64,000 bases of DNA from an uncultured Ruminococcus sp. Its GTDB lineage: Bacteria; Bacillota; Clostridia; Oscillospirales; Acutalibacteraceae. A program made the position numbers and the translations under genes. The notes below the pieces were generated by a model. It was not told the DNA's origin and made no database searches. It was given only the letters and a program-made list of their open reading frames with translations. The stretch's first letter is position 1, and each line of letters begins with the position of its first letter. Below, piece after piece: positions 1 to 64,000 of the stretch. The stretch is from contig CADCOE010000049.1 in NCBI GenBank assembly GCA_902802985.1, positions 1 to 64,000 on the forward strand. Direction: 5' to 3'.

Positions 1-114
1 AGCCGTAAGCCTAAAGCAAAGCAGACCCGTAAAGCGATCAGCAAACAGTTAGGTTATCTCAAAAGGAACATCGGAAGCATTGAGAAATCATCAGAGAAGG
101 AACCATTGATGTAA
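1..114 (+). pseudogene. IS5/IS1182-like DDE transposase fragment
   Basis: Frame 1 is open from the window edge to a TAA at 112-114. The basic stretch RKAISKQLGYLKRNIGSIE resembles the segment just before the catalytic domain in IS5/IS1182-type transposases (family resemblance from memory). After about position 85 the frame runs antisense through the adenylating-enzyme remnant, so the transposase is cut there and its C-terminal part is absent. No terminal inverted repeat or target duplication is visible at the junction, which points to a deletion or recombination breakpoint rather than a clean insertion end. Confidence 0.5.
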
Positions 115-931
115 TGTTGACCTTTTCTTTCTCAATCAGGAAAAATATTTCATCAGGGCTGCCATTGGCAGATAAAACAGCTTTACCTCCCTGCAACAAA
201 GTCCCCATTACTCCCGGATTAGCAAATGCAAAATTGTGTGCTACAGGAATAGCTGCTAAAAATATGGTATCTTTCCCCCAAAAGCATTTTTCGGCAAATA
301 TTTTTGAGTTATACAAATAATCTGCATGGGTCCTTGGTATTAATTTTGGAACACCTGTTGTTCCTCCGGAAACTAAAAGAACTGCCGTATCATAAGGATC
401 AACTTCAGGCAAATCATTGAAAAAACAATGATCAAAATGCTCAAAATTATTTTCTAATATATCCGAAAAATACAATTCACAATCTGTTTCTTCTACACAT
501 TCTTCTGCCATAGCAGTATAGTTATAGCCAAGATGATTTCGGCAAATAATATAAGCTTTGGGAGAAGCCACGTTAATAAAAGATTTAATTTCCTTCTCAC
601 GATGAGCAGGAAGTGCAAATATCGGAACAACCCCTAATCTAAACAACGAAAATATCACTTTAAAAAATAATATAGAATTCAGAAGCTGTACGATCACTCT
701 GTCACCGCAGCGAAGTCCTTTCTGATAGAAAAAATGGCTGCCTATATAGGCAAAATGATTAAGTTCTTCATATGTAACGTATTGTTTGCCATCCGTAAGA
801 GCAACACGATTGGAAAATTTTTGTGCCAATTCTTCCAATATTTCTCCATAAGTTTTGCTCTTCCAATAGCCTTCTTTAATGTAGCCTTCACGCATACATT
901 GTTTTAATTCTTTTGAAATCAAATTATTCAT
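59..931 (-). pseudogene. 2,3-dihydroxybenzoate-AMP ligase-like adenylating enzyme, C-terminally truncated
   Basis: The 290-residue product matches the N-terminal half of aryl-acid adenylating enzymes (EntE/DhbE type), which activate dihydroxybenzoate or salicylate for siderophore synthesis and are usually about 540 residues. The adenylate-forming core motif SGGTTGVPKLIPRTH is clear near residue 187, and HNFAFANPGVMGTLLQGG follows. Similarity ends at about residue 281; the last seven or so codons (QCFRCSF, stop at 59-61) are antisense to the transposase fragment. The start ATG at 931 overlaps the end of the permease remnant by 8 nt, so both came from one operon. The C-terminal lid domain is missing and no partner siderophore genes are present, so the gene is very probably dead. 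Confidence 0.8.
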
Positions 932-1240
932 TCCTTTCCTTGATGATGTCTGCCGGTGTAACCTTTTTTAGCTTCTTATTCAAGATAAGATTGACTACAA
1001 AATAAGTAACAAATATGAGTGCATAAATCAGAATATAATGAATAAGTGAAAAACTTAAATCAAAACCGGACACAACGTGCTGAACAAACCAAGGCATTAT
1101 ACCATCCATAATGAATTTTGAAGCAGGTACTGCAACCAAAGAAGCGATCAAAATGGTAACAAAGTTGCTGTCAAGGTAGATTTTCCTGACTTCACGATCA
1201 TTATAACCAAATATCTTCATCAAAGAGATGCTTCTTGCAT
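924..1240 (-). pseudogene. FtsX/MacB-type ABC transporter permease, C-terminal remnant
   Basis: The readable sequence begins IERNARSISLMKIFGYND, which is the cytoplasmic segment before the last transmembrane helices of FtsX-domain permeases. Two hydrophobic helices follow, and the tail ends LKKVTPADIIKERNE. An in-frame TAG lies just upstream of IERNARS (about 1241-1243) and nothing permease-like precedes it, so the N-terminal several hundred residues are lost. A TTG at 1223 could in principle start a 99-residue peptide, but a truncated gene is the simpler reading. It is translationally coupled to the truncated adenylating enzyme. Confidence 0.65.
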
Positions 1241-1295
1241 TTCTTTCTATCTATGTAAACGCTGTCTTTGATACAAGGAAAATCCCCAATAAACA

Positions 1296-1338
1296 AGGGC
1301 TTTCAGCGGTATCGCTCCGCCGGAAGCCCTCTTTTTTT
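1296..1338 (+). terminator. Rho-independent terminator with no gene upstream
   Basis: An AGGGCTT...AAGCCCT hairpin with an inner GCGG/CCGC stem (one mismatch between them) is followed by T7 on the plus strand. No plus-strand gene now precedes it, so it is probably left from a deleted mobile-element gene. Confidence 0.65.
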
Positions 1339-1394
1339 ATGCCTGTTTTCAGTTTTTCAGCGATTTTGCCCGCGAGGATTTGAACCACGGTGAA

Positions 1395-1480
1395 CCCTCG
1401 ATTTGAACCCCTCCGAGGGAAAATCAAAATGTATAGGCAAAATCAAAATGTGCGAAGGATAATCAAAAGGTGTGTTTTAG
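1395..1480. repeat. Tandem AATCAAAATG repeats, IS21-like end remnant
   Basis: Three imperfect copies of AATCAAAATG start at 1422, 1441 and 1461 (period 19-20 bp). They are preceded by a CCCTCG/CGAGGG inverted repeat at 1395-1419. Multiple short direct repeats about 20 bp apart are characteristic of IS21-family termini; no istA or istB sequence remains. The surrounding 1241-1530 contains no credible gene. Confidence 0.35.
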
Positions 1481-1530
1481 AGACTTTATTCTATGCGAAT
1501 GCAATAAAGAACTTATCCTCAATGATTCCT

Positions 1531-3273
1531 CTATAACCTATATTTTACCCTTAGCTCCTGTAACTCTTGGCCATAATCCTCCCCACTGGTGCGGAGTAAT
1601 CTCTGGTTTTGATGTATGTTCATAGTATGCCCAACCGTATCAAGGACACAACCCGAAATATTAGAACAGTGATCAGCAACCCGCTCCAGATTTGTTAGTA
1701 AATCAGACCATACAAATCCGGCATCTACAGAACAGTCTCCTTTTTGCAGACGCAGTATATGCCGGGTACGCAGTGTCTCCTTCAACTCATCAACAATCTG
1801 CTCCAAAGGCTCCGTTTTACGCGCTGCTTTAAGATCCGTATCCTTAAATGCCGTATAGGACAAATCCAGTATTTCCTCAACAGCTTCTGATATCAGGTTG
1901 TATTCCTTCCTGGCCTGTTCTGAAAACACAATACCCTTTTGTACCAATTCCTCCGCGGAACCCAGTATATTTACCGCATGATCTGCGATTCGTTCATAAT
2001 CACCGATCACCTTCATATATTCCGTCGCTTTTGCGCTTTCATTTTCGCCTAACTGTGTTGATGTCAGCTTTACGAGATATGTTCCCAGAATATCCTCCAA
2101 ATGATCCGTTTCCTCTTCGGCTTCTCGGATACGCAATGCAATCTCTTCATCGTACTTGCAGATAGAACCAATACTGTCCTTCAAAGCTGCCACGGCTATT
2201 CCTGCCATTGAATCTAACACCTGACCGCATCTTTCAAGCGCAAGGGAAGGACTCCCCAGCAAACGTGCATCCAATTCCTCTGTCTGTTCGATTACTTCAT
2301 TATCAGGGATCATCTTTTTTACCATCTTTTCAAGAACACCAGCAAGTGGAAGCATTAGTAATGTACATAGGATATTAAAAACAGAATGGCATACAGCTAT
2401 GCCCATCATGCTGGCTGATTCTCCAAGGATAGCCGGAACTGCAACAGCCTTTACTATGCAGAATACCGACAGCCAGACAACTGTTCCTATTACATTAAAG
2501 CTCAAGTGCACCAAAGCCGCACGTTTTGCATTTTTGTTAGCACCTATGGCAGAAATAATAGCCGTAATACAAGTCCCGATATTCTGTCCCATAATAATTG
2601 GTATGGCAGCTCCATATGACACAGCCCCGGTTGAAGCAAGTGCCTGTAATATGCCGACAGATGCAGAGCTGGACTGAATGATAGCTGTCAGAACCGCTCC
2701 GGCCAAAACTCCAAGCACTGGATTTGTAAACGCTACAAACATATTCTGGAACTCCGGTAAATTCCTCAGCCCCGATACGGCTCCTGACATGGTTTCCATT
2801 CCAAACATCAGTGTAGCAAAACCTAAGAGAATCATTCCGGTATCTCGTCTCTTAGACTCTTTTGTAAACATATACAGTATGATTCCAATCAGAGCAAGGA
2901 TCGGAGTAAAAGATGAAGGCTTCAAGAGCTTCACAAAAACATTATCGCTGCTAATTCCCGAAAGGCTCAGAATCCACGCCGTCACCGTAGTTCCGACATT
3001 AGCTCCCATAATAACATTGATTGCCTGTCGCAATGTCATAAGCCCAGAGTTGACAAATCCGACGACCATGACAGTGGTGGCTGAAGAACTCTGTATCACG
3101 GCTGTTACACCAAGTCCTGTCGTAAGCCCTGTGATCCTGTTCGTTGTCAATTTCCCCAGCAATATTTTCAGCCTGTTGCCCGCACGCCGTTCCAGCGCCT
3201 GTCCCATCAGTGACATTCCGAATAGGAACAGGCTCAAGCCTCCTATCAGATTGAGAATACTAAAAATGTTCAT
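1531..3273 (-). CDS. Na/Pi cotransporter family protein with C-terminal PhoU-like domain
   Basis: Predicted sodium-dependent phosphate transporter of 580 residues. Residues 1 to about 330 hold two inverted Na/Pi-cotransporter repeats, each with the diagnostic QSSSA motif (Q61 and Q200) between hydrophobic helices. Residues from about 350 form a helical PhoU-like cytoplasmic domain, the usual architecture of bacterial NptA/YjbB proteins. ATG at 3273 is chosen because GGAG lies 7 nt upstream; an in-frame GTG at 3279 has no room for a ribosome binding site. It lies downstream of the PhoP/PhoR-like pair on the same strand with about 140 nt between, and carries its own TTACA repeats upstream. Base composition is visibly less AT-rich than in the his operon beyond. 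Confidence 0.9.
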   Translation of the reverse strand: MNIFSILNLIGGLSLFLFGMSLMGQALERRAGNRLKILLGKLTTNRITGLTTGLGVTAVIQSSSATTVMVVGFVNSGLMTLRQAINVIMGANVGTTVTAWILSLSGISSDNVFVKLLKPSSFTPILALIGIILYMFTKESKRRDTGMILLGFATLMFGMETMSGAVSGLRNLPEFQNMFVAFTNPVLGVLAGAVLTAIIQSSSASVGILQALASTGAVSYGAAIPIIMGQNIGTCITAIISAIGANKNAKRAALVHLSFNVIGTVVWLSVFCIVKAVAVPAILGESASMMGIAVCHSVFNILCTLLMLPLAGVLEKMVKKMIPDNEVIEQTEELDARLLGSPSLALERCGQVLDSMAGIAVAALKDSIGSICKYDEEIALRIREAEEETDHLEDILGTYLVKLTSTQLGENESAKATEYMKVIGDYERIADHAVNILGSAEELVQKGIVFSEQARKEYNLISEAVEEILDLSYTAFKDTDLKAARKTEPLEQIVDELKETLRTRHILRLQKGDCSVDAGFVWSDLLTNLERVADHCSNISGCVLDTVGHTMNIHQNQRLLRTSGEDYGQELQELRVKYRL

Positions 3274-3352
3274 ACACACTCTCCATTCTTATACTTCTTT
3301 TATCGTTCATAAGAATGGTAGCAGTCGAACATCAAATCCATTATCAATCTCT

Positions 3353-3368
3353 TGTAAAATTCATGTAA
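3353..3368 (-). promoter_or_regulatory. Candidate PhoP box upstream of the Na/Pi cotransporter
   Basis: On the minus strand two TTACA elements are spaced exactly 11 bp apart (plus-strand TGTAA at 3353 and 3364). PhoP of Firmicutes binds TT(A/C/T)A(C/T)A repeats with this helical period. The ATTTTACAAGA around it is shared with the phoP upstream region. Confidence 0.4.
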
Positions 3369-3413
3369 TGTCAGAAATGAAAAAGCAGGAGCCGCAGCCC
3401 CTGCCGTAATAAT

Positions 3414-4775
3414 TTAAAATCCTATTTCCTTCGGTTTGTTTGGTAAGGAAACAACAAACTCAGTACCTTTGCCAACTTCGCTGTTCACTTCAATCTTTCC
3501 TCCATGAATTAGCACAGCATGTTTGACTATGGAAAGGCCGAGACCAGTACCGCCTACTTCTTTACTCCGGCTTTTATCAACACGATAGAACCGCTCAAAA
3601 ATACGCTCCCTGCTTTCCTTCGGAATCCCGATCCCCGTATCGTTCACCCTGAGTACGGTGTTGTATGATGTTTGTTTTACTTCAACCTCAACATTTCCTC
3701 CATTGTGATTATACTTAATCGCATTATCACAAAGATTATATACGATACTGTAGAGCAGTTGAGGGATTGCCCTGATCGGCGCATTCGATCCGCCTACTGT
3801 AACCTTCACTCCCAGGGCGGTTGCAGCCACTTCCAAGCTGTCCACTGCATTTTCTGCAATACGGTATAGGTCGCAATCTTCCCATTTCATCTCCACGCCG
3901 CCATTATCAAGTTTGGTAAGGTCAATGATATCCTCTACCAGTTTCGTCATTCTGGTGGATTCCTCCCGTATTTTCCCGGCAAATGGCTTTATATCTTCTT
4001 CCTTCACCATCTCGTTTTCAAACAGTTCTGCATAACCGGAAATCGCATGAAGTGGTGTTTTCAACTCATGCGACACATTAGCCGTAAACTCCTGCCTGAT
4101 CAGCGCGGCTTTCTCTATTTCCTTCTGATCACGCTTTAATTGTTCATTTTGAGACTGGATACGTCTCAAAAGCGGCGCGATTTCCTTATATTCTTCTTCA
4201 TTGATATGCCGCATCGGATCATCTGGATCAATACTGTTGATCGGTTTCAGTATTCGCTTTGTAAGCCTTGATGCAAGCACGAACGACAGAACAAAAGCAA
4301 TCAGTATCACAAAGCAGATTGGCTGTGCAAATCCAAAAAGCAGTGTCCAAACTGCCATCTGAACAATCGAAAGCCTTAGTACAGACCCATCTGAAAGCCT
4401 GATAGCCGAATACAACTGCTTGTCAGACAATGTATTTGAATATCGCACGCTCTCACCATATCCATCAGCAAGGGCTTCTTTTATTTCTTCACGCTCCAGA
4501 TGATTTTCCATTTCATTCGTATTAACTGCGTTGTCAAACAGAACCGTCCCGTCCGCATCAATCCATGTAATGCGATAATCCTTAGCTTCCAGGCTGTTAA
4601 GATAATCCAGTCCGGACATGGAAACACCCTGGGATGCCAGCTCTGTTTCTGTCTTTAACTGCTTTAGCTGTACCCCGGAAAAATAGCTATAGGAAACGCC
4701 CATAATAAAAGTAAGAGAAGCCAAAAAAACTACGATGGCGACGATCCATATGGCATTAAATATCTTCTTGTTCAT
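3414..4775 (-). CDS. phoR: PhoR-like membrane sensor histidine kinase
   Basis: Class I sensor kinase of 453 residues. TM1 is near residues 8-28, followed by a short extracytoplasmic loop, TM2 near 125-145, a linker, the phosphoacceptor box SHELKTPLHAISGY, an N-box around DNAIKYNHNGG, and G-boxes DTGIGIP and GGTGLGLSIVKH. It is predicted to phosphorylate the adjacent PhoP-like regulator. ATG at 4775 (MNKKIF) is preferred over an in-frame start at 4802 because GGAAGGAC lies just upstream and the hydrophobic helix then starts near the N terminus. It overlaps the regulator gene by 20 nt, so translation is coupled. The phosphate role is inferred from the neighbouring Pi transporter and the repeats; WalK-like or other sensors cannot be excluded. 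Confidence 0.8.
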   Translation of the reverse strand: MNKKIFNAIWIVAIVVFLASLTFIMGVSYSYFSGVQLKQLKTETELASQGVSMSGLDYLNSLEAKDYRITWIDADGTVLFDNAVNTNEMENHLEREEIKEALADGYGESVRYSNTLSDKQLYSAIRLSDGSVLRLSIVQMAVWTLLFGFAQPICFVILIAFVLSFVLASRLTKRILKPINSIDPDDPMRHINEEEYKEIAPLLRRIQSQNEQLKRDQKEIEKAALIRQEFTANVSHELKTPLHAISGYAELFENEMVKEEDIKPFAGKIREESTRMTKLVEDIIDLTKLDNGGVEMKWEDCDLYRIAENAVDSLEVAATALGVKVTVGGSNAPIRAIPQLLYSIVYNLCDNAIKYNHNGGNVEVEVKQTSYNTVLRVNDTGIGIPKESRERIFERFYRVDKSRSKEVGGTGLGLSIVKHAVLIHGGKIEVNSEVGKGTEFVVSLPNKPKEIGF

Positions 4776-5448
4776 TTTCCTGTCCTTCCATCTTATAACC
4801 AACGCCGCGCACGGTCTTTATCATATCCCCGCATTCATCGAGCTTCGTCCGTAGCGTTCCGATATGAACATCTACCGTTCTGGTCTCTCCCACAAAGTCG
4901 GCACCCCATACAGAAGACAGAAGAATATCTCGTGTAAAGACCTGTCCGGTATTCTCTGCCAGAAGCTTCAGCAATTCATATTCCTTCAGCGTGAGCGAAA
5001 CAATCCTGTCATTAACGGTGACCGTATGCTTGCCTTCATCAATCACAATACTTCCGCACTGTATCTGCTTCTGTTTTTTCTTCGGTGTGCTGCGTCTTAA
5101 TACCGCCTTAATCCGGGATACCATCTCCATCATCCCAAAAGGCTTTGACAGATAGTCATCGGCTCCGCTGTCCAGCCCAATCACCGTGTCGTACTCGCTA
5201 TCCTTTGCAGTAGCCATAATGATCGGTATTTCTTCCGTAACCGGAGATGTCCTCAGCTTCTTTAAGATACTGATACCGTCTTCTCCAGGCAGCATGATAT
5301 CAAGAAGCACCAGTTCCGGCTTCTTTTCCTTCATCATATTCCAAAAGGCAGCACCATCCTGAAAGCCGCAAGCTTCAAAACCTGATGCTTGGAGTGTATA
5401 GACCATAAGCTCCCGTATGCTGCTGTCATCCTCCACACAGTAAATCAT
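4756..5448 (-). CDS. phoP: PhoP-like OmpR-family response regulator
   Basis: The 230-residue protein has an N-terminal receiver (acidic pair D7-D8, phosphoacceptor D50 in LVLLDIMLPGEDG, lysine in SKPFG) and a C-terminal winged helix (SLTLKEYELLKLLAENTGQVFTR is within it, as is the recognition region RTVDVHIGTLRTKL). A perfect AGGAGG lies upstream of ATG 5448. It forms an operon with the kinase and probably the Na/Pi cotransporter. The TTTACA repeats upstream suggest autoregulation as for PhoP of Bacillus; that link is inference. Confidence 0.85.
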   Translation of the reverse strand: MIYCVEDDSSIRELMVYTLQASGFEACGFQDGAAFWNMMKEKKPELVLLDIMLPGEDGISILKKLRTSPVTEEIPIIMATAKDSEYDTVIGLDSGADDYLSKPFGMMEMVSRIKAVLRRSTPKKKQKQIQCGSIVIDEGKHTVTVNDRIVSLTLKEYELLKLLAENTGQVFTRDILLSSVWGADFVGETRTVDVHIGTLRTKLDECGDMIKTVRGVGYKMEGQENEQEDI

Positions 5449-5468
5449 ATGAAGCCTCCTTTCGCACC

Positions 5469-5522
5469 TTTACAATCCATGCTACTGCACGATTGTAAAT
5501 CTTGTGACCTTTTTCTTGTAAA
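5469..5522 (-). promoter_or_regulatory. Inverted and direct TTTACA repeats upstream of phoP
   Basis: TTTACAATC (5469-5477) and GATTGTAAA (5491-5499) form a perfect 9-bp inverted repeat with a 13-bp centre. A further TGTAAA lies at 5517-5522, 23 bp from the second arm (about two helical turns). This fits a PhoP-type operator within 75 bp of the phoP start. No good -10/-35 pair is evident between it and the gene. Confidence 0.45.
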
Positions 5523-5553
5523 ATCTAAGTAAAGCACTAATCTCTTTTATGTC

Positions 5554-5739
5554 AAAAGCGACTACCTGTTCTTCAAACAGGCAGCCGCTCCAATACTTTA
5601 GAACATTGCTTTCTTCACCAAATGCGATTTTTTTGGGAATCACCCTACACAACAACAAATGTTGTGATTTGATGATCCCCTTATTAACCTTGTTACTACT
5701 CAACTCCGGTTTGAAAGTATAAAAATTTTCATCCGAACC
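5554..5739 (-). ncRNA. Candidate small RNA or leader transcript ending in a terminator-like hairpin
   Basis: A perfect consensus promoter on the minus strand would start a transcript near 5739. The transcript contains a nested hairpin (outer arms 5635-5642 with 5673-5680, inner arms 5648-5654 with 5660-5666). About 185 nt from the start comes a 13-bp stem with two G-U pairs and a 5-nt loop (5558-5588), followed by UUUU (5554-5557). This same hairpin is the only terminator candidate for the his operon. A CUUUCAAACCGG segment near the 5' end could pair with UUUGAAG in the terminator loop region, so an antitermination switch into phoP is possible. The RNA class is not recognised. A 104-codon open frame with a TTG start also crosses this region but resembles no family I know. 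Confidence 0.4.
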
Positions 5740-5745
5740 AATAGT

Positions 5746-5774
5746 ATTATACAACCATTTTATTTTTTTGTCAA
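5746..5774 (-). promoter_or_regulatory. Perfect consensus sigma-A promoter
   Basis: Minus strand TTGACA (5769-5774), 17-bp spacer, TATAAT (5746-5751). It is just downstream of the hisE stop and reads away from it towards phoP. Confidence 0.75.
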
Positions 5775-5792
5775 ATAAAAAGTTGACAAAAA

Positions 5793-6128
5793 TCAAGTAT
5801 TTTTATCAACTTGATGGAAAGTTTTCAGATTTCCCGTTTTTTCACTGCGCTTTGCAAGCTCATTCATTACATCATCTACACTGATTCCCTGATTTACCAT
5901 CATAACAAACAAATGATAAATGAGATCAGAAATTTCTAACACGGTTTCATTATTGTCACCATTTTTGGCAGCGATAATCGTTTCGGAACATTCTTCTCCT
6001 ACTTTTTTAAGAATTTTGTCTAACCCCTTCTCAAAAAGATAACAAGTATAAGATCCCTCTTGATGTGTATCCTTTCTGCTCAAAATGGTTTCGTAAAGGT
6101 CATAAAGTTCATTCTGATGATCAGCCAT
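5793..6128 (-). CDS. hisE: Phosphoribosyl-ATP pyrophosphatase
   Basis: HisE hydrolyses phosphoribosyl-ATP to phosphoribosyl-AMP, the second step of histidine synthesis. The 111 residues carry the all-alpha NTP pyrophosphatase (MazG-like) pattern [16 protein letters not shown] followed by [12 protein letters not shown], with the acidic metal-binding residues in place. The gene overlaps the end of hisI by 8 nt and is the last gene of the his operon. HisE and HisI are separate here, not fused as in enterobacteria. Confidence 0.95.
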
Positions 6129-6468
6129 TATGATATTCCTCCCAAATATTATTGAAAAAGCACGAGTGACTGCCTGTATGACAAGCAGGTCCTATCTGAT
6201 CTACGATAACAAGCAACGTATCTTTATCGCAGTCACCCTTAATGTCTACGATTTTTTGTAAATGTCCGCTGGTAGCACCTTTATTCCAAAGTTCTTGACG
6301 GGAACGGCTATAGAACCATGTATAACCCGTTTCAAATGTTTTACGCATGGATTCACGGTTCATATAGGCAAGCATCAATACTTCACCAGTTTTTCTATCT
6401 TGTACGATAGCAGGCAAAAGGTCAGCTTTCTGAAAATAATCCTCTATAAAGTCAAATTTTTTACTCAT
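6121..6468 (-). CDS. hisI: Phosphoribosyl-AMP cyclohydrolase
   Basis: HisI opens the purine ring of phosphoribosyl-AMP (third step). The 115-residue length is normal for the stand-alone enzyme. Diagnostic motifs are [29 protein letters not shown], the metal-binding acidic CDKDTLL, and the C-terminal cysteines of [13 protein letters not shown] that bind zinc. It overlaps hisA by 4 nt and hisE by 8 nt, so the three genes are translationally coupled. Confidence 0.95.
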
Positions 6469-7214
6469 ATGTTTGCTCCTTTACCATTATGCTTAGCAGC
6501 ATGAGCAACCTCGATTGCCTGCACGAGGTCAAGCGAACCTGTATAAATGGCTTTGCCGCTGATCGCTCCGTAAATATCCAAATCTGTAAGATTGATAATA
6601 TCCTTTAAATTGGCAACTCCGCCGGATGCAATAATATTGCATTTTACAGATGATTTCAACTCGTCAAGCATTGTAAGGTTCGGACCTGACAGCATACCGT
6701 CCTTAGATATATCCGTAAAGACTATGTATTTTACGCCAATGTCCTCCATTCTCTTGGCAAGATCAATATAGTTTACCTCTGAGGTATCTGTCCATCCTTC
6801 AGCAGATACCATACCATTGAGAGCATCTATACTAACCGCGATTTGCGTAGAGTATTTTTTAACAGCAGCCTTAACGAAATCCGGATCTTTGATAGCTGCT
6901 GAACCAAGAATAACTCTGTCAATTCCCTTTTCAATATAAAAATCAACTGTATCCATCGTACGAATACCGCCGCCGACTTCAATTTTTATTTTAGTACAAT
7001 TATTCCTAACACTGAGAATAAGATCCGAGTTCACAGGCTTTCCGTCTTTGGCACCATCAAGATCTACCATATGCATAAACAAAGCACCTGATTGCTCGAA
7101 TTTTTTGGCTGTTTCTACAGCACTTTCAGCCACCTTGTGAGCAGTAGAATAATCTCCTTTATACAAACGTACACACATACCGTCTTTAATATCTATAGCA
7201 GGTAAAACTAACAT
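6465..7214 (-). CDS. hisA: ProFAR isomerase (1-(5-phosphoribosyl)-5-[(5-phosphoribosylamino)methylideneamino]imidazole-4-carboxamide isomerase)
   Basis: HisA is a TIM-barrel Amadori isomerase, fourth step of the pathway. The N terminus [14 protein letters not shown] identifies HisA rather than HisF (HisF begins with a CLDV motif). The two phosphate-binding halves are seen as VGGGIR and ASGGV, and the catalytic aspartates are in AIDIKDG and FTDISKDG. At 249 residues the length is normal. It lies 38 nt after hisB. Its partner enzymes HisH and HisF, which normally sit beside it, are not in this cluster. Confidence 0.94.
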
Positions 7215-7252
7215 CTATATATCAACCTTTCTAAAAGTAAAAGAAAATTTAT

Positions 7253-7834
7253 TTATGACAATACACCTTTGGTAGATAATGGTTTTGTTCCTTCAACAGG
7301 TCTCACTGCTGCTTTCAAAGCGTGTGCCAGTGCTTTATACAATGCTTCGGTAATATGATGAGAATTTTTACCGTAATATGATTTCAAATGTAATGTAATT
7401 CCGGCATTATAAGCAAATGCACGCATAAATTCCTCTGTCATACAGCTATCATAATCACCTATTTTTTCTTCGGGAAATGCTGCGTCAAAAACAAGAAAAG
7501 ATCTACCGCTGATGTCCAGCGAACAAAAGCCAAGTGCCTCATCCATTGGCACATAAAATGTACCAAAACGGGCAATACCACCTTTATCGCCAAGAGCCTC
7601 ATAAAATGCTTTTCCCAGAACAATACCTGTATCCTCAATGGTGTGGTGACAATCAACATACAGATCACCTTCTGCCCTTACTGTAACGCCAAAGCCGCTA
7701 TGAACTGCAAATGCGGTAAGCATATGATCAAAAAAACCAATACCCGTATTAATATTTATTTCCCCTCCGTCAAGACAAAGCTCAACGTGTATCTTTGTTT
7801 CTCTAGTTTGTCTGTCTATCACCGCACTACGCAT
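7253..7834 (-). CDS. hisB: Imidazoleglycerol-phosphate dehydratase
   Basis: Monofunctional HisB of 193 residues; there is no histidinol-phosphatase domain. The two manganese-binding histidine clusters appear as GFFDHMLTAFAVHSG, CHHTIEDTG and the C-terminal KNSHHITEALYKALA. The start ATG 7834 (MRSAVIDRQT) is chosen because GAGGTG lies 9 nt upstream and the family begins here; an in-frame ATG at 7885 would add 17 unrelated residues and overlap the promoter found upstream. It sits 117 nt after hisC, the widest gap in the operon, and has its own promoter there. Confidence 0.94.
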   Translation of the reverse strand: MRSAVIDRQTRETKIHVELCLDGGEININTGIGFFDHMLTAFAVHSGFGVTVRAEGDLYVDCHHTIEDTGIVLGKAFYEALGDKGGIARFGTFYVPMDEALGFCSLDISGRSFLVFDAAFPEEKIGDYDSCMTEEFMRAFAYNAGITLHLKSYYGKNSHHITEALYKALAHALKAAVRPVEGTKPLSTKGVLS

Positions 7835-7867
7835 AAATTGGTCACCTCTTCTAATGATTGCCAATAT

Positions 7868-7896
7868 AGTATAACTGATTTTCACCTATTTGTAAA
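7868..7896 (-). promoter_or_regulatory. Internal promoter of the his operon (hisBAIE)
   Basis: Minus strand TTTACA (7891-7896), 17-bp spacer, TATACT (7868-7873), each one mismatch from consensus. It is placed 34 nt before the hisB start. Confidence 0.6.
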
Positions 7897-7951
7897 CACT
7901 GATAAATAAAAAAAACGAAATTTCAATTTTTTTCTGCATTGTACTCAAAAA

Positions 7952-9034
7952 TTAATGACTTTCCGAAAGATATTTTTCGAGAATGTATCGTTCAATGTAA
8001 GTCAGGAGTTCGGTATTCTCATTTGCACTGCCGCTTGTAATACGTACTGCATATTCCGGAGCAAAATACCGGATCGCTATACCGTTTTCAAGCAAATACT
8101 CAAAAAGGAGTTGAGCAAAATCACACCTCATTAGTACAAAATTGGTACAGGGTTCAAAAATATCTGCCGAAAGCTGATATTGTTCCTTCAATTTCAACAA
8201 CTCAGTATAAAGTGTTTTTGTATTACAAATAATTTCATCACGTCGTGCATCCAAAAGTTCTTTGTGAGAATAAATACACGCACCTATCTCTTGAGATAGT
8301 GTATTTACATTATAAGGAGATTTTACTGCTTGCAATGCTCGTGTCAGCGCCGAATTAGCAACCGCAAAACCCAATCTGATAGCAGCTGAACCAATCGCCT
8401 TAGAAGCGGTTTTAAGTACAATCAAATTGTCATATTGTGCTGTTTCCTTCAACAGAGATTCATTCCAAAAATCCATATAGGCTTCATCAAGGATAACAAG
8501 TGCATTAACATTTTTGACCAATTTTCTTGCTTCGTCTGCCGTAATGCCCTGTCCTGTAGGATTACAGGGATTAGAAAAAATAATCATGTCAGCACCATTT
8601 TGATTAGACGTTTCGATTAATTGATCTACGTTGATTTTCAGCATATCGTTTTTTTGAACCGTAATGATTTGATTTTCTGAAAGGAATGAATAAAAACGAT
8701 ACATCGAAAAATCCGGTTCAACTACCACTACCTTACTATTGCGCTGAAGCATTGCTGAAGCAAGAAGATAGAGCATTTCATCTGAACCATTAGTGGCTGT
8801 TACATAATTCGGATCCAGTCCATAATATGCTGCAAAAGCCTTCACCGGTTTTTGTGCTGTTGGATCAGGATACCGATTAAAATTCATTGTATCAATGATT
8901 GATTTGATTTCGGACTTGATTTCATCGGGCATATTATAAAAAGACTCATTGGCGTCTAATCTAATTCGATATGTACCGCTGATAGGCTCATAAGGCTTCA
9001 GATCACGAACCTTTTCGCATAATGTGTATGCCAT
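7952..9034 (-). CDS. hisC: Histidinol-phosphate aminotransferase
   Basis: A 360-residue fold-type I PLP enzyme that converts imidazole-acetol phosphate to histidinol phosphate with glutamate as donor. Recognisable segments are RLDANESFYNMP, NRYPDPTA, NGSDEMLYLLASA, NPCNPTGQG, the aspartate in ILDEAYMDF, and the Schiff-base lysine in TASKAIGSAAIRLG. AAGGAGG precedes ATG 9034. It is separated from hisD by 83 nt containing a hairpin. A tyrosine/phenylalanine specificity cannot be excluded by eye, but the operon position fixes the call. Confidence 0.94.
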   Translation of the reverse strand: MAYTLCEKVRDLKPYEPISGTYRIRLDANESFYNMPDEIKSEIKSIIDTMNFNRYPDPTAQKPVKAFAAYYGLDPNYVTATNGSDEMLYLLASAMLQRNSKVVVVEPDFSMYRFYSFLSENQIITVQKNDMLKINVDQLIETSNQNGADMIIFSNPCNPTGQGITADEARKLVKNVNALVILDEAYMDFWNESLLKETAQYDNLIVLKTASKAIGSAAIRLGFAVANSALTRALQAVKSPYNVNTLSQEIGACIYSHKELLDARRDEIICNTKTLYTELLKLKEQYQLSADIFEPCTNFVLMRCDFAQLLFEYLLENGIAIRYFAPEYAVRITSGSANENTELLTYIERYILEKYLSESH

Positions 9035-9072
9035 TGATTGTTTCCTCCTTATTTTTGATTGACGATTGATGA

Positions 9073-9112
9073 AGGCAGCACCGCCTTTATTGTGCAGTTG
9101 CTGCCTTTGGCA
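9073..9112 (-). other. Intercistronic hairpin between hisD and hisC
   Basis: The 9-bp arms AAGGCAGCA and TGCTGCCTT enclose about 20 nt. No T-run follows on the minus strand, so it is more likely an mRNA processing or stability element than a terminator. Confidence 0.4.
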
Positions 9113-9117
9113 AAATA

Positions 9118-10413
9118 TTATTGTTTATCCTCAAAGCGAACGGTGATGGAATTAGCGTGTGCAGTCAATCCCTCCGTCTTAGCAAAGCGTTCAATATCCT
9201 CTTTGTCTGCTTTGAGTGCATTCTCGGTGTAATAAATAAAGCTGGATTTCTTAACAAAACTGTCCACCGACAACGGTGAGAAAAATTTGGCTGTTCCGCT
9301 GGTTGGAAGAACGTGGTTTGGTCCTGCAAAATAATCCCCGAGCGGCTCGGGAGAATAATTACCCAAAAATACCGAACCTGCATTGTCCAACTTTCCAACA
9401 TATTCCATAGGATTGTTACAACAAACCTCAAGGTGCTCAGGGGCAAGTTCATTTGCCATTTCAATCGCTTTATCCATTGTATCGCATACAATAATAACGC
9501 CGTAATTGGTGAGCGACTCATCAATAATTTCCTTACGTGAAAGTGTCTGCATCTGACGATCCAGTTCCATGATAGTTTCTTCGGCAATTTTCTGTGAAGT
9601 GGTCACCAGAATAGCTGAAGCAAGACGATCATGCTCCGCTTGTGACATCAGATCTGCTGCAAGAAATTTCGGATCAGCACTTTCATCAGCAAGAACCAGA
9701 ATTTCACTGGGGCCTGCTATCATATCTATGTCCACATTGCCATAGAGCAGTTTCTTTGCCGTAGCAACAAAAATATTACCCGGTCCAACAATTTTATCCA
9801 CCTTGGGAACACTTTCGGTTCCATAAGCCAAAGCTGCTACTGCCTGTGCACCACCCATCAGGAAAACCTGATCAACACCTGCGATCGCTGCTGCTGCCAT
9901 TATATCGGGATTTGGTTTGCCATTTTTCAGTGGAGGTGTTACCATTATCAATTCTTTTACACCTGCAATTTTAGCAGGAATAGCATTCATCAACACGGAT
10001 GATGGATAAGCGGCTGTGCCTCCCGGAACATACAGTCCTACTCTTTCAAGTCCACGTACACGCTGTCCCAAAATAACACCATTTTCCTTAGTTGTCAGCC
10101 AACTCTGCTGCTTTTGACGAGCGTGGAAATCACGAATATTATCCGCTGCTTTTTTTAATGTAACAATAAATTCAGGATCACACTGGGCAGTGGCAGCTAT
10201 CATTTCATCCTTGGGTACTTCAAAATATTCAGGGGCCTTGCCATCAAATTTGATAGTGTATTCTTTTACAGCCTCATCGCCTCTTGTTCTGACGTTTTCG
10301 ATGATTTCCGATACGACTGCAGTGACATCTTTATTCGTGTTGTTACTTCTTTCACGAACCTGTGCCAGAAATGCTACTTCTGTTTTACCGTCTGCTTTTA
10401 TTGTTTTTATCAT
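9118..10413 (-). CDS. hisD: Histidinol dehydrogenase
   Basis: HisD oxidises histidinol to histidine in two NAD-dependent steps using zinc. The 431-residue protein has the typical RVRGLERVGLYVPGGTA, the KVDKIVGPGNIFVATAKK segment, MIAGPSEILVLAD, the zinc and catalytic region SQAEHD, and AGPNHVLPT. Its ATG overlaps the hisG stop by 4 nt (ATGA), so it is coupled to hisG. Full length with no missing blocks. Confidence 0.96.
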   Translation of the reverse strand: MIKTIKADGKTEVAFLAQVRERSNNTNKDVTAVVSEIIENVRTRGDEAVKEYTIKFDGKAPEYFEVPKDEMIAATAQCDPEFIVTLKKAADNIRDFHARQKQQSWLTTKENGVILGQRVRGLERVGLYVPGGTAAYPSSVLMNAIPAKIAGVKELIMVTPPLKNGKPNPDIMAAAAIAGVDQVFLMGGAQAVAALAYGTESVPKVDKIVGPGNIFVATAKKLLYGNVDIDMIAGPSEILVLADESADPKFLAADLMSQAEHDRLASAILVTTSQKIAEETIMELDRQMQTLSRKEIIDESLTNYGVIIVCDTMDKAIEMANELAPEHLEVCCNNPMEYVGKLDNAGSVFLGNYSPEPLGDYFAGPNHVLPTSGTAKFFSPLSVDSFVKKSSFIYYTENALKADKEDIERFAKTEGLTAHANSITVRFEDKQ

Positions 10414-11054
10414 TGCATTTTCGCCCTTTCTTTTTCCATTTTATCTGCCAGTTCTTCTATTTCAGTTTTTCTGAGCTTCAGGCTCGCCGTGTTGGCAATC
10501 AATCTTGCCGAAATAGGCGCCACGTTATCCTCAATAATAACCAATCCGTTTTCCTTCAGTGTAGAACCTGTTTCCACGATGTCTACAATCGCATCGGAAA
10601 GTCCAAGCAGCGGTGCCAGTTCAACGGAACCTTCTATCTTAATGACACGAATATCCATTCCCTTTCCTTCAAAAAAGTTACGGGTAACATTCGGATATTT
10701 AGTTGCAATAGTAATGGCATTATACCCTGACAGAAAATCCGTACCCGCCTTTCCAGCCAATGCAAATCGGCATTTACCGAAACCGAGATCAAGTATTTCG
10801 TAAAAACTTCTGCCATTTTCCATAATAGTGTCCTTGCCTACAACGCCGAGGTCACATACGCCATTTTCTACATAGGTGATAACATCAGCCGCTTTCGCCA
10901 AAACCACTTCTATTTCTCCGCTGCCAATCGGTAAAATCAATTTTCTTCCCTTTTCACGAACAGCGGTACAATCATAACCCGCATTTTCAAGAAGTTTTAT
11001 TGTATCTTTTTCCAGTCTGCCCTTGGTCAGTGCTATTCTTAATGGTTTCATCAT
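10410..11054 (-). CDS. hisG: ATP phosphoribosyltransferase catalytic subunit, short form
   Basis: HisG condenses ATP with PRPP, the committed and feedback-regulated step. At 214 residues it is the short form that lacks the C-terminal histidine-binding domain and needs HisZ. Motifs are LRIALTKGRLEKDT, the PRPP-loop region AIVDIVETGSTLKENGL and VGKDTIMENG. An ATG at 11054 or 11051 is possible; GGAG is 7-10 nt upstream. The gene lies 1 nt after hisZ. Confidence 0.95.
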   Translation of the reverse strand: MMKPLRIALTKGRLEKDTIKLLENAGYDCTAVREKGRKLILPIGSGEIEVVLAKAADVITYVENGVCDLGVVGKDTIMENGRSFYEILDLGFGKCRFALAGKAGTDFLSGYNAITIATKYPNVTRNFFEGKGMDIRVIKIEGSVELAPLLGLSDAIVDIVETGSTLKENGLVIIEDNVAPISARLIANTASLKLRKTEIEELADKMEKERAKMQ

Positions 11055-11055
11055 A

Positions 11056-12255
11056 TTAAACTCCTGTATCTATCGTTTTAATATTCTCGCCTACAATCGA
11101 AAGCTTTTTTATTCCTTTAGCTTTGGCGTATGCAAGAGCTTCTTCTTCTGTTTCAAACACGCTGTTTTCTCCAAAAATATTCGCTTCTGAAAGTGTATTG
11201 GTATACTTGATCGCTTCAATTTCGTATCCTTTTTGACTATGTACAAGCACTTCCACACTTTTACCCTGTGGTATGTTACCTCTATTCATCATCACCGACG
11301 CCAATGCATCTACATTAATGCCAAAACCAATAGCCGGCGCGGGAGCATCAAAACTGTCCAGAAGATTATCATAACGTCCGCCTATCAATACCGGCTCGCC
11401 AGACCCTTCAACATATCCGCTAAAAACAATATTGCTGTAATAATCATTTCGCTGAACCAATCCTAAATCAATGATCAGTCTTTCACCGAGTCCAAGCTTA
11501 GAAAGATCATTATAAATCTCTCGTAAATATTCCAAAGTTGCCAATGCATCACTATCATCACAAAGATTACATGCTTCATCCAGTACTTCTATTCCTCCGA
11601 ATAAACGAGGCAGCTTACGAATAACATTGACTGCTTGTGTCTGTTCCAGTGAATCAAGTGCAGAATTGAGAGCGGAATAATTTTTGGACTCAATAAATCC
11701 TCTGATTTCTTCCCGTTCCTCTCGATTAACAGGTAGTTTCTGTGCCAATGCTTTGAAAAATCCTGCGTGTCCCAACTCAATGCGAAAGTCGGGAACACAC
11801 TTTGAAAGTGCTTCCACTGCTGTCGTTACGACTTCCAAATCGGCTCTTTTTCCCTTAGCACCAATCAATTCAATACCTGTCTGCATCACCTCATTGCTTC
11901 TGCCTGTCAAACCAGGATTATATCTGTAAACACGCTGGTTATAATACAATCGGATAGGATGTTCGGCATTCTTCAGTCTGGTTGATACCATTCTGGCAAT
12001 CGGCAAAGTGGAATCAGGGCGAACGACCATCAGTCTTCCCTTTGAATCACTCATTTTGAACATATATTCCATCGGTATACCGGAGATAGACTCCGAAAAC
12101 AGATCATAAAATTCAATACCAGGAGTCAGAACCTCGTGAAAACCACGATGTGCAAATACATTTCCCAATATAGACGACACAGTTCTGTTGGCCAAACATT
12201 CTTCAAAAAGAAGATCTTTAGTTCCTACGGGGGTAATCTTGGAATAATTTTTCAT
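11056..12255 (-). CDS. hisZ: ATP phosphoribosyltransferase regulatory subunit
   Basis: A 399-residue paralogue of histidyl-tRNA synthetase that complexes with short-form HisG and gives it histidine feedback. Class II synthetase-like motifs are visible (RPDSTLPIARMV; NQRVYRYNPG), and the HisRS-type arginine region is replaced by GRYDNLLDSF. The extreme C terminus is a short anticodon-binding-like remnant, not a full HisRS tail. GAGG precedes ATG 12255. It is the first gene of the operon, behind the palindrome-bearing promoter. Confidence 0.94.
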   Translation of the reverse strand: MKNYSKITPVGTKDLLFEECLANRTVSSILGNVFAHRGFHEVLTPGIEFYDLFSESISGIPMEYMFKMSDSKGRLMVVRPDSTLPIARMVSTRLKNAEHPIRLYYNQRVYRYNPGLTGRSNEVMQTGIELIGAKGKRADLEVVTTAVEALSKCVPDFRIELGHAGFFKALAQKLPVNREEREEIRGFIESKNYSALNSALDSLEQTQAVNVIRKLPRLFGGIEVLDEACNLCDDSDALATLEYLREIYNDLSKLGLGERLIIDLGLVQRNDYYSNIVFSGYVEGSGEPVLIGGRYDNLLDSFDAPAPAIGFGINVDALASVMMNRGNIPQGKSVEVLVHSQKGYEIEAIKYTNTLSEANIFGENSVFETEEEALAYAKAKGIKKLSIVGENIKTIDTGV

Positions 12256-12312
12256 TTCTCAAACCTCAATTTCTAATGTTTTACTTCATCGTGGTAAAGT
12301 AATAATGTAATA

Positions 12313-12343
12313 ATATGATAACATATTATCATATCTATGTCAA
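12313..12343 (-). promoter_or_regulatory. his operon promoter with overlapping operator palindrome
   Basis: Minus strand TTGACA (12338-12343), 17-bp spacer, TATCAT (12315-12320). A perfect inverted repeat with 9-bp arms (ATATGATAA / TTATCATAT, 12313-12334) covers the -10 and most of the spacer, the classic position for a repressor. No T-box or leader peptide is seen in the short 5' region, so control is probably by a DNA-binding repressor of unknown identity. Confidence 0.65.
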
Positions 12344-12361
12344 GACGCTTAACGATGATAC

Positions 12362-13207
12362 TTAGTACAAAATCAGTTCTTCTCCAATTACGATGGCTTT
12401 TGCATCAGAATGGTGTCCGATTTCGTATGTTTTTGCCAAAGGAAGTGTTCCTTTGGTAGCTTGCATTACCAGTTGTGTCATATCCGGCTGTGAGGACATA
12501 CTGTCAAGATGTGTAAATGTACCGAGCAAGATACCGTTGATTTGTTGAAAGACCCCCAGTTGTTCAAGCTGTGCTAAAAACGATGACATTAGCAGTGCGT
12601 CACCACTGTACGACTCCAAAACAAGAATTTTATTTTTCATATCCGGAAAATAAGGGGTCCCTGCTAATTTCAGAAAACAGCGGATATTACCTCCTACGGC
12701 TACTCCTCTCATTGATGTGCCATTGATCCATTCATAACTCCAATCAAATAGTGCTGCATTGTTTCCATTGAAATATTCTTTGACTCTTTGTGTTTGAACA
12801 GCACTGTCTGCACCAATGATGTTTCGGATTTGATACAACACGGACGGTTTTTGTGTTTTGGTATAGATTGCATTGATCAATGCAGTAAGATCGCTGTAAC
12901 CCCAAAACATTTTGTCGCTCATCGAAATTCTTTTGTAGTCAATATATGGCAAGATTTGATTGGATAAATTTCCTCCGGATATATCAAATATCATATCTAT
13001 GGAAGTATTATCATAAAAACACATCAATTCAGAGGCTTTTTTGATCGGATCAAATGCACGATATTCTGATGCAGCAAAAAGATATTCTCCTTTATGTGAA
13101 TGAATACCAATTTGTTCCAGCGAATTGCACAATAAATCAATCTGTTCTCTTTCATTACTGCATCTTGCATCAGAACAACAAACCAGTGCTGCATTGAATT
13201 CATTCAT
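12362..13207 (-). CDS. S66-family LD-carboxypeptidase / MccF-like serine peptidase
   Basis: The 281-residue protein fits the S66 family, which cleaves L,D-peptide bonds in muropeptides or inactivates microcin C-type compounds. The nucleophile S105 sits in the GYSDLTAL elbow, the glutamate E198 in ILVLESYSGD and the histidine at H265/H266 in EIGHHSDAKA, matching the Ser-Glu-His triad. The usual glycine-rich N-terminal start is poorly conserved (MNEFNAALVCCSD). There is no signal peptide, so it is cytosolic and likely recycles cell wall peptides. It is transcribed separately from the his operon; the two lie 106 nt apart. The precise substrate is unknown. Confidence 0.8.
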   Translation of the reverse strand: MNEFNAALVCCSDARCSNEREQIDLLCNSLEQIGIHSHKGEYLFAASEYRAFDPIKKASELMCFYDNTSIDMIFDISGGNLSNQILPYIDYKRISMSDKMFWGYSDLTALINAIYTKTQKPSVLYQIRNIIGADSAVQTQRVKEYFNGNNAALFDWSYEWINGTSMRGVAVGGNIRCFLKLAGTPYFPDMKNKILVLESYSGDALLMSSFLAQLEQLGVFQQINGILLGTFTHLDSMSSQPDMTQLVMQATKGTLPLAKTYEIGHHSDAKAIVIGEELILY

Positions 13208-13243
13208 AACTTTCTCCTTTTGGGTAAAAATATAAACACCTAA

Positions 13244-13253
13244 CGGTACCGTG
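13244..13253. promoter_or_regulatory. Short palindrome in the LD-carboxypeptidase leader
   Basis: ACGGTACCGT is a perfect 10-bp palindrome within a longer AACAC...GTGTT frame, about 40 nt upstream of the start codon. A TATAAT-type -10 lies just beyond it on the minus strand (about 13258-13264). Possible operator. Confidence 0.3.
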
Positions 13254-13336
13254 TTTCTATTATAGTATCATAATACAATACTAAAATCCAGTACAAAAGG
13301 TGTTCTATAATGATATTTCGATTGCTTTTTCATCAA

Positions 13337-13534
13337 TTAATCCTTGTCTATTAAATCATAAAGACTACAATTCAGAACCTTTGTCATTTCTACGCTGAGT
13401 GAAAGTGAAATTGGTTTTGTGTTTCTTTCTATTTGTGAGAGAGTACATTGCTTAATTCCAACAGAAGAAGCCAACTGTTCTTGAGTTAATCCTGCATTTT
13501 TTCTTAATTTTTTTAAATTTTCACCAATACTCAT
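13337..13534 (-). CDS. Small XRE-family transcriptional regulator
   Basis: A 65-residue protein that is essentially one Cro/CI-type helix-turn-helix: LKKLRKNAGLTQEQLASSVGIKQ contains the first helices and recognition helix, followed by LSQIERNTKPISLSLSVEMTKVLN. There is no effector domain. AAGGAG lies upstream of ATG 13534. It is divergent from the second XRE gene, with about 200 bp between containing a 14-bp palindrome, so cross- or self-repression is likely. Confidence 0.85.
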   Translation of the reverse strand: MSIGENLKKLRKNAGLTQEQLASSVGIKQCTLSQIERNTKPISLSLSVEMTKVLNCSLYDLIDKD

Positions 13535-13579
13535 TGAAATTTCTCCTTGTTTTTATTTTGAATGTGTGGTAATATTGTA

Positions 13580-13593
13580 TAGAAATATTTCTA
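13580..13593. promoter_or_regulatory. Operator-like palindrome between divergent XRE genes
   Basis: TAGAAATATTTCTA is a perfect 14-bp palindrome. It is flanked by GTGGTA (about 13566) and TACCAC (about 13608), which form a wider inverted repeat, and GTGGTAAT occurs again near 13682. This is the expected size and place for an XRE operator. Confidence 0.45.
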
Positions 13594-13734
13594 CAGCAAT
13601 ATTTGTATACCACTCACCAATTACTCTACATAATAGTATATCTCACTTAATTGATTAAATCAAGTACTTTTTTTAAACTTTGTGGTAATTTTTGATTTTT
13701 TTAAATCAATGGAAAAACCGTAGGAGGTAATTTT

Positions 13735-14109
13735 ATGTTCTGGGAAAGATTTTATAATCTCTGTATCAGAAACGGAAAAAAACCAAATCCTGTAGGAAAG
13801 GAGGTAGGACTTTCGTCCGGCATTATCAGTAAATGGAAAAACGGCGGTATCCCTAACGGCGAAACATTGATGAAACTGGCAAGATACTTTAACGTTTCTA
13901 CTGATTATTTACTCGGTTTGAGTCCTTATATTCAGATCAATGGCGAAAACATTAAAATGGAATATAGTGATGAACTTTTAAAAAAGAAAATTACTGAAAA
14001 TATTTCTAAATTAAACAATGAAGGTCTGATACGTCTTTCTGATTACTCTCAAGACCTTGTCAGCAGCAAGAACTACGAAAAAGAAGTTGAAATTGAAAAC
14101 GAAATCTGA
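13735..14109 (+). CDS. XRE-family regulator with short C-terminal tail
   Basis: A 124-residue protein with an N-terminal helix-turn-helix: VGKEVGLSSGIISKWKNGGIPNGETLMKLARYF followed by NVSTDYLLGLS, the pattern of phage-repressor-like regulators. Residues from about 75 form a charged helical tail without a recognised domain. GGAGG is 7 nt before ATG 13735. No phage genes are nearby, so it looks like a resident regulator or a relic of an integrated element. Targets are unknown. Confidence 0.85.
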   Translation: MFWERFYNLCIRNGKKPNPVGKEVGLSSGIISKWKNGGIPNGETLMKLARYFNVSTDYLLGLSPYIQINGENIKMEYSDELLKKKITENISKLNNEGLIRLSDYSQDLVSSKNYEKEVEIENEI

Positions 14110-14219
14110 CAATCATCTCACCATTCAAACAATAATTTTGCTATAGAATTTTTTCACTAAATGAAGTAACACTGAACTATCAATCAATTATATTATGCTG
14201 TTTATTATGTTGTAAACAA

Positions 14220-14252
14220 AAATTCCGACTTCTTTAATCGAAGTCGGAATTT
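14220..14252. terminator. Bidirectional terminator between XRE gene and sigK
   Basis: A perfect 13-bp stem (AAATTCCGACTTC / GAAGTCGGAATTT) with a 7-nt loop, flanked by A- and T-runs on both sides. It serves convergent transcripts. Confidence 0.9.
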
Positions 14253-14256
14253 TTGT

Positions 14257-14949
14257 TTAACTACCCTTTTCATAGCGCTTTTTTAATAATAATAATGCCT
14301 TTTTCTCTATTCTTGATACATAAGATCTTGAAATATTCAGTAATGACGCTACCTCGCGCTGTGTTAAAGGTTCTTTGCCGTCAAGCCCGTAACGAAGTTT
14401 GATGATCAATCGCTCACGGGCTTCCAGTGACTCATTGATATAGCACGGCAGTTTTTCCGCTTTCAATTTCATATCAAGGTCATCTACGATATTATCATCA
14501 ACGGACATAATGTCCATCAAAGTCAAAGCATTACCGTCAGAGTCAGAGTCTATTTCCTCATTCATTGATATGTCAAGGGCATTCTTTTTGGTCCCGCGAA
14601 AATACATCAGAATTTCATTTTCGATGCACCGTGAAGCATAACTGGATAAGCGGATATTTTTATCCGTGTTAAATGTATTAATTGCTTTAATCAATCCAAT
14701 GGTTCCGATTGATACCAAGTCATCCGGATCAGCTCCTGTTCCATAATACTTTTTGACAATATGTGCCACCAATCTCAGGTTATGTTCTACCAGCTTATTT
14801 CTTGCATTGGTATCCCCTGATGCCGCTTTGGATAAATACATTTTCTCGTCTTCCTCAGAAAGCGGTTTGGGAAATGAACCTGCGTTGGTGACGTGTAGAA
14901 TAAACAGGAAAGATATTTTTCCAATCAAATCCCACAAAAAACCAAACAT
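14257..14949 (-). CDS. sigK: RNA polymerase sporulation sigma factor SigK (precursor)
   Basis: Late mother-cell sigma factor of 230 residues. The hydrophobic N-terminal stretch FLWDLIGKISFLFILHV is the pro-sequence that is removed by regulated proteolysis. Region 2 is seen as NLRLVAHIVKKYY and DLVSIGTIGLIKAINTF, and region 4 as LTQREVASLLNISRSYVSRIEKKAL. ATG 14949 is chosen because GAGGTG sits 7 nt upstream; the in-frame GTG at 14958 is part of that ribosome binding site. The reading frame is intact, so no skin-type element interrupts it here. It implies the host can sporulate. Confidence 0.92.
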   Translation of the reverse strand: MFGFLWDLIGKISFLFILHVTNAGSFPKPLSEEDEKMYLSKAASGDTNARNKLVEHNLRLVAHIVKKYYGTGADPDDLVSIGTIGLIKAINTFNTDKNIRLSSYASRCIENEILMYFRGTKKNALDISMNEEIDSDSDGNALTLMDIMSVDDNIVDDLDMKLKAEKLPCYINESLEARERLIIKLRYGLDGKEPLTQREVASLLNISRSYVSRIEKKALLLLKKRYEKGS

Positions 14950-15052
14950 TGCAATCACCTCGTCTCATTTTATGCAATGTTTGGCGATTTATACGCAAAA
15001 AGCATTGAAAAGAAATCAACTTACATTATTCCCCAACACAGATCAAACAACG

Positions 15053-16417
15053 TCACTCTGTCCGCAAATAAGAACTCCCAGCGGTTTGTCGAATCCCCTT
15101 GGGATATTTGTTTTTTAGACGCCCGTTGGAACATTTGCCAAAGCCGATTACCACACCACAATATAAAACAGCTGTATATCCACTTGCCGCGTCACATTCT
15201 ATCTCCATTCCGCTTAAAAATTCATCGACTCTTTTATCATTTTGTTCAAGCGAAAGTACTTGTCGCAACGATGACGGACGTGATGACATAAACAACGCAT
15301 GAGCAGGCTCTATACGATTTTTTTTATACTCCCCTACCAAAACACCAGCACGAACCACACCCAGTCCGTTAATATCAGGCATTAAATGGGGTAAAAGGTA
15401 TACTTTATTCTTGTTCACTGACAATATTCCTTCGGGAAGATCGTCATATAGTTCAAAAAGCATTTTTTCCGCTGCTTGGTATAAGGAAGCTTTGGGTAAA
15501 TGATGGTTTCGGATAACCGGTATTGATATATTAGTATCATTACCCTTTCGGCGGAGCCGTGCAGCAAAATGTCCTTCACCGCCTTCAAGGGGAGTAATGC
15601 GAACAGCGCACGAAAGTTCCGTTTGCCGTCCAAAATGCTGTCTCGTTCCGGACTCCTCAAAATCAGGATGAGCAGCAAGAAATGTCTTGATAACACCTTC
15701 ATTTTCTTCATACGAAAAGGTACAGGTAGAATATACCAATACTCCTCCCGGCCTTACACATTGAGCAGCACTGTCAAGAATTGATAACTGACGATTGGCA
15801 CAAGCTTGTACGTGCTCTCGACTCCATTCAAGGGATGCAGCTGGATTTTTGCGAAACATTCCCTCACCCGAACACGGAGCATCCACCAACACTTTGTCAA
15901 AGTAGCTTCCCAGTTTTTCACAAAGCACTTCCGGATAACAAGAAGATACTACACCATTTGCAACTCCCATTCTTTCAAAATTAGATAATAATATTTGAGC
16001 ACGATTTCTGACTACTTCGTTTGACCATATTAGACCTGTACCGCTCAGTTTGGAGGCGATCTGAATTGATTTTCCACCAGGAGCAGCACATAAATCCAAT
16101 ACCTTTTCCCCCGGTTGTACATCCAACAATGATACGGCAGAGGATGCCGATGGTTCTTGAACATAAAACGATCCTGCATGATGCAGAGGATGTTTGCCTA
16201 TTCCCTGCTCATTAATGGGAATATAATATCCATCATCATAAAAAGGGCTTTTTTGAACAGCAAAGGGCAATAGCGGTATTAATTTTTCAGGTGTTATTTT
16301 AATACGATTGACGCTGATCCCTCGAAAAGGCTCCTTATCAACAGCACCTATATATTGTTGAAAATCATCTTTTAAAATCAACTTCATTTCATCTAAAAAA
16401 TCCTGTGGCAAATTCAT
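15053..16417 (-). CDS. RsmF/RsmB-like rRNA m5C methyltransferase
   Basis: SAM-dependent RNA cytosine-5 methyltransferase of the NOL1/NOP2/Sun family, 454 residues. Motifs are the SAM loop DLCAAPGGKS, the catalytic DAPCSGEGMFRKN and the second cysteine in YSTCTFSYEENEG. The C-terminal part (from about residue 290) is the RsmF-type PUA-like region, longer than RsmB and without the NusB domain. ATG 16417 (MNLPQDF) has AAAGGACGTAGGA upstream, whereas the in-frame ATG at 16438 has none. The exact rRNA target is not readable from sequence. Confidence 0.88.
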   Translation of the reverse strand: MNLPQDFLDEMKLILKDDFQQYIGAVDKEPFRGISVNRIKITPEKLIPLLPFAVQKSPFYDDGYYIPINEQGIGKHPLHHAGSFYVQEPSASSAVSLLDVQPGEKVLDLCAAPGGKSIQIASKLSGTGLIWSNEVVRNRAQILLSNFERMGVANGVVSSCYPEVLCEKLGSYFDKVLVDAPCSGEGMFRKNPAASLEWSREHVQACANRQLSILDSAAQCVRPGGVLVYSTCTFSYEENEGVIKTFLAAHPDFEESGTRQHFGRQTELSCAVRITPLEGGEGHFAARLRRKGNDTNISIPVIRNHHLPKASLYQAAEKMLFELYDDLPEGILSVNKNKVYLLPHLMPDINGLGVVRAGVLVGEYKKNRIEPAHALFMSSRPSSLRQVLSLEQNDKRVDEFLSGMEIECDAASGYTAVLYCGVVIGFGKCSNGRLKNKYPKGIRQTAGSSYLRTE

Positions 16418-16552
16418 TGTTCCTACGTCCTTTTTCATTTTAAGTTTTTGTTTTCATTACAAACACTTTCTGCTAAAATAATGCCGAAAATCTGCAAAAT
16501 ACTCCCATACTCTCTTATTAGAAGTATTTTGCTTTATCAGAAAAGCGAATGA

Positions 16553-16984
16553 CTATTTTATACTCAAATATGTGCTAAAACTATGAGGCAGCAATTCTTT
16601 CATTGTCAGTATTTTCCAATCATTTTCTGATCTAGCTGTAATGATCGGAAAATCTGTTCCACAAAATTCCGCCATAAATTGGCGGCACATTCCACACGGA
16701 GTACAAAAAGTTTTTATGATGTCCTTTTCACTTTGGCTGCCACCTACCAATGCTAATGCCACAAAATTGCGTTCTCCGTTAGACAATGCTACCGCAAAAG
16801 CACTTCGTTCGGCACATATTCCCACCGGATAGGATATGTTCTCAATATTCGTTCCGACATAAATCTTGCCTTTCGCTGTGAGAAGTGCCGCACCCACACA
16901 AAAGTGTGAATACGGCGAATAGGAATTTTGACGCACTTGGCAAGCTGAACTAATTAATTGTTTGATTTGTACTTCATTCAACAT
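16553..16984 (-). CDS. cdd: Cytidine deaminase
   Basis: Salvage enzyme converting cytidine and deoxycytidine to the uridine forms. The 143-residue homotetrameric type is recognised by YSPYSHFCVGAALL, the zinc ligand and catalytic pair in CAERSAF and the PCGMCRQFMAEF zinc motif, ending LLPHSFS. It starts 4 nt downstream of the cysS stop, so it is co-transcribed with cysS and falls under the same T-box. Confidence 0.94.
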   Translation of the reverse strand: MLNEVQIKQLISSACQVRQNSYSPYSHFCVGAALLTAKGKIYVGTNIENISYPVGICAERSAFAVALSNGERNFVALALVGGSQSEKDIIKTFCTPCGMCRQFMAEFCGTDFPIITARSENDWKILTMKELLPHSFSTYLSIK

Positions 16985-16988
16985 TGTT

Positions 16989-18392
16989 TTACTCCGTTAC
17001 GATAATGGTGCCCTGCGGGGTATCCTTAATAGTAATGCCTTTGGATTTTAATTCATCTCGGATCTGGTCTGCTGTTGTCCAGTCTTTGTTCTTTCTTGCG
17101 GTATTACGGCGTTCAATTAGAGCTTGAACATCGTCATCAACCGTGTTTTTCTTCTCCGTATACAACAGTCCGAGTACTCCTGCCAATTCATTATAAAGAT
17201 CAAGAGCAAAATCACAAAGTTCTTTGGAGGGTTGTGTTTGTGGATTGACCTTTGAGTTAATATCTCTTGCCAGTTCAAATATAGCTGTAATGGCATCGGC
17301 AGTATTAAAGTCATCTTCCATTGCATCAATAAAATCCTGCTTATGCGTAAGTAAAAGTTCTTTGAGCTGATTTTCTCCTTCTTTCTCACCCGATGCTGAA
17401 TTTTTTGCCAGAAAACTTAAGTCTTCACGGCAGTTATAAAGTCTGTCAAGGGCGGATTGACATTGCTCGATAATCTCTGTTGAATAATTGATCGGACTGC
17501 GATAGTGAGATGAAAGCATTAAGTAACGAATCGGTTCGTAGCCATATTTTTCCGCTACATCTCGCACGGTAAAGAAATTTCCCAAAGATTTGGACATCTT
17601 ACGATTATCTACATTGATATAGCCATTATGCATCCAATAGTGAGCAAAAGGAACGCCGTTGCAGCATTCACTCTGTGCAATTTCGTTTTCGTGGTGCGGA
17701 AAAATCAAATCTTGTCCGCCACAGTGAATATCTATCGTATCACCAAGGTAACGTTTTGCCATTGTTGAACATTCAATGTGCCACCCAGGTCTTCCCTGAC
17801 CCCATGGAGAATCCCATGAAGGTTCGCCGGGCTTAGCACCCTTCCACAAAGCAAAGTCCATCGGATCCTCCTTGGTTTCTCCGATACTAATTCTTGCACC
17901 TGCTTCCAGATCCTCCAGTGGCTGGTGTGAGAGCTTGCCGTATTCCTGAAAGCGATTGGTACGAAAATAAACATCACCGTATTGGGTAGAATAAGCATAG
18001 CCTTTTTCTTCCAGTATCTTGACCATATTAATGATTTGTTCGATATTTTTTGTTGCACGAGGATGGACGGTTGCTTCACGGACATTGAGACCTCGGGCGT
18101 CTTTTTTATACTCCGCTATATATTTCTCAGATACTGTCATATAATCAGAATTTTCTTCATTGGCTTTCTTAATGATTTTGTCGTCAATATCCGTAAAGTT
18201 CTGTACAAATGTTACTTTCCATCCTTTATATTCCATATATCTGCGAAGTGTATCAAATACGCATATTGGTCGTGCATTGCCGATATGAATATAATTATAC
18301 ACGGTAGGTCCACAGGCATATATTTTGACCTCACCGTCTGTTATAGTTTTTAACTCCTCTTTTTGACGAGTCATTGTGTTATAAATTTTCAT
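16989..18392 (-). CDS. cysS: Cysteinyl-tRNA synthetase
   Basis: Class I synthetase charging tRNA-Cys, 467 residues. It has the HIGH signature as YIHIGNARP, KMSKSLGN as KMSKS, and the zinc-binding cysteines beginning ACGPTVYNY. ATG 18392 (MKIYNTM) is used because AAAGGG lies about 10 nt upstream; the TTG at 18401 is too near. The 5' region is a complete T-box with a TGC specifier, so expression rises when tRNA-Cys is uncharged. Confidence 0.96.
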   Translation of the reverse strand: MKIYNTMTRQKEELKTITDGEVKIYACGPTVYNYIHIGNARPICVFDTLRRYMEYKGWKVTFVQNFTDIDDKIIKKANEENSDYMTVSEKYIAEYKKDARGLNVREATVHPRATKNIEQIINMVKILEEKGYAYSTQYGDVYFRTNRFQEYGKLSHQPLEDLEAGARISIGETKEDPMDFALWKGAKPGEPSWDSPWGQGRPGWHIECSTMAKRYLGDTIDIHCGGQDLIFPHHENEIAQSECCNGVPFAHYWMHNGYINVDNRKMSKSLGNFFTVRDVAEKYGYEPIRYLMLSSHYRSPINYSTEIIEQCQSALDRLYNCREDLSFLAKNSASGEKEGENQLKELLLTHKQDFIDAMEDDFNTADAITAIFELARDINSKVNPQTQPSKELCDFALDLYNELAGVLGLLYTEKKNTVDDDVQALIERRNTARKNKDWTTADQIRDELKSKGITIKDTPQGTIIVTE

Positions 18393-18419
18393 TATAATCA
18401 ACCCTTTCTGTATAAAATT

Positions 18420-18676
18420 AAAACCGCCCCGTTATGTACCGGCAAGTACATAACGGGGCACTTCTTTATTAAAGCACGGTTCCACCCGAATTTCGACAGT
18501 TGTCATTAACTGTCCTCGTTACCGATAACGGCGGTTTTCCGTGTATGGCTAGTTAAATTTCACCATACCAGCTGTTAAAGTGCATTTCACGGAAGTTTCA
18601 TAATGTCCTCACAGCATATAGACATCTCTCTGAATGCAAACTATTCCGCTACTTCTCTTTGTCTTCGCTTTTAATA
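18420..18676 (-). promoter_or_regulatory. Cysteine T-box riboswitch of cysS
   Basis: The T-box sequence TGGAACCGTG is at 18475-18484 and would pair with the uncharged tRNA acceptor end. The terminator is a perfect 14-bp stem (18426-18459) followed by a T-run. Stem I upstream contains AGAGAG, and a specifier loop reading GAAATGCAC places a TGC cysteine codon at 18582-18584. The order stem I, T-box, terminator, cysS matches the class. A TATAAT lies at 18684-18689, giving a start near 18676. Confidence 0.92.
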
Positions 18677-18746
18677 TATTGTTATTATACACTATTTTTA
18701 GTAGAATTGCTACCATAAAAATCATTTTTTTGAAGTCAATCAACTC

Positions 18747-19340
18747 TTATTTTGCAGACCTGATAAAAGTAAAATTATCAACTAAGTATATGACTCCTGA
18801 AACAAGAGTTAATATCACCGAAATCCACAGAAAAATATCTCCGGTTATATTAAACCAAAATTGACACATATCAGCATCATCCAGTATTATATACTTCAGC
18901 TGATGCAGTTCTAATATGTATTGTAAAAGCATTACTACAATCACCGCTGCTATCTGACTGATGGTTTTCGCTTTACCCCATTGATTAGCAGCAACCACTT
19001 TTCCCTGACTGGAAGCTACCAAACGAATAGATGTTACAATAAATTCCCGTGATATGACGATAATTAGTACGATGGCGTTGGTCAGCCCCATCTGTAAAAA
19101 ACACGCTAATGCCGACAATATCATAATCTTGTCGGCAAGAGGATCGGCAAATTTTCCGAAATCCGTTATCATATTATATTTTCTTGCCAGTTTTCCGTCC
19201 AAATGATCGGTATATGACGCTGCCGCAAAAAGCAGTATCGCTATCATATAATGGTGCGGTATAGATGGTACCAACAAAAAAAACACATAAAACGGCACCA
19301 AGATCAAACGCAGCACCGTCAGCTTGTTTGGTGTGTTCAT
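18747..19340 (-). CDS. pgsA: CDP-diacylglycerol-glycerol-3-phosphate 3-phosphatidyltransferase
   Basis: Membrane enzyme making phosphatidylglycerol phosphate, 197 residues with about five hydrophobic helices. The CDP-alcohol phosphotransferase motif D-x2-D-G-x2-A-R-x8-G-x3-D-x3-D is visible from DHLDGKLAR to DFGKFADPLAD. It begins 20 nt after rimO. Its stop lies beyond the T-box promoter, so transcription may read into the cysS leader. Confidence 0.92.
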   Translation of the reverse strand: MNTPNKLTVLRLILVPFYVFFLLVPSIPHHYMIAILLFAAASYTDHLDGKLARKYNMITDFGKFADPLADKIMILSALACFLQMGLTNAIVLIIVISREFIVTSIRLVASSQGKVVAANQWGKAKTISQIAAVIVVMLLQYILELHQLKYIILDDADMCQFWFNITGDIFLWISVILTLVSGVIYLVDNFTFIRSAK

Positions 19341-19360
19341 ATTGACTGTCCCTTCCTCTT

Positions 19361-20692
19361 TTAATTTTGATAAAAGCCCATAAGATCACAGTCAATCGTA
19401 TCGGTGACAGCTACCTTAACAATTTCACCAATCCTCGGTTTTTTGTCTTTGGGTACAAAAAAGACCTTGCCGTCCACTTCGGGAGCATCCGCATAAGATC
19501 GGCCATAAAAACACTCTGCCAATCTGTCAAATCCTTCGCATAATACGTTGATCGTTTTGCCTATTTTCATAACAGCATTTTCTGCCATAATTCTTTGCTG
19601 CTGTTCCATCAAAATCTCCTGACGATGCTTTTTTGTCTCCTCGTCAATCTGATCTTTTAACCGCGCAGCCGGTGTATCTTCTTCCGCAGAGTAAGCGAAA
19701 CAACCCATTCTGTCAAACTGCATATCTCGCACAAATTCGGCAAGTTCGTTAAAATCTTCCTGTGTTTCCGAAGGAAAACCTGTCATAAATGTGGTGCGAA
19801 TAACAATTTTCGGTACTCGCTCACGCAGCTTTCTTACTAATGCCGAAAGTATTTCTCTATTACCGTGACGATTCATTAACTTAAGTATTCTCTCGCTGCA
19901 GTGCTGAAGAGGAATATCTATATACTTAATAATTTTATCTTCTTTAGCTATTACATCAATCAATTCATCTGTCAGCCTTTCGGGGTAGCAGTACAGTATT
20001 CTGATATGACAGACAGCGTCAATTTTACACAATTCCGTCAATAATGCGGCAAGCTGGGGTTCTCCTGTTAGATCTTCTCCATAACGGCTTGTATCCTGTG
20101 CAATCAATATCAATTCCTTGACACCTTTTTCTGACAACTCTTTTGCCTCTTTAAGTATATCATCCATCGGACGGCTACGAAACTTGCCTCTTATCATAGG
20201 AATTGCACAATAAGTACATTTGTTATCGCAGCCTTCCGCTATCTTGAGGTAAGAGTAATAAAACGGTGTAGTACGAACCCTGCCACCGCACAGTGCCAAA
20301 TTGGTTTTCTCAGGAAAATTTTCCACCCTCTGATTTTCCAGTACTTTTTTTACCACGTCAGCAATGGTTTCATTGGCACCAATACCAATAACCGCATCCA
20401 CCTCATAAAGTTCTTTCATTACTTCACTGCGGTATCTCTCTGCAAGACAACCTGTAACAATAATTGCTTTGATCTTACCTTCTTTTTTCAGGCTGGCAAG
20501 TTCCAATATTTCATCGATACTTTCCTGCTTTGCATCTTCAATGAAACCGCATGTATTGATCACGACAACATCACTCATTGCAGGATCGGCAGATAATTCA
20601 TAGCCTGCCTGCCTCAGTGTATAAAGCATCATCTCTGCATCTACTCTGTTTTTGGCACACCCAAGGCTTATCATTCCTACTCTTGTCGGCAT
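19361..20692 (-). CDS. rimO: Ribosomal protein S12 methylthiotransferase RimO
   Basis: Radical-SAM enzyme of 443 residues that methylthiolates an aspartate of ribosomal protein S12. The N-terminal UPF0004 domain carries cluster cysteines in SLGCAKNRVD, NTCGFIEDA and TGCLAERY. The radical-SAM triad is CDNKCTYC, and a TRAM domain is at the C terminus. The SLGCAKNRVDAE start favours RimO over MiaB, and the other methylthiotransferase in the window (34189) is the MtaB type. It sits 21 nt after recX. Confidence 0.94.
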   Translation of the reverse strand: MPTRVGMISLGCAKNRVDAEMMLYTLRQAGYELSADPAMSDVVVINTCGFIEDAKQESIDEILELASLKKEGKIKAIIVTGCLAERYRSEVMKELYEVDAVIGIGANETIADVVKKVLENQRVENFPEKTNLALCGGRVRTTPFYYSYLKIAEGCDNKCTYCAIPMIRGKFRSRPMDDILKEAKELSEKGVKELILIAQDTSRYGEDLTGEPQLAALLTELCKIDAVCHIRILYCYPERLTDELIDVIAKEDKIIKYIDIPLQHCSERILKLMNRHGNREILSALVRKLRERVPKIVIRTTFMTGFPSETQEDFNELAEFVRDMQFDRMGCFAYSAEEDTPAARLKDQIDEETKKHRQEILMEQQQRIMAENAVMKIGKTINVLCEGFDRLAECFYGRSYADAPEVDGKVFFVPKDKKPRIGEIVKVAVTDTIDCDLMGFYQN

Positions 20693-20713
20693 TTGCCTAT
20701 CATTCCTTTCGGT

Positions 20714-21328
20714 TTATCCATAATCATCGTCAATATATTCACTCATCGCCTCGTTGATATCCGACCATCTATATCCCATTGTTTTGAGCGAATTAACAGT
20801 TCGTGCACGAGCTTTTTCATCATTAAGGCGTCGTGCGTATTTTGTTTCCAGCAAAGTTCTGATTTGCTCCACTGCATCAGGTTCCAATTCATCAAGAATT
20901 TCCTCTGCTGTATCTTTATTTATTCCTTTACGAATTAATTCATACACTGCCCTCTGATATGAAAAATGCTTTTTATTGATCAATGTATCCGCATATTCCT
21001 GCGCAAAGGCTTCGTCATTGATCAAACCGAGTTGCTCCAGCCGCTCAACCGCCAGCTCTGCCGCTTTTTCTCCGTAAAGCGGCACTAATTTATCCATAAT
21101 CTCCTTGTGCGTTCTGGCTCGGTACTCAATCAAACAAAGTGCCTTTTCTTTAGCTCGGCTGATATTGGATTTTTCTATCAGATCATAAAGGTCTTCGTCC
21201 GTGATTTCAGAACCTACTTTTTTACCGGCAGCCATAAAGGTCATTGTATCTACACTAACGGCATATTCACCATCAATATATAGTGCAGTCAAACTTTTTT
21301 TTCGTGGCTCTGCTGCTGTAATAAGCAT
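20714..21328 (-). CDS. recX: RecX-family regulator of RecA
   Basis: A 204-residue helical protein following recA by only 4 nt, the classical arrangement. RecX proteins bind and restrain RecA filaments. The repeats of three-helix units are seen as ALCLIEYRARTHKEIMDKL, LINDEAFAQEYAD and KHFSYQRAVYELIRKGI. Motifs are degenerate, as usual for the family; the call rests on both motif and context. Confidence 0.88.
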   Translation of the reverse strand: MLITAAEPRKKSLTALYIDGEYAVSVDTMTFMAAGKKVGSEITDEDLYDLIEKSNISRAKEKALCLIEYRARTHKEIMDKLVPLYGEKAAELAVERLEQLGLINDEAFAQEYADTLINKKHFSYQRAVYELIRKGINKDTAEEILDELEPDAVEQIRTLLETKYARRLNDEKARARTVNSLKTMGYRWSDINEAMSEYIDDDYG

Positions 21329-21332
21329 ATCC

Positions 21333-22508
21333 TTATTCTACCATTATGTCAATATCGGTATCTGCTGTACGAGACTCTCCAACAGGCTCCGCTTCTTCTT
21401 TGGTTTCAGGCTGTGTAACCGATGTTGTTTCAGGCTTTGTATTCTCAGCAAGTTCTTCGGCTTCCTTAGCAGTCTTTCCCTTTTTTCCCTTTGTTGCCCT
21501 GACAAACGTCAGTTTGTCCTTATTGGCCATCACCTCATCTTCCACTTCTTTGGCTATATCAGGGTTATTTGTTAAATAAATTTTGGCATTATCTCTGCCC
21601 TGAGCAATTCTGTTTCCTTTGTAGGAGAACCACGCACCACTTTTTTTGATAACGTCAATTTGTACTGCCATATCCAACAGTTCACCAACACGAGAAATAC
21701 CTTGTCCGTACATAATATCAAATTCAGCCTCACGGAACGGAGGGGCAATTTTATTTTTTACTACTTTAGCACGAGTTCTTGAACCGATAACCTCACTGCC
21801 CACTTTGATGACTTCTGTTTTTCTAATGTCAATTCTGACAGAAGAATAGAATTTGAGTGCACGACCGCCCGGTGTTGTTTCGGGATTACCAAACATAATG
21901 CCAACTTTTTCACGCAGCTGGTTAATGAAAATTGCTACACAGTTAAGTTTGGAAATGGAACCTGCCAGTTTACGCAGTGCCTGCGACATCAAACGTGCCT
22001 GAAGACCTACATGTGCGGCACCCATTTCACCCTCTATTTCAGCTTTAGGAGCAAGGGCTGCAACAGAATCGACCACAATAACATCGATAGCTCCTGAACG
22101 AACCAGTGCTTCTGTAATTTCCAGTGCATCTTCCCCCGTATCCGGCTGTGATACAAGCAAATCATCAATATTTACGCCGAGCGCTTTGGCATAGACAGGA
22201 TCCAATGCGTGTTCGACATCAATAAATGCGGCGATGCCCCCGTTTTTTTGCCCCTCTGCTATACAATGAAGGGCAAGTGTTGTTTTACCGGAAGACTCCG
22301 GACCGTAAATTTCAGTAATTCTTCCCTTTGGAAGTCCTCCTATTCCTAATGCCATATCCAGTGACAGAGAACCTGTCGGTATAGCATCTACATTCATTGC
22401 CGCATTTTGTCCCAAACGCATTACAGCACCTTTACCAAATTGCTTTTCTATCTGACTAAGAGCTGTTTCCAGTGCTTTCTGCTTATCTACTGCCATATTT
22501 TCATTCAA
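21333..22508 (-). CDS. recA: Recombinase A
   Basis: DNA strand-exchange ATPase and SOS co-protease, 391 residues. Walker A is GPESSGKT at residues 69-76, followed by the RecA signature ALKFYSSVR region and the MAW-type helices. The C-terminal tail (from about residue 335) is long, acidic and Glu/Thr/Pro-rich, longer than in Bacillus RecA. A promoter lies directly upstream, but no clear clostridial LexA box is seen there. Confidence 0.97.
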
Positions 22509-22539
22509 TCCTTTCGGTTTCTATCATTCTGATATTATG

Positions 22540-22568
22540 ATTATAACTTTTTTTTCATCAAATTGCAA
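22540..22568 (-). promoter_or_regulatory. recA promoter
   Basis: Minus strand TTGCAA (22563-22568), 17-bp spacer, TATAAT (22540-22545), start site about 25 nt before the ATG. No GAAC-N4-GTTC operator overlaps it. Confidence 0.6.
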
Positions 22569-22598
22569 TAAGCCAAATCAAAAAATCGAATATTCGTT

Positions 22599-23453
22599 CT
22601 ATTTTTTAGTACCAAAAACCGTCCTGTCAAACCCCTGTATATCCTTTATGATGGTAATATTTTCTATTTGGTTCTGTTTTAGTAATTTAGATACATCATT
22701 TCCCTGGTCTTCACCGATTTCCAATGAAATCACTCCGCCGCTTTTCAGCTTTGAAATCCATTTTTGTACAATTAAATGATAGAATATCAATCCATCTGTT
22801 CCACCGTCGAGTGCCATTAATGGTTCATACTGTACTTCTTTCTGTAAAGAGGTAATTTCCTCAGTACGGATATAAGGGGGATTGGATATAATGACATCAA
22901 AAAAATGATCATCGAAATTTTCGTAACATTGACTAATATCCTGATGAAGCGGAAAAACATTTCTCACTTGGTTCAATTCTATGTTTTTTACCAGATAGCT
23001 GTATGCTTTATCCGAAAGTTCTGCTGCATATATACGGGAAAAAGGATATTTTTTAGCAAGCGATATAGCAATAGCACCGCTGCCGGAACACAAATCTATA
23101 ATGATAGGAAACGATTTTTTTATACCGTCAATCCACTCTGTACAACTTCTGACACATACTTCCGTGTCATCACGGGGAATCAAGACGCCGTCGCCTACAT
23201 AAAACTGACAATCCATAAATGTCCATTTACCAAGAATATATTGCAGGGGATAGCCATTGGAACGTTTTTTGACAGCTTCTATAAAAACGGATTCTGTCTG
23301 TACATCAGGACTGTCCTCTGCTTTAACAGGGAAGTCTATTCTTTTGATACCAAAAAAATGCTCCAGCAGGCACCATGTATCATATACAAAACTATCTACA
23401 TTCGATCGTTGCATTGTTTGACGTGAAAATTCGGAAAGCTCACGATATGTCAT
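22599..23453 (-). CDS. prmC: Peptide chain release factor N5-glutamine methyltransferase
   Basis: Methylates the GGQ glutamine of RF1/RF2. The 284-residue protein has the helical N-terminal domain, the SAM motif IIDLCSGSGAIAISLAKK and the catalytic NPPYIRTEE. Its ATG overlaps the stop of the DUF1385 gene by 4 nt. In many Firmicutes the DUF1385 gene, prmC and prfA are neighbours; here prfA is not in the window. Confidence 0.93.
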   Translation of the reverse strand: MTYRELSEFSRQTMQRSNVDSFVYDTWCLLEHFFGIKRIDFPVKAEDSPDVQTESVFIEAVKKRSNGYPLQYILGKWTFMDCQFYVGDGVLIPRDDTEVCVRSCTEWIDGIKKSFPIIIDLCSGSGAIAISLAKKYPFSRIYAAELSDKAYSYLVKNIELNQVRNVFPLHQDISQCYENFDDHFFDVIISNPPYIRTEEITSLQKEVQYEPLMALDGGTDGLIFYHLIVQKWISKLKSGGVISLEIGEDQGNDVSKLLKQNQIENITIIKDIQGFDRTVFGTKK

Positions 23454-24412
23454 CTGATAATATCCTCACCATTCTCGGGAATAACGTCTTTCATCGCTTC
23501 GATTGCCACCTCAATCATATCATCCTGCGGTTCTTTTGTAGTAATGTGCTGCATCCATACCCCTGGTGCAGCAATAATACGAGTGATAATATTGTCGTGC
23601 TTACCGCAAATCTTGATCAACTCATATCCGATGCCCACGGTTACCGGCAAAAGAAGAAATTTGACAGTAGAACGTAAAAGTACATCCGTAAAAGGAATAA
23701 AAAGTCCTATCAAAATACCTACTATTAACATCAAAACAATAAAACTGGTACCACAGCGTGGATGAAAGCGTGATTGTTTTCTGACATTCTCTACATTTAA
23801 TTCCAATCCGTATTCGTAACAAAAAATCGTTTTGTGTTCTGCACCATGATATTGAAAAACACGCTTGACGTCTTTATTCAGTGTACACAAACTCATATAA
23901 ATAAGAAACAGAATAATTCTGATAATTCCTTCAAATGCCGAACGCCAAATCATTCCTTCTGTTAAAAATGGAAAAACAGATGAAAGAAGATGAAACAACA
24001 GGGTAGGCACATAGAAAAAGACACCAATACAAAACACAATGGCAAAAATCATTGATACCACCATAATTACATTAACGACTTTATCTCCAAAATGCTTATC
24101 CAGCCATAGGTCGAACTTTGACATTTCTTCCTCCGGCACTTCTTCCCCTTCCAGTGCTTTATCTGCGGAAAGCATTAATGCTTTGTTACCTGTCACCAGA
24201 GAATCTATCAAATTAACAATTCCTCTGACAATCGGAATTCGCAATATTTTATATTTTCGAGCCCAGTCCAAAGGTTTGATCTCTTCCAGTTCAATAATTC
24301 CGTCAGACTTTCTGACTGCCACCGTGGTCTTTTTCGGACCACGCATCATAATGCCTTCCATCAAAGCCTGTCCACCAATAGAGGTGATCAATTTCGCTTT
24401 TTCTCTTTTCAT
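23450..24412 (-). CDS. DUF1385 family membrane protein
   Basis: The 320-residue protein begins with the family hallmark SIGGQALMEGIMMRGP and has four predicted membrane helices (about residues 110-150, 160-180, 225-245 and 250-265) plus the cytosolic YHGAEHKTIFCYE segment. The metal-binding look of EHKT-H suggests a hydrolase-like site, but the family function is unknown. It is coupled to prmC by a 4-nt overlap and lies 32 nt after the sensor kinase. Confidence 0.88.
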   Translation of the reverse strand: MKREKAKLITSIGGQALMEGIMMRGPKKTTVAVRKSDGIIELEEIKPLDWARKYKILRIPIVRGIVNLIDSLVTGNKALMLSADKALEGEEVPEEEMSKFDLWLDKHFGDKVVNVIMVVSMIFAIVFCIGVFFYVPTLLFHLLSSVFPFLTEGMIWRSAFEGIIRIILFLIYMSLCTLNKDVKRVFQYHGAEHKTIFCYEYGLELNVENVRKQSRFHPRCGTSFIVLMLIVGILIGLFIPFTDVLLRSTVKFLLLPVTVGIGYELIKICGKHDNIITRIIAAPGVWMQHITTKEPQDDMIEVAIEAMKDVIPENGEDIIR

Positions 24413-24444
24413 TGCACTCTCCCTTTCCTCATTATCTGACTTGA

Positions 24445-25878
24445 TCAGGTTTTGTCAGACAGTCCTTCTGTCAACTTCGGCTCTGACGATTCCGGTACGG
24501 CAATCGGTATCGTTATAGTAACAGTAGTGCCTATTCCTTCGGCACTGTCAATTTCCAGTGTTCCCTTATGCAGGCGAACAATTTCGTCAGCAACTGCCAA
24601 TCCTATACCTGAACCTCGCACAGTTTGATTTGCTTTGTAAAATTTTTGCTTTACTTTTGGCAGGTCTACAGCAGATATGCCACAGCCGTTATCGGCAATC
24701 GTAATAACAATAGAATTGCCTGATTGCTCTACACTGATATTGATCACCCCGCCTGCATCTGAATATTTCAGAGCATTATCAATAATATTGATAAACACCT
24801 GACGGAGTCTGTTTCGGTCACCAAGTACAGGAGGAAGAATTTCCGGTTCATCATAAACAATGTGTTTATTTTCGGAATTAGCTCTTTCACGCTGCATATA
24901 TATTGATTCGTCAAGCTCTGCAAGAATATCAATATTATCCATAATCAGAACCATTCTGTCCTGCTGTATTCTGGAAAAATCAAGAACTTCTTCTACAATG
25001 CCATTTAAGCGTTCCGCCTCTTTGATAATAATACCTATGCCTTTTTGCACCGTTTTTTGATCACGACATCCGTCAAGCTGTACGGTTTCCGCCCATCCTT
25101 TGATAGCAGTCAGAGGTGTGCGAAGCTCGTGCGAAACAGATGAGATAAAATCATTTTTCATCTTATCTGCTGTTCCTAATTCACCTGCCATATAATTAAT
25201 GGTATCGCACAAGTCACCAATTTCATCATCATAAAATTTATTGATACGTACATTAAAATCGCCTTGAGCAATTTTCTTGGCAGTTGAGCTTATCTCACTG
25301 ATAGGCCGTACGATTGAACGCAAGAAATAAGTACTCGATAAAAAAATAAAAAACAATATCACAATCCCTATCAGACATACTGCCGATATGGCAATAAAAA
25401 TTTTTCTATCTGCTTCTTCAAGGGAAACAACATAACGAATAGCACCTACATTATTACCGTTACTGTCTACAATAACATTTGTCAATGCCATTACATTTTC
25501 ACCGGTGCTGAGATTGCCGTGCCAATCCGCATAATGATCTTCTGACTCCTTGGCCGAGTCATAATCGGGCATATTTTGTTTTTCATCGGGTGTAAATCCC
25601 GTCGTCGTTATAAACACACGACCATTGCTGTCAATCGCCATTAACTCTATCAGTTCTTTATCGGGGAAGTTTTCTATATAGTCACGTGCTGTTTCTTTAA
25701 AATCGTCCGTATCACTGAAAATGTTGACGATCTCAGTAGAACGTCCATAAAGCACCTGAAATATTCCATTGTAATAAAAACCCTGTACCACAATAGCAAA
25801 AGCAATAATTAGTACAAAAAGAATAATCAAAATCACGCCAAAGGTGTTAAACGCCCAACGTTTGGTAATACCTCTCAA
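24445..25878 (-). CDS. Membrane sensor histidine kinase
   Basis: A 477-residue class I kinase: TM1 near 13-35, an extracytoplasmic domain of about 130 residues (PAS/Cache-like size), TM2 near 165-187, HAMP (RPISEISSTAKKIAQGDF), the H-box SSVSHELRTPLTAIKGW, N-box DNALKYSDAGG and G-boxes DNGCGI and GSGIGLAVADEIV. It pairs with the OmpR-type regulator 48 nt upstream. The signal is unknown; the adjacent lipoprotein may take part in sensing. Confidence 0.9.
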   Translation of the reverse strand: MRGITKRWAFNTFGVILIILFVLIIAFAIVVQGFYYNGIFQVLYGRSTEIVNIFSDTDDFKETARDYIENFPDKELIELMAIDSNGRVFITTTGFTPDEKQNMPDYDSAKESEDHYADWHGNLSTGENVMALTNVIVDSNGNNVGAIRYVVSLEEADRKIFIAISAVCLIGIVILFFIFLSSTYFLRSIVRPISEISSTAKKIAQGDFNVRINKFYDDEIGDLCDTINYMAGELGTADKMKNDFISSVSHELRTPLTAIKGWAETVQLDGCRDQKTVQKGIGIIIKEAERLNGIVEEVLDFSRIQQDRMVLIMDNIDILAELDESIYMQRERANSENKHIVYDEPEILPPVLGDRNRLRQVFINIIDNALKYSDAGGVINISVEQSGNSIVITIADNGCGISAVDLPKVKQKFYKANQTVRGSGIGLAVADEIVRLHKGTLEIDSAEGIGTTVTITIPIAVPESSEPKLTEGLSDKT

Positions 25879-25926
25879 TGTTCAGCCTCCAAACCCTGCA
25901 TTTTATTTTATCGCATTATTATACCG

Positions 25927-26640
25927 TCATTTAGAAGCGTTTCCTTCCCATTTATAACCGAGTCCCCATACCGTTACAATAAATTTAGGTGCTGAAGGAG
26001 TATCTTCTATTTTCATACGCAGGCGGCGTATGTTAACGTCAACAATTTTTTCTTCACCAACATATGCTTCACCCCATACATATTTCAGTATGGCACTCCT
26101 GTCAAGAGATACACCGGGGTTGGAGAAAAAATATTCCATAATCTGAAATTCCACCTGTGTCAATTCAATCAGCTTGCCTTTTTTCAGTAAAGAATGATTT
26201 TTCAGATTGAGAACAAAATCTCCTGACTTCATTTCTTCCTTAAAGTTGTTTTCGCTGCGAAGCTCTGCAATAGCAATTCTTCTGTACAGTGCATCCACTC
26301 TTGCCACCAGTTCCGTAGGACTGAACGGTTTTGTGATATAATCATCGGCTCCCAACATCAATCCCGAAACCTTATCCATTTCTTGTGTACGTGCCGAAAG
26401 CATAATAATGCCCAAGTTGCCGTTACGTTTTCTCAGTTCCTTGCACACGCTAAGTCCGTCCATTTCCGGCATCATAATGTCAAGGATAGCAATATCAAAA
26501 TCACCGTTGGCTTCTTCATATTTCCTAACAGCAATCGCTCCATTCTCGGCTTCGGTAACATTATAACCGCCACGCTCCAAGTTGATAACGATAAATTCTC
26601 TTATCGCTGTTTCGTCTTCTGCTACCAATATGTTTTTCAA
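25927..26640 (-). CDS. OmpR-family response regulator
   Basis: A 237-residue regulator with receiver (acidic E8-D9, phosphoacceptor D54 in AILDIMMPEMDG, lysine in TKPFSP) and a winged-helix DNA-binding domain (LTQVEFQIMEYFF; EEKIVDVNIRRLRMKIE). The start is a TTG at 26640 with GGAGG 8 nt upstream; no ATG fits. It is followed by its kinase in the same operon. WalR/VicR-like by overall pattern, but the operon lacks the usual YycH/YycI genes, so I leave it unnamed. Confidence 0.9.
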   Translation of the reverse strand: MKNILVAEDETAIREFIVINLERGGYNVTEAENGAIAVRKYEEANGDFDIAILDIMMPEMDGLSVCKELRKRNGNLGIIMLSARTQEMDKVSGLMLGADDYITKPFSPTELVARVDALYRRIAIAELRSENNFKEEMKSGDFVLNLKNHSLLKKGKLIELTQVEFQIMEYFFSNPGVSLDRSAILKYVWGEAYVGEEKIVDVNIRRLRMKIEDTPSAPKFIVTVWGLGYKWEGNASK

Positions 26641-26713
26641 GTCTGTTTCCTCCTTTATTCATCTGAGAAACTCAATTTTTTCAGTTATTACCTCAAGAAA
26701 TCTTCTGTATGAT

Positions 26714-28069
26714 TTATCCAAGGGATCTTGTACATTTCTTAACTTCTTGTTCGGTGATGTTCAATGAATCCTGAGATTTGGTATTGAAAATTTGTGCTGC
26801 AAAAACAGCATTGGAGGATTTATCTTGGACGTTTTCCAGCTGTATCAATGCTCTTTTGTCAAGATCACTCCATTCAAATTTTGTATAACGATATAAGATG
26901 AGAAGTTTATCTCCCAAAGATGCCGTACTGCTGTTCCATATATAAAAAGTAAGCTGACGGTTTTCTGCATCTGAAACTGCTGTTACTGCACCATTTTTCC
27001 ACTTATCAGGGATCATAAACGAATACCCATCATTGTAGTTGATGATCTCGCTCATTTTTGTTTGAAGGCTGTCATCACTGATAGAAAGCTGTTTCCAGGA
27101 GGTCAGGCTGCAAACCGTCGAGGCATCTTGATCGGTGGATGCTGCCATCTGTGTTACAACAGGGACTTCTATGATACCGTCATCGTCAATATCTCTGGAA
27201 CTGATGGCATCCTTCCTTGCCGTAACATTGGATGTTTTTCCGTCTTCGGTGATCTCCACCAAAGGATTGACCAGCATATTTTGCTTTGGGTTATAGTAAA
27301 TGATCTGTGTAGTAAGTATGTCGCCGCTTTTTTTGCTGTCAATCACAAGTCCTTTTTTGTACTTATCAATTTTTCCAAAAATAACATTGGCAAATTCCGT
27401 TACATCAGGATCGAGATTTAATGCTGACATTATACTGATAGGACGTTTTTCCTGCTCGGAATACTGATAAACCTTTGCTTGTGACGGTATTTTTGAGGTG
27501 CTGAGTGATAACAATATAATCTCATCTACCGAATCATCCGTAATGTCAGATACAATGATTTCACTGTAAGTTTCGTCAATGTCCATCTCTCGGACTGTTT
27601 CATTTTCAATAGAATATGCCGTAAGGTTCTTTTTATGAACATCATAGGTGCTCCATCCGATAATAATTTCATCTACACCATTACTGTCTATATCATCAAA
27701 AATAACTCTGTCAACACCTGTTCCCGTATTGGAAAAAGTACCAATACATTTCCACTTTTCATCTTCATAGGAGATGATGGACACATTAAGTTTTGCATCA
27801 CTTTCAGTGGAATAAAGTGCCACTGCATATTTTCGGTCATCGTTTTTTCGCATAATCACTGCCGAGCGATTATCTCCGTTCTGCGGATATTTCAAGGTAT
27901 AGCCGTTTCCTGCCTGCTCACTGATAATATCCTGTATCTTAGCTTCGTCGCCCGTGGCTCGAGGGGGTCTGAGCAGTGCATCATCTCCAAATCCTGCATC
28001 TGCACACCCGCTCAACAACATCAAAGCTGCCGATAGTACGACAAAAATTTTGAATTTATGTTGCTTCAT
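26714..28069 (-). CDS. Lipoprotein with FG-GAP/VCBS-like repeats
   Basis: A 451-residue secreted lipoprotein. The signal peptide ends in a lipobox LLSGC, with the lipidated cysteine near residue 22. The middle part has repeated calcium-loop-like blades (FDDIDSNGVDEIIIGW, SDITDDSVDEIILLS, SSRDIDDDGIIEVPVV), typical of VCBS/FG-GAP beta-propeller repeats; the C-terminal 130 residues show no known domain. It lies between trmB and the two-component genes on the same strand (gaps of 15 and 73 nt), which suggests a sensory or envelope role for the set. ATG 28069 is used rather than the TTG directly before it. Confidence 0.78.
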   Translation of the reverse strand: MKQHKFKIFVVLSAALMLLSGCADAGFGDDALLRPPRATGDEAKIQDIISEQAGNGYTLKYPQNGDNRSAVIMRKNDDRKYAVALYSTESDAKLNVSIISYEDEKWKCIGTFSNTGTGVDRVIFDDIDSNGVDEIIIGWSTYDVHKKNLTAYSIENETVREMDIDETYSEIIVSDITDDSVDEIILLSLSTSKIPSQAKVYQYSEQEKRPISIMSALNLDPDVTEFANVIFGKIDKYKKGLVIDSKKSGDILTTQIIYYNPKQNMLVNPLVEITEDGKTSNVTARKDAISSRDIDDDGIIEVPVVTQMAASTDQDASTVCSLTSWKQLSISDDSLQTKMSEIINYNDGYSFMIPDKWKNGAVTAVSDAENRQLTFYIWNSSTASLGDKLLILYRYTKFEWSDLDKRALIQLENVQDKSSNAVFAAQIFNTKSQDSLNITEQEVKKCTRSLG

Positions 28070-28084
28070 CAAATCAACTCACCT

Positions 28085-28756
28085 TTACTTTGTCGGCAGT
28101 TCCGACTTTTTTGCTATCAAAAATTTAATTTTAATTCCTTCATCTGAAAACATTTTTTCGTGTTCTGTCATAATATTATGCTCGTATCCTGATTGATGAA
28201 GATGATAAGTAATATATGTCACCTCAAAACCGCACTCTTTGAAATATTCCAAGCTTTCTTCAAACAATTCATCATCATCTGTTTTAAAGTGTATCTCTCC
28301 GTCATCCGCAAGAAATACGCGGTATTTCATCAACTGACGAGGATGAGTCAGTCTGCGTTTTTTATGCTTGGTACGAGGCCACGGATTACAAAAATTAATA
28401 TATATTCTGTCTGCTGTATCTTTTTCGTCAAGAATGAGATCAATTCGTTCAATATTATGTGCTGTTAAAAGAACATTTTCCGGCTTGGCATGATGCTCGT
28501 CAAAAACTGCAGAAACTTTTCTTCTTGCCAAACCAAGCATTTCAAACTTAATATCAACAGCAAGATAATTAACTTCTGGATGCATATAGGCAGCCTGCGA
28601 AATAAAGCCCCCTTTCCCACAGCCAAGTTCTATATGGAATGGCTGCTTGCTTGGGAACTGTTCGTGCCATTTTCCTTTTATTTCATTGGGATTTTTAATA
28701 AAAAAGTCACTTGCTTCCAACTCGGGTTTTGCCCACGGTTTATGTCTTATTCTCAT
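28085..28756 (-). CDS. trmB: tRNA (guanine-N7-)-methyltransferase
   Basis: TrmB methylates G46 in the tRNA variable loop. The 223-residue protein starts with the family-typical [13 protein letters not shown] at 28756 (an ATG at 28780 would add eight unrelated residues with a ribosome site too close). The SAM loop is [12 protein letters not shown], the acidic motif is YLAVDIKFE, and the catalytic region is [17 protein letters not shown]. It precedes the lipoprotein gene by 15 nt. Confidence 0.93.
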
Positions 28757-28957
28757 AAAACCACTCTTTCTATCGTCCATTACCTCATTTTTGTTTATGA
28801 AAGAACTGCTGCGTTAGTCAGTTTACCATTCAGGAAAAACTCCATCTTCCAAAAAACTCAATAATCTTTTTATGAGGTCTCTTGATAATTAAACTCCACT
28901 TTATTATAAACCATTAACGGCAGTTTGTCGATAACTTTTTATCAATTTTTGAATGAC

Positions 28958-29004
28958 AAAAAAATTATGCTGTCGAGCTATCAATCAGCCCGACAGCATA
29001 ATTT
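28958..29004. terminator. Bidirectional terminator after the small membrane protein gene
   Basis: A perfect 14-bp stem (AAATTATGCTGTCG / CGACAGCATAATTT) followed on the minus strand by T7. It overlaps the last codon of the 29003 gene. The rest of 28757-28957 has no gene, only weak minus-strand promoter signals. Confidence 0.9.
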
Positions 29005-29485
29005 AATCTTCCAACACACACATTACAATGAACAGCAAACTCACCAGCATAAAAGCAAAGAAAAATGATACTAAACCTACAATAATTAAATTAAATATGG
29101 TTACAGTAATAGGATTTACGGAAATTGCCAAAAATCCTGCCAATATCGTTCCTAAAATACCAAAAAACAATCCTCCTATATTTTTTCTGATACATAGTGT
29201 CAATCTTGATCTGCTTTCTGAAAAAAGTGCGGATACCAGCACAACAGTCAGTATAATTATTCCTGTTATCAGCGCAGTCAACATACCAAAATAAACTGCG
29301 GTAAGCAAACCTACACTAAACAACAAAACAGTAATTGCTGCAAAAACAATTCCTGCTATAATACCCACAAGTACCATTATTCCTGTCATACATTTGCCGC
29401 AGCCTCTTTTCCCTCTGTCAATGTGACAAGTGTTGTCATAATTACATAACATTTTATTCAACTCCCTTATAACATTTTCAAACAA
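29003..29485 (-). CDS. Small integral membrane protein of unknown function
   Basis: 160 residues. A short N terminus contains a cysteine-rich patch (RGKRGCGKC) before the first of four hydrophobic helices (about residues 33-58, 60-88, 100-125 and 130-157). No family recognised. A TATAAT lies upstream at 29528-29533 with a weak -35, divergent from map. A monocistronic unit, ending inside its own terminator. Confidence 0.7.
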   Translation of the reverse strand: MFENVIRELNKMLCNYDNTCHIDRGKRGCGKCMTGIMVLVGIIAGIVFAAITVLLFSVGLLTAVYFGMLTALITGIIILTVVLVSALFSESRSRLTLCIRKNIGGLFFGILGTILAGFLAISVNPITVTIFNLIIVGLVSFFFAFMLVSLLFIVMCVLED

Positions 29486-29565
29486 AGTTTTTGATTTTGA
29501 AATACATCTATGATGTGTTACATTAACATTATACTCACCTATCAGTATTTTGACATAAATTTATA

Positions 29566-29594
29566 TTTACATTTTGCAGTTAGAGGTGTATAAT
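29566..29594 (+). promoter_or_regulatory. map promoter
   Basis: TTTACA (29566-29571), 17-bp spacer, TATAAT (29589-29594), 38 nt before the start codon. Confidence 0.7.
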
Positions 29595-29632
29595 TACTGT
29601 ATGATAACTTTATAAGAAAAGAAGGATAGGAT

Positions 29633-30508
29633 ATGAGCAGTAAACTCGGACGAAACGACCCTTGTTGGTGCGGCAGTGGGAAAAAATACAAAAAATGCCA
29701 CCAACAGTTTGATGAAAAAATTAATCATTATGCTGTTATGGGACATGAAGTCCCTGACCACAGTATTATTAAAACGCCCGAACAAATCGAAGGTATACGT
29801 GAAAGTGCCAAAATTAACATTGCTGTACTTGACTACGTTGCCGAAAATATTCGCATAGGTATGACAACAGAAGAAATTGACAAACTGGTTTATGAAAAAA
29901 CAACCGAATTGGGCGGTATCCCTGCTCCATTGAATTACAATGAATTTCCCAAAAGTGTTTGCACCTCCATCAACGAGGTCGTTTGCCACGGCATCCCCTC
30001 GAATGATGTGATACTGAAAGACGGTGATATTATCAATGTTGATGTTTCTACCATCTACAATGGTTATTTTTCCGATTCGTCAAGAATGTTTTGCATAGGA
30101 AACATCGGCGAAGAAAAAAAACGGTTGGTCGATGTCACAAAAGAATGTGTCAAAAAAGGATTGGAAATGGTAAAACCTTGGACATTTTTAGGAGATATGG
30201 GACAAGCAGTTCACGAACACGCTGTGAAAAATGGTTATTCTGTGGTCCGTGAAATCGGAGGTCATGGTGTTGGTTTAAAATTTCACGAAGACCCTTGGGT
30301 AAGCTATGTTTCCAAAGCCGGCGAAGGAATGCTGCTCGTTCCCGGTATGATATTTACAATAGAACCAATGGTAAATATGGGGACCGACAAAGTCTTTGTT
30401 GATAAAAACGATGAATGGACAATTTATACCGCTGACAAAAAACCTTCTGCTCAATGGGAAATTATGGTACTTGTCACTGAGGAAGATCACGAAGTCCTCG
30501 CTTATTAA
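29633..30508 (+). CDS. map: Methionine aminopeptidase with N-terminal SEC-C zinc motif
   Basis: Removes initiator methionine from nascent proteins. The 291-residue protein begins with a SEC-C motif (GRNDPCWCGSGKKYKKCH, residues 6-23), the zinc and ribosome-binding tail known from SecA, here fused to a type I catalytic core. Metal ligands are in NVDVSTIYNGYFSDSS, GHGVG...FHEDPWV and FTIEPM, and the histidine in VVCHGIP is present. It is monocistronic between its own promoter and a strong terminator. Confidence 0.95.
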   Translation: MSSKLGRNDPCWCGSGKKYKKCHQQFDEKINHYAVMGHEVPDHSIIKTPEQIEGIRESAKINIAVLDYVAENIRIGMTTEEIDKLVYEKTTELGGIPAPLNYNEFPKSVCTSINEVVCHGIPSNDVILKDGDIINVDVSTIYNGYFSDSSRMFCIGNIGEEKKRLVDVTKECVKKGLEMVKPWTFLGDMGQAVHEHAVKNGYSVVREIGGHGVGLKFHEDPWVSYVSKAGEGMLLVPGMIFTIEPMVNMGTDKVFVDKNDEWTIYTADKKPSAQWEIMVLVTEEDHEVLAY

Positions 30509-30518
30509 ATTGATTAAA

Positions 30519-30575
30519 AATATCGAAAAAGCAGTCCGCCAACATTTACTGCCGACGGACTGCTTTTTCGATATT
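30519..30575. terminator. Strong bidirectional terminator
   Basis: A perfect 20-bp stem (30519-30538 with 30556-30575) with AAAAA/TTTTT inside the stem, between convergent map and the kinase-like gene. Confidence 0.92.
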
Positions 30576-30609
30576 GCTTAATATTTTGGAGGGTTTGACA
30601 TAGTCTTGA

Positions 30610-31353
30610 TTATTGCCAGTCAACAACATCTACCCATTTCTTCAAGAATTCTTCTTCTTCAGGAATACTCTTGACCAGCTGAGATGCCGCTACAATCGGA
30701 AGCCATTGCTGAACATACTGTTTTGCAGTATCACTCTTTTCGCAGAACATTCCCATATACATATCAGCAATTTTTTTGTCTTTTAACGCAAAAAGCAAGT
30801 ATGTCCTTGCTGCATCTGCTGAAGCATTTCCCTGCGTTGCATGGGACCAGTCGATGATATGCGGTTTTCCCTCTTTGTCGATAATGATATTACTTGGGTT
30901 AAAATCCCCGTGACAAAGCTTGTTGTGCTTTGGCATACCGTCAAGGCGTGTGTGCAGTTCATAGCGAATTGTTGCGTCTAATTTGCCGTTTAAACTGGAA
31001 ATTTTTCGGTTCATCTTATCTTTCAGTTTATTAAGGAGCGGTGCTTTTTTTTCCTGTACCTTGAGCTGAAGGTCTACAAAATCACTCATATATTTTTCTA
31101 TATTATCGGGATCTTCTTCCATAATCTGAGCAAGAGTCTTACCATCTACATACTCCATTGTGATTGCCCATTCTCCATCAATAACAGAAACAGCCTTGAG
31201 TGCAGGAATCGGAAGTCCTGTTTCTTCTACTCTGGACTGATTAAGTGCTTCATTCAGAATATCGGACTTTGGAAATTTCTTTGAAAAAACCTTTACTGCG
31301 TTATCACCGTCACGATATATTGTTTTCTCGACTCGTTTTGAAATTACATCCAT
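30610..31353 (-). CDS. Aminoglycoside phosphotransferase-fold small-molecule kinase
   Basis: A 247-residue protein with the APH/choline-kinase fold: the catalytic loop is CHGDFNPSNIII and the metal-binding DFG equivalent is HIIDWSHA. The N-terminal lobe keeps a lysine (NAVKVFSKKF) and a hinge ITMEYVDGKTL. It resembles the TIGR02172-type family of anaerobes, of unknown substrate. There is nothing to suggest drug resistance in the context. GGGG lies about 10 nt upstream of ATG 31353. Monocistronic. Confidence 0.75.
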   Translation of the reverse strand: MDVISKRVEKTIYRDGDNAVKVFSKKFPKSDILNEALNQSRVEETGLPIPALKAVSVIDGEWAITMEYVDGKTLAQIMEEDPDNIEKYMSDFVDLQLKVQEKKAPLLNKLKDKMNRKISSLNGKLDATIRYELHTRLDGMPKHNKLCHGDFNPSNIIIDKEGKPHIIDWSHATQGNASADAARTYLLFALKDKKIADMYMGMFCEKSDTAKQYVQQWLPIVAASQLVKSIPEEEEFLKKWVDVVDWQ

Positions 31354-31767
31354 TATGAAATGCCCCTTTCGGTGTGAATTAAAAGTTATCGTTTTATCAA
31401 CTATTTAACTTGGCTATATTATACAACTATTTTTGAATAAAGTATACGTTAATTTTGTTGGAATTTTTGTGTAATTTTTTAGTCAAATAGACAAATTGAC
31501 TATTTTTTAACATTGAATATGTTTTTTTTGGTTAAATATACAAATAAGGGTGAAATATCAGAAAATACTTTTAATGAATTTTTATCGTTTTCCATCCTGC
31601 AAAAATCGATTTTTTCTTCGCAAAAACACTGGAATCCATCAAACTCTATTCAAAAATTTTGCAATATGGCACTCTGAAAATGTTATTAATGTCACTACTG
31701 CTTGAAAACAAGCAACGGAAATGGTATGATATGAAGGATATGAAATTTTTATGCGATGGTGAATAAA
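31354..31767. other. AT-rich divergent intergenic region
   Basis: 414 bp with no gene. Contents: a TATAAT on the minus strand at 31418-31423 for the kinase-like gene; an inverted repeat TAGTCAA (31480-31486) / TTGACTA (31496-31502); and the plus-strand ABC-F promoter at 31702-31730. The rest is homopolymeric A/T-rich DNA with no further structure seen. Confidence 0.6.
31702..31730 (+). promoter_or_regulatory. Promoter of the ABC-F gene
   Basis: TTGAAA (31702-31707), 17-bp spacer, TATGAT (31725-31730), each one mismatch from consensus, about 38 nt before the chosen start. No leader peptide or attenuator of the antibiotic-inducible type is seen. Confidence 0.65.
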
Positions 31768-33675
31768 ATGGCAACTGTAACTGTAAATCAGCTTTCAATG
31801 GAATTTGGAGAAAGAGTTCTCTTTGACAATATGAGTTTTGAAGTCCAGGAGGGGGATCGTATTGGTTTGATTGGTGTCAACGGCTGCGGTAAAACCACCC
31901 TTTTTAAGCTTCTGACAGGCGAATACACTCCCTCCACAGGAAATATTGTTATCCATAAAAATACCTCTATAGGATATATGGAACAACACGTATGTCGAAA
32001 TTTGGAGCGTTCTGCCTATGATGAGGTAATGACCATTTTTGCCGATTTGACAGAAATGGAAAAAGAACTGGAAACTCTTCACACGGCAATTAATAGTAAT
32101 TGCGATAATCTTGATCAACTTGTTGAACGGCAAGCATTTCTTAATGATGAATTTGCAAGGTTGGGTGGTCTTACGTGCCGTGCAAGGGCCAGATCGGCAC
32201 TTCTTGGACTTGGGTTTGACGATGAAAAAATGCAGCTACCCATAAAGTCCCTCAGCGGCGGACAGCGTGCAAAACTACAGTTAACCAAACTCCTTTTATG
32301 TGGGGCAAATTTCCTGTTGCTGGACGAACCAACTAACCATCTCGATACACAGGCCGTTGAATGGTTGGAGGAATATCTCATCAATTCAAAATGTGCTTAT
32401 CTTGTCATTTCTCACGACAGATACTTTCTCGATAAAACTACCAACAGAACATTTGAATTGGAAAACAAAAAAATGACCTCCTACAAAGGGAATTATTCTG
32501 CCTATCTGCCACAAAAAGCCGAACGTGAGCTTGCTGTGCAGCGGGTTTATGACAATACAATAAGAGAAATCAATCGTCTTGAAGGTATCATTGAACAACA
32601 GCGTAGATGGAACCGTGAAAAAAATATTAAAACAGCTGAAAGCAAACAAAAAATAGTCGATAAGCTTACTGAAAGTCTGCAAAAACCGGAAAATGCTCCG
32701 GAAGCAATGAAGTTCAGCCTCGGCATCAAAAACCGCAGCGGTGACGATGTTTTATCTGTAGAACAGCTCGCCCTTGAATTTGACGGTATTCCCCTGTTTG
32801 AAAATGTTTCAATGGAAATACACCGTGGAGAACGTATCTTTATTCTAGGTCCCAATGGCTGTGGAAAAACCTCTTTGATAAAAACGCTGCTTGGAAAATA
32901 TACCGCTCAAAATGGCAGAATACGTTTTGGTACGGAAGTAAAGATCGGCTATTATGACCAGATACAAACAGGTATGGACAGCAGCAAAACCGTTTTTGAA
33001 GAACTTTCGGATACTTTTCCGTCTATGACCAATACAGAAATCAGAAGCACATTGGCTCGATTTCTTTTTAAAAATGACGATGTATTCAAAAAATTATCGG
33101 CACTCAGCGGCGGTGAACGTGCCAAAGTTTTATTGACAGAATTGATGCTGGCAGGAGATAATTTTCTTCTGCTGGATGAGCCGACCAATCATCTCGATAT
33201 TAATTCGTGTGAAGCTTTGCAGAATGCATTGCTTGACTATGAAGGAACACTGTTGATCGTTTCTCATGATCGTTATCTGATAAACAGTATTGCAGACAAA
33301 ATTTTTTATCTTACGCCAAAAGGTATTCAGGTGTTTGAAGGAAATTATGAGGATTTTCTCAAAAAATTCCAACCATTTAAAGAACTGCCAAAAACAAAAG
33401 AAGAAAAACCAACCAAACAAGCAGAATATAAAAACAAAAAAGAACGAGATGCCCAAAGAAGAAAGGCTCGTGCCCGGATTGCCAAACTGGAATTGGAAAT
33501 TTCTGAACAAGAGGATATGATCACCCAACTGAATAGCAGTCTGAACGATCCCAATATATCCTGCGATTATGAAAAAACACTCAAAGTTACCGAAAATATC
33601 GACAAAATGCAGCAAATACTTGATTCTCTATATGAAGAGTGGGAACAGTTGTCAGAGTTTTTGGAAGAGGATTAA
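31768..33675 (+). CDS. ABC-F family ATPase
   Basis: A 635-residue soluble protein with two ABC domains and no membrane segments. Walker A motifs are GVNGCGKT (near residue 37) and GPNGCGKT (near residue 365), signatures are LSGGQRAKL and LSGGERAKV, and Walker B appears twice as LLLDEPTNHLD. The linker between them (about residues 235-300) is a charged helical P-site tRNA-interaction motif, and a coiled-coil C-terminal extension (about 545-635) is present, as in Uup/YdiF-type housekeeping ABC-Fs. ATG 31768 has GGTG 6 nt upstream; an ATG at 31756 is also possible. Ribosome-associated translation factor is the likely role. Confidence 0.9.
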   Translation: MATVTVNQLSMEFGERVLFDNMSFEVQEGDRIGLIGVNGCGKTTLFKLLTGEYTPSTGNIVIHKNTSIGYMEQHVCRNLERSAYDEVMTIFADLTEMEKELETLHTAINSNCDNLDQLVERQAFLNDEFARLGGLTCRARARSALLGLGFDDEKMQLPIKSLSGGQRAKLQLTKLLLCGANFLLLDEPTNHLDTQAVEWLEEYLINSKCAYLVISHDRYFLDKTTNRTFELENKKMTSYKGNYSAYLPQKAERELAVQRVYDNTIREINRLEGIIEQQRRWNREKNIKTAESKQKIVDKLTESLQKPENAPEAMKFSLGIKNRSGDDVLSVEQLALEFDGIPLFENVSMEIHRGERIFILGPNGCGKTSLIKTLLGKYTAQNGRIRFGTEVKIGYYDQIQTGMDSSKTVFEELSDTFPSMTNTEIRSTLARFLFKNDDVFKKLSALSGGERAKVLLTELMLAGDNFLLLDEPTNHLDINSCEALQNALLDYEGTLLIVSHDRYLINSIADKIFYLTPKGIQVFEGNYEDFLKKFQPFKELPKTKEEKPTKQAEYKNKKERDAQRRKARARIAKLELEISEQEDMITQLNSSLNDPNISCDYEKTLKVTENIDKMQQILDSLYEEWEQLSEFLEED

Positions 33676-33681
33676 CATAAA

Positions 33682-33708
33682 AAACACACCGTTTTTAGCG
33701 GTGTGTTT
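33682..33708. terminator. Bidirectional terminator between ABC-F and HPr-like genes
   Basis: A 10-bp stem AAACACACCG / CGGTGTGTTT with a short T-rich loop. The T-run is best on the minus strand. Confidence 0.8.
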
Positions 33709-33722
33709 CGGCAAATCAAATA

Positions 33723-33974
33723 TTAATGATCAAATTCAGCATCGTAAAGATACGGTTCTATATCCTGTTTGAATTCCTCGGGTGCGTCCTGATCGGGAAT
33801 TTCAAGCATAATGGGTTGAGAAATATCAAGACTAATAATTCCAATAAGTGAATGGGCGTCTATTGTATAAATGTCCGAAATTAAATTAATCTTCAAAGTA
33901 TCATACTTGGCTGTCATAACAACAAAATCTTTCACATTTGAAAGTTCTTTCAGGAAAATTTTTGCTCTGTACAT
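33723..33974 (-). CDS. HPr-like protein lacking the phosphorylation histidine
   Basis: An 83-residue protein whose segment VKDFVVMTAKYD...DAHSLIGIISLDISQPIMLEI follows the HPr fold (helix 1, strands, regulatory Ser helix: compare KSIMGVMSL of PTS HPr). The active-site loop GLHARPA with His15 is missing; the N terminus goes straight from strand 1 into helix 1. Such HPr-like paralogues are widespread in Clostridia with unknown function. It is probably not a sugar-PTS phosphocarrier. Monocistronic, divergent from mtaB. Confidence 0.65.
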   Translation of the reverse strand: MYRAKIFLKELSNVKDFVVMTAKYDTLKINLISDIYTIDAHSLIGIISLDISQPIMLEIPDQDAPEEFKQDIEPYLYDAEFDH

Positions 33975-34101
33975 TTTTTAAGCCCTCACTTTTACTGGAT
34001 AATATAGATTGATGAGTTCCATCATACGCAACTCAAAATATGCTACCATTTTAACAGTATTTTTTTATCAGGTCAATGTTTTTTAAAAAAATAAAATTTG
34101 A

Positions 34102-34143
34102 TTGAAAAACTTTGGATGTCAAAATTATAATTTGACAACATCC
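34102..34143 (+). promoter_or_regulatory. mtaB promoter overlapped by an inverted repeat
   Basis: TTGAAA (34102-34107), 18-bp spacer, TATAAT (34126-34131). An inverted repeat TGTCAAA (34117-34123) / TTTGACA (34131-34137), widened by GGATGT (34114-34119) and ACATCC (34138-34143), is centred on the -10, so it may be an operator. Confidence 0.5.
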
Positions 34144-34188
34144 ATATAATTTTTGGTAAATTCGTACAAATAGAAAGGGACGATTTTT

Positions 34189-35484
34189 ATGAACGTTAAA
34201 ATCATTACTCTCGGTTGTAAAGTTAATCAGTTTGAATCACAAGCTATGTTCAAAGATTTGATTGAAAACGGTTTTGAATTGGTTGACGACAACTCCCCCG
34301 CTGATATTTCCATCATTAATTCGTGTGCTGTGACACAAGTCAGCGAACAAAAAGCAATTAAATTAATTCACAGACTTCGCCGGGAAACACCCGATACCGT
34401 TATCGTACTGACCGGATGTATGGCACAAGCTTTTCCAAAATCGGGAAATCAACTGCCCGAAATCGATATTGTTCTGGGCAATAAACGACGTTCTGATTTA
34501 ATTCCTGTCTTGAAACAGTATCTCAACGAAAAAACTCGTCTGACCTATGTAGAGGATTATGCCAAAAAAGATGACTATGAAAGTCTTGATGTACAAAAAT
34601 TCGTTAATCGTACCAGAGCATTTCTAAAAATTGAAGACGGCTGTAATCGGTTTTGCTCCTACTGCATTATTCCTTATGCGAGAGGCAGAGTACGCTCCTG
34701 TTCACTAGAATATATTAAACAGGAAATCATTGCCTTTACCCATAATGGCTATCGTGAAATCGTGATTATTGGTATCAATCTCTCTTCTTTCGGTACTGAC
34801 AATGGTTTGCGATTTGTTGATGCGGTAACCACTGCTTGTGAAACAGCAGACGTCCGAATCAGACTGGGATCTCTTGAACCGGAATCAATGACCCTTGAAA
34901 CACTCAAAACCTTTGCCCAACACAGCAATTTCTGTCCTCATTTTCACCTTTCTTTGCAAAGTGGCTGCAACGATACTTTGAAAAGAATGAATCGTCATTA
35001 CACCACCGAAGAATATTCCGAAATCGTTGACAATATCAGAAAAGTTTTTGATAATCCTTCAATTACAACCGATGTTATGGTAGGATTTGCCGGAGAAACA
35101 GATGAAGAATTCCAGCAATCAATGGCTTTTGTAGAAAAAATTGGCTTTGCAAAGGTGCATATTTTCCCTTATTCCAGACGTGAGGGAACAGTTGCCGACA
35201 AAGCACCGGATCAGGTTCCGCCAAACATTAAGAAAGAACGTGCCTCCAGAATGGCCGAGACTGCTAAAAAATCACGAAAAAAATTTCTTAAAAAACAGAT
35301 CGGACGAGTCGAAAAAGTCTTGATCGAATCCAGAAATAAAAACGGCAAATATGAGGGCTATACGATGAATTATACACTTGTGTATGTCAATACCGATGAA
35401 AGTCATATTAATCAAATTGTTGATGTATTGATAACGGATTGTACAGATGATTTTTGTTATGGGGAAATCGTAAAGTATAATTGA
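34189..35484 (+). CDS. mtaB: tRNA N6-threonylcarbamoyladenosine methylthiotransferase
   Basis: Radical-SAM enzyme of 431 residues that converts t6A37 to ms2t6A37 in tRNAs reading ANN codons. N-terminal cluster cysteines are in TLGCKVNQFE, NSCAVTQ and TGCMAQ; the radical-SAM triad is CNRFCSYC followed by IIPYARGRVRS; a TRAM-like domain ends the protein. The LGCKVNQ start is characteristic of MtaB rather than MiaB or RimO. Monocistronic, ending before a hairpin terminator. Confidence 0.92.
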   Translation: MNVKIITLGCKVNQFESQAMFKDLIENGFELVDDNSPADISIINSCAVTQVSEQKAIKLIHRLRRETPDTVIVLTGCMAQAFPKSGNQLPEIDIVLGNKRRSDLIPVLKQYLNEKTRLTYVEDYAKKDDYESLDVQKFVNRTRAFLKIEDGCNRFCSYCIIPYARGRVRSCSLEYIKQEIIAFTHNGYREIVIIGINLSSFGTDNGLRFVDAVTTACETADVRIRLGSLEPESMTLETLKTFAQHSNFCPHFHLSLQSGCNDTLKRMNRHYTTEEYSEIVDNIRKVFDNPSITTDVMVGFAGETDEEFQQSMAFVEKIGFAKVHIFPYSRREGTVADKAPDQVPPNIKKERASRMAETAKKSRKKFLKKQIGRVEKVLIESRNKNGKYEGYTMNYTLVYVNTDESHINQIVDVLITDCTDDFCYGEIVKYN

Positions 35485-35511
35485 TATTGTCAGTTTAAAC
35501 ATAAAATGTAG

Positions 35512-35541
35512 GAGGGTTGACTTATCGGTCTGCCCTCTTTT
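35512..35541 (+). terminator. mtaB terminator
   Basis: GAGGG (35512-35516) pairs with CCCTC (35533-35537), with inner GAC/GTC pairing, followed by TTTT. Confidence 0.6.
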
Positions 35542-35581
35542 CATTTTCTTTTGTCAGATCAGCATTATTTCCTTGATACAC

Positions 35582-35622
35582 AAAATGAGAGAAAACAACC
35601 GGATGTTGCTTTCTCTCATTTT
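35582..35622. terminator. Terminator after the giant surface protein operon
   Basis: A 13-bp stem AAAATGAGAGAAA / TTTCTCTCATTTT extended by AAC/GTT, with T-runs on both strands. It lies 24 nt beyond the stop of the giant gene. Confidence 0.85.
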
Positions 35623-35645
35623 TTAATTGCTGTTATTTACTGTTC

Positions 35646-38600
35646 TTATGACTTCTTAGCTCGTTTTTTTCTGATGAAAACGGCTATTCCGAAAATAGAC
35701 GCTATTATCACGGCAATGACACCAATCAATACCGAATAGAATACAGGCTTGTTAGCATAGAAAATGATCCAATTATTTTGTGATACTGTTACATTTTTAA
35801 TGATTTTTTCAGTTTCATTGGTATTTCCCTCTGCATTAACTGCCACATCGTCACAATAAATCTTTACCTGATTTTCAAATCCTTCAGGAATAGTAAACTC
35901 AACAATATCATTATTTTTCTTGAGATAATCGATGAGTTCCTTGCCGGATTTATTAAATCTGACGCTAATATCTTTTCCTGAAGCATCTTTGACAGGATTA
36001 CCCGACGCATCGAGTACAACAATTTTCATATTATGAAGTTTACCGCTATTATCGGTAACAAGCACAGTAACTTTTTGCTCACCAACTTGATAACGACCCC
36101 CTTCTTCAATGCCGGTGATCGTAAGAACCGGTGCTTCTCTGTCAACCATAAATTCAATAAAGACTTTGGTTCCTTCTCCTTTACTATATGCTGAAACGCC
36201 CATTTGGTCGGTTGATTGAACAGTAATTTTATATTCGCCCTCATTAGCAAAATAATCTTTGCTGATGGTGTATTTGGCAGTACACCACTTTGAAACGCCA
36301 TTGTCAAGTTCAACAGTCAAGCCGTCGGCTTTTGTGATTTCATCACTGCCGTTCATAACAGCATATTTTTTGATTGGAACTACATTGATCTCCTCTATGA
36401 CAATATCGTGGTCGACATTATAAACATAACCGTTTTCTATCATCTTTTTGGTATTAGTATCCATACGGAATGTCGGTCCGTTACGGTTAATGGAAAAGTC
36501 AAGCTTTTCATAAATCTTATTATCAGAAAGTGTTATTTTGTTATTTTTGTTGCCTGCCAGATCCGCTGCTGAACATCGAAGCGTATAAACCGCATCATCT
36601 TTCAGATTGTCTATCTGATAAGAACGGGAAGATGCATTCTGAGAGGTAATATACGAACTGAGATCAATGTCTTTGGTTTCAAAATTACCCGAGGAATTGA
36701 TCACAACAGCAGTAAGGCTAACTGATATAGTATTGGGGTCTAAATGAAGATCGTTAATATCAATCGAGAAACCTATCTTTTGTGCGTTAGTTGCTTCATT
36801 ATGACTAATACCCTTAACACGAATGGTTGGTGCTTTGGTGTCTATAACAATTTTATCAGACTTCACTTCTTGCATTACATTGTTGGAATGGTCGGTATAA
36901 TTAACAAAAACATAATATTCGCCTTCCTCGGACAATGTAAATCTTCCGGTATGTATATCTGTACTATTGTCTGTCCACTTAGCTTCAACCACCTTTTCCG
37001 AGGAAGTTCCGCTTTGTACATTTTTGACATTAACAGTTACATCTTTTGCGTTAAAATTTGCTTCATTAATAACGATGGAAACGTCTGCTTTCCCATTAAA
37101 ATAAGATGTTCTATCTAACGTTACTTTAACAGGTTCACTCAAACTGAGCCGTCCGACGGGTTTAATGTTGTCTACAACAATTCTCTTTGTATTGTTTTCA
37201 GCAGTACTGTTATCTGACATATCATATGCTACAAAACCTACTGTTCCGTTAAATTGATGTGTTGAATCAAGAACATTCTTTGGTATTTTGAAAGATGCTT
37301 TATTTTCGCTTCCGTTATGTTGAATTGCTGCTTTTTCGATTGCCTCGTTAAGAAGCTGTGCATTGACATTACTTACACCGTTGGCTTTTGTATAGCTATA
37401 TTTGAATTGGTTAATAGCGGTGGTATCATCGGATGCATAAACCGTAACAGTAACAGGAGCGTTATAATAACCAAATGTAATCGTATCAAGAATGTTTTCA
37501 AGGATATTTTTGCTATACTCGATACGAAGACGATACGGCTTATTTTTATCGACCGTAAATTGTGCAGAATTATTACCCTGAGCATTTCTCAGTGCAAGGT
37601 CTTTGTAATGAATGTCAAAAGTATAGTTGGCATCTGCGGAATAAGTAATGGTGGCCGTGTATATATCACCATTTCTGCTCCAATTGTTTCTGTTTTTCAG
37701 ATAAGAATTATAATCCGTCACAGTAATTTCTTTATTGCTGACATCTACCGCTTTGACGGTGGCTGCTATATCATCTGCACGAAAATTGTGCTCATGAACT
37801 GTTATCGTCGCCGTTTGCTGCGCATCATAATATTTTCTTCCGCTAACTGTGCGGATCACTTTATCCGGTGAATAAGCAACATTGATGGTTGGGTTTGTAT
37901 GATCAATTACAATTTCATTGGATGTATAAGTACGCATCTGATTATTAGATCTGTCCTTATATTCCATTGTGATGACATATTCACCCTCATCTGTCAATGT
38001 CAGTGAGGCAGTGTGAGTATCTCCACTGTGACTCCAACCTGTCAAAGTATAACGTGTACCATTGATTTTAACATTGACATCCTCGGCGATAAAGTTTGCT
38101 TCATTGATCATAAACGTGGCAGTTGCTCGGTTATCATAATAAAGTTTGTATTGTGAGCCTTCTGTAGTATAGTTATAGGTTCTCTCTGTATTAAGGTTAG
38201 AAACCCTTACGACCTGAGTCGCCTCACTGAACGTTACCGTTCTTTCCGGTGAAATATTATCAACAATAATCACTTTTCCGGTATCGGTCTTTTCTGCACT
38301 ACGCAGACCTGCGTTATTCGTTGCAGTAAAGGAAATATTCCCTCTGTACTGCCTTGCCTGGGCAGATGTAAGTGTAAATGAAACAGAGGTGGTCTTTTGA
38401 TCACTGGCTGTAACAATAGAACCCCCGTCTTTTTCCAGTTGGCTCGTTTTATGAGCAGACTGAGCATTATAACTCCAGTCAAACCGTTGGATACCCGATA
38501 TATCATCAGAAGCTTCTAACGTTACTGTTACTCCTTTTTGATATGCATAATAACCAAATGTAACACCGTTCAATACTTCCTCCCACAAATTGAGAGGCGT

Positions 38601-41600
38601 ATCATAAGAGATTTTCATATCAGACACAGAAGGTGCAGAATGATCTACCGCAAATGGTTTTGAAACCTTTGTTCTGGCTTTATTATCAGCAAGGTCAGTA
38701 TCATCAACTGTCAGTATATAATTAGCTTCCTTCTTGAAAAGATAAGTTAACTGATGCACATTGCCGCTGTGTTTCCAGTTTTTATCATTACGGAAATAAG
38801 CTGCTATTTCTTCTCTGTCAAAAGTAAGATTTTTACCTGTTATATCTTTCGCTGTGATTTTTGCTACAACATCAGCTGCATTAAAATTATGCTCTGTGAT
38901 GATAACAGTAACAGGATAATCCTCACCGTTATATCTGACAGCAGAAGAACTTTCTTTGCTTCCATACTTCATTTCGACCACTGGTGCGGTGTTATCAATC
39001 ATTATCAGACGAGAAGTAAACTCTTTCATCTCATTTTCAGCATAGTCTTTATAGGTCATTTTAACCTGATAGTCACCTTCTCCATAATTTTTACTATCCT
39101 TCGAGATGACAAGCTCCGCTTTCCAATGGTCTCCTCCTATAGACGTCCATTTGAGTGTCGGTGTGATGGTTGATTTTTTACCGTCAACGGTTGTCTTTTC
39201 CACTTTTACAAGTGTTTCGTCTGCATTAAGATCAAAATTAGACTCGTACATATTGAATGTCAGCGTTGCTTTATCCTGATAATACAAAGTTGCTCCTGAT
39301 TTGGGCTGAGCAGCACTGTACTCTACTGTTACGGTCGGACTGATATTATCCACTACAAGAATGTGGTCATTTTCGGAATAACTCATCACGTTGAGGGAAC
39401 GATCCATCGCTGTAAATGAAATACTTCCTCTGTATTGACGTGCTTCTTCTGCCGTTAATCGGAAAGAAGCAGATGCTGTCTTGAGATCTGGATCGTATTT
39501 GACATCCGTAATAATCTGCTTTTCCGTTTCAACATTAGTGACACTGGTACCGTCTTCACGAGTATAGCTCCATTCAAACTGCTTAATACGTGCCGTTTCA
39601 TCTTTTGCATAAAGAGTAACATCTACATCACTATTATAGGAAAAATATCCAAAAGTAATGGTATCAATTATTTTTGTAAAAGAATTTCGATGGGGTTTAC
39701 TGTACTCAATACTAAGATCGGTAGGAGCTGTTACATCTACCGTGAAATGATCTTCTTCATATTCATCTGAACTGCGAAGAGCCAAATCCTGATAGTCTAT
39801 ATCGAATGTATAGTTGGCATCCTGTGCAAATTGTACCGTTGCTTTGTGGACATTTCCTTCACTCATCCAGTTATCTTTGTTCCGGAAAAAGTCTTTGGGA
39901 TAAATCTTTTTACCCTCAAGAACATCCAAGTAATAATCGATTGATTTTCCATTGGCATCAACAGCATTCACTTGGACATTCATATCTTCCGGTCGGAAAT
40001 GATCTTCTTTTACAGTTACAGTTACTGTACGGGCAGCATTGAAATAATCAATACCATCCATTTGATTTTGAGGAGTTGTGGGATCATACTGTACATCAAT
40101 GACCGGATTGGTTTTGTCAATAACAATTCTGTTAGACAGGTAATCTTTCATCGGGTTGCCTGCGTGGTCATTTCCCGACATCGCAATACGATATTCCCCT
40201 TCATCATTCAGTGTAAGAGAATATTGCCAATCTTCTGCACTTACTTGTTCCCATTCGATACTGATATTCTCTGTTTTGCTGTCAAGAAGATTTTCAACGG
40301 AGATGACAACGCTTGCCGGATCAAAGTTAGCTTCTTTGATCTCAAACACCGCAGTTGCAGCAGTATCATAATAAAGAATACTATCCGGTCCCTCGGTACG
40401 ATACTCATAATCCTCTATCGTCTGTAATGTCTCGGCATCGACTACCTGTTTTGCCTCGCTGAAGGTCACACTTCTTTCGGGAGTAACGGTATCAATAATA
40501 TTGATACGATTGCTATCATCAAGTGAAGAAGCATTACCGGAACGGTCTTCTGATGTAAAACGATAACTTCCTCTTATCTGCTCCAATTCATCTGATCTCA
40601 CGTCAAATTCAGCTGTCGCTGTAAGATAGCCGTCTGCAGGTTCATAATGAATTTTTTCTTCTGAAATCAAACCGGATTTTTTCAGGGTATTGATAGTACT
40701 TACATTCTCTTCACGGTTCATTTCCCACTTAAATGAATGGATTTTTGTTGTTTTGTCCTTTGCCTTCAAAGTAACCCTCGCATTACTGTTATCTTTATTA
40801 TAGGCAAAATATCCGAAAGTAAGGGTATCTATTATTTTCGTCCACATATTGCTCTCCTTGGGGGAATAGATGATCTCAAGAGATTCCGGAGAGGTGGTAT
40901 CTACTGTAAAGTGTTTACTGTATGCGTTGGCTTCTGTATTGGCGTGGTTTTTGTAATGAATGACAATATCGTAATTGGCATCGACATCAAAACGCAAAAC
41001 AGCGGTGTGTTTTGTTCCTTCGTTTTCCCAGTTATCACTATTTTTTAAGTAGGCAGAATAATTAGACACTGCAACATTATTTCCTAATGCATCTGTTGCC
41101 TGAACTGCAATATCAACATTGCCGGAATAGAAATATTTGGTATCAATAGTGACTGTTGCTTCCTGAGCAGCACAGTAATATTCCCTGCTGTCAATCGTTT
41201 GCTGAACGTCTTTGTTAGAATAAACAACATTGATTTCCGGCTTTTCATCCGAAATGACAATTTTATTGGAACGATAAGATTTCATTTTATTGGTACTGTA
41301 GTCCGTATAATCCATCTCAATGATATATTCGCCCGGATGATGGAGGGTATAGCTGCCTGTCCATTGGTCATCGCCGATATTGTTCCATACTATGTCGCTG
41401 ATATTCCATCCGGCAGAATTTAATACGTCAGTTACTGTTATTTTAACATCATCCGGATGGAAATTCGCTTCTGTTACAGTAAAGGTTGCCGTTGCTTTCT
41501 CTTTATAAATCAGAATGTAGTTTGAGCCTTCTGTTGTATAATCAAAGCTGTCTTTCGGTTTTAAGCTCTTTGCTCCAATCACCTGTTCTGCCGGACTAAA

Positions 41601-44600
41601 TTCAACTGTCCTTGTGGGAGCAATATTATCAATAACAATTCTGCGTCCGTCATCTGTAACGGGTAAGCTTTTATTTCCTGCACGGTCTATTGCTGTAAAG
41701 CTGATTTTTCCCCGATACTGTTTAAATTGCTCCGCCGTCAGCTTCTGTTTGGCGATTGCCACTGTTTTGATTGGATTGCCTTTGTCATCCATTATCGTTT
41801 TGTATATCAGCTCATCTTTCGTAAATGTGCCGCCATCGCTTTCCAAGTGGGACTGGCTTGCCTCTGAACTGCGGTCATACTGCCAAGAAATACTCTCGAT
41901 ACCTGTCGTGGGATCCGTTGCTTCAAACGTTACTGTCACCTGATTTTGATAGGAATAATACCCCAATGTCAATGAATCAAGAACCTCTTCAAAAAAATTC
42001 TTTTCTTTACTGAAAGACATTTTCAATTCTGACGGAGCCGTATTATCAAGTATAAATTGCTTTTCCGGATAATCTTTCGCACGATTGTTGGCAGGATCTG
42101 CATAATCAATATCAAAGGTATAAACAGCATCATCCGTAAATGTGATTTCGGCTGTATGCTTAATACCATCCGATTTCCAGTTATCAGGATTATTGAGATA
42201 ATCATTGTAGGATATTTTCTTACCATTTTTGGCAACAACCGATGTATCAACACTGTTTCCAAGTTCGTCAACTGCTGTGACCACAGCATTAACAGCATAG
42301 GCATTGAAATTTTTCTCGGAAATGGTAATGACTGCTGTTTGCTCTTTAGAAGTGTCATCTGAGTTTCTGCGGAAACAGTCAATTCCCTTGACATTGCTGT
42401 CGGCGGTTTTGAGCGAATAGTCAATGCTGATAATTGGTTTTGTATTGTCAATTACAATTTTATTGGAAATATAGGATTTCATTTCATTGGAACTGTAATC
42501 CTTATATTCCATTTTGATAACATATTCTCCCTCACCACTGATGGTATGGATATATTGCCATTGGTCTGAACCTAAATCGATCCATTTCGCATTATTAATT
42601 TCTTTTGATGTACCCGATACTATATTCTCTACTGTAATCTTAATGTCTTTTGCATCAAAATTCACTTCATCAACTGTAAACTTTGCACTGGCCGTATTCT
42701 TATAGTAAAGATTGTATTGGGAACCTTCTGTTGTATAATCATAATCGTTAACCGTCAAACCGGTATCGGAATTGATAACACTCTCAGCGGGACTAAACTC
42801 TACTGTTCTGTCAGGTGCTACACTATCCAATATGATGATTTTATTTTTATCCGTTATTTCAGGGCTGGTTTTTCCTGCATTATCGGTAGCAGAAACATAA
42901 ATTCGTCCACGGTAAAATTCGTTCTCGTTCTCATTAAGAGTAAAGGTTGCTGTGGCAATTTTTCCATTGCCTGCTGTAGAATAAGTAATGTCTTTGCTGT
43001 CAATCACACCATTTTTGGATGAAATATTGGTATCACTTGCGGTTCCCTGTCGATCATATCTCCAACGGAAACTGGCTACTTTTGAAGTAACATCCTTAGC
43101 CTTGATCGTGATAACAGCATTTTTTTTGTTGGCATAATATCCCAAAGTAACAGAATTAATTACTTTTTCAACAGGTGTCAGATTTTTGGAGTAGGTAATG
43201 CTCAAAATTTCAGGAGCAGTTCTATCAATATTGAGGTTTGTTACCTTAACACTTGATATCGAACCATCACTGATTTTTTTGATATAAAATTTAAGCGTTT
43301 TGTTCGTGCAGTCTTCTGCGTACTGATAGGTACTCTTCCAAGTTCCAGAGGATAAATTGCTGTCACTCAGCAAATAACCCGTCTTTGCCTTCAACACAAC
43401 CCCTTTAGCAGTATTGTACCAACCGTCTTTATCAGCGGCAGTAACCGTAAAGTGGGCAGAAGTGTCAGCATTGACAGAGGCAATATCATATGTATTTTCA
43501 CTTTGATAGTTCAATGAAATTTCATATGACGCCGAAACACTTTTATATTTACTGTTCTCAGTCAATGTTGCCGTAATGCGTGCTTTACCATTGCTAACAC
43601 CGTCATTGAAAGTGACCTCACCAGTCGCTGCGTTAATATCGGCAATCGGTTTCCCGGAGATGTTCTTAAAGGTATAATTGATGGATATTTCGCTTTCAGA
43701 AAGATCGGACGGTTTTACTGTTGGTACCGCACAATAAGACTGAGTACCATAGACAATGTCTTGTACTGTCTTATCAAAAGTAAGCTTTGGATTACCTTTT
43801 TGAATTTCAAGGGTATATTCCGCAACAGCATCATTATAGTTGTTTTTTTCATTTGCTGTTTTGGTGGCTCTTACTACAACAGTGCCTGCTTTCTTAGCAA
43901 TAATTTTACCGGTTGATGCATCAATGGTCGCACAATCATTGCCGCTTGTAATTTCATATGTCACTTTACCGTCAATACCACTTTCATCCGCAACGACACC
44001 TAAATCGTATACTAAATGGGCGGTCTCTCTTGCAAATGTAATGCTGCATTTTGACGTACTAAATGAAATCTTCTTTTGCTTTGCTTTATTGATAGTAAGG
44101 TCATAACTGATTGTTTGATCTTCATAGAGATCACTACCCGCAAGTGAAGCCATTACGGTTACTTTTCCTGCTGCAAGAATTTTAACTTTACCAGTTGCCG
44201 GATTAATTTCGGCAATACCGCTTTCTATGCTTTCTCCCGCAGAATTGTATTGTGCAGTAATGGCATAAGCAACATTTTTAGTATTTACTTCACCGCCCAC
44301 CAGCGCTTGTCTGGTATAGTAATTACTGTCACTCGCTTTATAAGTCGTTTCTGTTCCTTTTTTACTGTCGAACGCAAAATCGGCAGGAACCTTTGCAATA
44401 TTAAGATAATAAACCGCCTTTACTGTTGAAAGGCTGCGGTAAATGGCGGTGACTTTCAGCCTACCGGACTTGATCAAACGAATTTTACGATCACTTATCA
44501 GCGTGGCAATCGAATCGGATGTACCGTCTGCATTCTCAATTTGATAGTTTATTTTATCTGTGTACGCCGTAGGAAGTGGCTGTAAATCGGCTGTCGTCTC

Positions 44601-45707
44601 CGTAATGGGAATAGTCACTTCACTATCTCCAAATTGGAAGGTATTATTCTTAACCACGACTGTAAAGGAAACTTCCTTGTCGAAGTAATAATCCGAATTT
44701 GTTACATTAGCAAAAACCTGATAAGTGCCAGGTCCTGTCAAGGAATAATCCAGTACACCATTGAGATAGGTTGCTTTTGTGTTTTTTCCGTCTTTCTTCA
44801 CGGTATAAGTTTCTTTACCATTGTTATCATCACTTTTTAACAACTTCTTGATATAAGTACTGCTATTGGCGATATAATCAACAGTTTCTACTGTTTCAGC
44901 ATTTTCAAAAGTCAATAGAATATCTTCTGTTTTAGGCTCCAACTTGATAACCGGAAGGGTAAACGTCCCATTTTCTGACAAGTCAGATTTCTTTACAGTA
45001 AATTCTTTTGTAGTTTTGCGAAATCCATCCGCCTTTACATCTACAAAATAACTTTCATTCAAAAAAATTCCTCTTGTAAACTTACCTGTATCATCCGTTT
45101 TCAAAACGTTGGAACCTGTATTGTTATATTTGGTAAATCCATAGTATCGAAATGATACATCCGCTCCCTTTAATATATTTCCATCGTTATCTGTTACTGT
45201 TCCGTAAAGCTTGGCACGTTCATTGCCTTTTACAGAAACCTGAAGTAAATTATCATCAGGCTGTTCTTTGTTATACAATGAAATCCTTGATTTATTCACG
45301 GTGTTTTCATAAGAATAACCATAGGCAGAAACTGATTCGACTGTAATATATACATAAGAATACTTATCAAAATGTTCTGTGTATTTTTCTGCAATATCTT
45401 GACTCAATTCAATTTTAGCTCTGCTATCAGAACCTGTATAGACCGAACCTTCATGAAACGAAGTGACACTCTCTTTATGAAGAAAAAGGCGATAGTCAAT
45501 TCTGGCACCATTAAGACCAAAATGTTCGTGATTGCCATTTTCACTGACAAGATCAAGCATAAAGGTAACAACAGTTTTATTTTCTTCCTCCTTTGCTTCG
45601 GCATTGCCGCCTACAGTCAGTGCTATCGTCGCACTTGCCATTACTATCATCACGGCAAGAACTACCGACATCAGTTTTTCGGATATGTTAAATTTTGACT
45701 TTATCAT
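35646..45707 (-). CDS. Giant membrane-anchored surface protein with Ig-like super-repeats
   Basis: 3353 residues. ATG 45707 has AGGAGG 9 nt upstream and opens a signal peptide (MIKSKFNISEKLMSVVLAV, cleavage after AEA near residue 33). Next are an N-terminal domain, a carboxypeptidase-regulatory-like beta domain (about 150-240), and three or four Big-like Ig domains (about 330-800) with the IDASTGKI pattern. From about 850 to 3000 come six super-repeats of about 360-390 residues, each with three Ig-like modules: a GYY/GYF module ending RG-ISFTA-DR-GN, a module with ATF-x-EANF ending EGEY-YKD-SNNM-SN-IVID, and a module with VTVKE-HNF ending DANYTFDIDY-DLA. The C terminus has one transmembrane helix (about 3325-3345) and a basic tail RKKRAKKS; there is no LPXTG. 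Likely an adhesin or cell-surface stalk. Last gene of the kinase/FHA operon; the next gene upstream ends 1 nt from the ATG. Confidence 0.88.
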   Translation of the reverse strand: MIKSKFNISEKLMSVVLAVMIVMASATIALTVGGNAEAKEEENKTVVTFMLDLVSENGNHEHFGLNGARIDYRLFLHKESVTSFHEGSVYTGSDSRAKIELSQDIAEKYTEHFDKYSYVYITVESVSAYGYSYENTVNKSRISLYNKEQPDDNLLQVSVKGNERAKLYGTVTDNDGNILKGADVSFRYYGFTKYNNTGSNVLKTDDTGKFTRGIFLNESYFVDVKADGFRKTTKEFTVKKSDLSENGTFTLPVIKLEPKTEDILLTFENAETVETVDYIANSSTYIKKLLKSDDNNGKETYTVKKDGKNTKATYLNGVLDYSLTGPGTYQVFANVTNSDYYFDKEVSFTVVVKNNTFQFGDSEVTIPITETTADLQPLPTAYTDKINYQIENADGTSDSIATLISDRKIRLIKSGRLKVTAIYRSLSTVKAVYYLNIAKVPADFAFDSKKGTETTYKASDSNYYTRQALVGGEVNTKNVAYAITAQYNSAGESIESGIAEINPATGKVKILAAGKVTVMASLAGSDLYEDQTISYDLTINKAKQKKISFSTSKCSITFARETAHLVYDLGVVADESGIDGKVTYEITSGNDCATIDASTGKIIAKKAGTVVVRATKTANEKNNYNDAVAEYTLEIQKGNPKLTFDKTVQDIVYGTQSYCAVPTVKPSDLSESEISINYTFKNISGKPIADINAATGEVTFNDGVSNGKARITATLTENSKYKSVSASYEISLNYQSENTYDIASVNADTSAHFTVTAADKDGWYNTAKGVVLKAKTGYLLSDSNLSSGTWKSTYQYAEDCTNKTLKFYIKKISDGSISSVKVTNLNIDRTAPEILSITYSKNLTPVEKVINSVTLGYYANKKNAVITIKAKDVTSKVASFRWRYDRQGTASDTNISSKNGVIDSKDITYSTAGNGKIATATFTLNENENEFYRGRIYVSATDNAGKTSPEITDKNKIIILDSVAPDRTVEFSPAESVINSDTGLTVNDYDYTTEGSQYNLYYKNTASAKFTVDEVNFDAKDIKITVENIVSGTSKEINNAKWIDLGSDQWQYIHTISGEGEYVIKMEYKDYSSNEMKSYISNKIVIDNTKPIISIDYSLKTADSNVKGIDCFRRNSDDTSKEQTAVITISEKNFNAYAVNAVVTAVDELGNSVDTSVVAKNGKKISYNDYLNNPDNWKSDGIKHTAEITFTDDAVYTFDIDYADPANNRAKDYPEKQFILDNTAPSELKMSFSKEKNFFEEVLDSLTLGYYSYQNQVTVTFEATDPTTGIESISWQYDRSSEASQSHLESDGGTFTKDELIYKTIMDDKGNPIKTVAIAKQKLTAEQFKQYRGKISFTAIDRAGNKSLPVTDDGRRIVIDNIAPTRTVEFSPAEQVIGAKSLKPKDSFDYTTEGSNYILIYKEKATATFTVTEANFHPDDVKITVTDVLNSAGWNISDIVWNNIGDDQWTGSYTLHHPGEYIIEMDYTDYSTNKMKSYRSNKIVISDEKPEINVVYSNKDVQQTIDSREYYCAAQEATVTIDTKYFYSGNVDIAVQATDALGNNVAVSNYSAYLKNSDNWENEGTKHTAVLRFDVDANYDIVIHYKNHANTEANAYSKHFTVDTTSPESLEIIYSPKESNMWTKIIDTLTFGYFAYNKDNSNARVTLKAKDKTTKIHSFKWEMNREENVSTINTLKKSGLISEEKIHYEPADGYLTATAEFDVRSDELEQIRGSYRFTSEDRSGNASSLDDSNRINIIDTVTPERSVTFSEAKQVVDAETLQTIEDYEYRTEGPDSILYYDTAATAVFEIKEANFDPASVVISVENLLDSKTENISIEWEQVSAEDWQYSLTLNDEGEYRIAMSGNDHAGNPMKDYLSNRIVIDKTNPVIDVQYDPTTPQNQMDGIDYFNAARTVTVTVKEDHFRPEDMNVQVNAVDANGKSIDYYLDVLEGKKIYPKDFFRNKDNWMSEGNVHKATVQFAQDANYTFDIDYQDLALRSSDEYEEDHFTVDVTAPTDLSIEYSKPHRNSFTKIIDTITFGYFSYNSDVDVTLYAKDETARIKQFEWSYTREDGTSVTNVETEKQIITDVKYDPDLKTASASFRLTAEEARQYRGSISFTAMDRSLNVMSYSENDHILVVDNISPTVTVEYSAAQPKSGATLYYQDKATLTFNMYESNFDLNADETLVKVEKTTVDGKKSTITPTLKWTSIGGDHWKAELVISKDSKNYGEGDYQVKMTYKDYAENEMKEFTSRLIMIDNTAPVVEMKYGSKESSSAVRYNGEDYPVTVIITEHNFNAADVVAKITAKDITGKNLTFDREEIAAYFRNDKNWKHSGNVHQLTYLFKKEANYILTVDDTDLADNKARTKVSKPFAVDHSAPSVSDMKISYDTPLNLWEEVLNGVTFGYYAYQKGVTVTLEASDDISGIQRFDWSYNAQSAHKTSQLEKDGGSIVTASDQKTTSVSFTLTSAQARQYRGNISFTATNNAGLRSAEKTDTGKVIIVDNISPERTVTFSEATQVVRVSNLNTERTYNYTTEGSQYKLYYDNRATATFMINEANFIAEDVNVKINGTRYTLTGWSHSGDTHTASLTLTDEGEYVITMEYKDRSNNQMRTYTSNEIVIDHTNPTINVAYSPDKVIRTVSGRKYYDAQQTATITVHEHNFRADDIAATVKAVDVSNKEITVTDYNSYLKNRNNWSRNGDIYTATITYSADANYTFDIHYKDLALRNAQGNNSAQFTVDKNKPYRLRIEYSKNILENILDTITFGYYNAPVTVTVYASDDTTAINQFKYSYTKANGVSNVNAQLLNEAIEKAAIQHNGSENKASFKIPKNVLDSTHQFNGTVGFVAYDMSDNSTAENNTKRIVVDNIKPVGRLSLSEPVKVTLDRTSYFNGKADVSIVINEANFNAKDVTVNVKNVQSGTSSEKVVEAKWTDNSTDIHTGRFTLSEEGEYYVFVNYTDHSNNVMQEVKSDKIVIDTKAPTIRVKGISHNEATNAQKIGFSIDINDLHLDPNTISVSLTAVVINSSGNFETKDIDLSSYITSQNASSRSYQIDNLKDDAVYTLRCSAADLAGNKNNKITLSDNKIYEKLDFSINRNGPTFRMDTNTKKMIENGYVYNVDHDIVIEEINVVPIKKYAVMNGSDEITKADGLTVELDNGVSKWCTAKYTISKDYFANEGEYKITVQSTDQMGVSAYSKGEGTKVFIEFMVDREAPVLTITGIEEGGRYQVGEQKVTVLVTDNSGKLHNMKIVVLDASGNPVKDASGKDISVRFNKSGKELIDYLKKNNDIVEFTIPEGFENQVKIYCDDVAVNAEGNTNETEKIIKNVTVSQNNWIIFYANKPVFYSVLIGVIAVIIASIFGIAVFIRKKRAKKS
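37475..43140 (-). repeat. Six-copy super-repeat region in the giant gene, period 1.08-1.18 kb
   Basis: The GYY/GYF core of successive copies falls near 43135, 41960, 40812, 39650, 38558 and 37475. Copies are clearly homologous in protein but diverged in DNA, so this is an old expansion. The last copy lacks a standard third module and leads into unique C-terminal domains. Confidence 0.8.
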
Positions 45708-45708
45708 A

Positions 45709-46209
45709 TCACTTATCCTCCTGTTTTTGATTTTTACGAGCAACATTCTTTTTAGCAAATAATGTATTATAAATTTTGCCATTGAATATACAATGCATAC
45801 AAAAGCTAAAAACAATCATACTCATAAGTATATAACAAAAATACATCGTTCCATCTGTTACCAACATCAATACAATAAAGGTAATCAGACTGAGCAAAAA
45901 ACAAATATCCGCTGCCATCCCCTCTTTGTTTTGACAAAAACTAATAATGCCAATTTTACGTTCAGACACGTTTTTGGCATCTTTTGTCATCTTCTTAAAT
46001 TCATTCGATAATATCGCCTGTGCAACAACCGCAGCAATAAGACAAAGCCAAAATATTATTCCTGAGATGATGGTGAGCGGGCTGGTCCCACTGTTCATAT
46101 CAGTCTCCCCAAACGGCATTATCAAAAAAGTAATAGACATTAATAAAAAGCTAATGATTGATATGATAAGAAATTTTTTTTGCTTACTACCGTTATTCAT
46201 TGGTTTCAA
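45709..46209 (-). CDS. Membrane protein of the kinase/FHA operon, unknown function
   Basis: 166 residues with four hydrophobic helices (about 13-31, 45-68, 98-117 and 121-140) and a basic C terminus (KKNVARKNQKQEDK). The middle cytosolic or external loop holds KKMTKDAKNVSERKIG. The start is probably the TTG at 46209 with AAGGAG 10 nt upstream; an ATG at 46200 is further away. It ends 1 nt before the giant gene and begins 14 nt after the T-x-V-L protein, so it is tightly co-transcribed. It may assist export or anchoring of the giant protein; no family recognised. Confidence 0.7.
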   Translation of the reverse strand: MKPMNNGSKQKKFLIISIISFLLMSITFLIMPFGETDMNSGTSPLTIISGIIFWLCLIAAVVAQAILSNEFKKMTKDAKNVSERKIGIISFCQNKEGMAADICFLLSLITFIVLMLVTDGTMYFCYILMSMIVFSFCMHCIFNGKIYNTLFAKKNVARKNQKQEDK

Positions 46210-46223
46210 TATTTGATCACTCC

Positions 46224-46763
46224 TTACAATATAATTTCATCTGTATGTATAAAAGTAATATCCACCTCTACCACAAACTGACTCGGACAATTTTCCGAAA
46301 GAACAGTTGTCTGATTAAGAGATGATTTGGTTTCTACCGGAGAATTCGTTAATACGGTTGTCTGGTTTGTTACAGATGAACTGTCCAGAACCATTGTCGA
46401 ATTATTGTCCTCATATTTTTCAAGGACCACTGTTTCAACGAATTGATGGGGAGCAACAGTAATTTTTCCTGTAACAGGTGCATTTTCTTCAATTTTAACA
46501 TTTGTTTTCATCTGTATCCTGCCGGATGGAGAAAACATTCCGTTGACACCTTTTTTTTTCAGATTGTTTTCTAATCGCTGGCTGGTGGACTGTTCCGAAC
46601 GTTCATTAATGGATTTTATTGCTTTTTTGGCAGTAACTCCCGTCAGCAATCCCATTGATTTCGGAATCTTTAAGAAGAAAAATAAAATACACGAAACAAC
46701 CAACATTACTCCACACATAATGATAGAACCGATGGATATATACTGATAGATTTCGTAACTCAT
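46224..46763 (-). CDS. Single-pass membrane protein with four T-x-V-L motifs
   Basis: 179 residues: one N-terminal transmembrane helix (about 9-31), then a basic cytoplasmic linker and a Ser/Thr/Asn-rich tail. The tail carries ETVVL (T111), STMVL (T123), QTTVL (T135) and QTTVL (T152), all threonines with leucine at +3, the spacing preferred by many FHA domains for phosphothreonine peptides. The extreme C terminus (FVVEVDITFIHTDEIIL) is hydrophobic and beta-like. Start ATG overlaps the kinase stop region (shared base 46763). I infer that it is a substrate of the adjacent kinase and a docking partner of the FHA protein. No family recognised. Confidence 0.7.
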   Translation of the reverse strand: MSYEIYQYISIGSIIMCGVMLVVSCILFFFLKIPKSMGLLTGVTAKKAIKSINERSEQSTSQRLENNLKKKGVNGMFSPSGRIQMKTNVKIEENAPVTGKITVAPHQFVETVVLEKYEDNNSTMVLDSSSVTNQTTVLTNSPVETKSSLNQTTVLSENCPSQFVVEVDITFIHTDEIIL

Positions 46764-48505
46764 TATGTATTCTCCCCTTTCATTGCTGTATTGTCGGGAA
46801 TGATGGAATTAATTTTGTTTAACGTTTCATCCAGTTTTTTATTCAGGTTATTTTTTTCATCCGCAGCATATTCATTATCAATTCCGTCTACAACTTTTTT
46901 TAAGTCAGTGATCAACTTGATCAAATCGGATTTTTCGTGTTGTTTTTTCTGACCGTCTTTAACCAACTTAACAAAGCCATCTGTTTCTTCGTAAATAATA
47001 TCATTGATAAATCCAATAATCAAAAGTTGAACATCTTCACCATCAATATTTTTATTATTAATAGCAAAAGCGGTTGGCGTTTTGATAAGGTTTTCTATTT
47101 CTTCTATTTTATCCCAAAGTTCCGAAAATTCTTCATACTGCTTTCCCGTTTGAGGAATGTTCGATGATTTATACTCATCAATCAGTTCCAGACAATCTGA
47201 CATTTCACAAAAAAGTTCTGCCAGCTTATAATCATCTTTTGCTTCCTTAAACCACTTTGCCGAAGCAGTAAATCGGTTTTTTCTCATAGTGGTTTCATTG
47301 GAATACAACATTGCTATTCCTATTTGATAACAAACCTCACTGTATCCTTTAGGGTTTTCACGTTTCAGTTCTTTTAAAACTTCTTCCTTGCCGTTAATAT
47401 TATCCTTTGTGTTAATCCCTGTACGTAGTTGATTGATTTCAGAAATTTCCTCACTGGTCAAACTTTCCTTTTTTAAATATTCTACTAATTCAATATACGC
47501 TTCTGTTCTGGTCGGATCAGTCAGAATAGCATCATAATAATCCTGTGTAGAAGCTGCTTTTGTGATAAGATAGTCGTAATCTTCACTCCGCTGTGCCTGT
47601 GCCGCAAAGCTGCTCCAAACAGCAGTTCCTGCAAACACGAACGTCAACAACACACTCATCGAAAATGTTATCACCCTGCGAATAGCTTTTCTTCTGTTCT
47701 TTTCATCTATTTCATCATAATGCTCCAAAGCATACATCAGTTCAGCACACGACTGATAGCGATCATTGGGATCCCTCTGCGTACATTTCAGGATAATTTT
47801 TTCGAGTCCTCCCGAAAGCATTGGATTGATCTGCCTGATCGGCTTGATTTCATATGGCGGCTCACACGGATTCATTCCCGTTACCAAATGATATAAGGTG
47901 GCTCCAAGACAATAAATATCTGTTCTGGCATCGGTCTGACCCATACCGCCAAATTGTTCAGGAGCAGCATATCCTATGGTACCGAGACAAGTGGTATCTG
48001 CAATGTTTTTTTCTTTATATTCACGTGCTGTACCAAAATCGATCAGGGTAATATTGCCATCCGGTTTGAGCATCAAATTAGCAGGCTTCATATCACGGTA
48101 TATAATCGGAGGCTTTCGAGAATGCAGATAACCCAGAACATCACAAATTTGCTTTGCCCATTCAATGACATACTCCTGCGGCTGTGCTCCGTACTCTTTT
48201 AATGTTTTATCCAACGGATTTCCCTGTATGTAATCCATTACAATCAAAAAAGTATCTTTATCGTCTATCACATCTACAATGCTGGGAAGATTGGGGTGAC
48301 TAAGTTTCTTAAGCATATCTGTTTCTACGATAAGACCTTGTTTCACTACCTCAAAATCCTTGATACCGTCTTTACGTACTTCTTTGATAGCCCATTGTTT
48401 ATTCGCCTTTTCATTCATTGCAAGATAAACAACACTCATACCACCCTGTCCGACTTTATTCAGAATTTTATACTTGCCATCTACAAGTGAACCTATTTCA
48501 AGCAT
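46763..48505 (-). CDS. Membrane Ser/Thr protein kinase without PASTA domains
   Basis: 580 residues. A Hanks-type kinase domain occupies 1-265: glycine loop GQGGMSVVYLA, ATP lysine K41 in AIKEV, catalytic YRDMKPANLM with D138 (the usual HRD is YRD), DFG at 157-159, and the activation segment TTCLGTIGYAAPEQ. One transmembrane helix (about 277-301) follows; the C-terminal 280 residues are helical and TPR-like, rich in EL/KK, not the PASTA repeats of PrkC. The kinase is complete and expected to be active. It lies between the PP2C phosphatase gene (24 nt) and the T-x-V-L protein gene. Confidence 0.93.
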   Translation of the reverse strand: MLEIGSLVDGKYKILNKVGQGGMSVVYLAMNEKANKQWAIKEVRKDGIKDFEVVKQGLIVETDMLKKLSHPNLPSIVDVIDDKDTFLIVMDYIQGNPLDKTLKEYGAQPQEYVIEWAKQICDVLGYLHSRKPPIIYRDMKPANLMLKPDGNITLIDFGTAREYKEKNIADTTCLGTIGYAAPEQFGGMGQTDARTDIYCLGATLYHLVTGMNPCEPPYEIKPIRQINPMLSGGLEKIILKCTQRDPNDRYQSCAELMYALEHYDEIDEKNRRKAIRRVITFSMSVLLTFVFAGTAVWSSFAAQAQRSEDYDYLITKAASTQDYYDAILTDPTRTEAYIELVEYLKKESLTSEEISEINQLRTGINTKDNINGKEEVLKELKRENPKGYSEVCYQIGIAMLYSNETTMRKNRFTASAKWFKEAKDDYKLAELFCEMSDCLELIDEYKSSNIPQTGKQYEEFSELWDKIEEIENLIKTPTAFAINNKNIDGEDVQLLIIGFINDIIYEETDGFVKLVKDGQKKQHEKSDLIKLITDLKKVVDGIDNEYAADEKNNLNKKLDETLNKINSIIPDNTAMKGENT

Positions 48506-48529
48506 AGTAAAATTACCTCAGAATTCAAA

Positions 48530-49297
48530 TTAATATGTTTTTACAAGCAAAGCTGTAATATTATCGGTTTCCTGACGCTGTTTATTCAGTTCTATCAACC
48601 GCTTTGTATTGTTGGTCATCATACCCTGATTGATAAGTTGAGAAGGATTTAGATAATGATAAATTTCTTCCGAGGTAATTTCGTGTCGAAATCCATCCGA
48701 GCAAAGAAGATATACAGCATTTTGTTTGACCCGATTGACAAAGAAATCAGGATATACATTTTCAGATGCACCGATACACTGTAACAATACATTTCTTCTG
48801 CTATCTACCTTTGCCTGCTCCGGGGTCATTCTGCCCAAAGCAATTTCTCGTGCCACAAACGTTTGGTCGTTCGTTAGCTGGACTGTTTTATCATATATTT
48901 CGTATACCCGTGAATCGCCTACATTCATAATATAATATTCTGTTTGAGTCAAAAGCAGTACAGCAGCGGTGGTTCCAAGATTAATTCCCTGCCTTTTGCC
49001 ATAAGCCTTGATCTTTTCATTGATGTCTGTCACGATTTTCTGCCACTCTTCTCGAAGTTGATCCGAATGGATAGGCACAGTACTGAGTATCGGCAATCTG
49101 TTCAATAGCCAGTTTTCAAACGCTTTGATAACCGTTGCACTGGCAACTTCTCCTTTTTCCAGTCCCCCCATACCATCACATACAATCGCAAATACCATAC
49201 GTCCTGTTGGGGTATTCAATACTTTGACACTCAAACTGTCCTGATTGTTTTTTTTTGTTATTCCGACATCAGTACTGGCGGAAACAATAAAATTCAT
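48530..49297 (-). CDS. PP2C-family Ser/Thr phosphatase
   Basis: 255-residue PPM phosphatase. Metal-binding motifs are NQDSLSV, VCDGMGGLEKGEVAS (D41), LLCSDGFRHEI and the final TDNITALLVKTY. No membrane segment, so it is cytosolic, and presumably reverses the action of the kinase encoded next. The intergenic gaps of 24 and 36 nt fit one transcript with the FHA gene upstream. Confidence 0.93.
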   Translation of the reverse strand: MNFIVSASTDVGITKKNNQDSLSVKVLNTPTGRMVFAIVCDGMGGLEKGEVASATVIKAFENWLLNRLPILSTVPIHSDQLREEWQKIVTDINEKIKAYGKRQGINLGTTAAVLLLTQTEYYIMNVGDSRVYEIYDKTVQLTNDQTFVAREIALGRMTPEQAKVDSRRNVLLQCIGASENVYPDFFVNRVKQNAVYLLCSDGFRHEITSEEIYHYLNPSQLINQGMMTNNTKRLIELNKQRQETDNITALLVKTY

Positions 49298-49333
49298 ATA
49301 GATACATTCCTCTCATATCAATCAGACATAGAA

Positions 49334-50833
49334 TTACATCACCAAAAAATCAAATACTTCATTGGCAAGAATAATTTCACTGCCCGAGATCAACGGAACT
49401 TCTTCATTGACAGGAGCCAATCTTCCATTAACATATACATGGTTGGTAGAGTTGGTGTCAACAATATAATATTTTCCGTCTTTTATAATAATATCTGCAT
49501 GTCTGCGGCTGATGGCTGAATTATCAGCAATGAAATAATCCACGTAACTTCTCTCTTTGCCGATATGGAACAAAGGTTTATTGATCGTTACCCTATCTCT
49601 TGTTTTTCTTCTGATAATATATGCAGCCGATGATAATTCAGCAGTATTTCCTGTTAAGACAGTCGTTTCCTCAATATTGGTATTATTATTTTCATATAGC
49701 TGTTGGTAAGCGTTATTCTCGCTTGTTTCAAAAGATGGAGGATAACCAACGTTTCCATTATTAGCATATGAGGAGGAATAATCGTTAGTTGAATTATTTT
49801 GATATGGCTGCTGATCGCTATTATTTTCGCTTGTTCTGAACAATGACGGATAACCGTTGCTGTCAGTACCCTGTTGCGAATACATACCATTATTAACATA
49901 TGATTGGGAATAATCATTAGTTGGATTATTCTGATACGGCTGCTGATTGCTATTATTTTCGCTTGCTCCGAAAAATGATGGATAACCATTACCGTTATTA
50001 CTTGTACCTTGCTGTGGATAGGTAGTATTACTATTCGGATATTGCTGTATGTTATCGTCAGACTGATCGTTTTTATATGGCTGCTGAGAGGTATTGTCGC
50101 TTGCTCCGAAAAATGATGGGGAAACACTGCTATTATCATTAAAATTCTGTGTCGAAATTTCATTTGTCGAAACATCATTCAAATCAGGTTTATATTCAAC
50201 AGTTGTATCTGCTTCTGCTGCCAATTCCGACTGTATGACTTCTTCCTCAATCGATGACTCAGGAATAGAAGGTGCTTCATATATGTCAATCGTGTCAAGA
50301 AATTCTTTGAATTCATCCATAGCAAAAGTATTATTTTCAAGATAATCGGAAAGTTTTTCGGCGTATCCACAGCCTTCATTGACATTATCAAGATGGGCAT
50401 TTTTTAGTATCGTTTGAAATAATATCACTGTATCGGTCTGCGTAGGAGAAATACAAGGCAAACATATCATTGAAATCTCCTCACTGACTTCCTTAACAAA
50501 GATATAATCTATATCAAAAACAATATTTTGAGCTTCTAAACCGTAATCTTCCATATTCATATATGTATTGGCGATTGTTCGAAAGATATTTAAAAAACGT
50601 GTTCGTGTCAAAGTCGTTTGTAAATAATCTGTCAAACTGATAAGGGAAGATATATTGTATGTGGCTAATCGTTTGTTCTCCTCTTCTTGAAATTCAACAG
50701 GTAAAAGACCTTCAATCGTATTATTATTCATCATACCGAGAACCAAACTGTTTTTCTTACACTCTGTCGGTAATGTATAAACTAAGTCATTATGATTATT
50801 TTCAAAAGAAAAATTTTCCTGCACAGTTATCAC
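49334..50833 (-). CDS. FHA-domain protein with DUF6382-like N terminus and Gln/Asn-rich repeats
   Basis: 499 residues in three parts. Residues 1-190 resemble the DUF6382-type domain often found ahead of FHA domains in Clostridia (pseudokinase-like, identification from memory). Residues 236-388 are low-complexity Gln/Asn/Ser/Tyr-rich imperfect tandem repeats. Residues 401-499 are an FHA domain: KPLFHIGKERSYVDY, SAISRRHADI (S442, H445) and NSTNHVYVNGR. Just before it lies EETTVLTGN (388-396), reminiscent of the ETT motif ahead of the FHA domain in GarA/OdhI, where the phosphorylated threonine is bound intramolecularly. No signal peptide. Probable phosphothreonine reader of the circuit. Confidence 0.85.
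   Translation of the reverse strand: MITVQENFSFENNHNDLVYTLPTECKKNSLVLGMMNNNTIEGLLPVEFQEEENKRLATYNISSLISLTDYLQTTLTRTRFLNIFRTIANTYMNMEDYGLEAQNIVFDIDYIFVKEVSEEISMICLPCISPTQTDTVILFQTILKNAHLDNVNEGCGYAEKLSDYLENNTFAMDEFKEFLDTIDIYEAPSIPESSIEEEVIQSELAAEADTTVEYKPDLNDVSTNEISTQNFNDNSSVSPSFFGASDNTSQQPYKNDQSDDNIQQYPNSNTTYPQQGTSNNGNGYPSFFGASENNSNQQPYQNNPTNDYSQSYVNNGMYSQQGTDSNGYPSLFRTSENNSDQQPYQNNSTNDYSSSYANNGNVGYPPSFETSENNAYQQLYENNNTNIEETTVLTGNTAELSSAAYIIRRKTRDRVTINKPLFHIGKERSYVDYFIADNSAISRRHADIIIKDGKYYIVDTNSTNHVYVNGRLAPVNEEVPLISGSEIILANEVFDFLVM
49670..50128 (-). repeat. Imperfect tandem repeats coding Gln/Asn-rich linker
   Basis: Four units starting with (Y/S)PSFFGASEN-type sequence at residues 238, 284, 328 and 364 of the FHA protein (periods 46, 44 and 36 residues), each followed by QQPYQN and NDYSxSYxNNG. 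DNA similarity between units is visible, so copy number may vary between strains. Confidence 0.75.
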
Positions 50834-50842
50834 TCCTTTGAT

Positions 50843-51874
50843 TTACGCAAATGTGTCAAATACAGCCATACCTGATACTCTGTCCAATAATTGTTCAAAA
50901 GTATCCATTTTAAACTGAGGTATTCCACCGACATTCTTTATGTCATCTCTTTCTATAATGCTGCTTGCCGCATTGTCAAAACGATTATATAAAACATAGG
51001 TTTTGTTGGAAAGCGTTTGACCATATTTGGAAAGATGAATATACTTCATCACGGTAAGCAGTTTTGCATTGGAAATCGACGAACCATCACTTACAAGAAT
51101 AAAACTATCTGAATGGTTGTAAAACAACATTGCCTCTTTGCTGATACTACACTCCGCATCAATGACAATATAATCATATATTTCCAATGAAGCGATTGTT
51201 CTAACAACTAAATCATAATCAGATATGGTAATCGTATCATCATTAGCATCTAAAGAAGAATAAATACATACTTTGCTTTGATCTTCCGCTTCAGAACCTA
51301 CCAGTTTCGCTATGGTTTCTTCTGTATTGTTTTTCAGCCCTGCCACAATATCCTCTATTTTGAGATCACTTTCAGCCGAGAAAAAATATTCCGTCGAATG
51401 AATTTTTTCAAAATTGAGATATAGCACATTTTTTCCTTTACTTGCAAAATGAACAGCACAAGATGCAGCTGCTGTTGAGGAACCTGTACCGCCGCCTGCT
51501 GAAGCAAATATGACCGTTTTTGGTGCAGCCGGTGGCTGATTGACCAAATCTTGATACAATTGGCTTATTTCATCAAAAATAGCGCTGACTTTTTGATATT
51601 TACAGATCGCTTTTTTGCCGTTAACGATCTGTTTTTCTGCTGAATCCGTCAAAAACGCAAAAGCACACTTTTTGGGAATGGATCTGCTGGAAATATCGAA
51701 TTGATCACCAGCAAGAAATACATTGATTTCCTCTTTTCTGAGAGAAGCGATTGCTTCATTGCAATCATCAACAGAAAAGACCTGCAATTCTTCGGGATAC
51801 TTTTTAGAGAGCAATGCAGGAATTTTTTTAAGATAATCGAAATCATCCTCTAAGATCAATACTTTTATTTTCAT
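50843..51874 (-). CDS. CpaE/TadZ-like ParA-family ATPase with degenerate P-loop
   Basis: 343 residues: a receiver-like N-terminal domain (1-110, MKIKVLILEDDF, without a clear phosphoacceptor pattern) and a ParA/MinD-like domain. The deviant Walker A reads ASAGGGTGSST (124-134), so the usual KGGxGKST lysines are replaced by A126 and S132. Switch-like segments DYDLVVRTI and YDYIVIDAECSIS are kept. TadZ/CpaE proteins place pilus machinery at cell sites and often have weak P-loops. No other tad genes follow; instead it leads the FHA-phosphatase-kinase-adhesin operon, so I infer it positions that system. Confidence 0.8.
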   Translation of the reverse strand: MKIKVLILEDDFDYLKKIPALLSKKYPEELQVFSVDDCNEAIASLRKEEINVFLAGDQFDISSRSIPKKCAFAFLTDSAEKQIVNGKKAICKYQKVSAIFDEISQLYQDLVNQPPAAPKTVIFASAGGGTGSSTAAASCAVHFASKGKNVLYLNFEKIHSTEYFFSAESDLKIEDIVAGLKNNTEETIAKLVGSEAEDQSKVCIYSSLDANDDTITISDYDLVVRTIASLEIYDYIVIDAECSISKEAMLFYNHSDSFILVSDGSSISNAKLLTVMKYIHLSKYGQTLSNKTYVLYNRFDNAASSIIERDDIKNVGGIPQFKMDTFEQLLDRVSGMAVFDTFA

Positions 51875-51973
51875 TTTTACGCCCTACTTCCTATATTTGA
51901 TATTCAAAAATTTTACCAACAAAAAACAATTTATCACTTTATTATCTATAATTTTATCTAATACACTACAATT

Positions 51974-52003
51974 ATTATATATCATACATAACAAGTGTGT
52001 CAA
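51974..52003 (-). promoter_or_regulatory. Promoter of the kinase/FHA/adhesin operon
   Basis: Minus strand TTGACA (51998-52003), 18-bp spacer, TATAAT (51974-51979); both hexamers are perfect. The 5' untranslated region would be about 93 nt. No other promoter of this quality was seen before 35646. Confidence 0.7.
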
Positions 52004-52093
52004 TCATTAGATTTCTTTTTGTAAGATTAATATTGATTTTTTAATAAAATATTTTCGATTTACAATTATTATTGATACCCACATGTACAATAA

Positions 52094-52128
52094 AAACGCA
52101 GCGATACGGTTATAGCATCGCTGCGTTT
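52094..52128 (-). terminator. Terminator of the Ig-like protein gene
   Basis: A perfect 12-bp stem AAACGCAGCGAT / ATCGCTGCGTTT followed by TTTTTATT on the minus strand, directly after the stop at 52133. Confidence 0.88.
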
Positions 52129-52132
52129 CGGA

Positions 52133-53110
52133 TCATTCTACTGTAAGCTTTAAATATTGTTTAGTGTTTTTATCCTTACCGTTTCTAATGGAGATACAGA
52201 TACTGTAATTTCCCTTTTGTTCGGGGGTAAACTCAAATTGGGACAATCCCTTCTTTCTTTCAAGAAGTGTCCACTTGTTCTCAGTGATTTTTCTAATGAA
52301 GTACTTAAAAACAAAATCAGAAACATCCTCTTCCATTTCTGTTATGATAGTAACAGGCTCTGAAAGCGCTATTGTATCAGCGGAAAGGCGACAGTTCGCA
52401 TCGAGTGTAGACTGAACCGTAAACGGCAGTTGTTTTTCTGCAATATTGTCTTCAGCATCTTTGATTTTTACGTTAATGATGTAATCGGTAATAAACATTG
52501 GTTTATAAGTAATGCTGCTTTCTTCACTGAAATCTGAAATTGTTTTCCAATTTTTAATATCATCGTGCTTAACATAATAGGCATAACGATACGGTGCAAC
52601 ACCGCCCTCCGCTAATGCAGTTACTGTAAGTTCTTCGGTATAATTTACTACATCCGTGGAAAGCTTTGATGTATTAATAAAATGATTGGTAATAGTGAAC
52701 GGAATATTCATTGCTCCTGTAAAATTGCCTTGAAATATCAGTTTAGCAGAAGCATTGCCTGGCTTAATGTTATCGGCATATTCAACATTGTAATCGATGC
52801 CTTCTTGAAGTGTTATTTCTCCAAATTTCACAGCAATATGCATTTCGTGCGGCTTACCGTCATATTCAAATTCTGTGTTATCCGCAAAAAACGAAAGAGA
52901 TTTGGCAGGCACAGGTTCTATTTTGAATGTATTTTCTACGGTACCGTTAAACTTTCCCTTGCCGTAGATTGTTACATGTGCCGTACCAACATTGATATTG
53001 TCCGTCATTTCAACAGCAAAATCAACGTCCTGTTCAAGCTGCTGATCGCCTATTTTCAGCGAAATCTTTGGAACAATCGGTTTTCCTGTATACAAATACG
53101 AATTATTCAT
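52133..53110 (-). CDS. Ig-like/MBG repeat protein without a signal peptide
   Basis: 325 residues. The N-terminal half has two repeats of the YTGKPIVPKISLKIG...GTAHVTIYGKGKFNGT kind (about 3-75 and 82-155), usual on secreted surface proteins. The C-terminal half has two Tyr-rich Ig-like units (about 160-245 and 248-325) with FVFKYFIRK and YRYAYYVKH motifs. ATG 53110 (MNNSYLYTG) has GGAGG 6-7 nt upstream, so the protein starts directly in the first repeat with no leader; a start at 53140 would not make a signal peptide either. It has its own promoter and terminator. Either it is exported by another route or is a clipped relic; related units recur at the right edge. Confidence 0.75.
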   Translation of the reverse strand: MNNSYLYTGKPIVPKISLKIGDQQLEQDVDFAVEMTDNINVGTAHVTIYGKGKFNGTVENTFKIEPVPAKSLSFFADNTEFEYDGKPHEMHIAVKFGEITLQEGIDYNVEYADNIKPGNASAKLIFQGNFTGAMNIPFTITNHFINTSKLSTDVVNYTEELTVTALAEGGVAPYRYAYYVKHDDIKNWKTISDFSEESSITYKPMFITDYIINVKIKDAEDNIAEKQLPFTVQSTLDANCRLSADTIALSEPVTIITEMEEDVSDFVFKYFIRKITENKWTLLERKKGLSQFEFTPEQKGNYSICISIRNGKDKNTKQYLKLTVE

Positions 53111-53139
53111 AATAAGCCTCCAAAAATATTTCTGCAACA

Positions 53140-53168
53140 ATTATAGCATACTTTTAGCCGATTGTCAC
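53140..53168 (-). promoter_or_regulatory. Promoter of the leaderless Ig-like gene
   Basis: Minus strand GTGACA (53163-53168), 17-bp spacer, TATAAT (53140-53145). Confidence 0.6.
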
Positions 53169-53209
53169 TACATTTTTCCTTTTTCGTCGAAATCGGCGGT
53201 TGTCAGATA

Positions 53210-53911
53210 CTATTCCACACATTCCAGAGCAATTCTTATCATATCATTAAAGGTCGTCTGTCTTTCTTCGGCAGAACAGGATTCTCCAGTCAGTGGACAA
53301 TCAGAAATGGTACAGATACACAATGCCTTTTTGCCTGTTCTAGCAGCATTAAAATACAATGCCGCACTTTCCATTTCTATTGCAAGTATACCAAGTTTTT
53401 TCCACTGTTCCAAAGAATTGGCGTCATCATAGAAAGTATCAGAACAGAATACACTGCCAACACTAACCGTTTTTCCGTATTGCCGTGCCTTATCATCTGC
53501 TTTCTTTAGTAATGCGTAATCTGCTGTCGGAGCAGGCGTTCCCGGTAAACGGTACTGGGCAGCAAAATTGGAATTAGTGGCACTTGACATTACCAACACT
53601 ACATCTCTGAGCTTTAATTTTTCACTAATTGCTCCTGCTGTACCAATACGAATAATGTTGTCTACATCAAAAAAGCGAAAAAGTTCATAGGAATATATGC
53701 CCATTGACGGTATACCCATTCCGCTTGCCATCACGGAAACTCGCTTTCCGTGATAAGATCCTGTATACCCCAGCATTCCTCGTACTTCATTAACAAGCCT
53801 GGTATCTGTAAGGTAATTTTCAGCGATATATTTTGCTCTGAGAGGGTCTCCCGGCATTAACACAGTTTTGGCAAAATCACCCTTTTTCGCTCCGATATGC
53901 GGTGTTGACAT
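53210..53911 (-). CDS. deoD: Purine-nucleoside phosphorylase, DeoD type
   Basis: Hexameric purine salvage enzyme, 233 residues. It opens MSTPHIGAKKGDFAKTVL, then MPGDPLRAKYIA, the phosphate-binding RIGTAGAI and the nucleoside-site IEMESAALYFNA, with the catalytic aspartate in TISDCPLTGE. AAGGAGG is 7 nt before ATG 53911. It lies 36 nt after the LUD-domain gene, likely as its operon partner. Confidence 0.95.
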   Translation of the reverse strand: MSTPHIGAKKGDFAKTVLMPGDPLRAKYIAENYLTDTRLVNEVRGMLGYTGSYHGKRVSVMASGMGIPSMGIYSYELFRFFDVDNIIRIGTAGAISEKLKLRDVVLVMSSATNSNFAAQYRLPGTPAPTADYALLKKADDKARQYGKTVSVGSVFCSDTFYDDANSLEQWKKLGILAIEMESAALYFNAARTGKKALCICTISDCPLTGESCSAEERQTTFNDMIRIALECVE

Positions 53912-53947
53912 AAAACAACCTCCTTATATTTTTCGTTTTGATGTTAA

Positions 53948-54610
53948 TTAATATCCCAGTTTTTCTCCTACTATAATCACCTTAATACGATCTTTATGAC
54001 GCTGTTGTGCAATAACCGTATAACTACAGCAAATTCGCTGTTCACTTCGACACCCATCACACATTAAACTGTCTTTCTTTTGAAAAGATACACACTTTCC
54101 TGTTTTGGCACAATAAGTATCACAGTTTAAACGCTGTGTGTTTTGAGGAGCGGCAATACACTTCACTCTGGTAATCGCTGTATTCAAATCCGACACAATT
54201 TTATTATAGCCTGCAATAACGATGACACTTTTTGGTCCATAAATCATAGCTGCTACCCGGTTGGAATTACCGTCAACGTTATACAGTTCTCCATTTTCTG
54301 TGATCGCATTGGAACTTGTAAAGTAAACATCCGATGTAAATGCCTTAAGATAAATTTCCTGTACCTGCTCTCTTGTCAGTCCGGGAGCATTTCTGTCAAG
54401 ATAACAGTAGTCTCCGCCGGAAAGCAATTTTGTGATGCCCGTCTGTGCCAACGTTACAGAACCGCCATGAGTTACAATATCGCCTTTATTAATGAGTGTT
54501 CTTACAAGATCGGGCACTTCTTCTGCTGTTGCACAAAAATATGCCTGCATATTATTTTTTCTCAGTGCCTCCAAAGTTTTGTTAACGGTGGACATATGCA
54601 TTTCCGACAT
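53948..54610 (-). CDS. LUD-domain protein (LutC/DUF162-like)
   Basis: 220 residues. The core (RKNNMQAYFCATAEEV; KGDIVTHGGSVTLAQTGI; MIYGPKSVIVIAGYNKIVSDL) is the LUD domain found in LutC and in stand-alone anaerobic proteins. The C terminus adds a cysteine-rich segment (CDTYCAKTGKC, MCDGCRSEQRICCSY), suggesting metal or cluster binding. LutA and LutB are absent, so it is the solo kind with unknown substrate. ATG 54610 is preferred (AAAGGA 8-9 nt upstream) over 54640. Confidence 0.8.
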   Translation of the reverse strand: MSEMHMSTVNKTLEALRKNNMQAYFCATAEEVPDLVRTLINKGDIVTHGGSVTLAQTGITKLLSGGDYCYLDRNAPGLTREQVQEIYLKAFTSDVYFTSSNAITENGELYNVDGNSNRVAAMIYGPKSVIVIAGYNKIVSDLNTAITRVKCIAAPQNTQRLNCDTYCAKTGKCVSFQKKDSLMCDGCRSEQRICCSYTVIAQQRHKDRIKVIIVGEKLGY

Positions 54611-54780
54611 CAAAATCATCCTTTCTTTTTTAGTTTTCATTCGAAAAAAAGTGAGTCGTCACCCAAAAGAACTGTACTTTTTTGATATAAATATAATAAA
54701 AATATTCATCGAGATTATTGTATAATGTTTAGGTGTAGGGCAAATAATAAAGCTATCAACACCGAAAGGAGTATATGATA

Positions 54781-55215
54781 ATGAACAAAGATAGCAAAGA
54801 ACTGCTGTCCGGTATTTATAAGCTGTCAAAAACTGGAATTGAAGCAACCAAGACCGTTTTGCCCAAAACAAAAGGAGAGGAACTGCGTCACGAGCTGCAG
54901 GAACAACTTTGTGATTATGTTACCGCCTCTGCTGAAACGGAACAAGAAATGATTAGCTCGGGAACATTGCCCAAAGACATTAGCTTGATCGAAAAGGCAG
55001 TAATGTGGGGTTCTATTCAGCTTCATACTCTCAGTGAAGTAAGCCCTGAGCATATAGCCGAAATAATGATTAACGGGACAACGATGGGAATTGTCGATTT
55101 AGCCAAGCACATTGGCTCCTGCAAAAATGCAGACAACAATATTATTGAATATGCCGAGCGTTTTATCAGAAATGAAGAACACCATATCGAAAATCTCAAG
55201 GCATTTTTATATTGA
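54781..55215 (+). CDS. Uncharacterised helical protein
   Basis: 144 residues, predicted all-helical, with no signal peptide. The C-terminal helix RFIRNEEHHIENLKAF, with EExH, resembles a ferritin-like metal-binding helix. GGAG is 10 nt before ATG 54781; TATAAT is at about 54719. The last codons overlap the convergent DUF1294 gene by 9 nt. No family recognised; a stress or metal-linked role is only a guess. Confidence 0.65.
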   Translation: MNKDSKELLSGIYKLSKTGIEATKTVLPKTKGEELRHELQEQLCDYVTASAETEQEMISSGTLPKDISLIEKAVMWGSIQLHTLSEVSPEHIAEIMINGTTMGIVDLAKHIGSCKNADNNIIEYAERFIRNEEHHIENLKAFLY

Positions 55216-55524
55216 GATCACACCGCATAACAGGCATATAATAATTGCTGCTGCCAACTCTAACAGAAACATGACAGGAATACCTATCATAAACAATTTG
55301 TGTTTGGTCTTGTGATGGATAATGTGCATTGTCACATACATAACAAGACAACCACTTAACGCTGCCGTTGCCATCAGAGTTTTCTCAGGAATACGTCGGC
55401 GTTTTTTGATTGCTGCTTTTTTGTCATAAATTGTCATTATAACTGCGACAATATTAACAACAACTGCGTACAAAAGTACCGCATACCAGACTCCATTTGC
55501 TAAAAAGCTTTCCGGTAATTTCAT
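55207..55524 (-). CDS. DUF1294 small membrane protein
   Basis: 105 residues with three hydrophobic helices and the DUF1294 hallmark MTIYDKKAAIKKRRRIPEKTL followed by HHKTKHKLF. ATG 55524 (MKLPESF) is favoured because GGAGG sits 8 nt upstream; an ATG at 55542 has GGAAGG close before it. Function of the family is unknown. It is divergent from the lipoprotein gene. Confidence 0.82.
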   Translation of the reverse strand: MKLPESFLANGVWYAVLLYAVVVNIVAVIMTIYDKKAAIKKRRRIPEKTLMATAALSGCLVMYVTMHIIHHKTKHKLFMIGIPVMFLLELAAAIIICLLCGVISI

Positions 55525-55601
55525 TTTTAATTCCTCCGTCATTTTTCCTTCCTTTTTATATTATATATTGTTATCAGAATAAAATCAAGGTTGTGTTGAT
55601 A

Positions 55602-57242
55602 ATGTATTACTTATTGAAGTACACAAAAATTTTTGCCACTATGACACTTGCCGTTTTATGTGCAAGTATTACAACAGGCTGTAGAGACAATCTTCCCGAT
55701 AGTCTGCCTGCTCAAGCTGCTGACGTTGAAAGTTCGGCAGTACAAAAACAAGAAAGCAAACTCCATTCTGAAACTTCGAAAAAAAACAAAGAAAGCCATC
55801 CTTCTGAAACTCATTCGACTTCAGAAAAAGAAACTGATGTATCCAAACTCACGCAAAACAGCACATCATCAGAACAGAATAGCAAAGATAAGTCTTCAGA
55901 CAATTCTCAAATGGATGAAAAACAAAAACAATCGTCAACTGAATCGCCAATCAAAAGTAAAGAAACCACAACTCAATCAAAAACATCTCACCTGACGCAA
56001 GAAAATACTGCCATCAACGAAACACCACAGACAGAACAATCATCGGCTTCAAAAATAACAGAAGCACCTCAAAAAAAATCTTCCTCTCCCACTCCCTCAC
56101 CAAATGAAAATATTTCTTATGAGAGAAAATCTTCCTCAACGCATATTATCATCAATGATGAAATGAGAGCCGTATGGGTACCGTATTTAACGCTGGACAT
56201 CTCACGAAATGGTGGAGATGAAGCAACATTTCAGACCAAAATAAATGACATTATCAATACCTGTCTGGATTACAAACTTAACACCATTATCGTACACGTA
56301 AGACCCTTTGGTGACGCCATCTACCCTTCAGATTATTTTCCCGCATCACATATTATCAGCGGTACCCAAGGCATCGGTGTGGAATATGATCCGCTTCAAT
56401 ATATTGTAGATGCCGCTCATTCCAATGGTTTGTCGGTTCAGGCGTGGGTCAATCCGTTCAGAATAAGCAATGGTTCTTCTCCGTGGAATCTTGCCGACAG
56501 CAATCCTTATATCAAATGGAAAAATGATAGTGACGAGTCCAATGACGATTACACATTCAACTATAACGGCGGCATTTATTATAATCCTGCTTATCCCGAA
56601 GTCAGAAAACTTATCATTGACGGTATTGCTGAAATAGTACGTAATTATGATGTAGATGGTATTCAAATGGACGATTATTTTTATCCTTCGGAAGAAACTT
56701 TTTATGACGAGCAAACCTACAATTCCTACATTAACAGCATTGAAAACGGATATTCCGGTTTATCTCACCAGGAATGGAGAAAAACTAACGTTAACACTCT
56801 GATCTCCGGTATCTATACTGCTGTACACAGTATTGACAATAGCGTTGTTTTCGGTATCGCTCCGCAGTGTAACTTTGATAATAATAATAAAATCAGTGCA
56901 GATGTCATTACGTGGTGTTCCACAAGAGGTTATATCGACTATATTTGTCCACAAATATATGTTTCTAACCAACATCCCACCTTTCCTTTTGAAGGTCTTG
57001 CTCATCGCTGGAAAGACACTGTAACAGAAAACAGCGTAAAATTATATTTCGGATTGGGTGTATATAAAGCAGGTACAGACGCAGACAGTGGAACGTGGCT
57101 GCTCAGTGACGATAATATCAAAACACAAATAGAGCTTGGCAGAGCACTTGGTATCAACGGATTTATGCTGTATTCTTATGATTATCTCAACAGCAGTACT
57201 ACTTCTAAAGAAATGTCAAATGCTCGGTCTGTCATAGACTAA
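55602..57242 (+). CDS. Family 10-like glycoside hydrolase (GHL10/DUF187) lipoprotein
   Basis: 546 residues. A lipoprotein signal peptide ends at ITTGC (about residue 27). A long Ser/Thr/Lys/Glu/Gln-rich linker (about 28-180) is typical of proteins exposed on the cell wall. The catalytic part begins MRAVWVPYLTLD and contains TIIVHVRPFGDAIYPS, LQAWVNPF-type AWVNPFRISNG and the acidic GIQMDDYFYP, the GHL10 signature. It likely acts on peptidoglycan or glycans at the surface. ATG 55602 is used; an upstream in-frame start at 55497 would add 35 residues overlapping the divergent gene. Confidence 0.88.
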   Translation: MYYLLKYTKIFATMTLAVLCASITTGCRDNLPDSLPAQAADVESSAVQKQESKLHSETSKKNKESHPSETHSTSEKETDVSKLTQNSTSSEQNSKDKSSDNSQMDEKQKQSSTESPIKSKETTTQSKTSHLTQENTAINETPQTEQSSASKITEAPQKKSSSPTPSPNENISYERKSSSTHIIINDEMRAVWVPYLTLDISRNGGDEATFQTKINDIINTCLDYKLNTIIVHVRPFGDAIYPSDYFPASHIISGTQGIGVEYDPLQYIVDAAHSNGLSVQAWVNPFRISNGSSPWNLADSNPYIKWKNDSDESNDDYTFNYNGGIYYNPAYPEVRKLIIDGIAEIVRNYDVDGIQMDDYFYPSEETFYDEQTYNSYINSIENGYSGLSHQEWRKTNVNTLISGIYTAVHSIDNSVVFGIAPQCNFDNNNKISADVITWCSTRGYIDYICPQIYVSNQHPTFPFEGLAHRWKDTVTENSVKLYFGLGVYKAGTDADSGTWLLSDDNIKTQIELGRALGINGFMLYSYDYLNSSTTSKEMSNARSVID

Positions 57243-57266
57243 ATCAAAGAAACTGCCGCAAAAGAA

Positions 57267-57301
57267 AGAGGACTACAAAACATCAAATTTTGTAGTCCTC
57301 T
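57267..57301. terminator. Bidirectional terminator between GHL10 and tsf
   Basis: A 14-bp stem AGAGGACTACAAAA / TTTTGTAGTCCTCT with T-runs on both strands. It serves the GHL10 gene and, about 60 nt past its stop, tsf. Confidence 0.88.
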
Positions 57302-57362
57302 TTTAATTGGCACATAAACACAATATTTTCAGCTTACCAATATAAAACAGTAGAGAAATAAA

Positions 57363-58271
57363 TTATTTTACCATACTTGCCACTTCAGCTGCAAAATCAT
57401 CGGAACGCTTTTCAAGACCTTCGCCTTTTTCAAAACGTACATACTCAACAATTTCGATTTTACCGCCAAGAGCCTTTGCAGTTTGTGCTGTGTACTGATC
57501 TACCTTCTGTTTGCTGTCTTTTACAAACACCTGATTAACAAGGCAATTTTCTTCATAATACTTACCGATCTTGCCCATAACAATCTTTTCAGCAATGGCA
57601 GCAGGCTTACCGTCATTGATAACCTGTTCTGTCATAATTTTCTTTTCGTGCTCGATGACTTCTGCCGGAACCTGATCTTTATTGAGATAAGCAGGAGCAG
57701 CAGCAGCTACCTGCATTGCAATATCTTTTGCATAAGCTGCAAATCCTTCTTTATCAGCAACATCTGTATCAAATTTTACCATTACAGCAATTTTTCCACC
57801 GGCGTGAATATAGGTTGCTACATTTCCCTCATAAAGTGCGAAACGACGAATAATGATATTTTCACCGATTGTTTGAATTTTCTCACGGAGGAGATCTGCT
57901 ACTGTCATCTCTGTACCTACAGCAGTTTTTGTCAGGAGTTCTTCAACGTCAGCAGGTTTTTCATTCATAACTGTTTCTGCAACAGTTTTTACAAATGCCT
58001 GGAATTCAGCATTCTTTGCAACAAAGTCTGTTTCTGCATTGACTTCCAATGCGACACCTGCTGTGCAATCATCGTTAGCATATGCATAAGCAACACCCTC
58101 AGCTGCAATTCTGGAAGCTTTCTTTGCAGCCTTTGCAAGTCCCTGTTCTCTAAGAACATCTATCGCCTTGTCCATATCACCATCAGTCTGAGTAAGAGCT
58201 TTTTTACAGTCCATCATACCGCAGCCTGTTCTTTCTCTTAATGCCATAACATCTTTAGCTGTAAAAGCCAT
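57363..58271 (-). CDS. tsf: Elongation factor Ts
   Basis: Nucleotide exchange factor for EF-Tu, 302 residues. The start MAFTAKDVMALRERTGCGMMDCKK contains the conserved UBA-like domain, and the core has VNAETDFVAKN (the TDFV motif that contacts EF-Tu). ATG 58271 has GGAGG 8 nt upstream, while the ATG two codons earlier is too close. It is downstream of rpsB with a terminator-like hairpin between. Confidence 0.96.
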   Translation of the reverse strand: MAFTAKDVMALRERTGCGMMDCKKALTQTDGDMDKAIDVLREQGLAKAAKKASRIAAEGVAYAYANDDCTAGVALEVNAETDFVAKNAEFQAFVKTVAETVMNEKPADVEELLTKTAVGTEMTVADLLREKIQTIGENIIIRRFALYEGNVATYIHAGGKIAVMVKFDTDVADKEGFAAYAKDIAMQVAAAAPAYLNKDQVPAEVIEHEKKIMTEQVINDGKPAAIAEKIVMGKIGKYYEENCLVNQVFVKDSKQKVDQYTAQTAKALGGKIEIVEYVRFEKGEGLEKRSDDFAAEVASMVK

Positions 58272-58316
58272 TTTCATTACCTCCGTATGTATAAATATTA
58301 TTGTTTACCTTTAAAA

Positions 58317-58343
58317 AATACCCGCAAATTATTTGCGGGTATT
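58317..58343 (-). terminator. Terminator between rpsB and tsf
   Basis: A perfect 13-bp stem AATACCCGCAAAT / ATTTGCGGGTATT with a 1-nt to 3-nt loop, followed by TTTTTT on the minus strand, just after the rpsB stop. Partial termination would set the rpsB:tsf ratio. Confidence 0.85.
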
Positions 58344-58356
58344 CTGTTATGTTAAA

Positions 58357-59088
58357 TTATTCCTCTGTTGAAGCTTCTGTTTCTTCAGCAGCTGCCCCCA
58401 TTTTACCTTCATTGCCCTCAATGATGGCGTTCGCAATAGCTCCTGAAATCAGTTTAACAGCACGAATTGCATCATCATTACCCGGGATGACATAATCGAT
58501 CTCATCGGGATCACAGTTTGTATCTACAATCGCAACGATCGGAATACCAAGCTTTTTAGCTTCTGCCACAGCAATTCTTTCTTTACGGGGATCAACGATG
58601 AACAGTGCACCCGGAATATCTTTCATATCCTTAATACCGCCAAGGAACTTTTCAAGCTTTTCAATTTCAAGGTTCAGCTTGATAACTTCCTTTTTGGGAA
58701 GAAGGTCAAAGGTACCGTCTGTTTCCATTGTACGGAGCTGTTTCAGTCTTTCAATTCTGCGACGAATTGTGGTAAAGTTAGTCAGCATACCGCCGAGCCA
58801 TCTTGCATTTACATAGTAAGCACCTGCACGAAGAGCCTCTTCCTTCACAGAATCCTGAGCCTGCTTTTTTGTACCGACAAAAAGGACAGACTTTCCGTCT
58901 GCTGAAAGCTCACGAACAAAGTTATAAGCCTCTTCCAGCTTCTTTACTGTCTTTTGAAGGTCGATAATATAAATACCATTTCTTTCTGTGAAGATATAGG
59001 GAGCCATTTTCGGATTCCATCTTCTTGTCTGGTGTCCAAAATGTACACCTGCCTCCAAAAGCTGTTTCATTGATACTACTGATGCCAT
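58357..59088 (-). CDS. rpsB: 30S ribosomal protein S2
   Basis: 243 residues beginning [20 protein letters not shown], with [25 protein letters not shown] and [24 protein letters not shown]. The C terminus is a short acidic tail. GGAGG precedes ATG 59088 by about 10 nt. It has a strong upstream promoter and a 5' region with long-range pairing, probably for autoregulation. Confidence 0.97.
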
Positions 59089-59117
59089 TATTAAAAATCC
59101 TCCTTAGGTTTTTCCTC

Positions 59118-59183
59118 CGTCGGTCTGCAATTCCAACACACAATACAGAATATTTTATATGCACCTAACGAATACGACCAACG
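59118..59183 (-). promoter_or_regulatory. Candidate structured leader of rpsB
   Basis: On the minus strand CGTTGGTC (59176-59183) can pair with GACCGACG (59118-59125), one G-U pair, enclosing 50 nt and ending next to the ribosome binding site. Such leaders often bind the ribosomal protein itself. Confidence 0.35.
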
Positions 59184-59200
59184 TGCGTTTTGCGTTAAAC

Positions 59201-59229
59201 ATTATACCATACAATCCATACGAATGCAA
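59201..59229 (-). promoter_or_regulatory. rpsB promoter
   Basis: Minus strand TTGCAT (59224-59229), 17-bp spacer, TATAAT (59201-59206). Transcript start near 59194. Confidence 0.65.
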
Positions 59230-59257
59230 GCTTTTTTTCATTATATTTGGCTTATAT

Positions 59258-59542
59258 TTAATGAAATAACGAATTTTTTTGCTTATGGTGCTTATGAGGA
59301 AAATGACAATTATCTACCAGAATGGTATCTTCTCCTATTAAACGAATATTTTCCCAACGTATCACTATATCGTCACATCGTCCGAATAATCCGAAGAATT
59401 TTGGCCGTCCATAAATGATAATAGCTGTCAATCGTGCATTTTCCGTATTGACTTCAACATCATCCACATATCCTATTCTGCAGCCATTATGACTGTTAAT
59501 CACTTCTTTATGTCTTAGATCGACAATTCTGCAACAACCCAA
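59258..59542 (-). CDS. YlmC/YmxH-family sporulation protein (PRC-barrel)
   Basis: 94 residues if translated from the TTG at 59542, which has GGGGGG 6 nt upstream and gives the family-like start GCCRIVDLRHKEVIN. An ATG at 59572 would add ten residues, but a TATAAT overlaps that codon. The PRC-barrel body (GCRIGYVDDVEV; AIIIYGR; IRWENIRLIGEDTILVD) is that of YlmC/YmxH proteins, tied to sporulation with no known mechanism. It follows the P-type ATPase on the same strand. Histidines at the C terminus (FPHKHHKQK) are a local extra. Confidence 0.8.
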   Translation of the reverse strand: MGCCRIVDLRHKEVINSHNGCRIGYVDDVEVNTENARLTAIIIYGRPKFFGLFGRCDDIVIRWENIRLIGEDTILVDNCHFPHKHHKQKNSLFH

Positions 59543-59596
59543 AAAAATCCCCCCTATTAACTTATTTTTCATTATATGTCAATAAGGAGGAAATGA

Positions 59597-62032
59597 TTAT
59601 TCTTTTGAATTTTTCTTGACAGAAATTTTATCGACTGCCAAAGTCAACAGCATAAAAATAGCCAAAGACAAAAGGACAAGACCGGATAAAATCAAGCAAA
59701 CCTCCCACGTGATCGGAGCAAAATTGAAGAAATTAACTCCCATAAAGTTTCTGAAACATAATACACCGACAGAAAATCCCGATACCATAACAACAAACAA
59801 TACAATACGAAGTTTATTAAACGGTATCGATACTCTGAACAAAATCATAAAGGCGATCGCCGCTGTCAAACATACTGTAACGGTAGAATATTGATCGTAA
59901 CTCAGTGAGAAAACATTCATTGCGATAATGCATAATATAACACCAATTACAGTCGTTAAACCTGCCGGTATGGAATTTTTCATTATGTTGTAGAAAAAAC
60001 GTCCTCGAATTCTATCTTTATTAGGTTCCAACGCTAAGATAAATGATGGAATTCCGATGGTAAAAGCATTGACCAGTGTGAGTTGTATAGGCTGAAAGGG
60101 GTATTTGACATTGATAAACAGAAATAAAAAAGCCAGTATCGTTGAAAATATCGTCTTGACAATAAATAGTATAGAGGAACGTTGAATATTATTGATAGAA
60201 CGTCTGCCTTCCGCGACTACCTTGGGCATTGAAGCAAAATTTGAATCAAGCAAAACCAACTGCGAAACACTTCTGGCTGCATCACTTCCGGCAGCCATAG
60301 CAATACTGCAGTCAGCTTCCTTTAATGCAAGTACATCATTGACGCCATCACCGGTCATAGCAACAGTATGACCTTGATTTTTTAATGCCACAACAAATTT
60401 CTTCTTTTGTGCCGGTGTGACTCTTCCGAATACTGTATAATTCTCGATGGCATTTTCAATATCTGCATCCGTTTTAAGCGTTGTTGCATCAATGTATTGA
60501 TCATAGTTTTTAACGTGTGCCCGTCTTGCTACATCAGATACAGTAATAGGATTGTCGCCTGAGATTACTTTTACCGTTACATTTTGATCGGCAAAATATC
60601 GCAGCGTCTTAGGGGCTTCGGCTCTAATTTTATCGTTGAGGAGTACTATTCCTATAATCTCTATTTCGTAAGGAAGTTCATTTCCTCTGAACTTGTGCTC
60701 AGAATGTGCAATCACTATGGATCGATAATTTCTGGAATAGCTGTCAAGCATTTTCTTTAAATCATATGGAACTTCTTCCAAAATAAATTCCGCAGCCCCC
60801 ATAATATATGTTCCAGCATTTTCGAAATGCGCTCCTGACCATTTTCTTTCTGAGGCGAACGGCACTACTTTATCCGCTTTCATCACAGAGGTACTATGAA
60901 ATTTTTCCTTGAGTGCCAAAAATGTCGCATTGGTATCATCGAGCGCATTGACCAAACCACACATAATATCACTCAACAGTTCTTTATCAGAAAGTTTTCC
61001 GTATGTAACATAATCTGCTACTTCCATACATCCTTCGGTTATGGTTCCTGTTTTGTCAAGACACAAAACATCTACTCTGGCAAGCGTTTCTATACAGTAC
61101 AATTCCTGCACCAATACCTTGTGTCGAGCAAGTCGGATAACACTTACTGCCAATACCGTACTTGTCAGAAGTACCAATCCTTCCGGAATCATTCCGATGA
61201 CAGATGCGACTGTATTGACCACTACATCGGCAAGATGGCTGTCTATACTGCCAAATAATGTATAAACCGTTTCATGAGATATATCTTCAAAAACATAATA
61301 CTGCTTAAAAAATAAAATCAGCGCCAGAGGTAAAATAATAAACGTTAATATTTTGATAATTTTATTCAGCGTAAACATAATCTCAGAATTGACTTTTTTG
61401 ATATATTTTGCTTCTGCCGATATTTTTGATGCATAATTTTCACTGCCTACGTGCTCCGCCCTTGCATAACATCGTCCACTGACAAGAAAACTGCCGGAAA
61501 GCATCATACTGCCTGCTTCTTTATGGATGGCATCCGATTCACCTGTCAGTAATGATTCATTGACATCACATTCTCCCGAAATTACCACACAGTCAACCGG
61601 AATTTGATTTCCTTGCGTAAATTCAATAATGTCATCACGTACAATATCGTCTACTTTTAATCGACATTTTTCTCCGTTACGAATAACAGTCGCTTTAGTT
61701 GCCGACACAATAGAAAGCCGATCAATCGTCCTTTTAGCACGTATTTCCTGAAATATACCGATTGCTGTGTTAAAAAACATTACTCCAAGAAACAACATAT
61801 TTTTATAAGAACCGACATACAATACCGCTATTCCCAATATGATATTTAAAATATTAAACAGCGTTACGATATTATCAAAAAATATTCTTTTAATACTTTT
61901 TGTCGGCAGTTGTGTATCTGTGTTGCAAAGACCATTTTCCAGACGTTCTTTTACCTGCTCCGAATTTAATCCTTGACTAACAGAAGCAAAAACTCTATTC
62001 ACTTGTGCCGATGTTTCTTCCTTTTTTTTCAT
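59597..62032 (-). CDS. Cation-translocating P-type ATPase
   Basis: 811 residues with the full P-type layout: actuator TGES, the membrane motif GMIPEGLVLLTS, phosphorylation site DKTGTIT, nucleotide domain with SERKWSGAH, hinge MTGDGVNDVLALKEADCSIAM, and about ten transmembrane helices. IPEGLVLLTS and the lack of N-terminal metal-binding domains place it near CtpE-like or calcium/magnesium-type pumps rather than copper or zinc exporters. The ion cannot be fixed by eye. It is a single gene with a perfect promoter. Confidence 0.9.
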   Translation of the reverse strand: MKKKEETSAQVNRVFASVSQGLNSEQVKERLENGLCNTDTQLPTKSIKRIFFDNIVTLFNILNIILGIAVLYVGSYKNMLFLGVMFFNTAIGIFQEIRAKRTIDRLSIVSATKATVIRNGEKCRLKVDDIVRDDIIEFTQGNQIPVDCVVISGECDVNESLLTGESDAIHKEAGSMMLSGSFLVSGRCYARAEHVGSENYASKISAEAKYIKKVNSEIMFTLNKIIKILTFIILPLALILFFKQYYVFEDISHETVYTLFGSIDSHLADVVVNTVASVIGMIPEGLVLLTSTVLAVSVIRLARHKVLVQELYCIETLARVDVLCLDKTGTITEGCMEVADYVTYGKLSDKELLSDIMCGLVNALDDTNATFLALKEKFHSTSVMKADKVVPFASERKWSGAHFENAGTYIMGAAEFILEEVPYDLKKMLDSYSRNYRSIVIAHSEHKFRGNELPYEIEIIGIVLLNDKIRAEAPKTLRYFADQNVTVKVISGDNPITVSDVARRAHVKNYDQYIDATTLKTDADIENAIENYTVFGRVTPAQKKKFVVALKNQGHTVAMTGDGVNDVLALKEADCSIAMAAGSDAARSVSQLVLLDSNFASMPKVVAEGRRSINNIQRSSILFIVKTIFSTILAFLFLFINVKYPFQPIQLTLVNAFTIGIPSFILALEPNKDRIRGRFFYNIMKNSIPAGLTTVIGVILCIIAMNVFSLSYDQYSTVTVCLTAAIAFMILFRVSIPFNKLRIVLFVVMVSGFSVGVLCFRNFMGVNFFNFAPITWEVCLILSGLVLLSLAIFMLLTLAVDKISVKKNSKE

Positions 62033-62070
62033 AATTTATCTCCTTGTAAAAAGTCGTAAACATAATCTCA

Positions 62071-62099
62071 ATTATATATTTTAATTCAAAATATGTCAA
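62071..62099 (-). promoter_or_regulatory. Perfect consensus promoter of the P-type ATPase gene
   Basis: Minus strand TTGACA (62094-62099), 17-bp spacer, TATAAT (62071-62076). 39 nt upstream of the ATG. Confidence 0.75.
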
Positions 62100-62158
62100 C
62101 ACGGTTGAACCATTAAAAACCAAAAAACCGATGAAATGTTAAATCACAAAAAATATTA

Positions 62159-62187
62159 TTGACATAATACAGAAATAAATTTATACT
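62159..62187 (+). promoter_or_regulatory. ddh promoter
   Basis: TTGACA (62159-62164), 17-bp spacer, TATACT (62182-62187). Confidence 0.7.
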
Positions 62188-62246
62188 AAAATAAACTATT
62201 AAGGCATAATCATTATGACGATGCCACAATAAAGGAGCAATGAATA

Positions 62247-63233
62247 ATGCAAACAAGAATTGGTATCCTGGGATATGGAAATCTTGGCAAAGGAACAGAA
62301 ATAGCTGTAAATGCCGCCGAAGATATGACACTGACCGCTATTTTTACCAGACGGAATCCTTCCTCAGTAAAAACTCTTTCGAAAAATGTCCCTGTTGTAA
62401 ATATTGCCGAAATAGAGCAATGGAAAGATAAAATAGATGTTCTGATTTTGTGTGGAGGAAGTGCTACTGACCTCCCTGTTCAAACACCTGAATATGTCAA
62501 GCTTTTTAATGTTATCGACAGCTTTGACACCCACGCACGTATTCCCGAGCATTTTGCCAATGTTGATACTGCTGCAAAAGAAAGCGGAAAAGTGGGAGTT
62601 ATTTCTGTAGGTTGGGATCCCGGTATGTTTTCCTTAAACAGAGTTTATGCCAATGCTATTTTGCCAGATGGTAATGACTATACTTTCTGGGGCAAAGGGG
62701 TAAGTCAGGGACATTCGGATGCTATAAGAAGAATTGATGGCGTCAAAAACGCAAAGCAATATACTATTCCGGTGGAAGAAGCCTTGAATGCCGTTAGAAA
62801 CGGTGAAAATCCCGTCCTTACCACTCGTCAAAAACATCAGAGAGAATGCTTTGTTGTTCTTAAAGACGGAGCCGATGCCGATAAAGTAGAAAATGAAATC
62901 AAATCAATGCCCAATTATTTCACTGATTATGATACAACCGTGCACTTCATTAGCGAAGAAGAACTTTTAAAAAATCATTCCGGAATGGCTCATGGAGGAT
63001 TTGTCTTCCGTTCCGGAAAAACAGGAATCAATAAAGAGCATCAACATATTATCGAATACAGTATCAAACTCGACTCTAATCCTGAATTCACCACCAGCGT
63101 ACTCATTGCCTACGCAAGAGCTGTTAAACGGATGTATGACGAAGGAAAAAGCGGCTGCTTTACTGTTTTTGATATTCCTCCTGCCTATCTGTGTGCACAA
63201 AGCGGTGAAGAACTAAGAGCAAAATTTCTTTAA
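62247..63233 (+). CDS. ddh: meso-Diaminopimelate dehydrogenase
   Basis: Makes meso-diaminopimelate from tetrahydrodipicolinate in a single NADPH-dependent step, for lysine and peptidoglycan. 328 residues: the nucleotide loop ILGYGNLGKG, the substrate region GGSATDLP, VISVGWDPGMFSLNR and TFWGKGVSQGHSDAIRRI are diagnostic. AAAGGAG is 8-9 nt before ATG 62247. It has its own promoter and terminator. Confidence 0.95.
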   Translation: MQTRIGILGYGNLGKGTEIAVNAAEDMTLTAIFTRRNPSSVKTLSKNVPVVNIAEIEQWKDKIDVLILCGGSATDLPVQTPEYVKLFNVIDSFDTHARIPEHFANVDTAAKESGKVGVISVGWDPGMFSLNRVYANAILPDGNDYTFWGKGVSQGHSDAIRRIDGVKNAKQYTIPVEEALNAVRNGENPVLTTRQKHQRECFVVLKDGADADKVENEIKSMPNYFTDYDTTVHFISEEELLKNHSGMAHGGFVFRSGKTGINKEHQHIIEYSIKLDSNPEFTTSVLIAYARAVKRMYDEGKSGCFTVFDIPPAYLCAQSGEELRAKFL

Positions 63234-63260
63234 TGTTTTCAGACTTAATAGATAAACATA

Positions 63261-63307
63261 AAATAAGTTGTCACATTAACGATTTCTCGAGATGTGACAA
63301 CTTATTT
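63261..63307. terminator. Terminator after ddh, bidirectional
   Basis: A perfect 16-bp stem (63261-63276 with 63292-63307) with a 15-nt loop and T-runs on both strands. Confidence 0.9.
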
Positions 63308-63396
63308 TTATTGGCCATTTTCTCTGCATAAAGGATTTTTACTGTTTAATTTCGTTTCTATAGCGGAATTGCAATGCAGAAAGAAAAGGAAAAATT

Positions 63397-64000
63397 TTAT
63401 TTTGTAACGTTAACCGTAAAATACTGCTTTGCTATTTTTCCGTCGCTGTCCTTTACTTTGACACATATATCATAAGTGGTCGCTGCGGCAGGTTTGAAAG
63501 TAACAGTATCATTTTCTTTATACGACTGGGCAGTGCTCCATTTGTCGCTTGTGCATTTCTTATAAAATACAGCATAGGTGTAGTTCTCAGACCCTCCTGC
63601 CGCTGATATTTTGGCAGTAATTTTTTCACCAAGGTGAATATCAGCAGATGACAGTTCGGCTGATATTTCAAGCGGCTTGATAACTTTAACGGTATAATAT
63701 TTTTTCTGTATCGTACCACTCTCATCTTTCGCTTTGATACATACTTCATAACTTGTTGCGGCCGCTGGCTTAAAGGTGACTTGGTTGTTAGTACTGAAAT
63801 CCTGCTTCGTGATCCACTTATTGCTGGAAGATTTTTTATAATAAAATGCATATTTGCATTCCCCTTTTCCTCCGCTGGATTCACACTTTGCAGTAATTTT
63901 CTGGCCAAGTGTTATTCTCTCTGCAGAGACAGTTGAATTAGTTACTAACGGATCAACTACAAAAACCGACTGGTTTGAAACAGTAGAAATCATACCGTTT
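63397..64000 (-). CDS. Tyr-rich Ig-like repeat protein, C-terminal part (cut by window edge)
   Basis: The frame stays open past 63993 to the window end, so this is the tail of a longer protein. At least two units of about 95 residues repeat the pattern ITAK-x-GG-x-YAxFYKK-x-KW...VTFKPAAAT-YxxCxKxKD-x-GxxxKxYxTVxV. The unit order and Tyr pattern match the second half of the protein at 52133. Ends with VNVTK; no cell-wall anchor or transmembrane helix is present. Surface or secreted repeat protein of unknown role. Confidence 0.8.
   Translation of the reverse strand, partial: NGMISTVSNQSVFVVDPLVTNSTVSAERITLGQKITAKCESSGGKGECKYAFYYKKSSSNKWITKQDFSTNNQVTFKPAAATSYEVCIKAKDESGTIQKKYYTVKVIKPLEISAELSSADIHLGEKITAKISAAGGSENYTYAVFYKKCTSDKWSTAQSYKENDTVTFKPAAATTYDICVKVKDSDGKIAKQYFTVNVTK

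Follow-up and report, generated by a model that had tools for sequence, protein, structure and literature searches.

What does a complete set of Ser/Thr phosphorylation genes serve in an operon that ends in the gene of a giant surface protein and holds the core of neither a pilus nor a secretion system? This question is raised by seven genes on the minus strand of a 64-kb stretch of an uncultured Ruminococcus genome, the whole of which is called the window below. They encode, in order, a TadZ protein, a DUF6382-FHA protein, a PP2C-type phosphatase, a Ser/Thr kinase with one transmembrane segment (TM), the membrane proteins P5 and P6, and a giant Ig-like protein; all coordinates given here refer to the minus strand. 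The answer that we favor, at a probability of roughly 55%, is that the operon derives from a Tad operon and lacks its pilus, tadZ and the regulatory and envelope tail having been kept, and that it runs a phospho-switch built on TTVL motifs on the membrane complex of the giant protein.

The layout agreed with the initial annotation, which had described seven tightly packed genes on one strand. All open reading frames were found in their places, the recomputed gaps along the operon were 9, 36, 24, -1, 14, and 1 nt, and a Shine-Dalgarno-like sequence lies ahead of each of the 7 genes. The perfect-hexamer promoter that had been proposed (51974..52003) is an exact sigma-70-type TTGACA-N18-TATAAT, at 100 nt from the start of tadZ. 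Three exact matches to this pattern occur in the window, versus 0.18 expected under mononucleotide shuffling. Also, identical hexamers with an 18-nt spacer are present upstream of the orthologous operons of two congeners (G022 and G050), and a chance origin is therefore unlikely. At the other end, the announced terminator (about 35582..35622) is a hairpin of -23.7 kcal/mol (z -7.6), whose T tract is short and which is absent from the list of a simple terminator scan. Another hairpin (52088..52132; -23.6 kcal/mol, z -8.1) closes the upstream gene and sets it apart from the operon; a search of viral contigs with the 335-aa protein of this upstream gene gave no match. We infer that the seven genes form one transcript. 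The genes form one conserved unit, and the same operon is present in G022 and G050.

The first gene (50843..51874) encodes a protein of 343 aa with an atypical receiver domain (TadZ-ARD; PF21194, 2e-30) and an AAA_31/ParA-type ATPase domain of the ParA/CpaE kind. It had been labeled ParA-like; a full-length match to PDB 3fkq (E 6e-53), a structure which we take to be the TadZ of E. rectale, and its position in the tree identify it as TadZ. Thus, the TadZ/CpaE-type ATPase characteristic of Tad loci is present in the operon. The PP2C-type Ser/Thr phosphatase (255 aa; 48530..49297; PF13672) is TseF-like and matched NF033484 at 9e-51, below the cut-off. The kinase (580 aa; 46763..48505; PF00069, 5e-48) is TseD-like, with a TM at residues 278-296 by hydropathy and an outer domain. 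Its catalytic motifs are complete, and invariant in the kinase alignment; with a predicted active kinase domain and a single TM, it has the features of the PrkC/PknB type. No PASTA repeat was matched, and NF033483 was matched only over profile positions 1-279, below its cut-off.

P5 (179 aa; 46224..46763) is TseH-like, with one TM (residues 13-31 by hydropathy), cytoplasmic TTVL-type motifs, and a conserved IHTDEII end; its T-x-V-L cluster lies at approximately 46284..46439. P6 (166 aa; 45709..46209) starts with a TTG codon behind a Shine-Dalgarno sequence and has four TMs by hydropathy. Its AlphaFold2 model (pLDDT 90) gave no fold match in the PDB with E <= 0.001, and no Pfam family was matched by P5 or P6. 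The earlier picture of a 3353-residue, Ig-like, membrane-anchored protein was borne out for the last gene (35646..45707; TsdI/TseI-like): counted from the ATG at 45707, the protein has 3353 aa, Big_3 Ig-like domains (PF13750), a signal peptide, and, by hydropathy, a C-terminal TM with a basic tail, and its surface location is predicted. No LPXTG is visible in this tail. A sliding BLOSUM comparison resolved five super-repeats, each about 330-395 aa long, with pairwise identities of 36-44%; a BLAST of the giant against itself gave no pairs. From related loci, 47 of 48 giants align to that of the window, a likeness that comes in part from common Ig-like domains, since these proteins are repeat-rich. 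A juxtamembrane motif, Y-x-N-K/T-P, is common to several of the aligned giants (window, Tad loci, Bacillaceae), not to all.

The DUF6382-FHA protein (499 aa; 49334..50833; PF19909 and PF00498) is TseJ-like. Its DUF6382 domain (50399..50800) is predicted to adopt a protein-kinase-like fold. When the AlphaFold2 model (pLDDT 91.6) was compared with the PDB by Foldseek, the best 50 matches listed were protein kinases or kinase-homology domains, among them the kinase-homology domain of Rv3910, with a best E of 6e-5 and a TM-score of about 0.56. No conserved HRD or DFG motif was seen in the DUF6382 alignment, and for this reason we read the modeled domain as a pseudokinase. The fold match and a weak match of one homologue to KIND (kinase non-catalytic C-lobe), below cut-off, speak for this reading; a profile-profile comparison with the kinase of the module gave no signal and does not support it.

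In the linker directly before the FHA domain (49367..49564; PF00498) lies an EETTVL motif (49649..49672), found at the same position in most homologues. Among the FHA proteins, TT[VIL]L occurs at 90 sites, in 50 of 67 proteins, versus 1.9 in shuffles, mostly as two copies at 105-130 residues from the end, directly before the FHA domain. The P5 proteins have 83 such sites among 88 sequences (2-3 in shuffled sequences), and TTVL-type sites amount overall to 83-92 versus 1-3 in shuffles. In G050, the motif is missing in the FHA protein and present in P5. These strongly conserved threonines in P5 and in the linker fit a phosphorylation circuit, and the conserved ET(T)-type site adjoining the FHA domain is a GarA-like feature. 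Also, the TadZ receiver domain is fused to DUF6382 and FHA in four Lachnospiraceae-type proteins (the receiver match being below cut-off in one), which we count in favor of a probable tie between TadZ and the FHA protein.

A scan with kinase similarity as the sole criterion gave 80 named loci, mostly in Clostridia and some in Bacillaceae. The PP2C gene is directly upstream of the kinase gene at 73 of 76 loci, a P5 homologue follows immediately downstream at 71 of 77, and a giant of at least 1000 aa is encoded within four genes of the kinase at 48 of the 61 loci with enough sequence. In this sample, composed of draft genomes with loci drawn through one kinase family, FHA-PP2C-kinase-P5-(P6)-giant is a conserved module of Clostridia and Bacilli. 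The flanks of the kinase loci carry Tad genes at 16 loci and T7SS genes at others. Twelve of the 13 genomes with a Tad-linked module were without WXG100, the remaining one having marginal matches only, and the module therefore does not need a T7SS. WXG100 was found in 22 of the 29 genomes with other modules, not linked to Tad genes.

Ten Tad operons read through, plus that of G065, have the order tadZ-tadA-B-C-flp-...-FHA-PP2C-STK, with P5 next in the full operons, where a prepilin peptidase and a WG-type protein are usually encoded directly ahead of FHA. Such an operon minus its pilus block is exactly the operon of the window. In Lachnoanaerobaculum (L206), an intact Tad operon has tadZ next to the FHA gene at its end, and of the 16 TadZ loci in the remaining family sample, 15 have TadA beside TadZ. 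In the kinase tree, a quick tree with no bootstrap, the window kinase groups with those of G022 and G050 (SH-aLRT 97). This clade is nested in a set of 16 kinases (99), most of them Tad-linked, and lies well away from those kinases of the genus that are T7-linked. The TadZ tree likewise places the three proteins in one clade (80/86) beside the TadZs of Tad operons. Both trees are unrooted, and they do not give the direction of change, be it loss of a pilus core or its insertion.

These comparisons modify what the initial annotation had said of the set as a whole. Gene content confirmed that the operon holds no tad, esx, or tss core gene, but a set unrelated to ESX and Tad operons is not supported: the same genes end many Tad operons of Clostridia and sit in T7SSd/e-like loci. 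Co-occurrence of the genes away from esx and tad had been anticipated. This is the case in G022 and G050, which carry the operon and in which no TadA or WXG100 was found, but elsewhere the genes are mostly Tad tails or parts of T7SS loci. Permanent inclusion in a known secretion or pilus locus had been named as the observation that would speak against the proposal; such inclusion is indeed the rule, the exceptions being the two congeners with the operon alone. A search of one literature library found no paper that describes the module, be it within Tad operons or alone, nor an experiment on either form.

Among 64 congeneric genomes, TadA was found only in that of the window (G000), the other matches being short, weak, and of the PilB/PilT kind, and TadZ-type operons were found in G000, G022, and G050. 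As G022 and G050 are drafts, 88% and 93% complete, their assemblies could have missed Tad or T7SS genes; this would require a dozen Tad genes to have been missed in each of the two. Each of the three genomes gave one FtsK/SpoIIIE match, in frames of 958-974 residues. That of G000 (2.08 Mb, 99.4% complete), a 970-residue frame on contig C24, is the sole candidate there for an EssC/EccC/TsxC ATPase and is read as an ordinary FtsK; WXG100 (PF06013) had no match in this genome. A T-box is present in this Clostridia-type genome. In the six genes compared among the window, G022, and G050, identity is 36-48% at third codon positions against 62-83% at second positions, which indicates that all six are under purifying selection. 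A decaying Tad remnant was considered and rejected, because every gene is intact, the promoter is conserved, and codon positions show strong constraint across the three species.

The genome of the window has a separate Tad operon, and action in trans is therefore possible in G000. The operon would then serve the Tad pilus of the same cell, whose own genes include a TadZ and an FHA protein and which would depend on the window for PP2C, kinase, P5, P6, and giant. On contig C35, this Tad operon encodes TadZ, TadA, TadB, TadC, a Flp1-like pilin, and two further proteins, one TadE-like and one with DUF5702; contig C74 opens with genes for another pseudopilin-like protein and for prepilin-peptidase-like, WG-repeat, and DUF6382-FHA proteins. 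Since the gene order matches that of complete Tad operons elsewhere, these contig ends probably adjoin in the genome. TadA and TadB/TadC, absent from the window operon, are thus found on C35, and the Flp pilin and prepilin peptidase that it also lacks on C35/C74. Dependence in trans is suggested by the end of this operon: after the FHA gene, no PP2C, kinase, P5, P6, or giant of the module's family is present, whereas these five come next in almost every other Tad operon of the type, and both its TadA and its TadZ are of the module-linked type. Nevertheless, the same window operon is under constraint in G022 and G050, where no TadA was found, and it carries its own FHA protein and its own divergent TadZ, 36% identical to that of the Tad operon. 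We consider service to the pilus in trans unlikely.

Part by part, the architecture of the operon also matches TseJ, TseF, TseD, TseH, and TseI, and T7SSf has TsfV (PMC11217815), so that the genes could be the accessory half of a T7SSd/e-type system, its WXG100/EssC core lost or elsewhere and its giant serving as secretion conduit. Five congeners (G023, G037, G044, G046, G059) carry a different, related form of the module in genomes with EssC (1660-1680 residues) and WXG100; in G046, one contig holds the module and its giant together with EssC and a second kinase. The FHA protein has a secreted N-terminal domain in the four EssC-bearing congeners readable in full, trypsin-like in G059 (Pfam). 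However, neither WXG100 nor an ATPase of EssC size was found in G000, despite its completeness, or in G022 and G050, and the window kinase is placed among Tad-linked, not T7-linked, kinases; together with the 12 WXG100-free genomes with Tad-linked modules, this makes such an accessory half very improbable. As the main reading, a T7SS remnant was rejected because of the missing WXG100 and EssC and the position of the kinase outside the T7-linked clades. An ordinary housekeeping pair of PrkC/PrpC type, with the surface-protein gene as a bystander, seems to us more doubtful still. Kinase and phosphatase do give sub-threshold matches to the PASTA-kinase and Stp1 families, and in some Lachnospiraceae the FHA-PP2C-STK genes, whether P5 is present or not, are surrounded by housekeeping genes and no giant was seen. 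Against this, G000 (C67) and most of its congeners have a separate PrkC-like kinase match, the quartet is followed by the giant at most loci with enough sequence, and the juxtamembrane motif of the window giant recurs in giants of Tad and other loci.

At the level of sequence, the reading as a pilus-less Tad-operon derivative is carried by which genes the operon holds and in what order, by its promoter and its constraint, by the place of its kinase among Tad-linked kinases, and by the lack of Tad and T7SS genes in it. Our findings point to a membrane phospho-switch (TTVL in P5 and in the FHA linker) and to a kinase-like DUF6382 fold. We propose that the kinase would sense the envelope via its outer domain and phosphorylate the TTVL threonines in P5 and in the linker ahead of FHA. 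Carrying a pseudokinase-like N-domain, the FHA protein might then alternate between its own linker, in a GarA-like manner, and phospho-P5, and this switching would build, position, or release a complex in the membrane that comprises P5, P6, and the anchored giant; what the switch acts on is a guess on our part. TadZ would mark the site of the complex and PP2C would reset the switch, and the giant may span the wall and act as adhesin or envelope tether, no pilus being needed. That phosphorylation may gate export, positioning, or stability of the giant had already been put forward in the initial annotation. The mechanism proposed here is suggested by TTVL conservation, the GarA precedent, the DUF6382 fold, and the TadZ receiver-DUF6382-FHA fusions.

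We thus see the module in three settings: Tad loci whose genomes gave no WXG100, T7SS loci, and an operon that has neither core. Tentatively, and with somewhat less than even confidence, FHA-PP2C-kinase-P5-P6-giant may be an interchangeable phosphorylation-gated envelope platform that Clostridia and Bacilli use for two unrelated machines, Tad pili and T7SSd/e, and also alone with TadZ as positioning protein, in which case the TsdI/TseI-type giants would be general wall-spanning tethers or adhesins and not T7SS conduits. Tad components have been observed beside some T7SS clusters in the paper that defined T7SSc-j, their common regulation being left open (PMC11217815); one module in all three settings opens this question to direct test, and speaks against the giant as only a T7SS conduit.

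Of the known systems, the Tad (type IVc) pilus operons with a tail (L094, L102 of L. rogosae, G065) have the same order, tadZ first and FHA-to-giant last, and their kinases group with that of the window, which differs from them by lacking tadA/B/C, flp, prepilin peptidase, and pseudopilin genes. T7SSe was defined with TseJ (DUF6382-FHA), TseF (PPM phosphatase), TseD (kinase), TseH (one TM and a short cytoplasmic part), and TseI, which like TsdI of T7SSd has a signal peptide, Ig-like domains, and a C-terminal TM (Garrett, Higginson and Palmer, 2024; PMC11217815). All five are present in the window operon, matched by architecture and composition. Unlike T7SSe and T7SSd, the operon has no WXG100, YukD-like, or EssC/TsxC gene, and its genome no WXG100 or EssC; it has instead TadZ and the four-TM P6, and its kinase lies outside the T7-linked clades. 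T7SSf combines an AAA ATPase carrying a TadZ-like receiver domain (TsfV) with a DUF6382-FHA protein and a PPM phosphatase, in a paper that also cites the TadZ structure (PMC11217815); the window has these three in common with T7SSf, whereas T7SSf has a T7SS core and no associated kinase. In the phospho-switch GarA/OdhI of Actinobacteria, the ETTS phosphosites of GarA stand next to the FHA domain that binds them (PMC5448819). The window protein similarly has an ET(T)-type motif in an extension directly before its FHA domain, so that self-binding would be possible; GarA regulates metabolic enzymes, whereas the window repeats the motif in a membrane protein of the operon, as read from its sequence. 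Also, the EssB pseudokinase and the FHA domains of EssC in T7SSb pair a non-catalytic kinase-like fold with FHA in a membrane machine (PMC11217815); the window has both domains in one soluble chain, and the likeness is one of working. Taken with these systems, the window set works like the regulatory and envelope half common to T7SSe and Tad loci, and it lacks both the features that define a T7SS and the TadA and pilin features of Tad loci.

The TadZ receiver, DUF6382 and FHA were found fused in one protein at L141:2996-4288, L145:7886-9163, L163:4942-6225 and L131:2-1303 (collected loci, with positions counted within each locus). For L141, L145 and L163, the three loci with flanks, the fusion genes lie in housekeeping surroundings (Sua5-, RpiB-like) and are followed on their 3' side by the PP2C phosphatase and the Ser/Thr kinase (STK), with the one-TM protein P5 present as well in L141 and L163. 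No giant gene was seen near the fusions in the available flanks of these loci. A PP2C-STK-P5 trio without a giant occurs at L146:9198-12062, with an ATP synthase operon a few genes further downstream; the upstream neighbours of L147 and L149 resemble those of L146.

Within the window, a protein of 335 aa is encoded upstream of the operon (52133-53140, minus strand); its Y_Y_Y and filamin-type matches are weak, and a strong hairpin lies between its gene and the operon. The minus strand also carries a T-box leader (18451-18674, 112 bits) and two more exact TTGACA-N16-18-TATAAT matches, at 62099 and 5774.

In the congeneric genome G059, L048:3136-4710 encodes a T7-linked protein in which the FHA domain is joined by a trypsin-like domain that is secreted, a single TM and a pair of GETTVL motifs, possibly an envelope protease sensor; L048:5513-8347 holds two module-type kinase genes in tandem. 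The TPR protein adjoining EssC in T7SS loci (L191:9033-10568, L192:3039-4604, L193:6319-7872) is matched at E about 1e-10 by the model for the WG-repeat protein of Tad operons, and may be a further component common to Tad and T7SS loci. After the genome's own Tad operon (contig C74, L013:5563-10861) come genes for large secreted proteins that show carbohydrate-binding and PKD-like matches, whereas Tad operons elsewhere carry PP2C-STK-P5-giant at that place.
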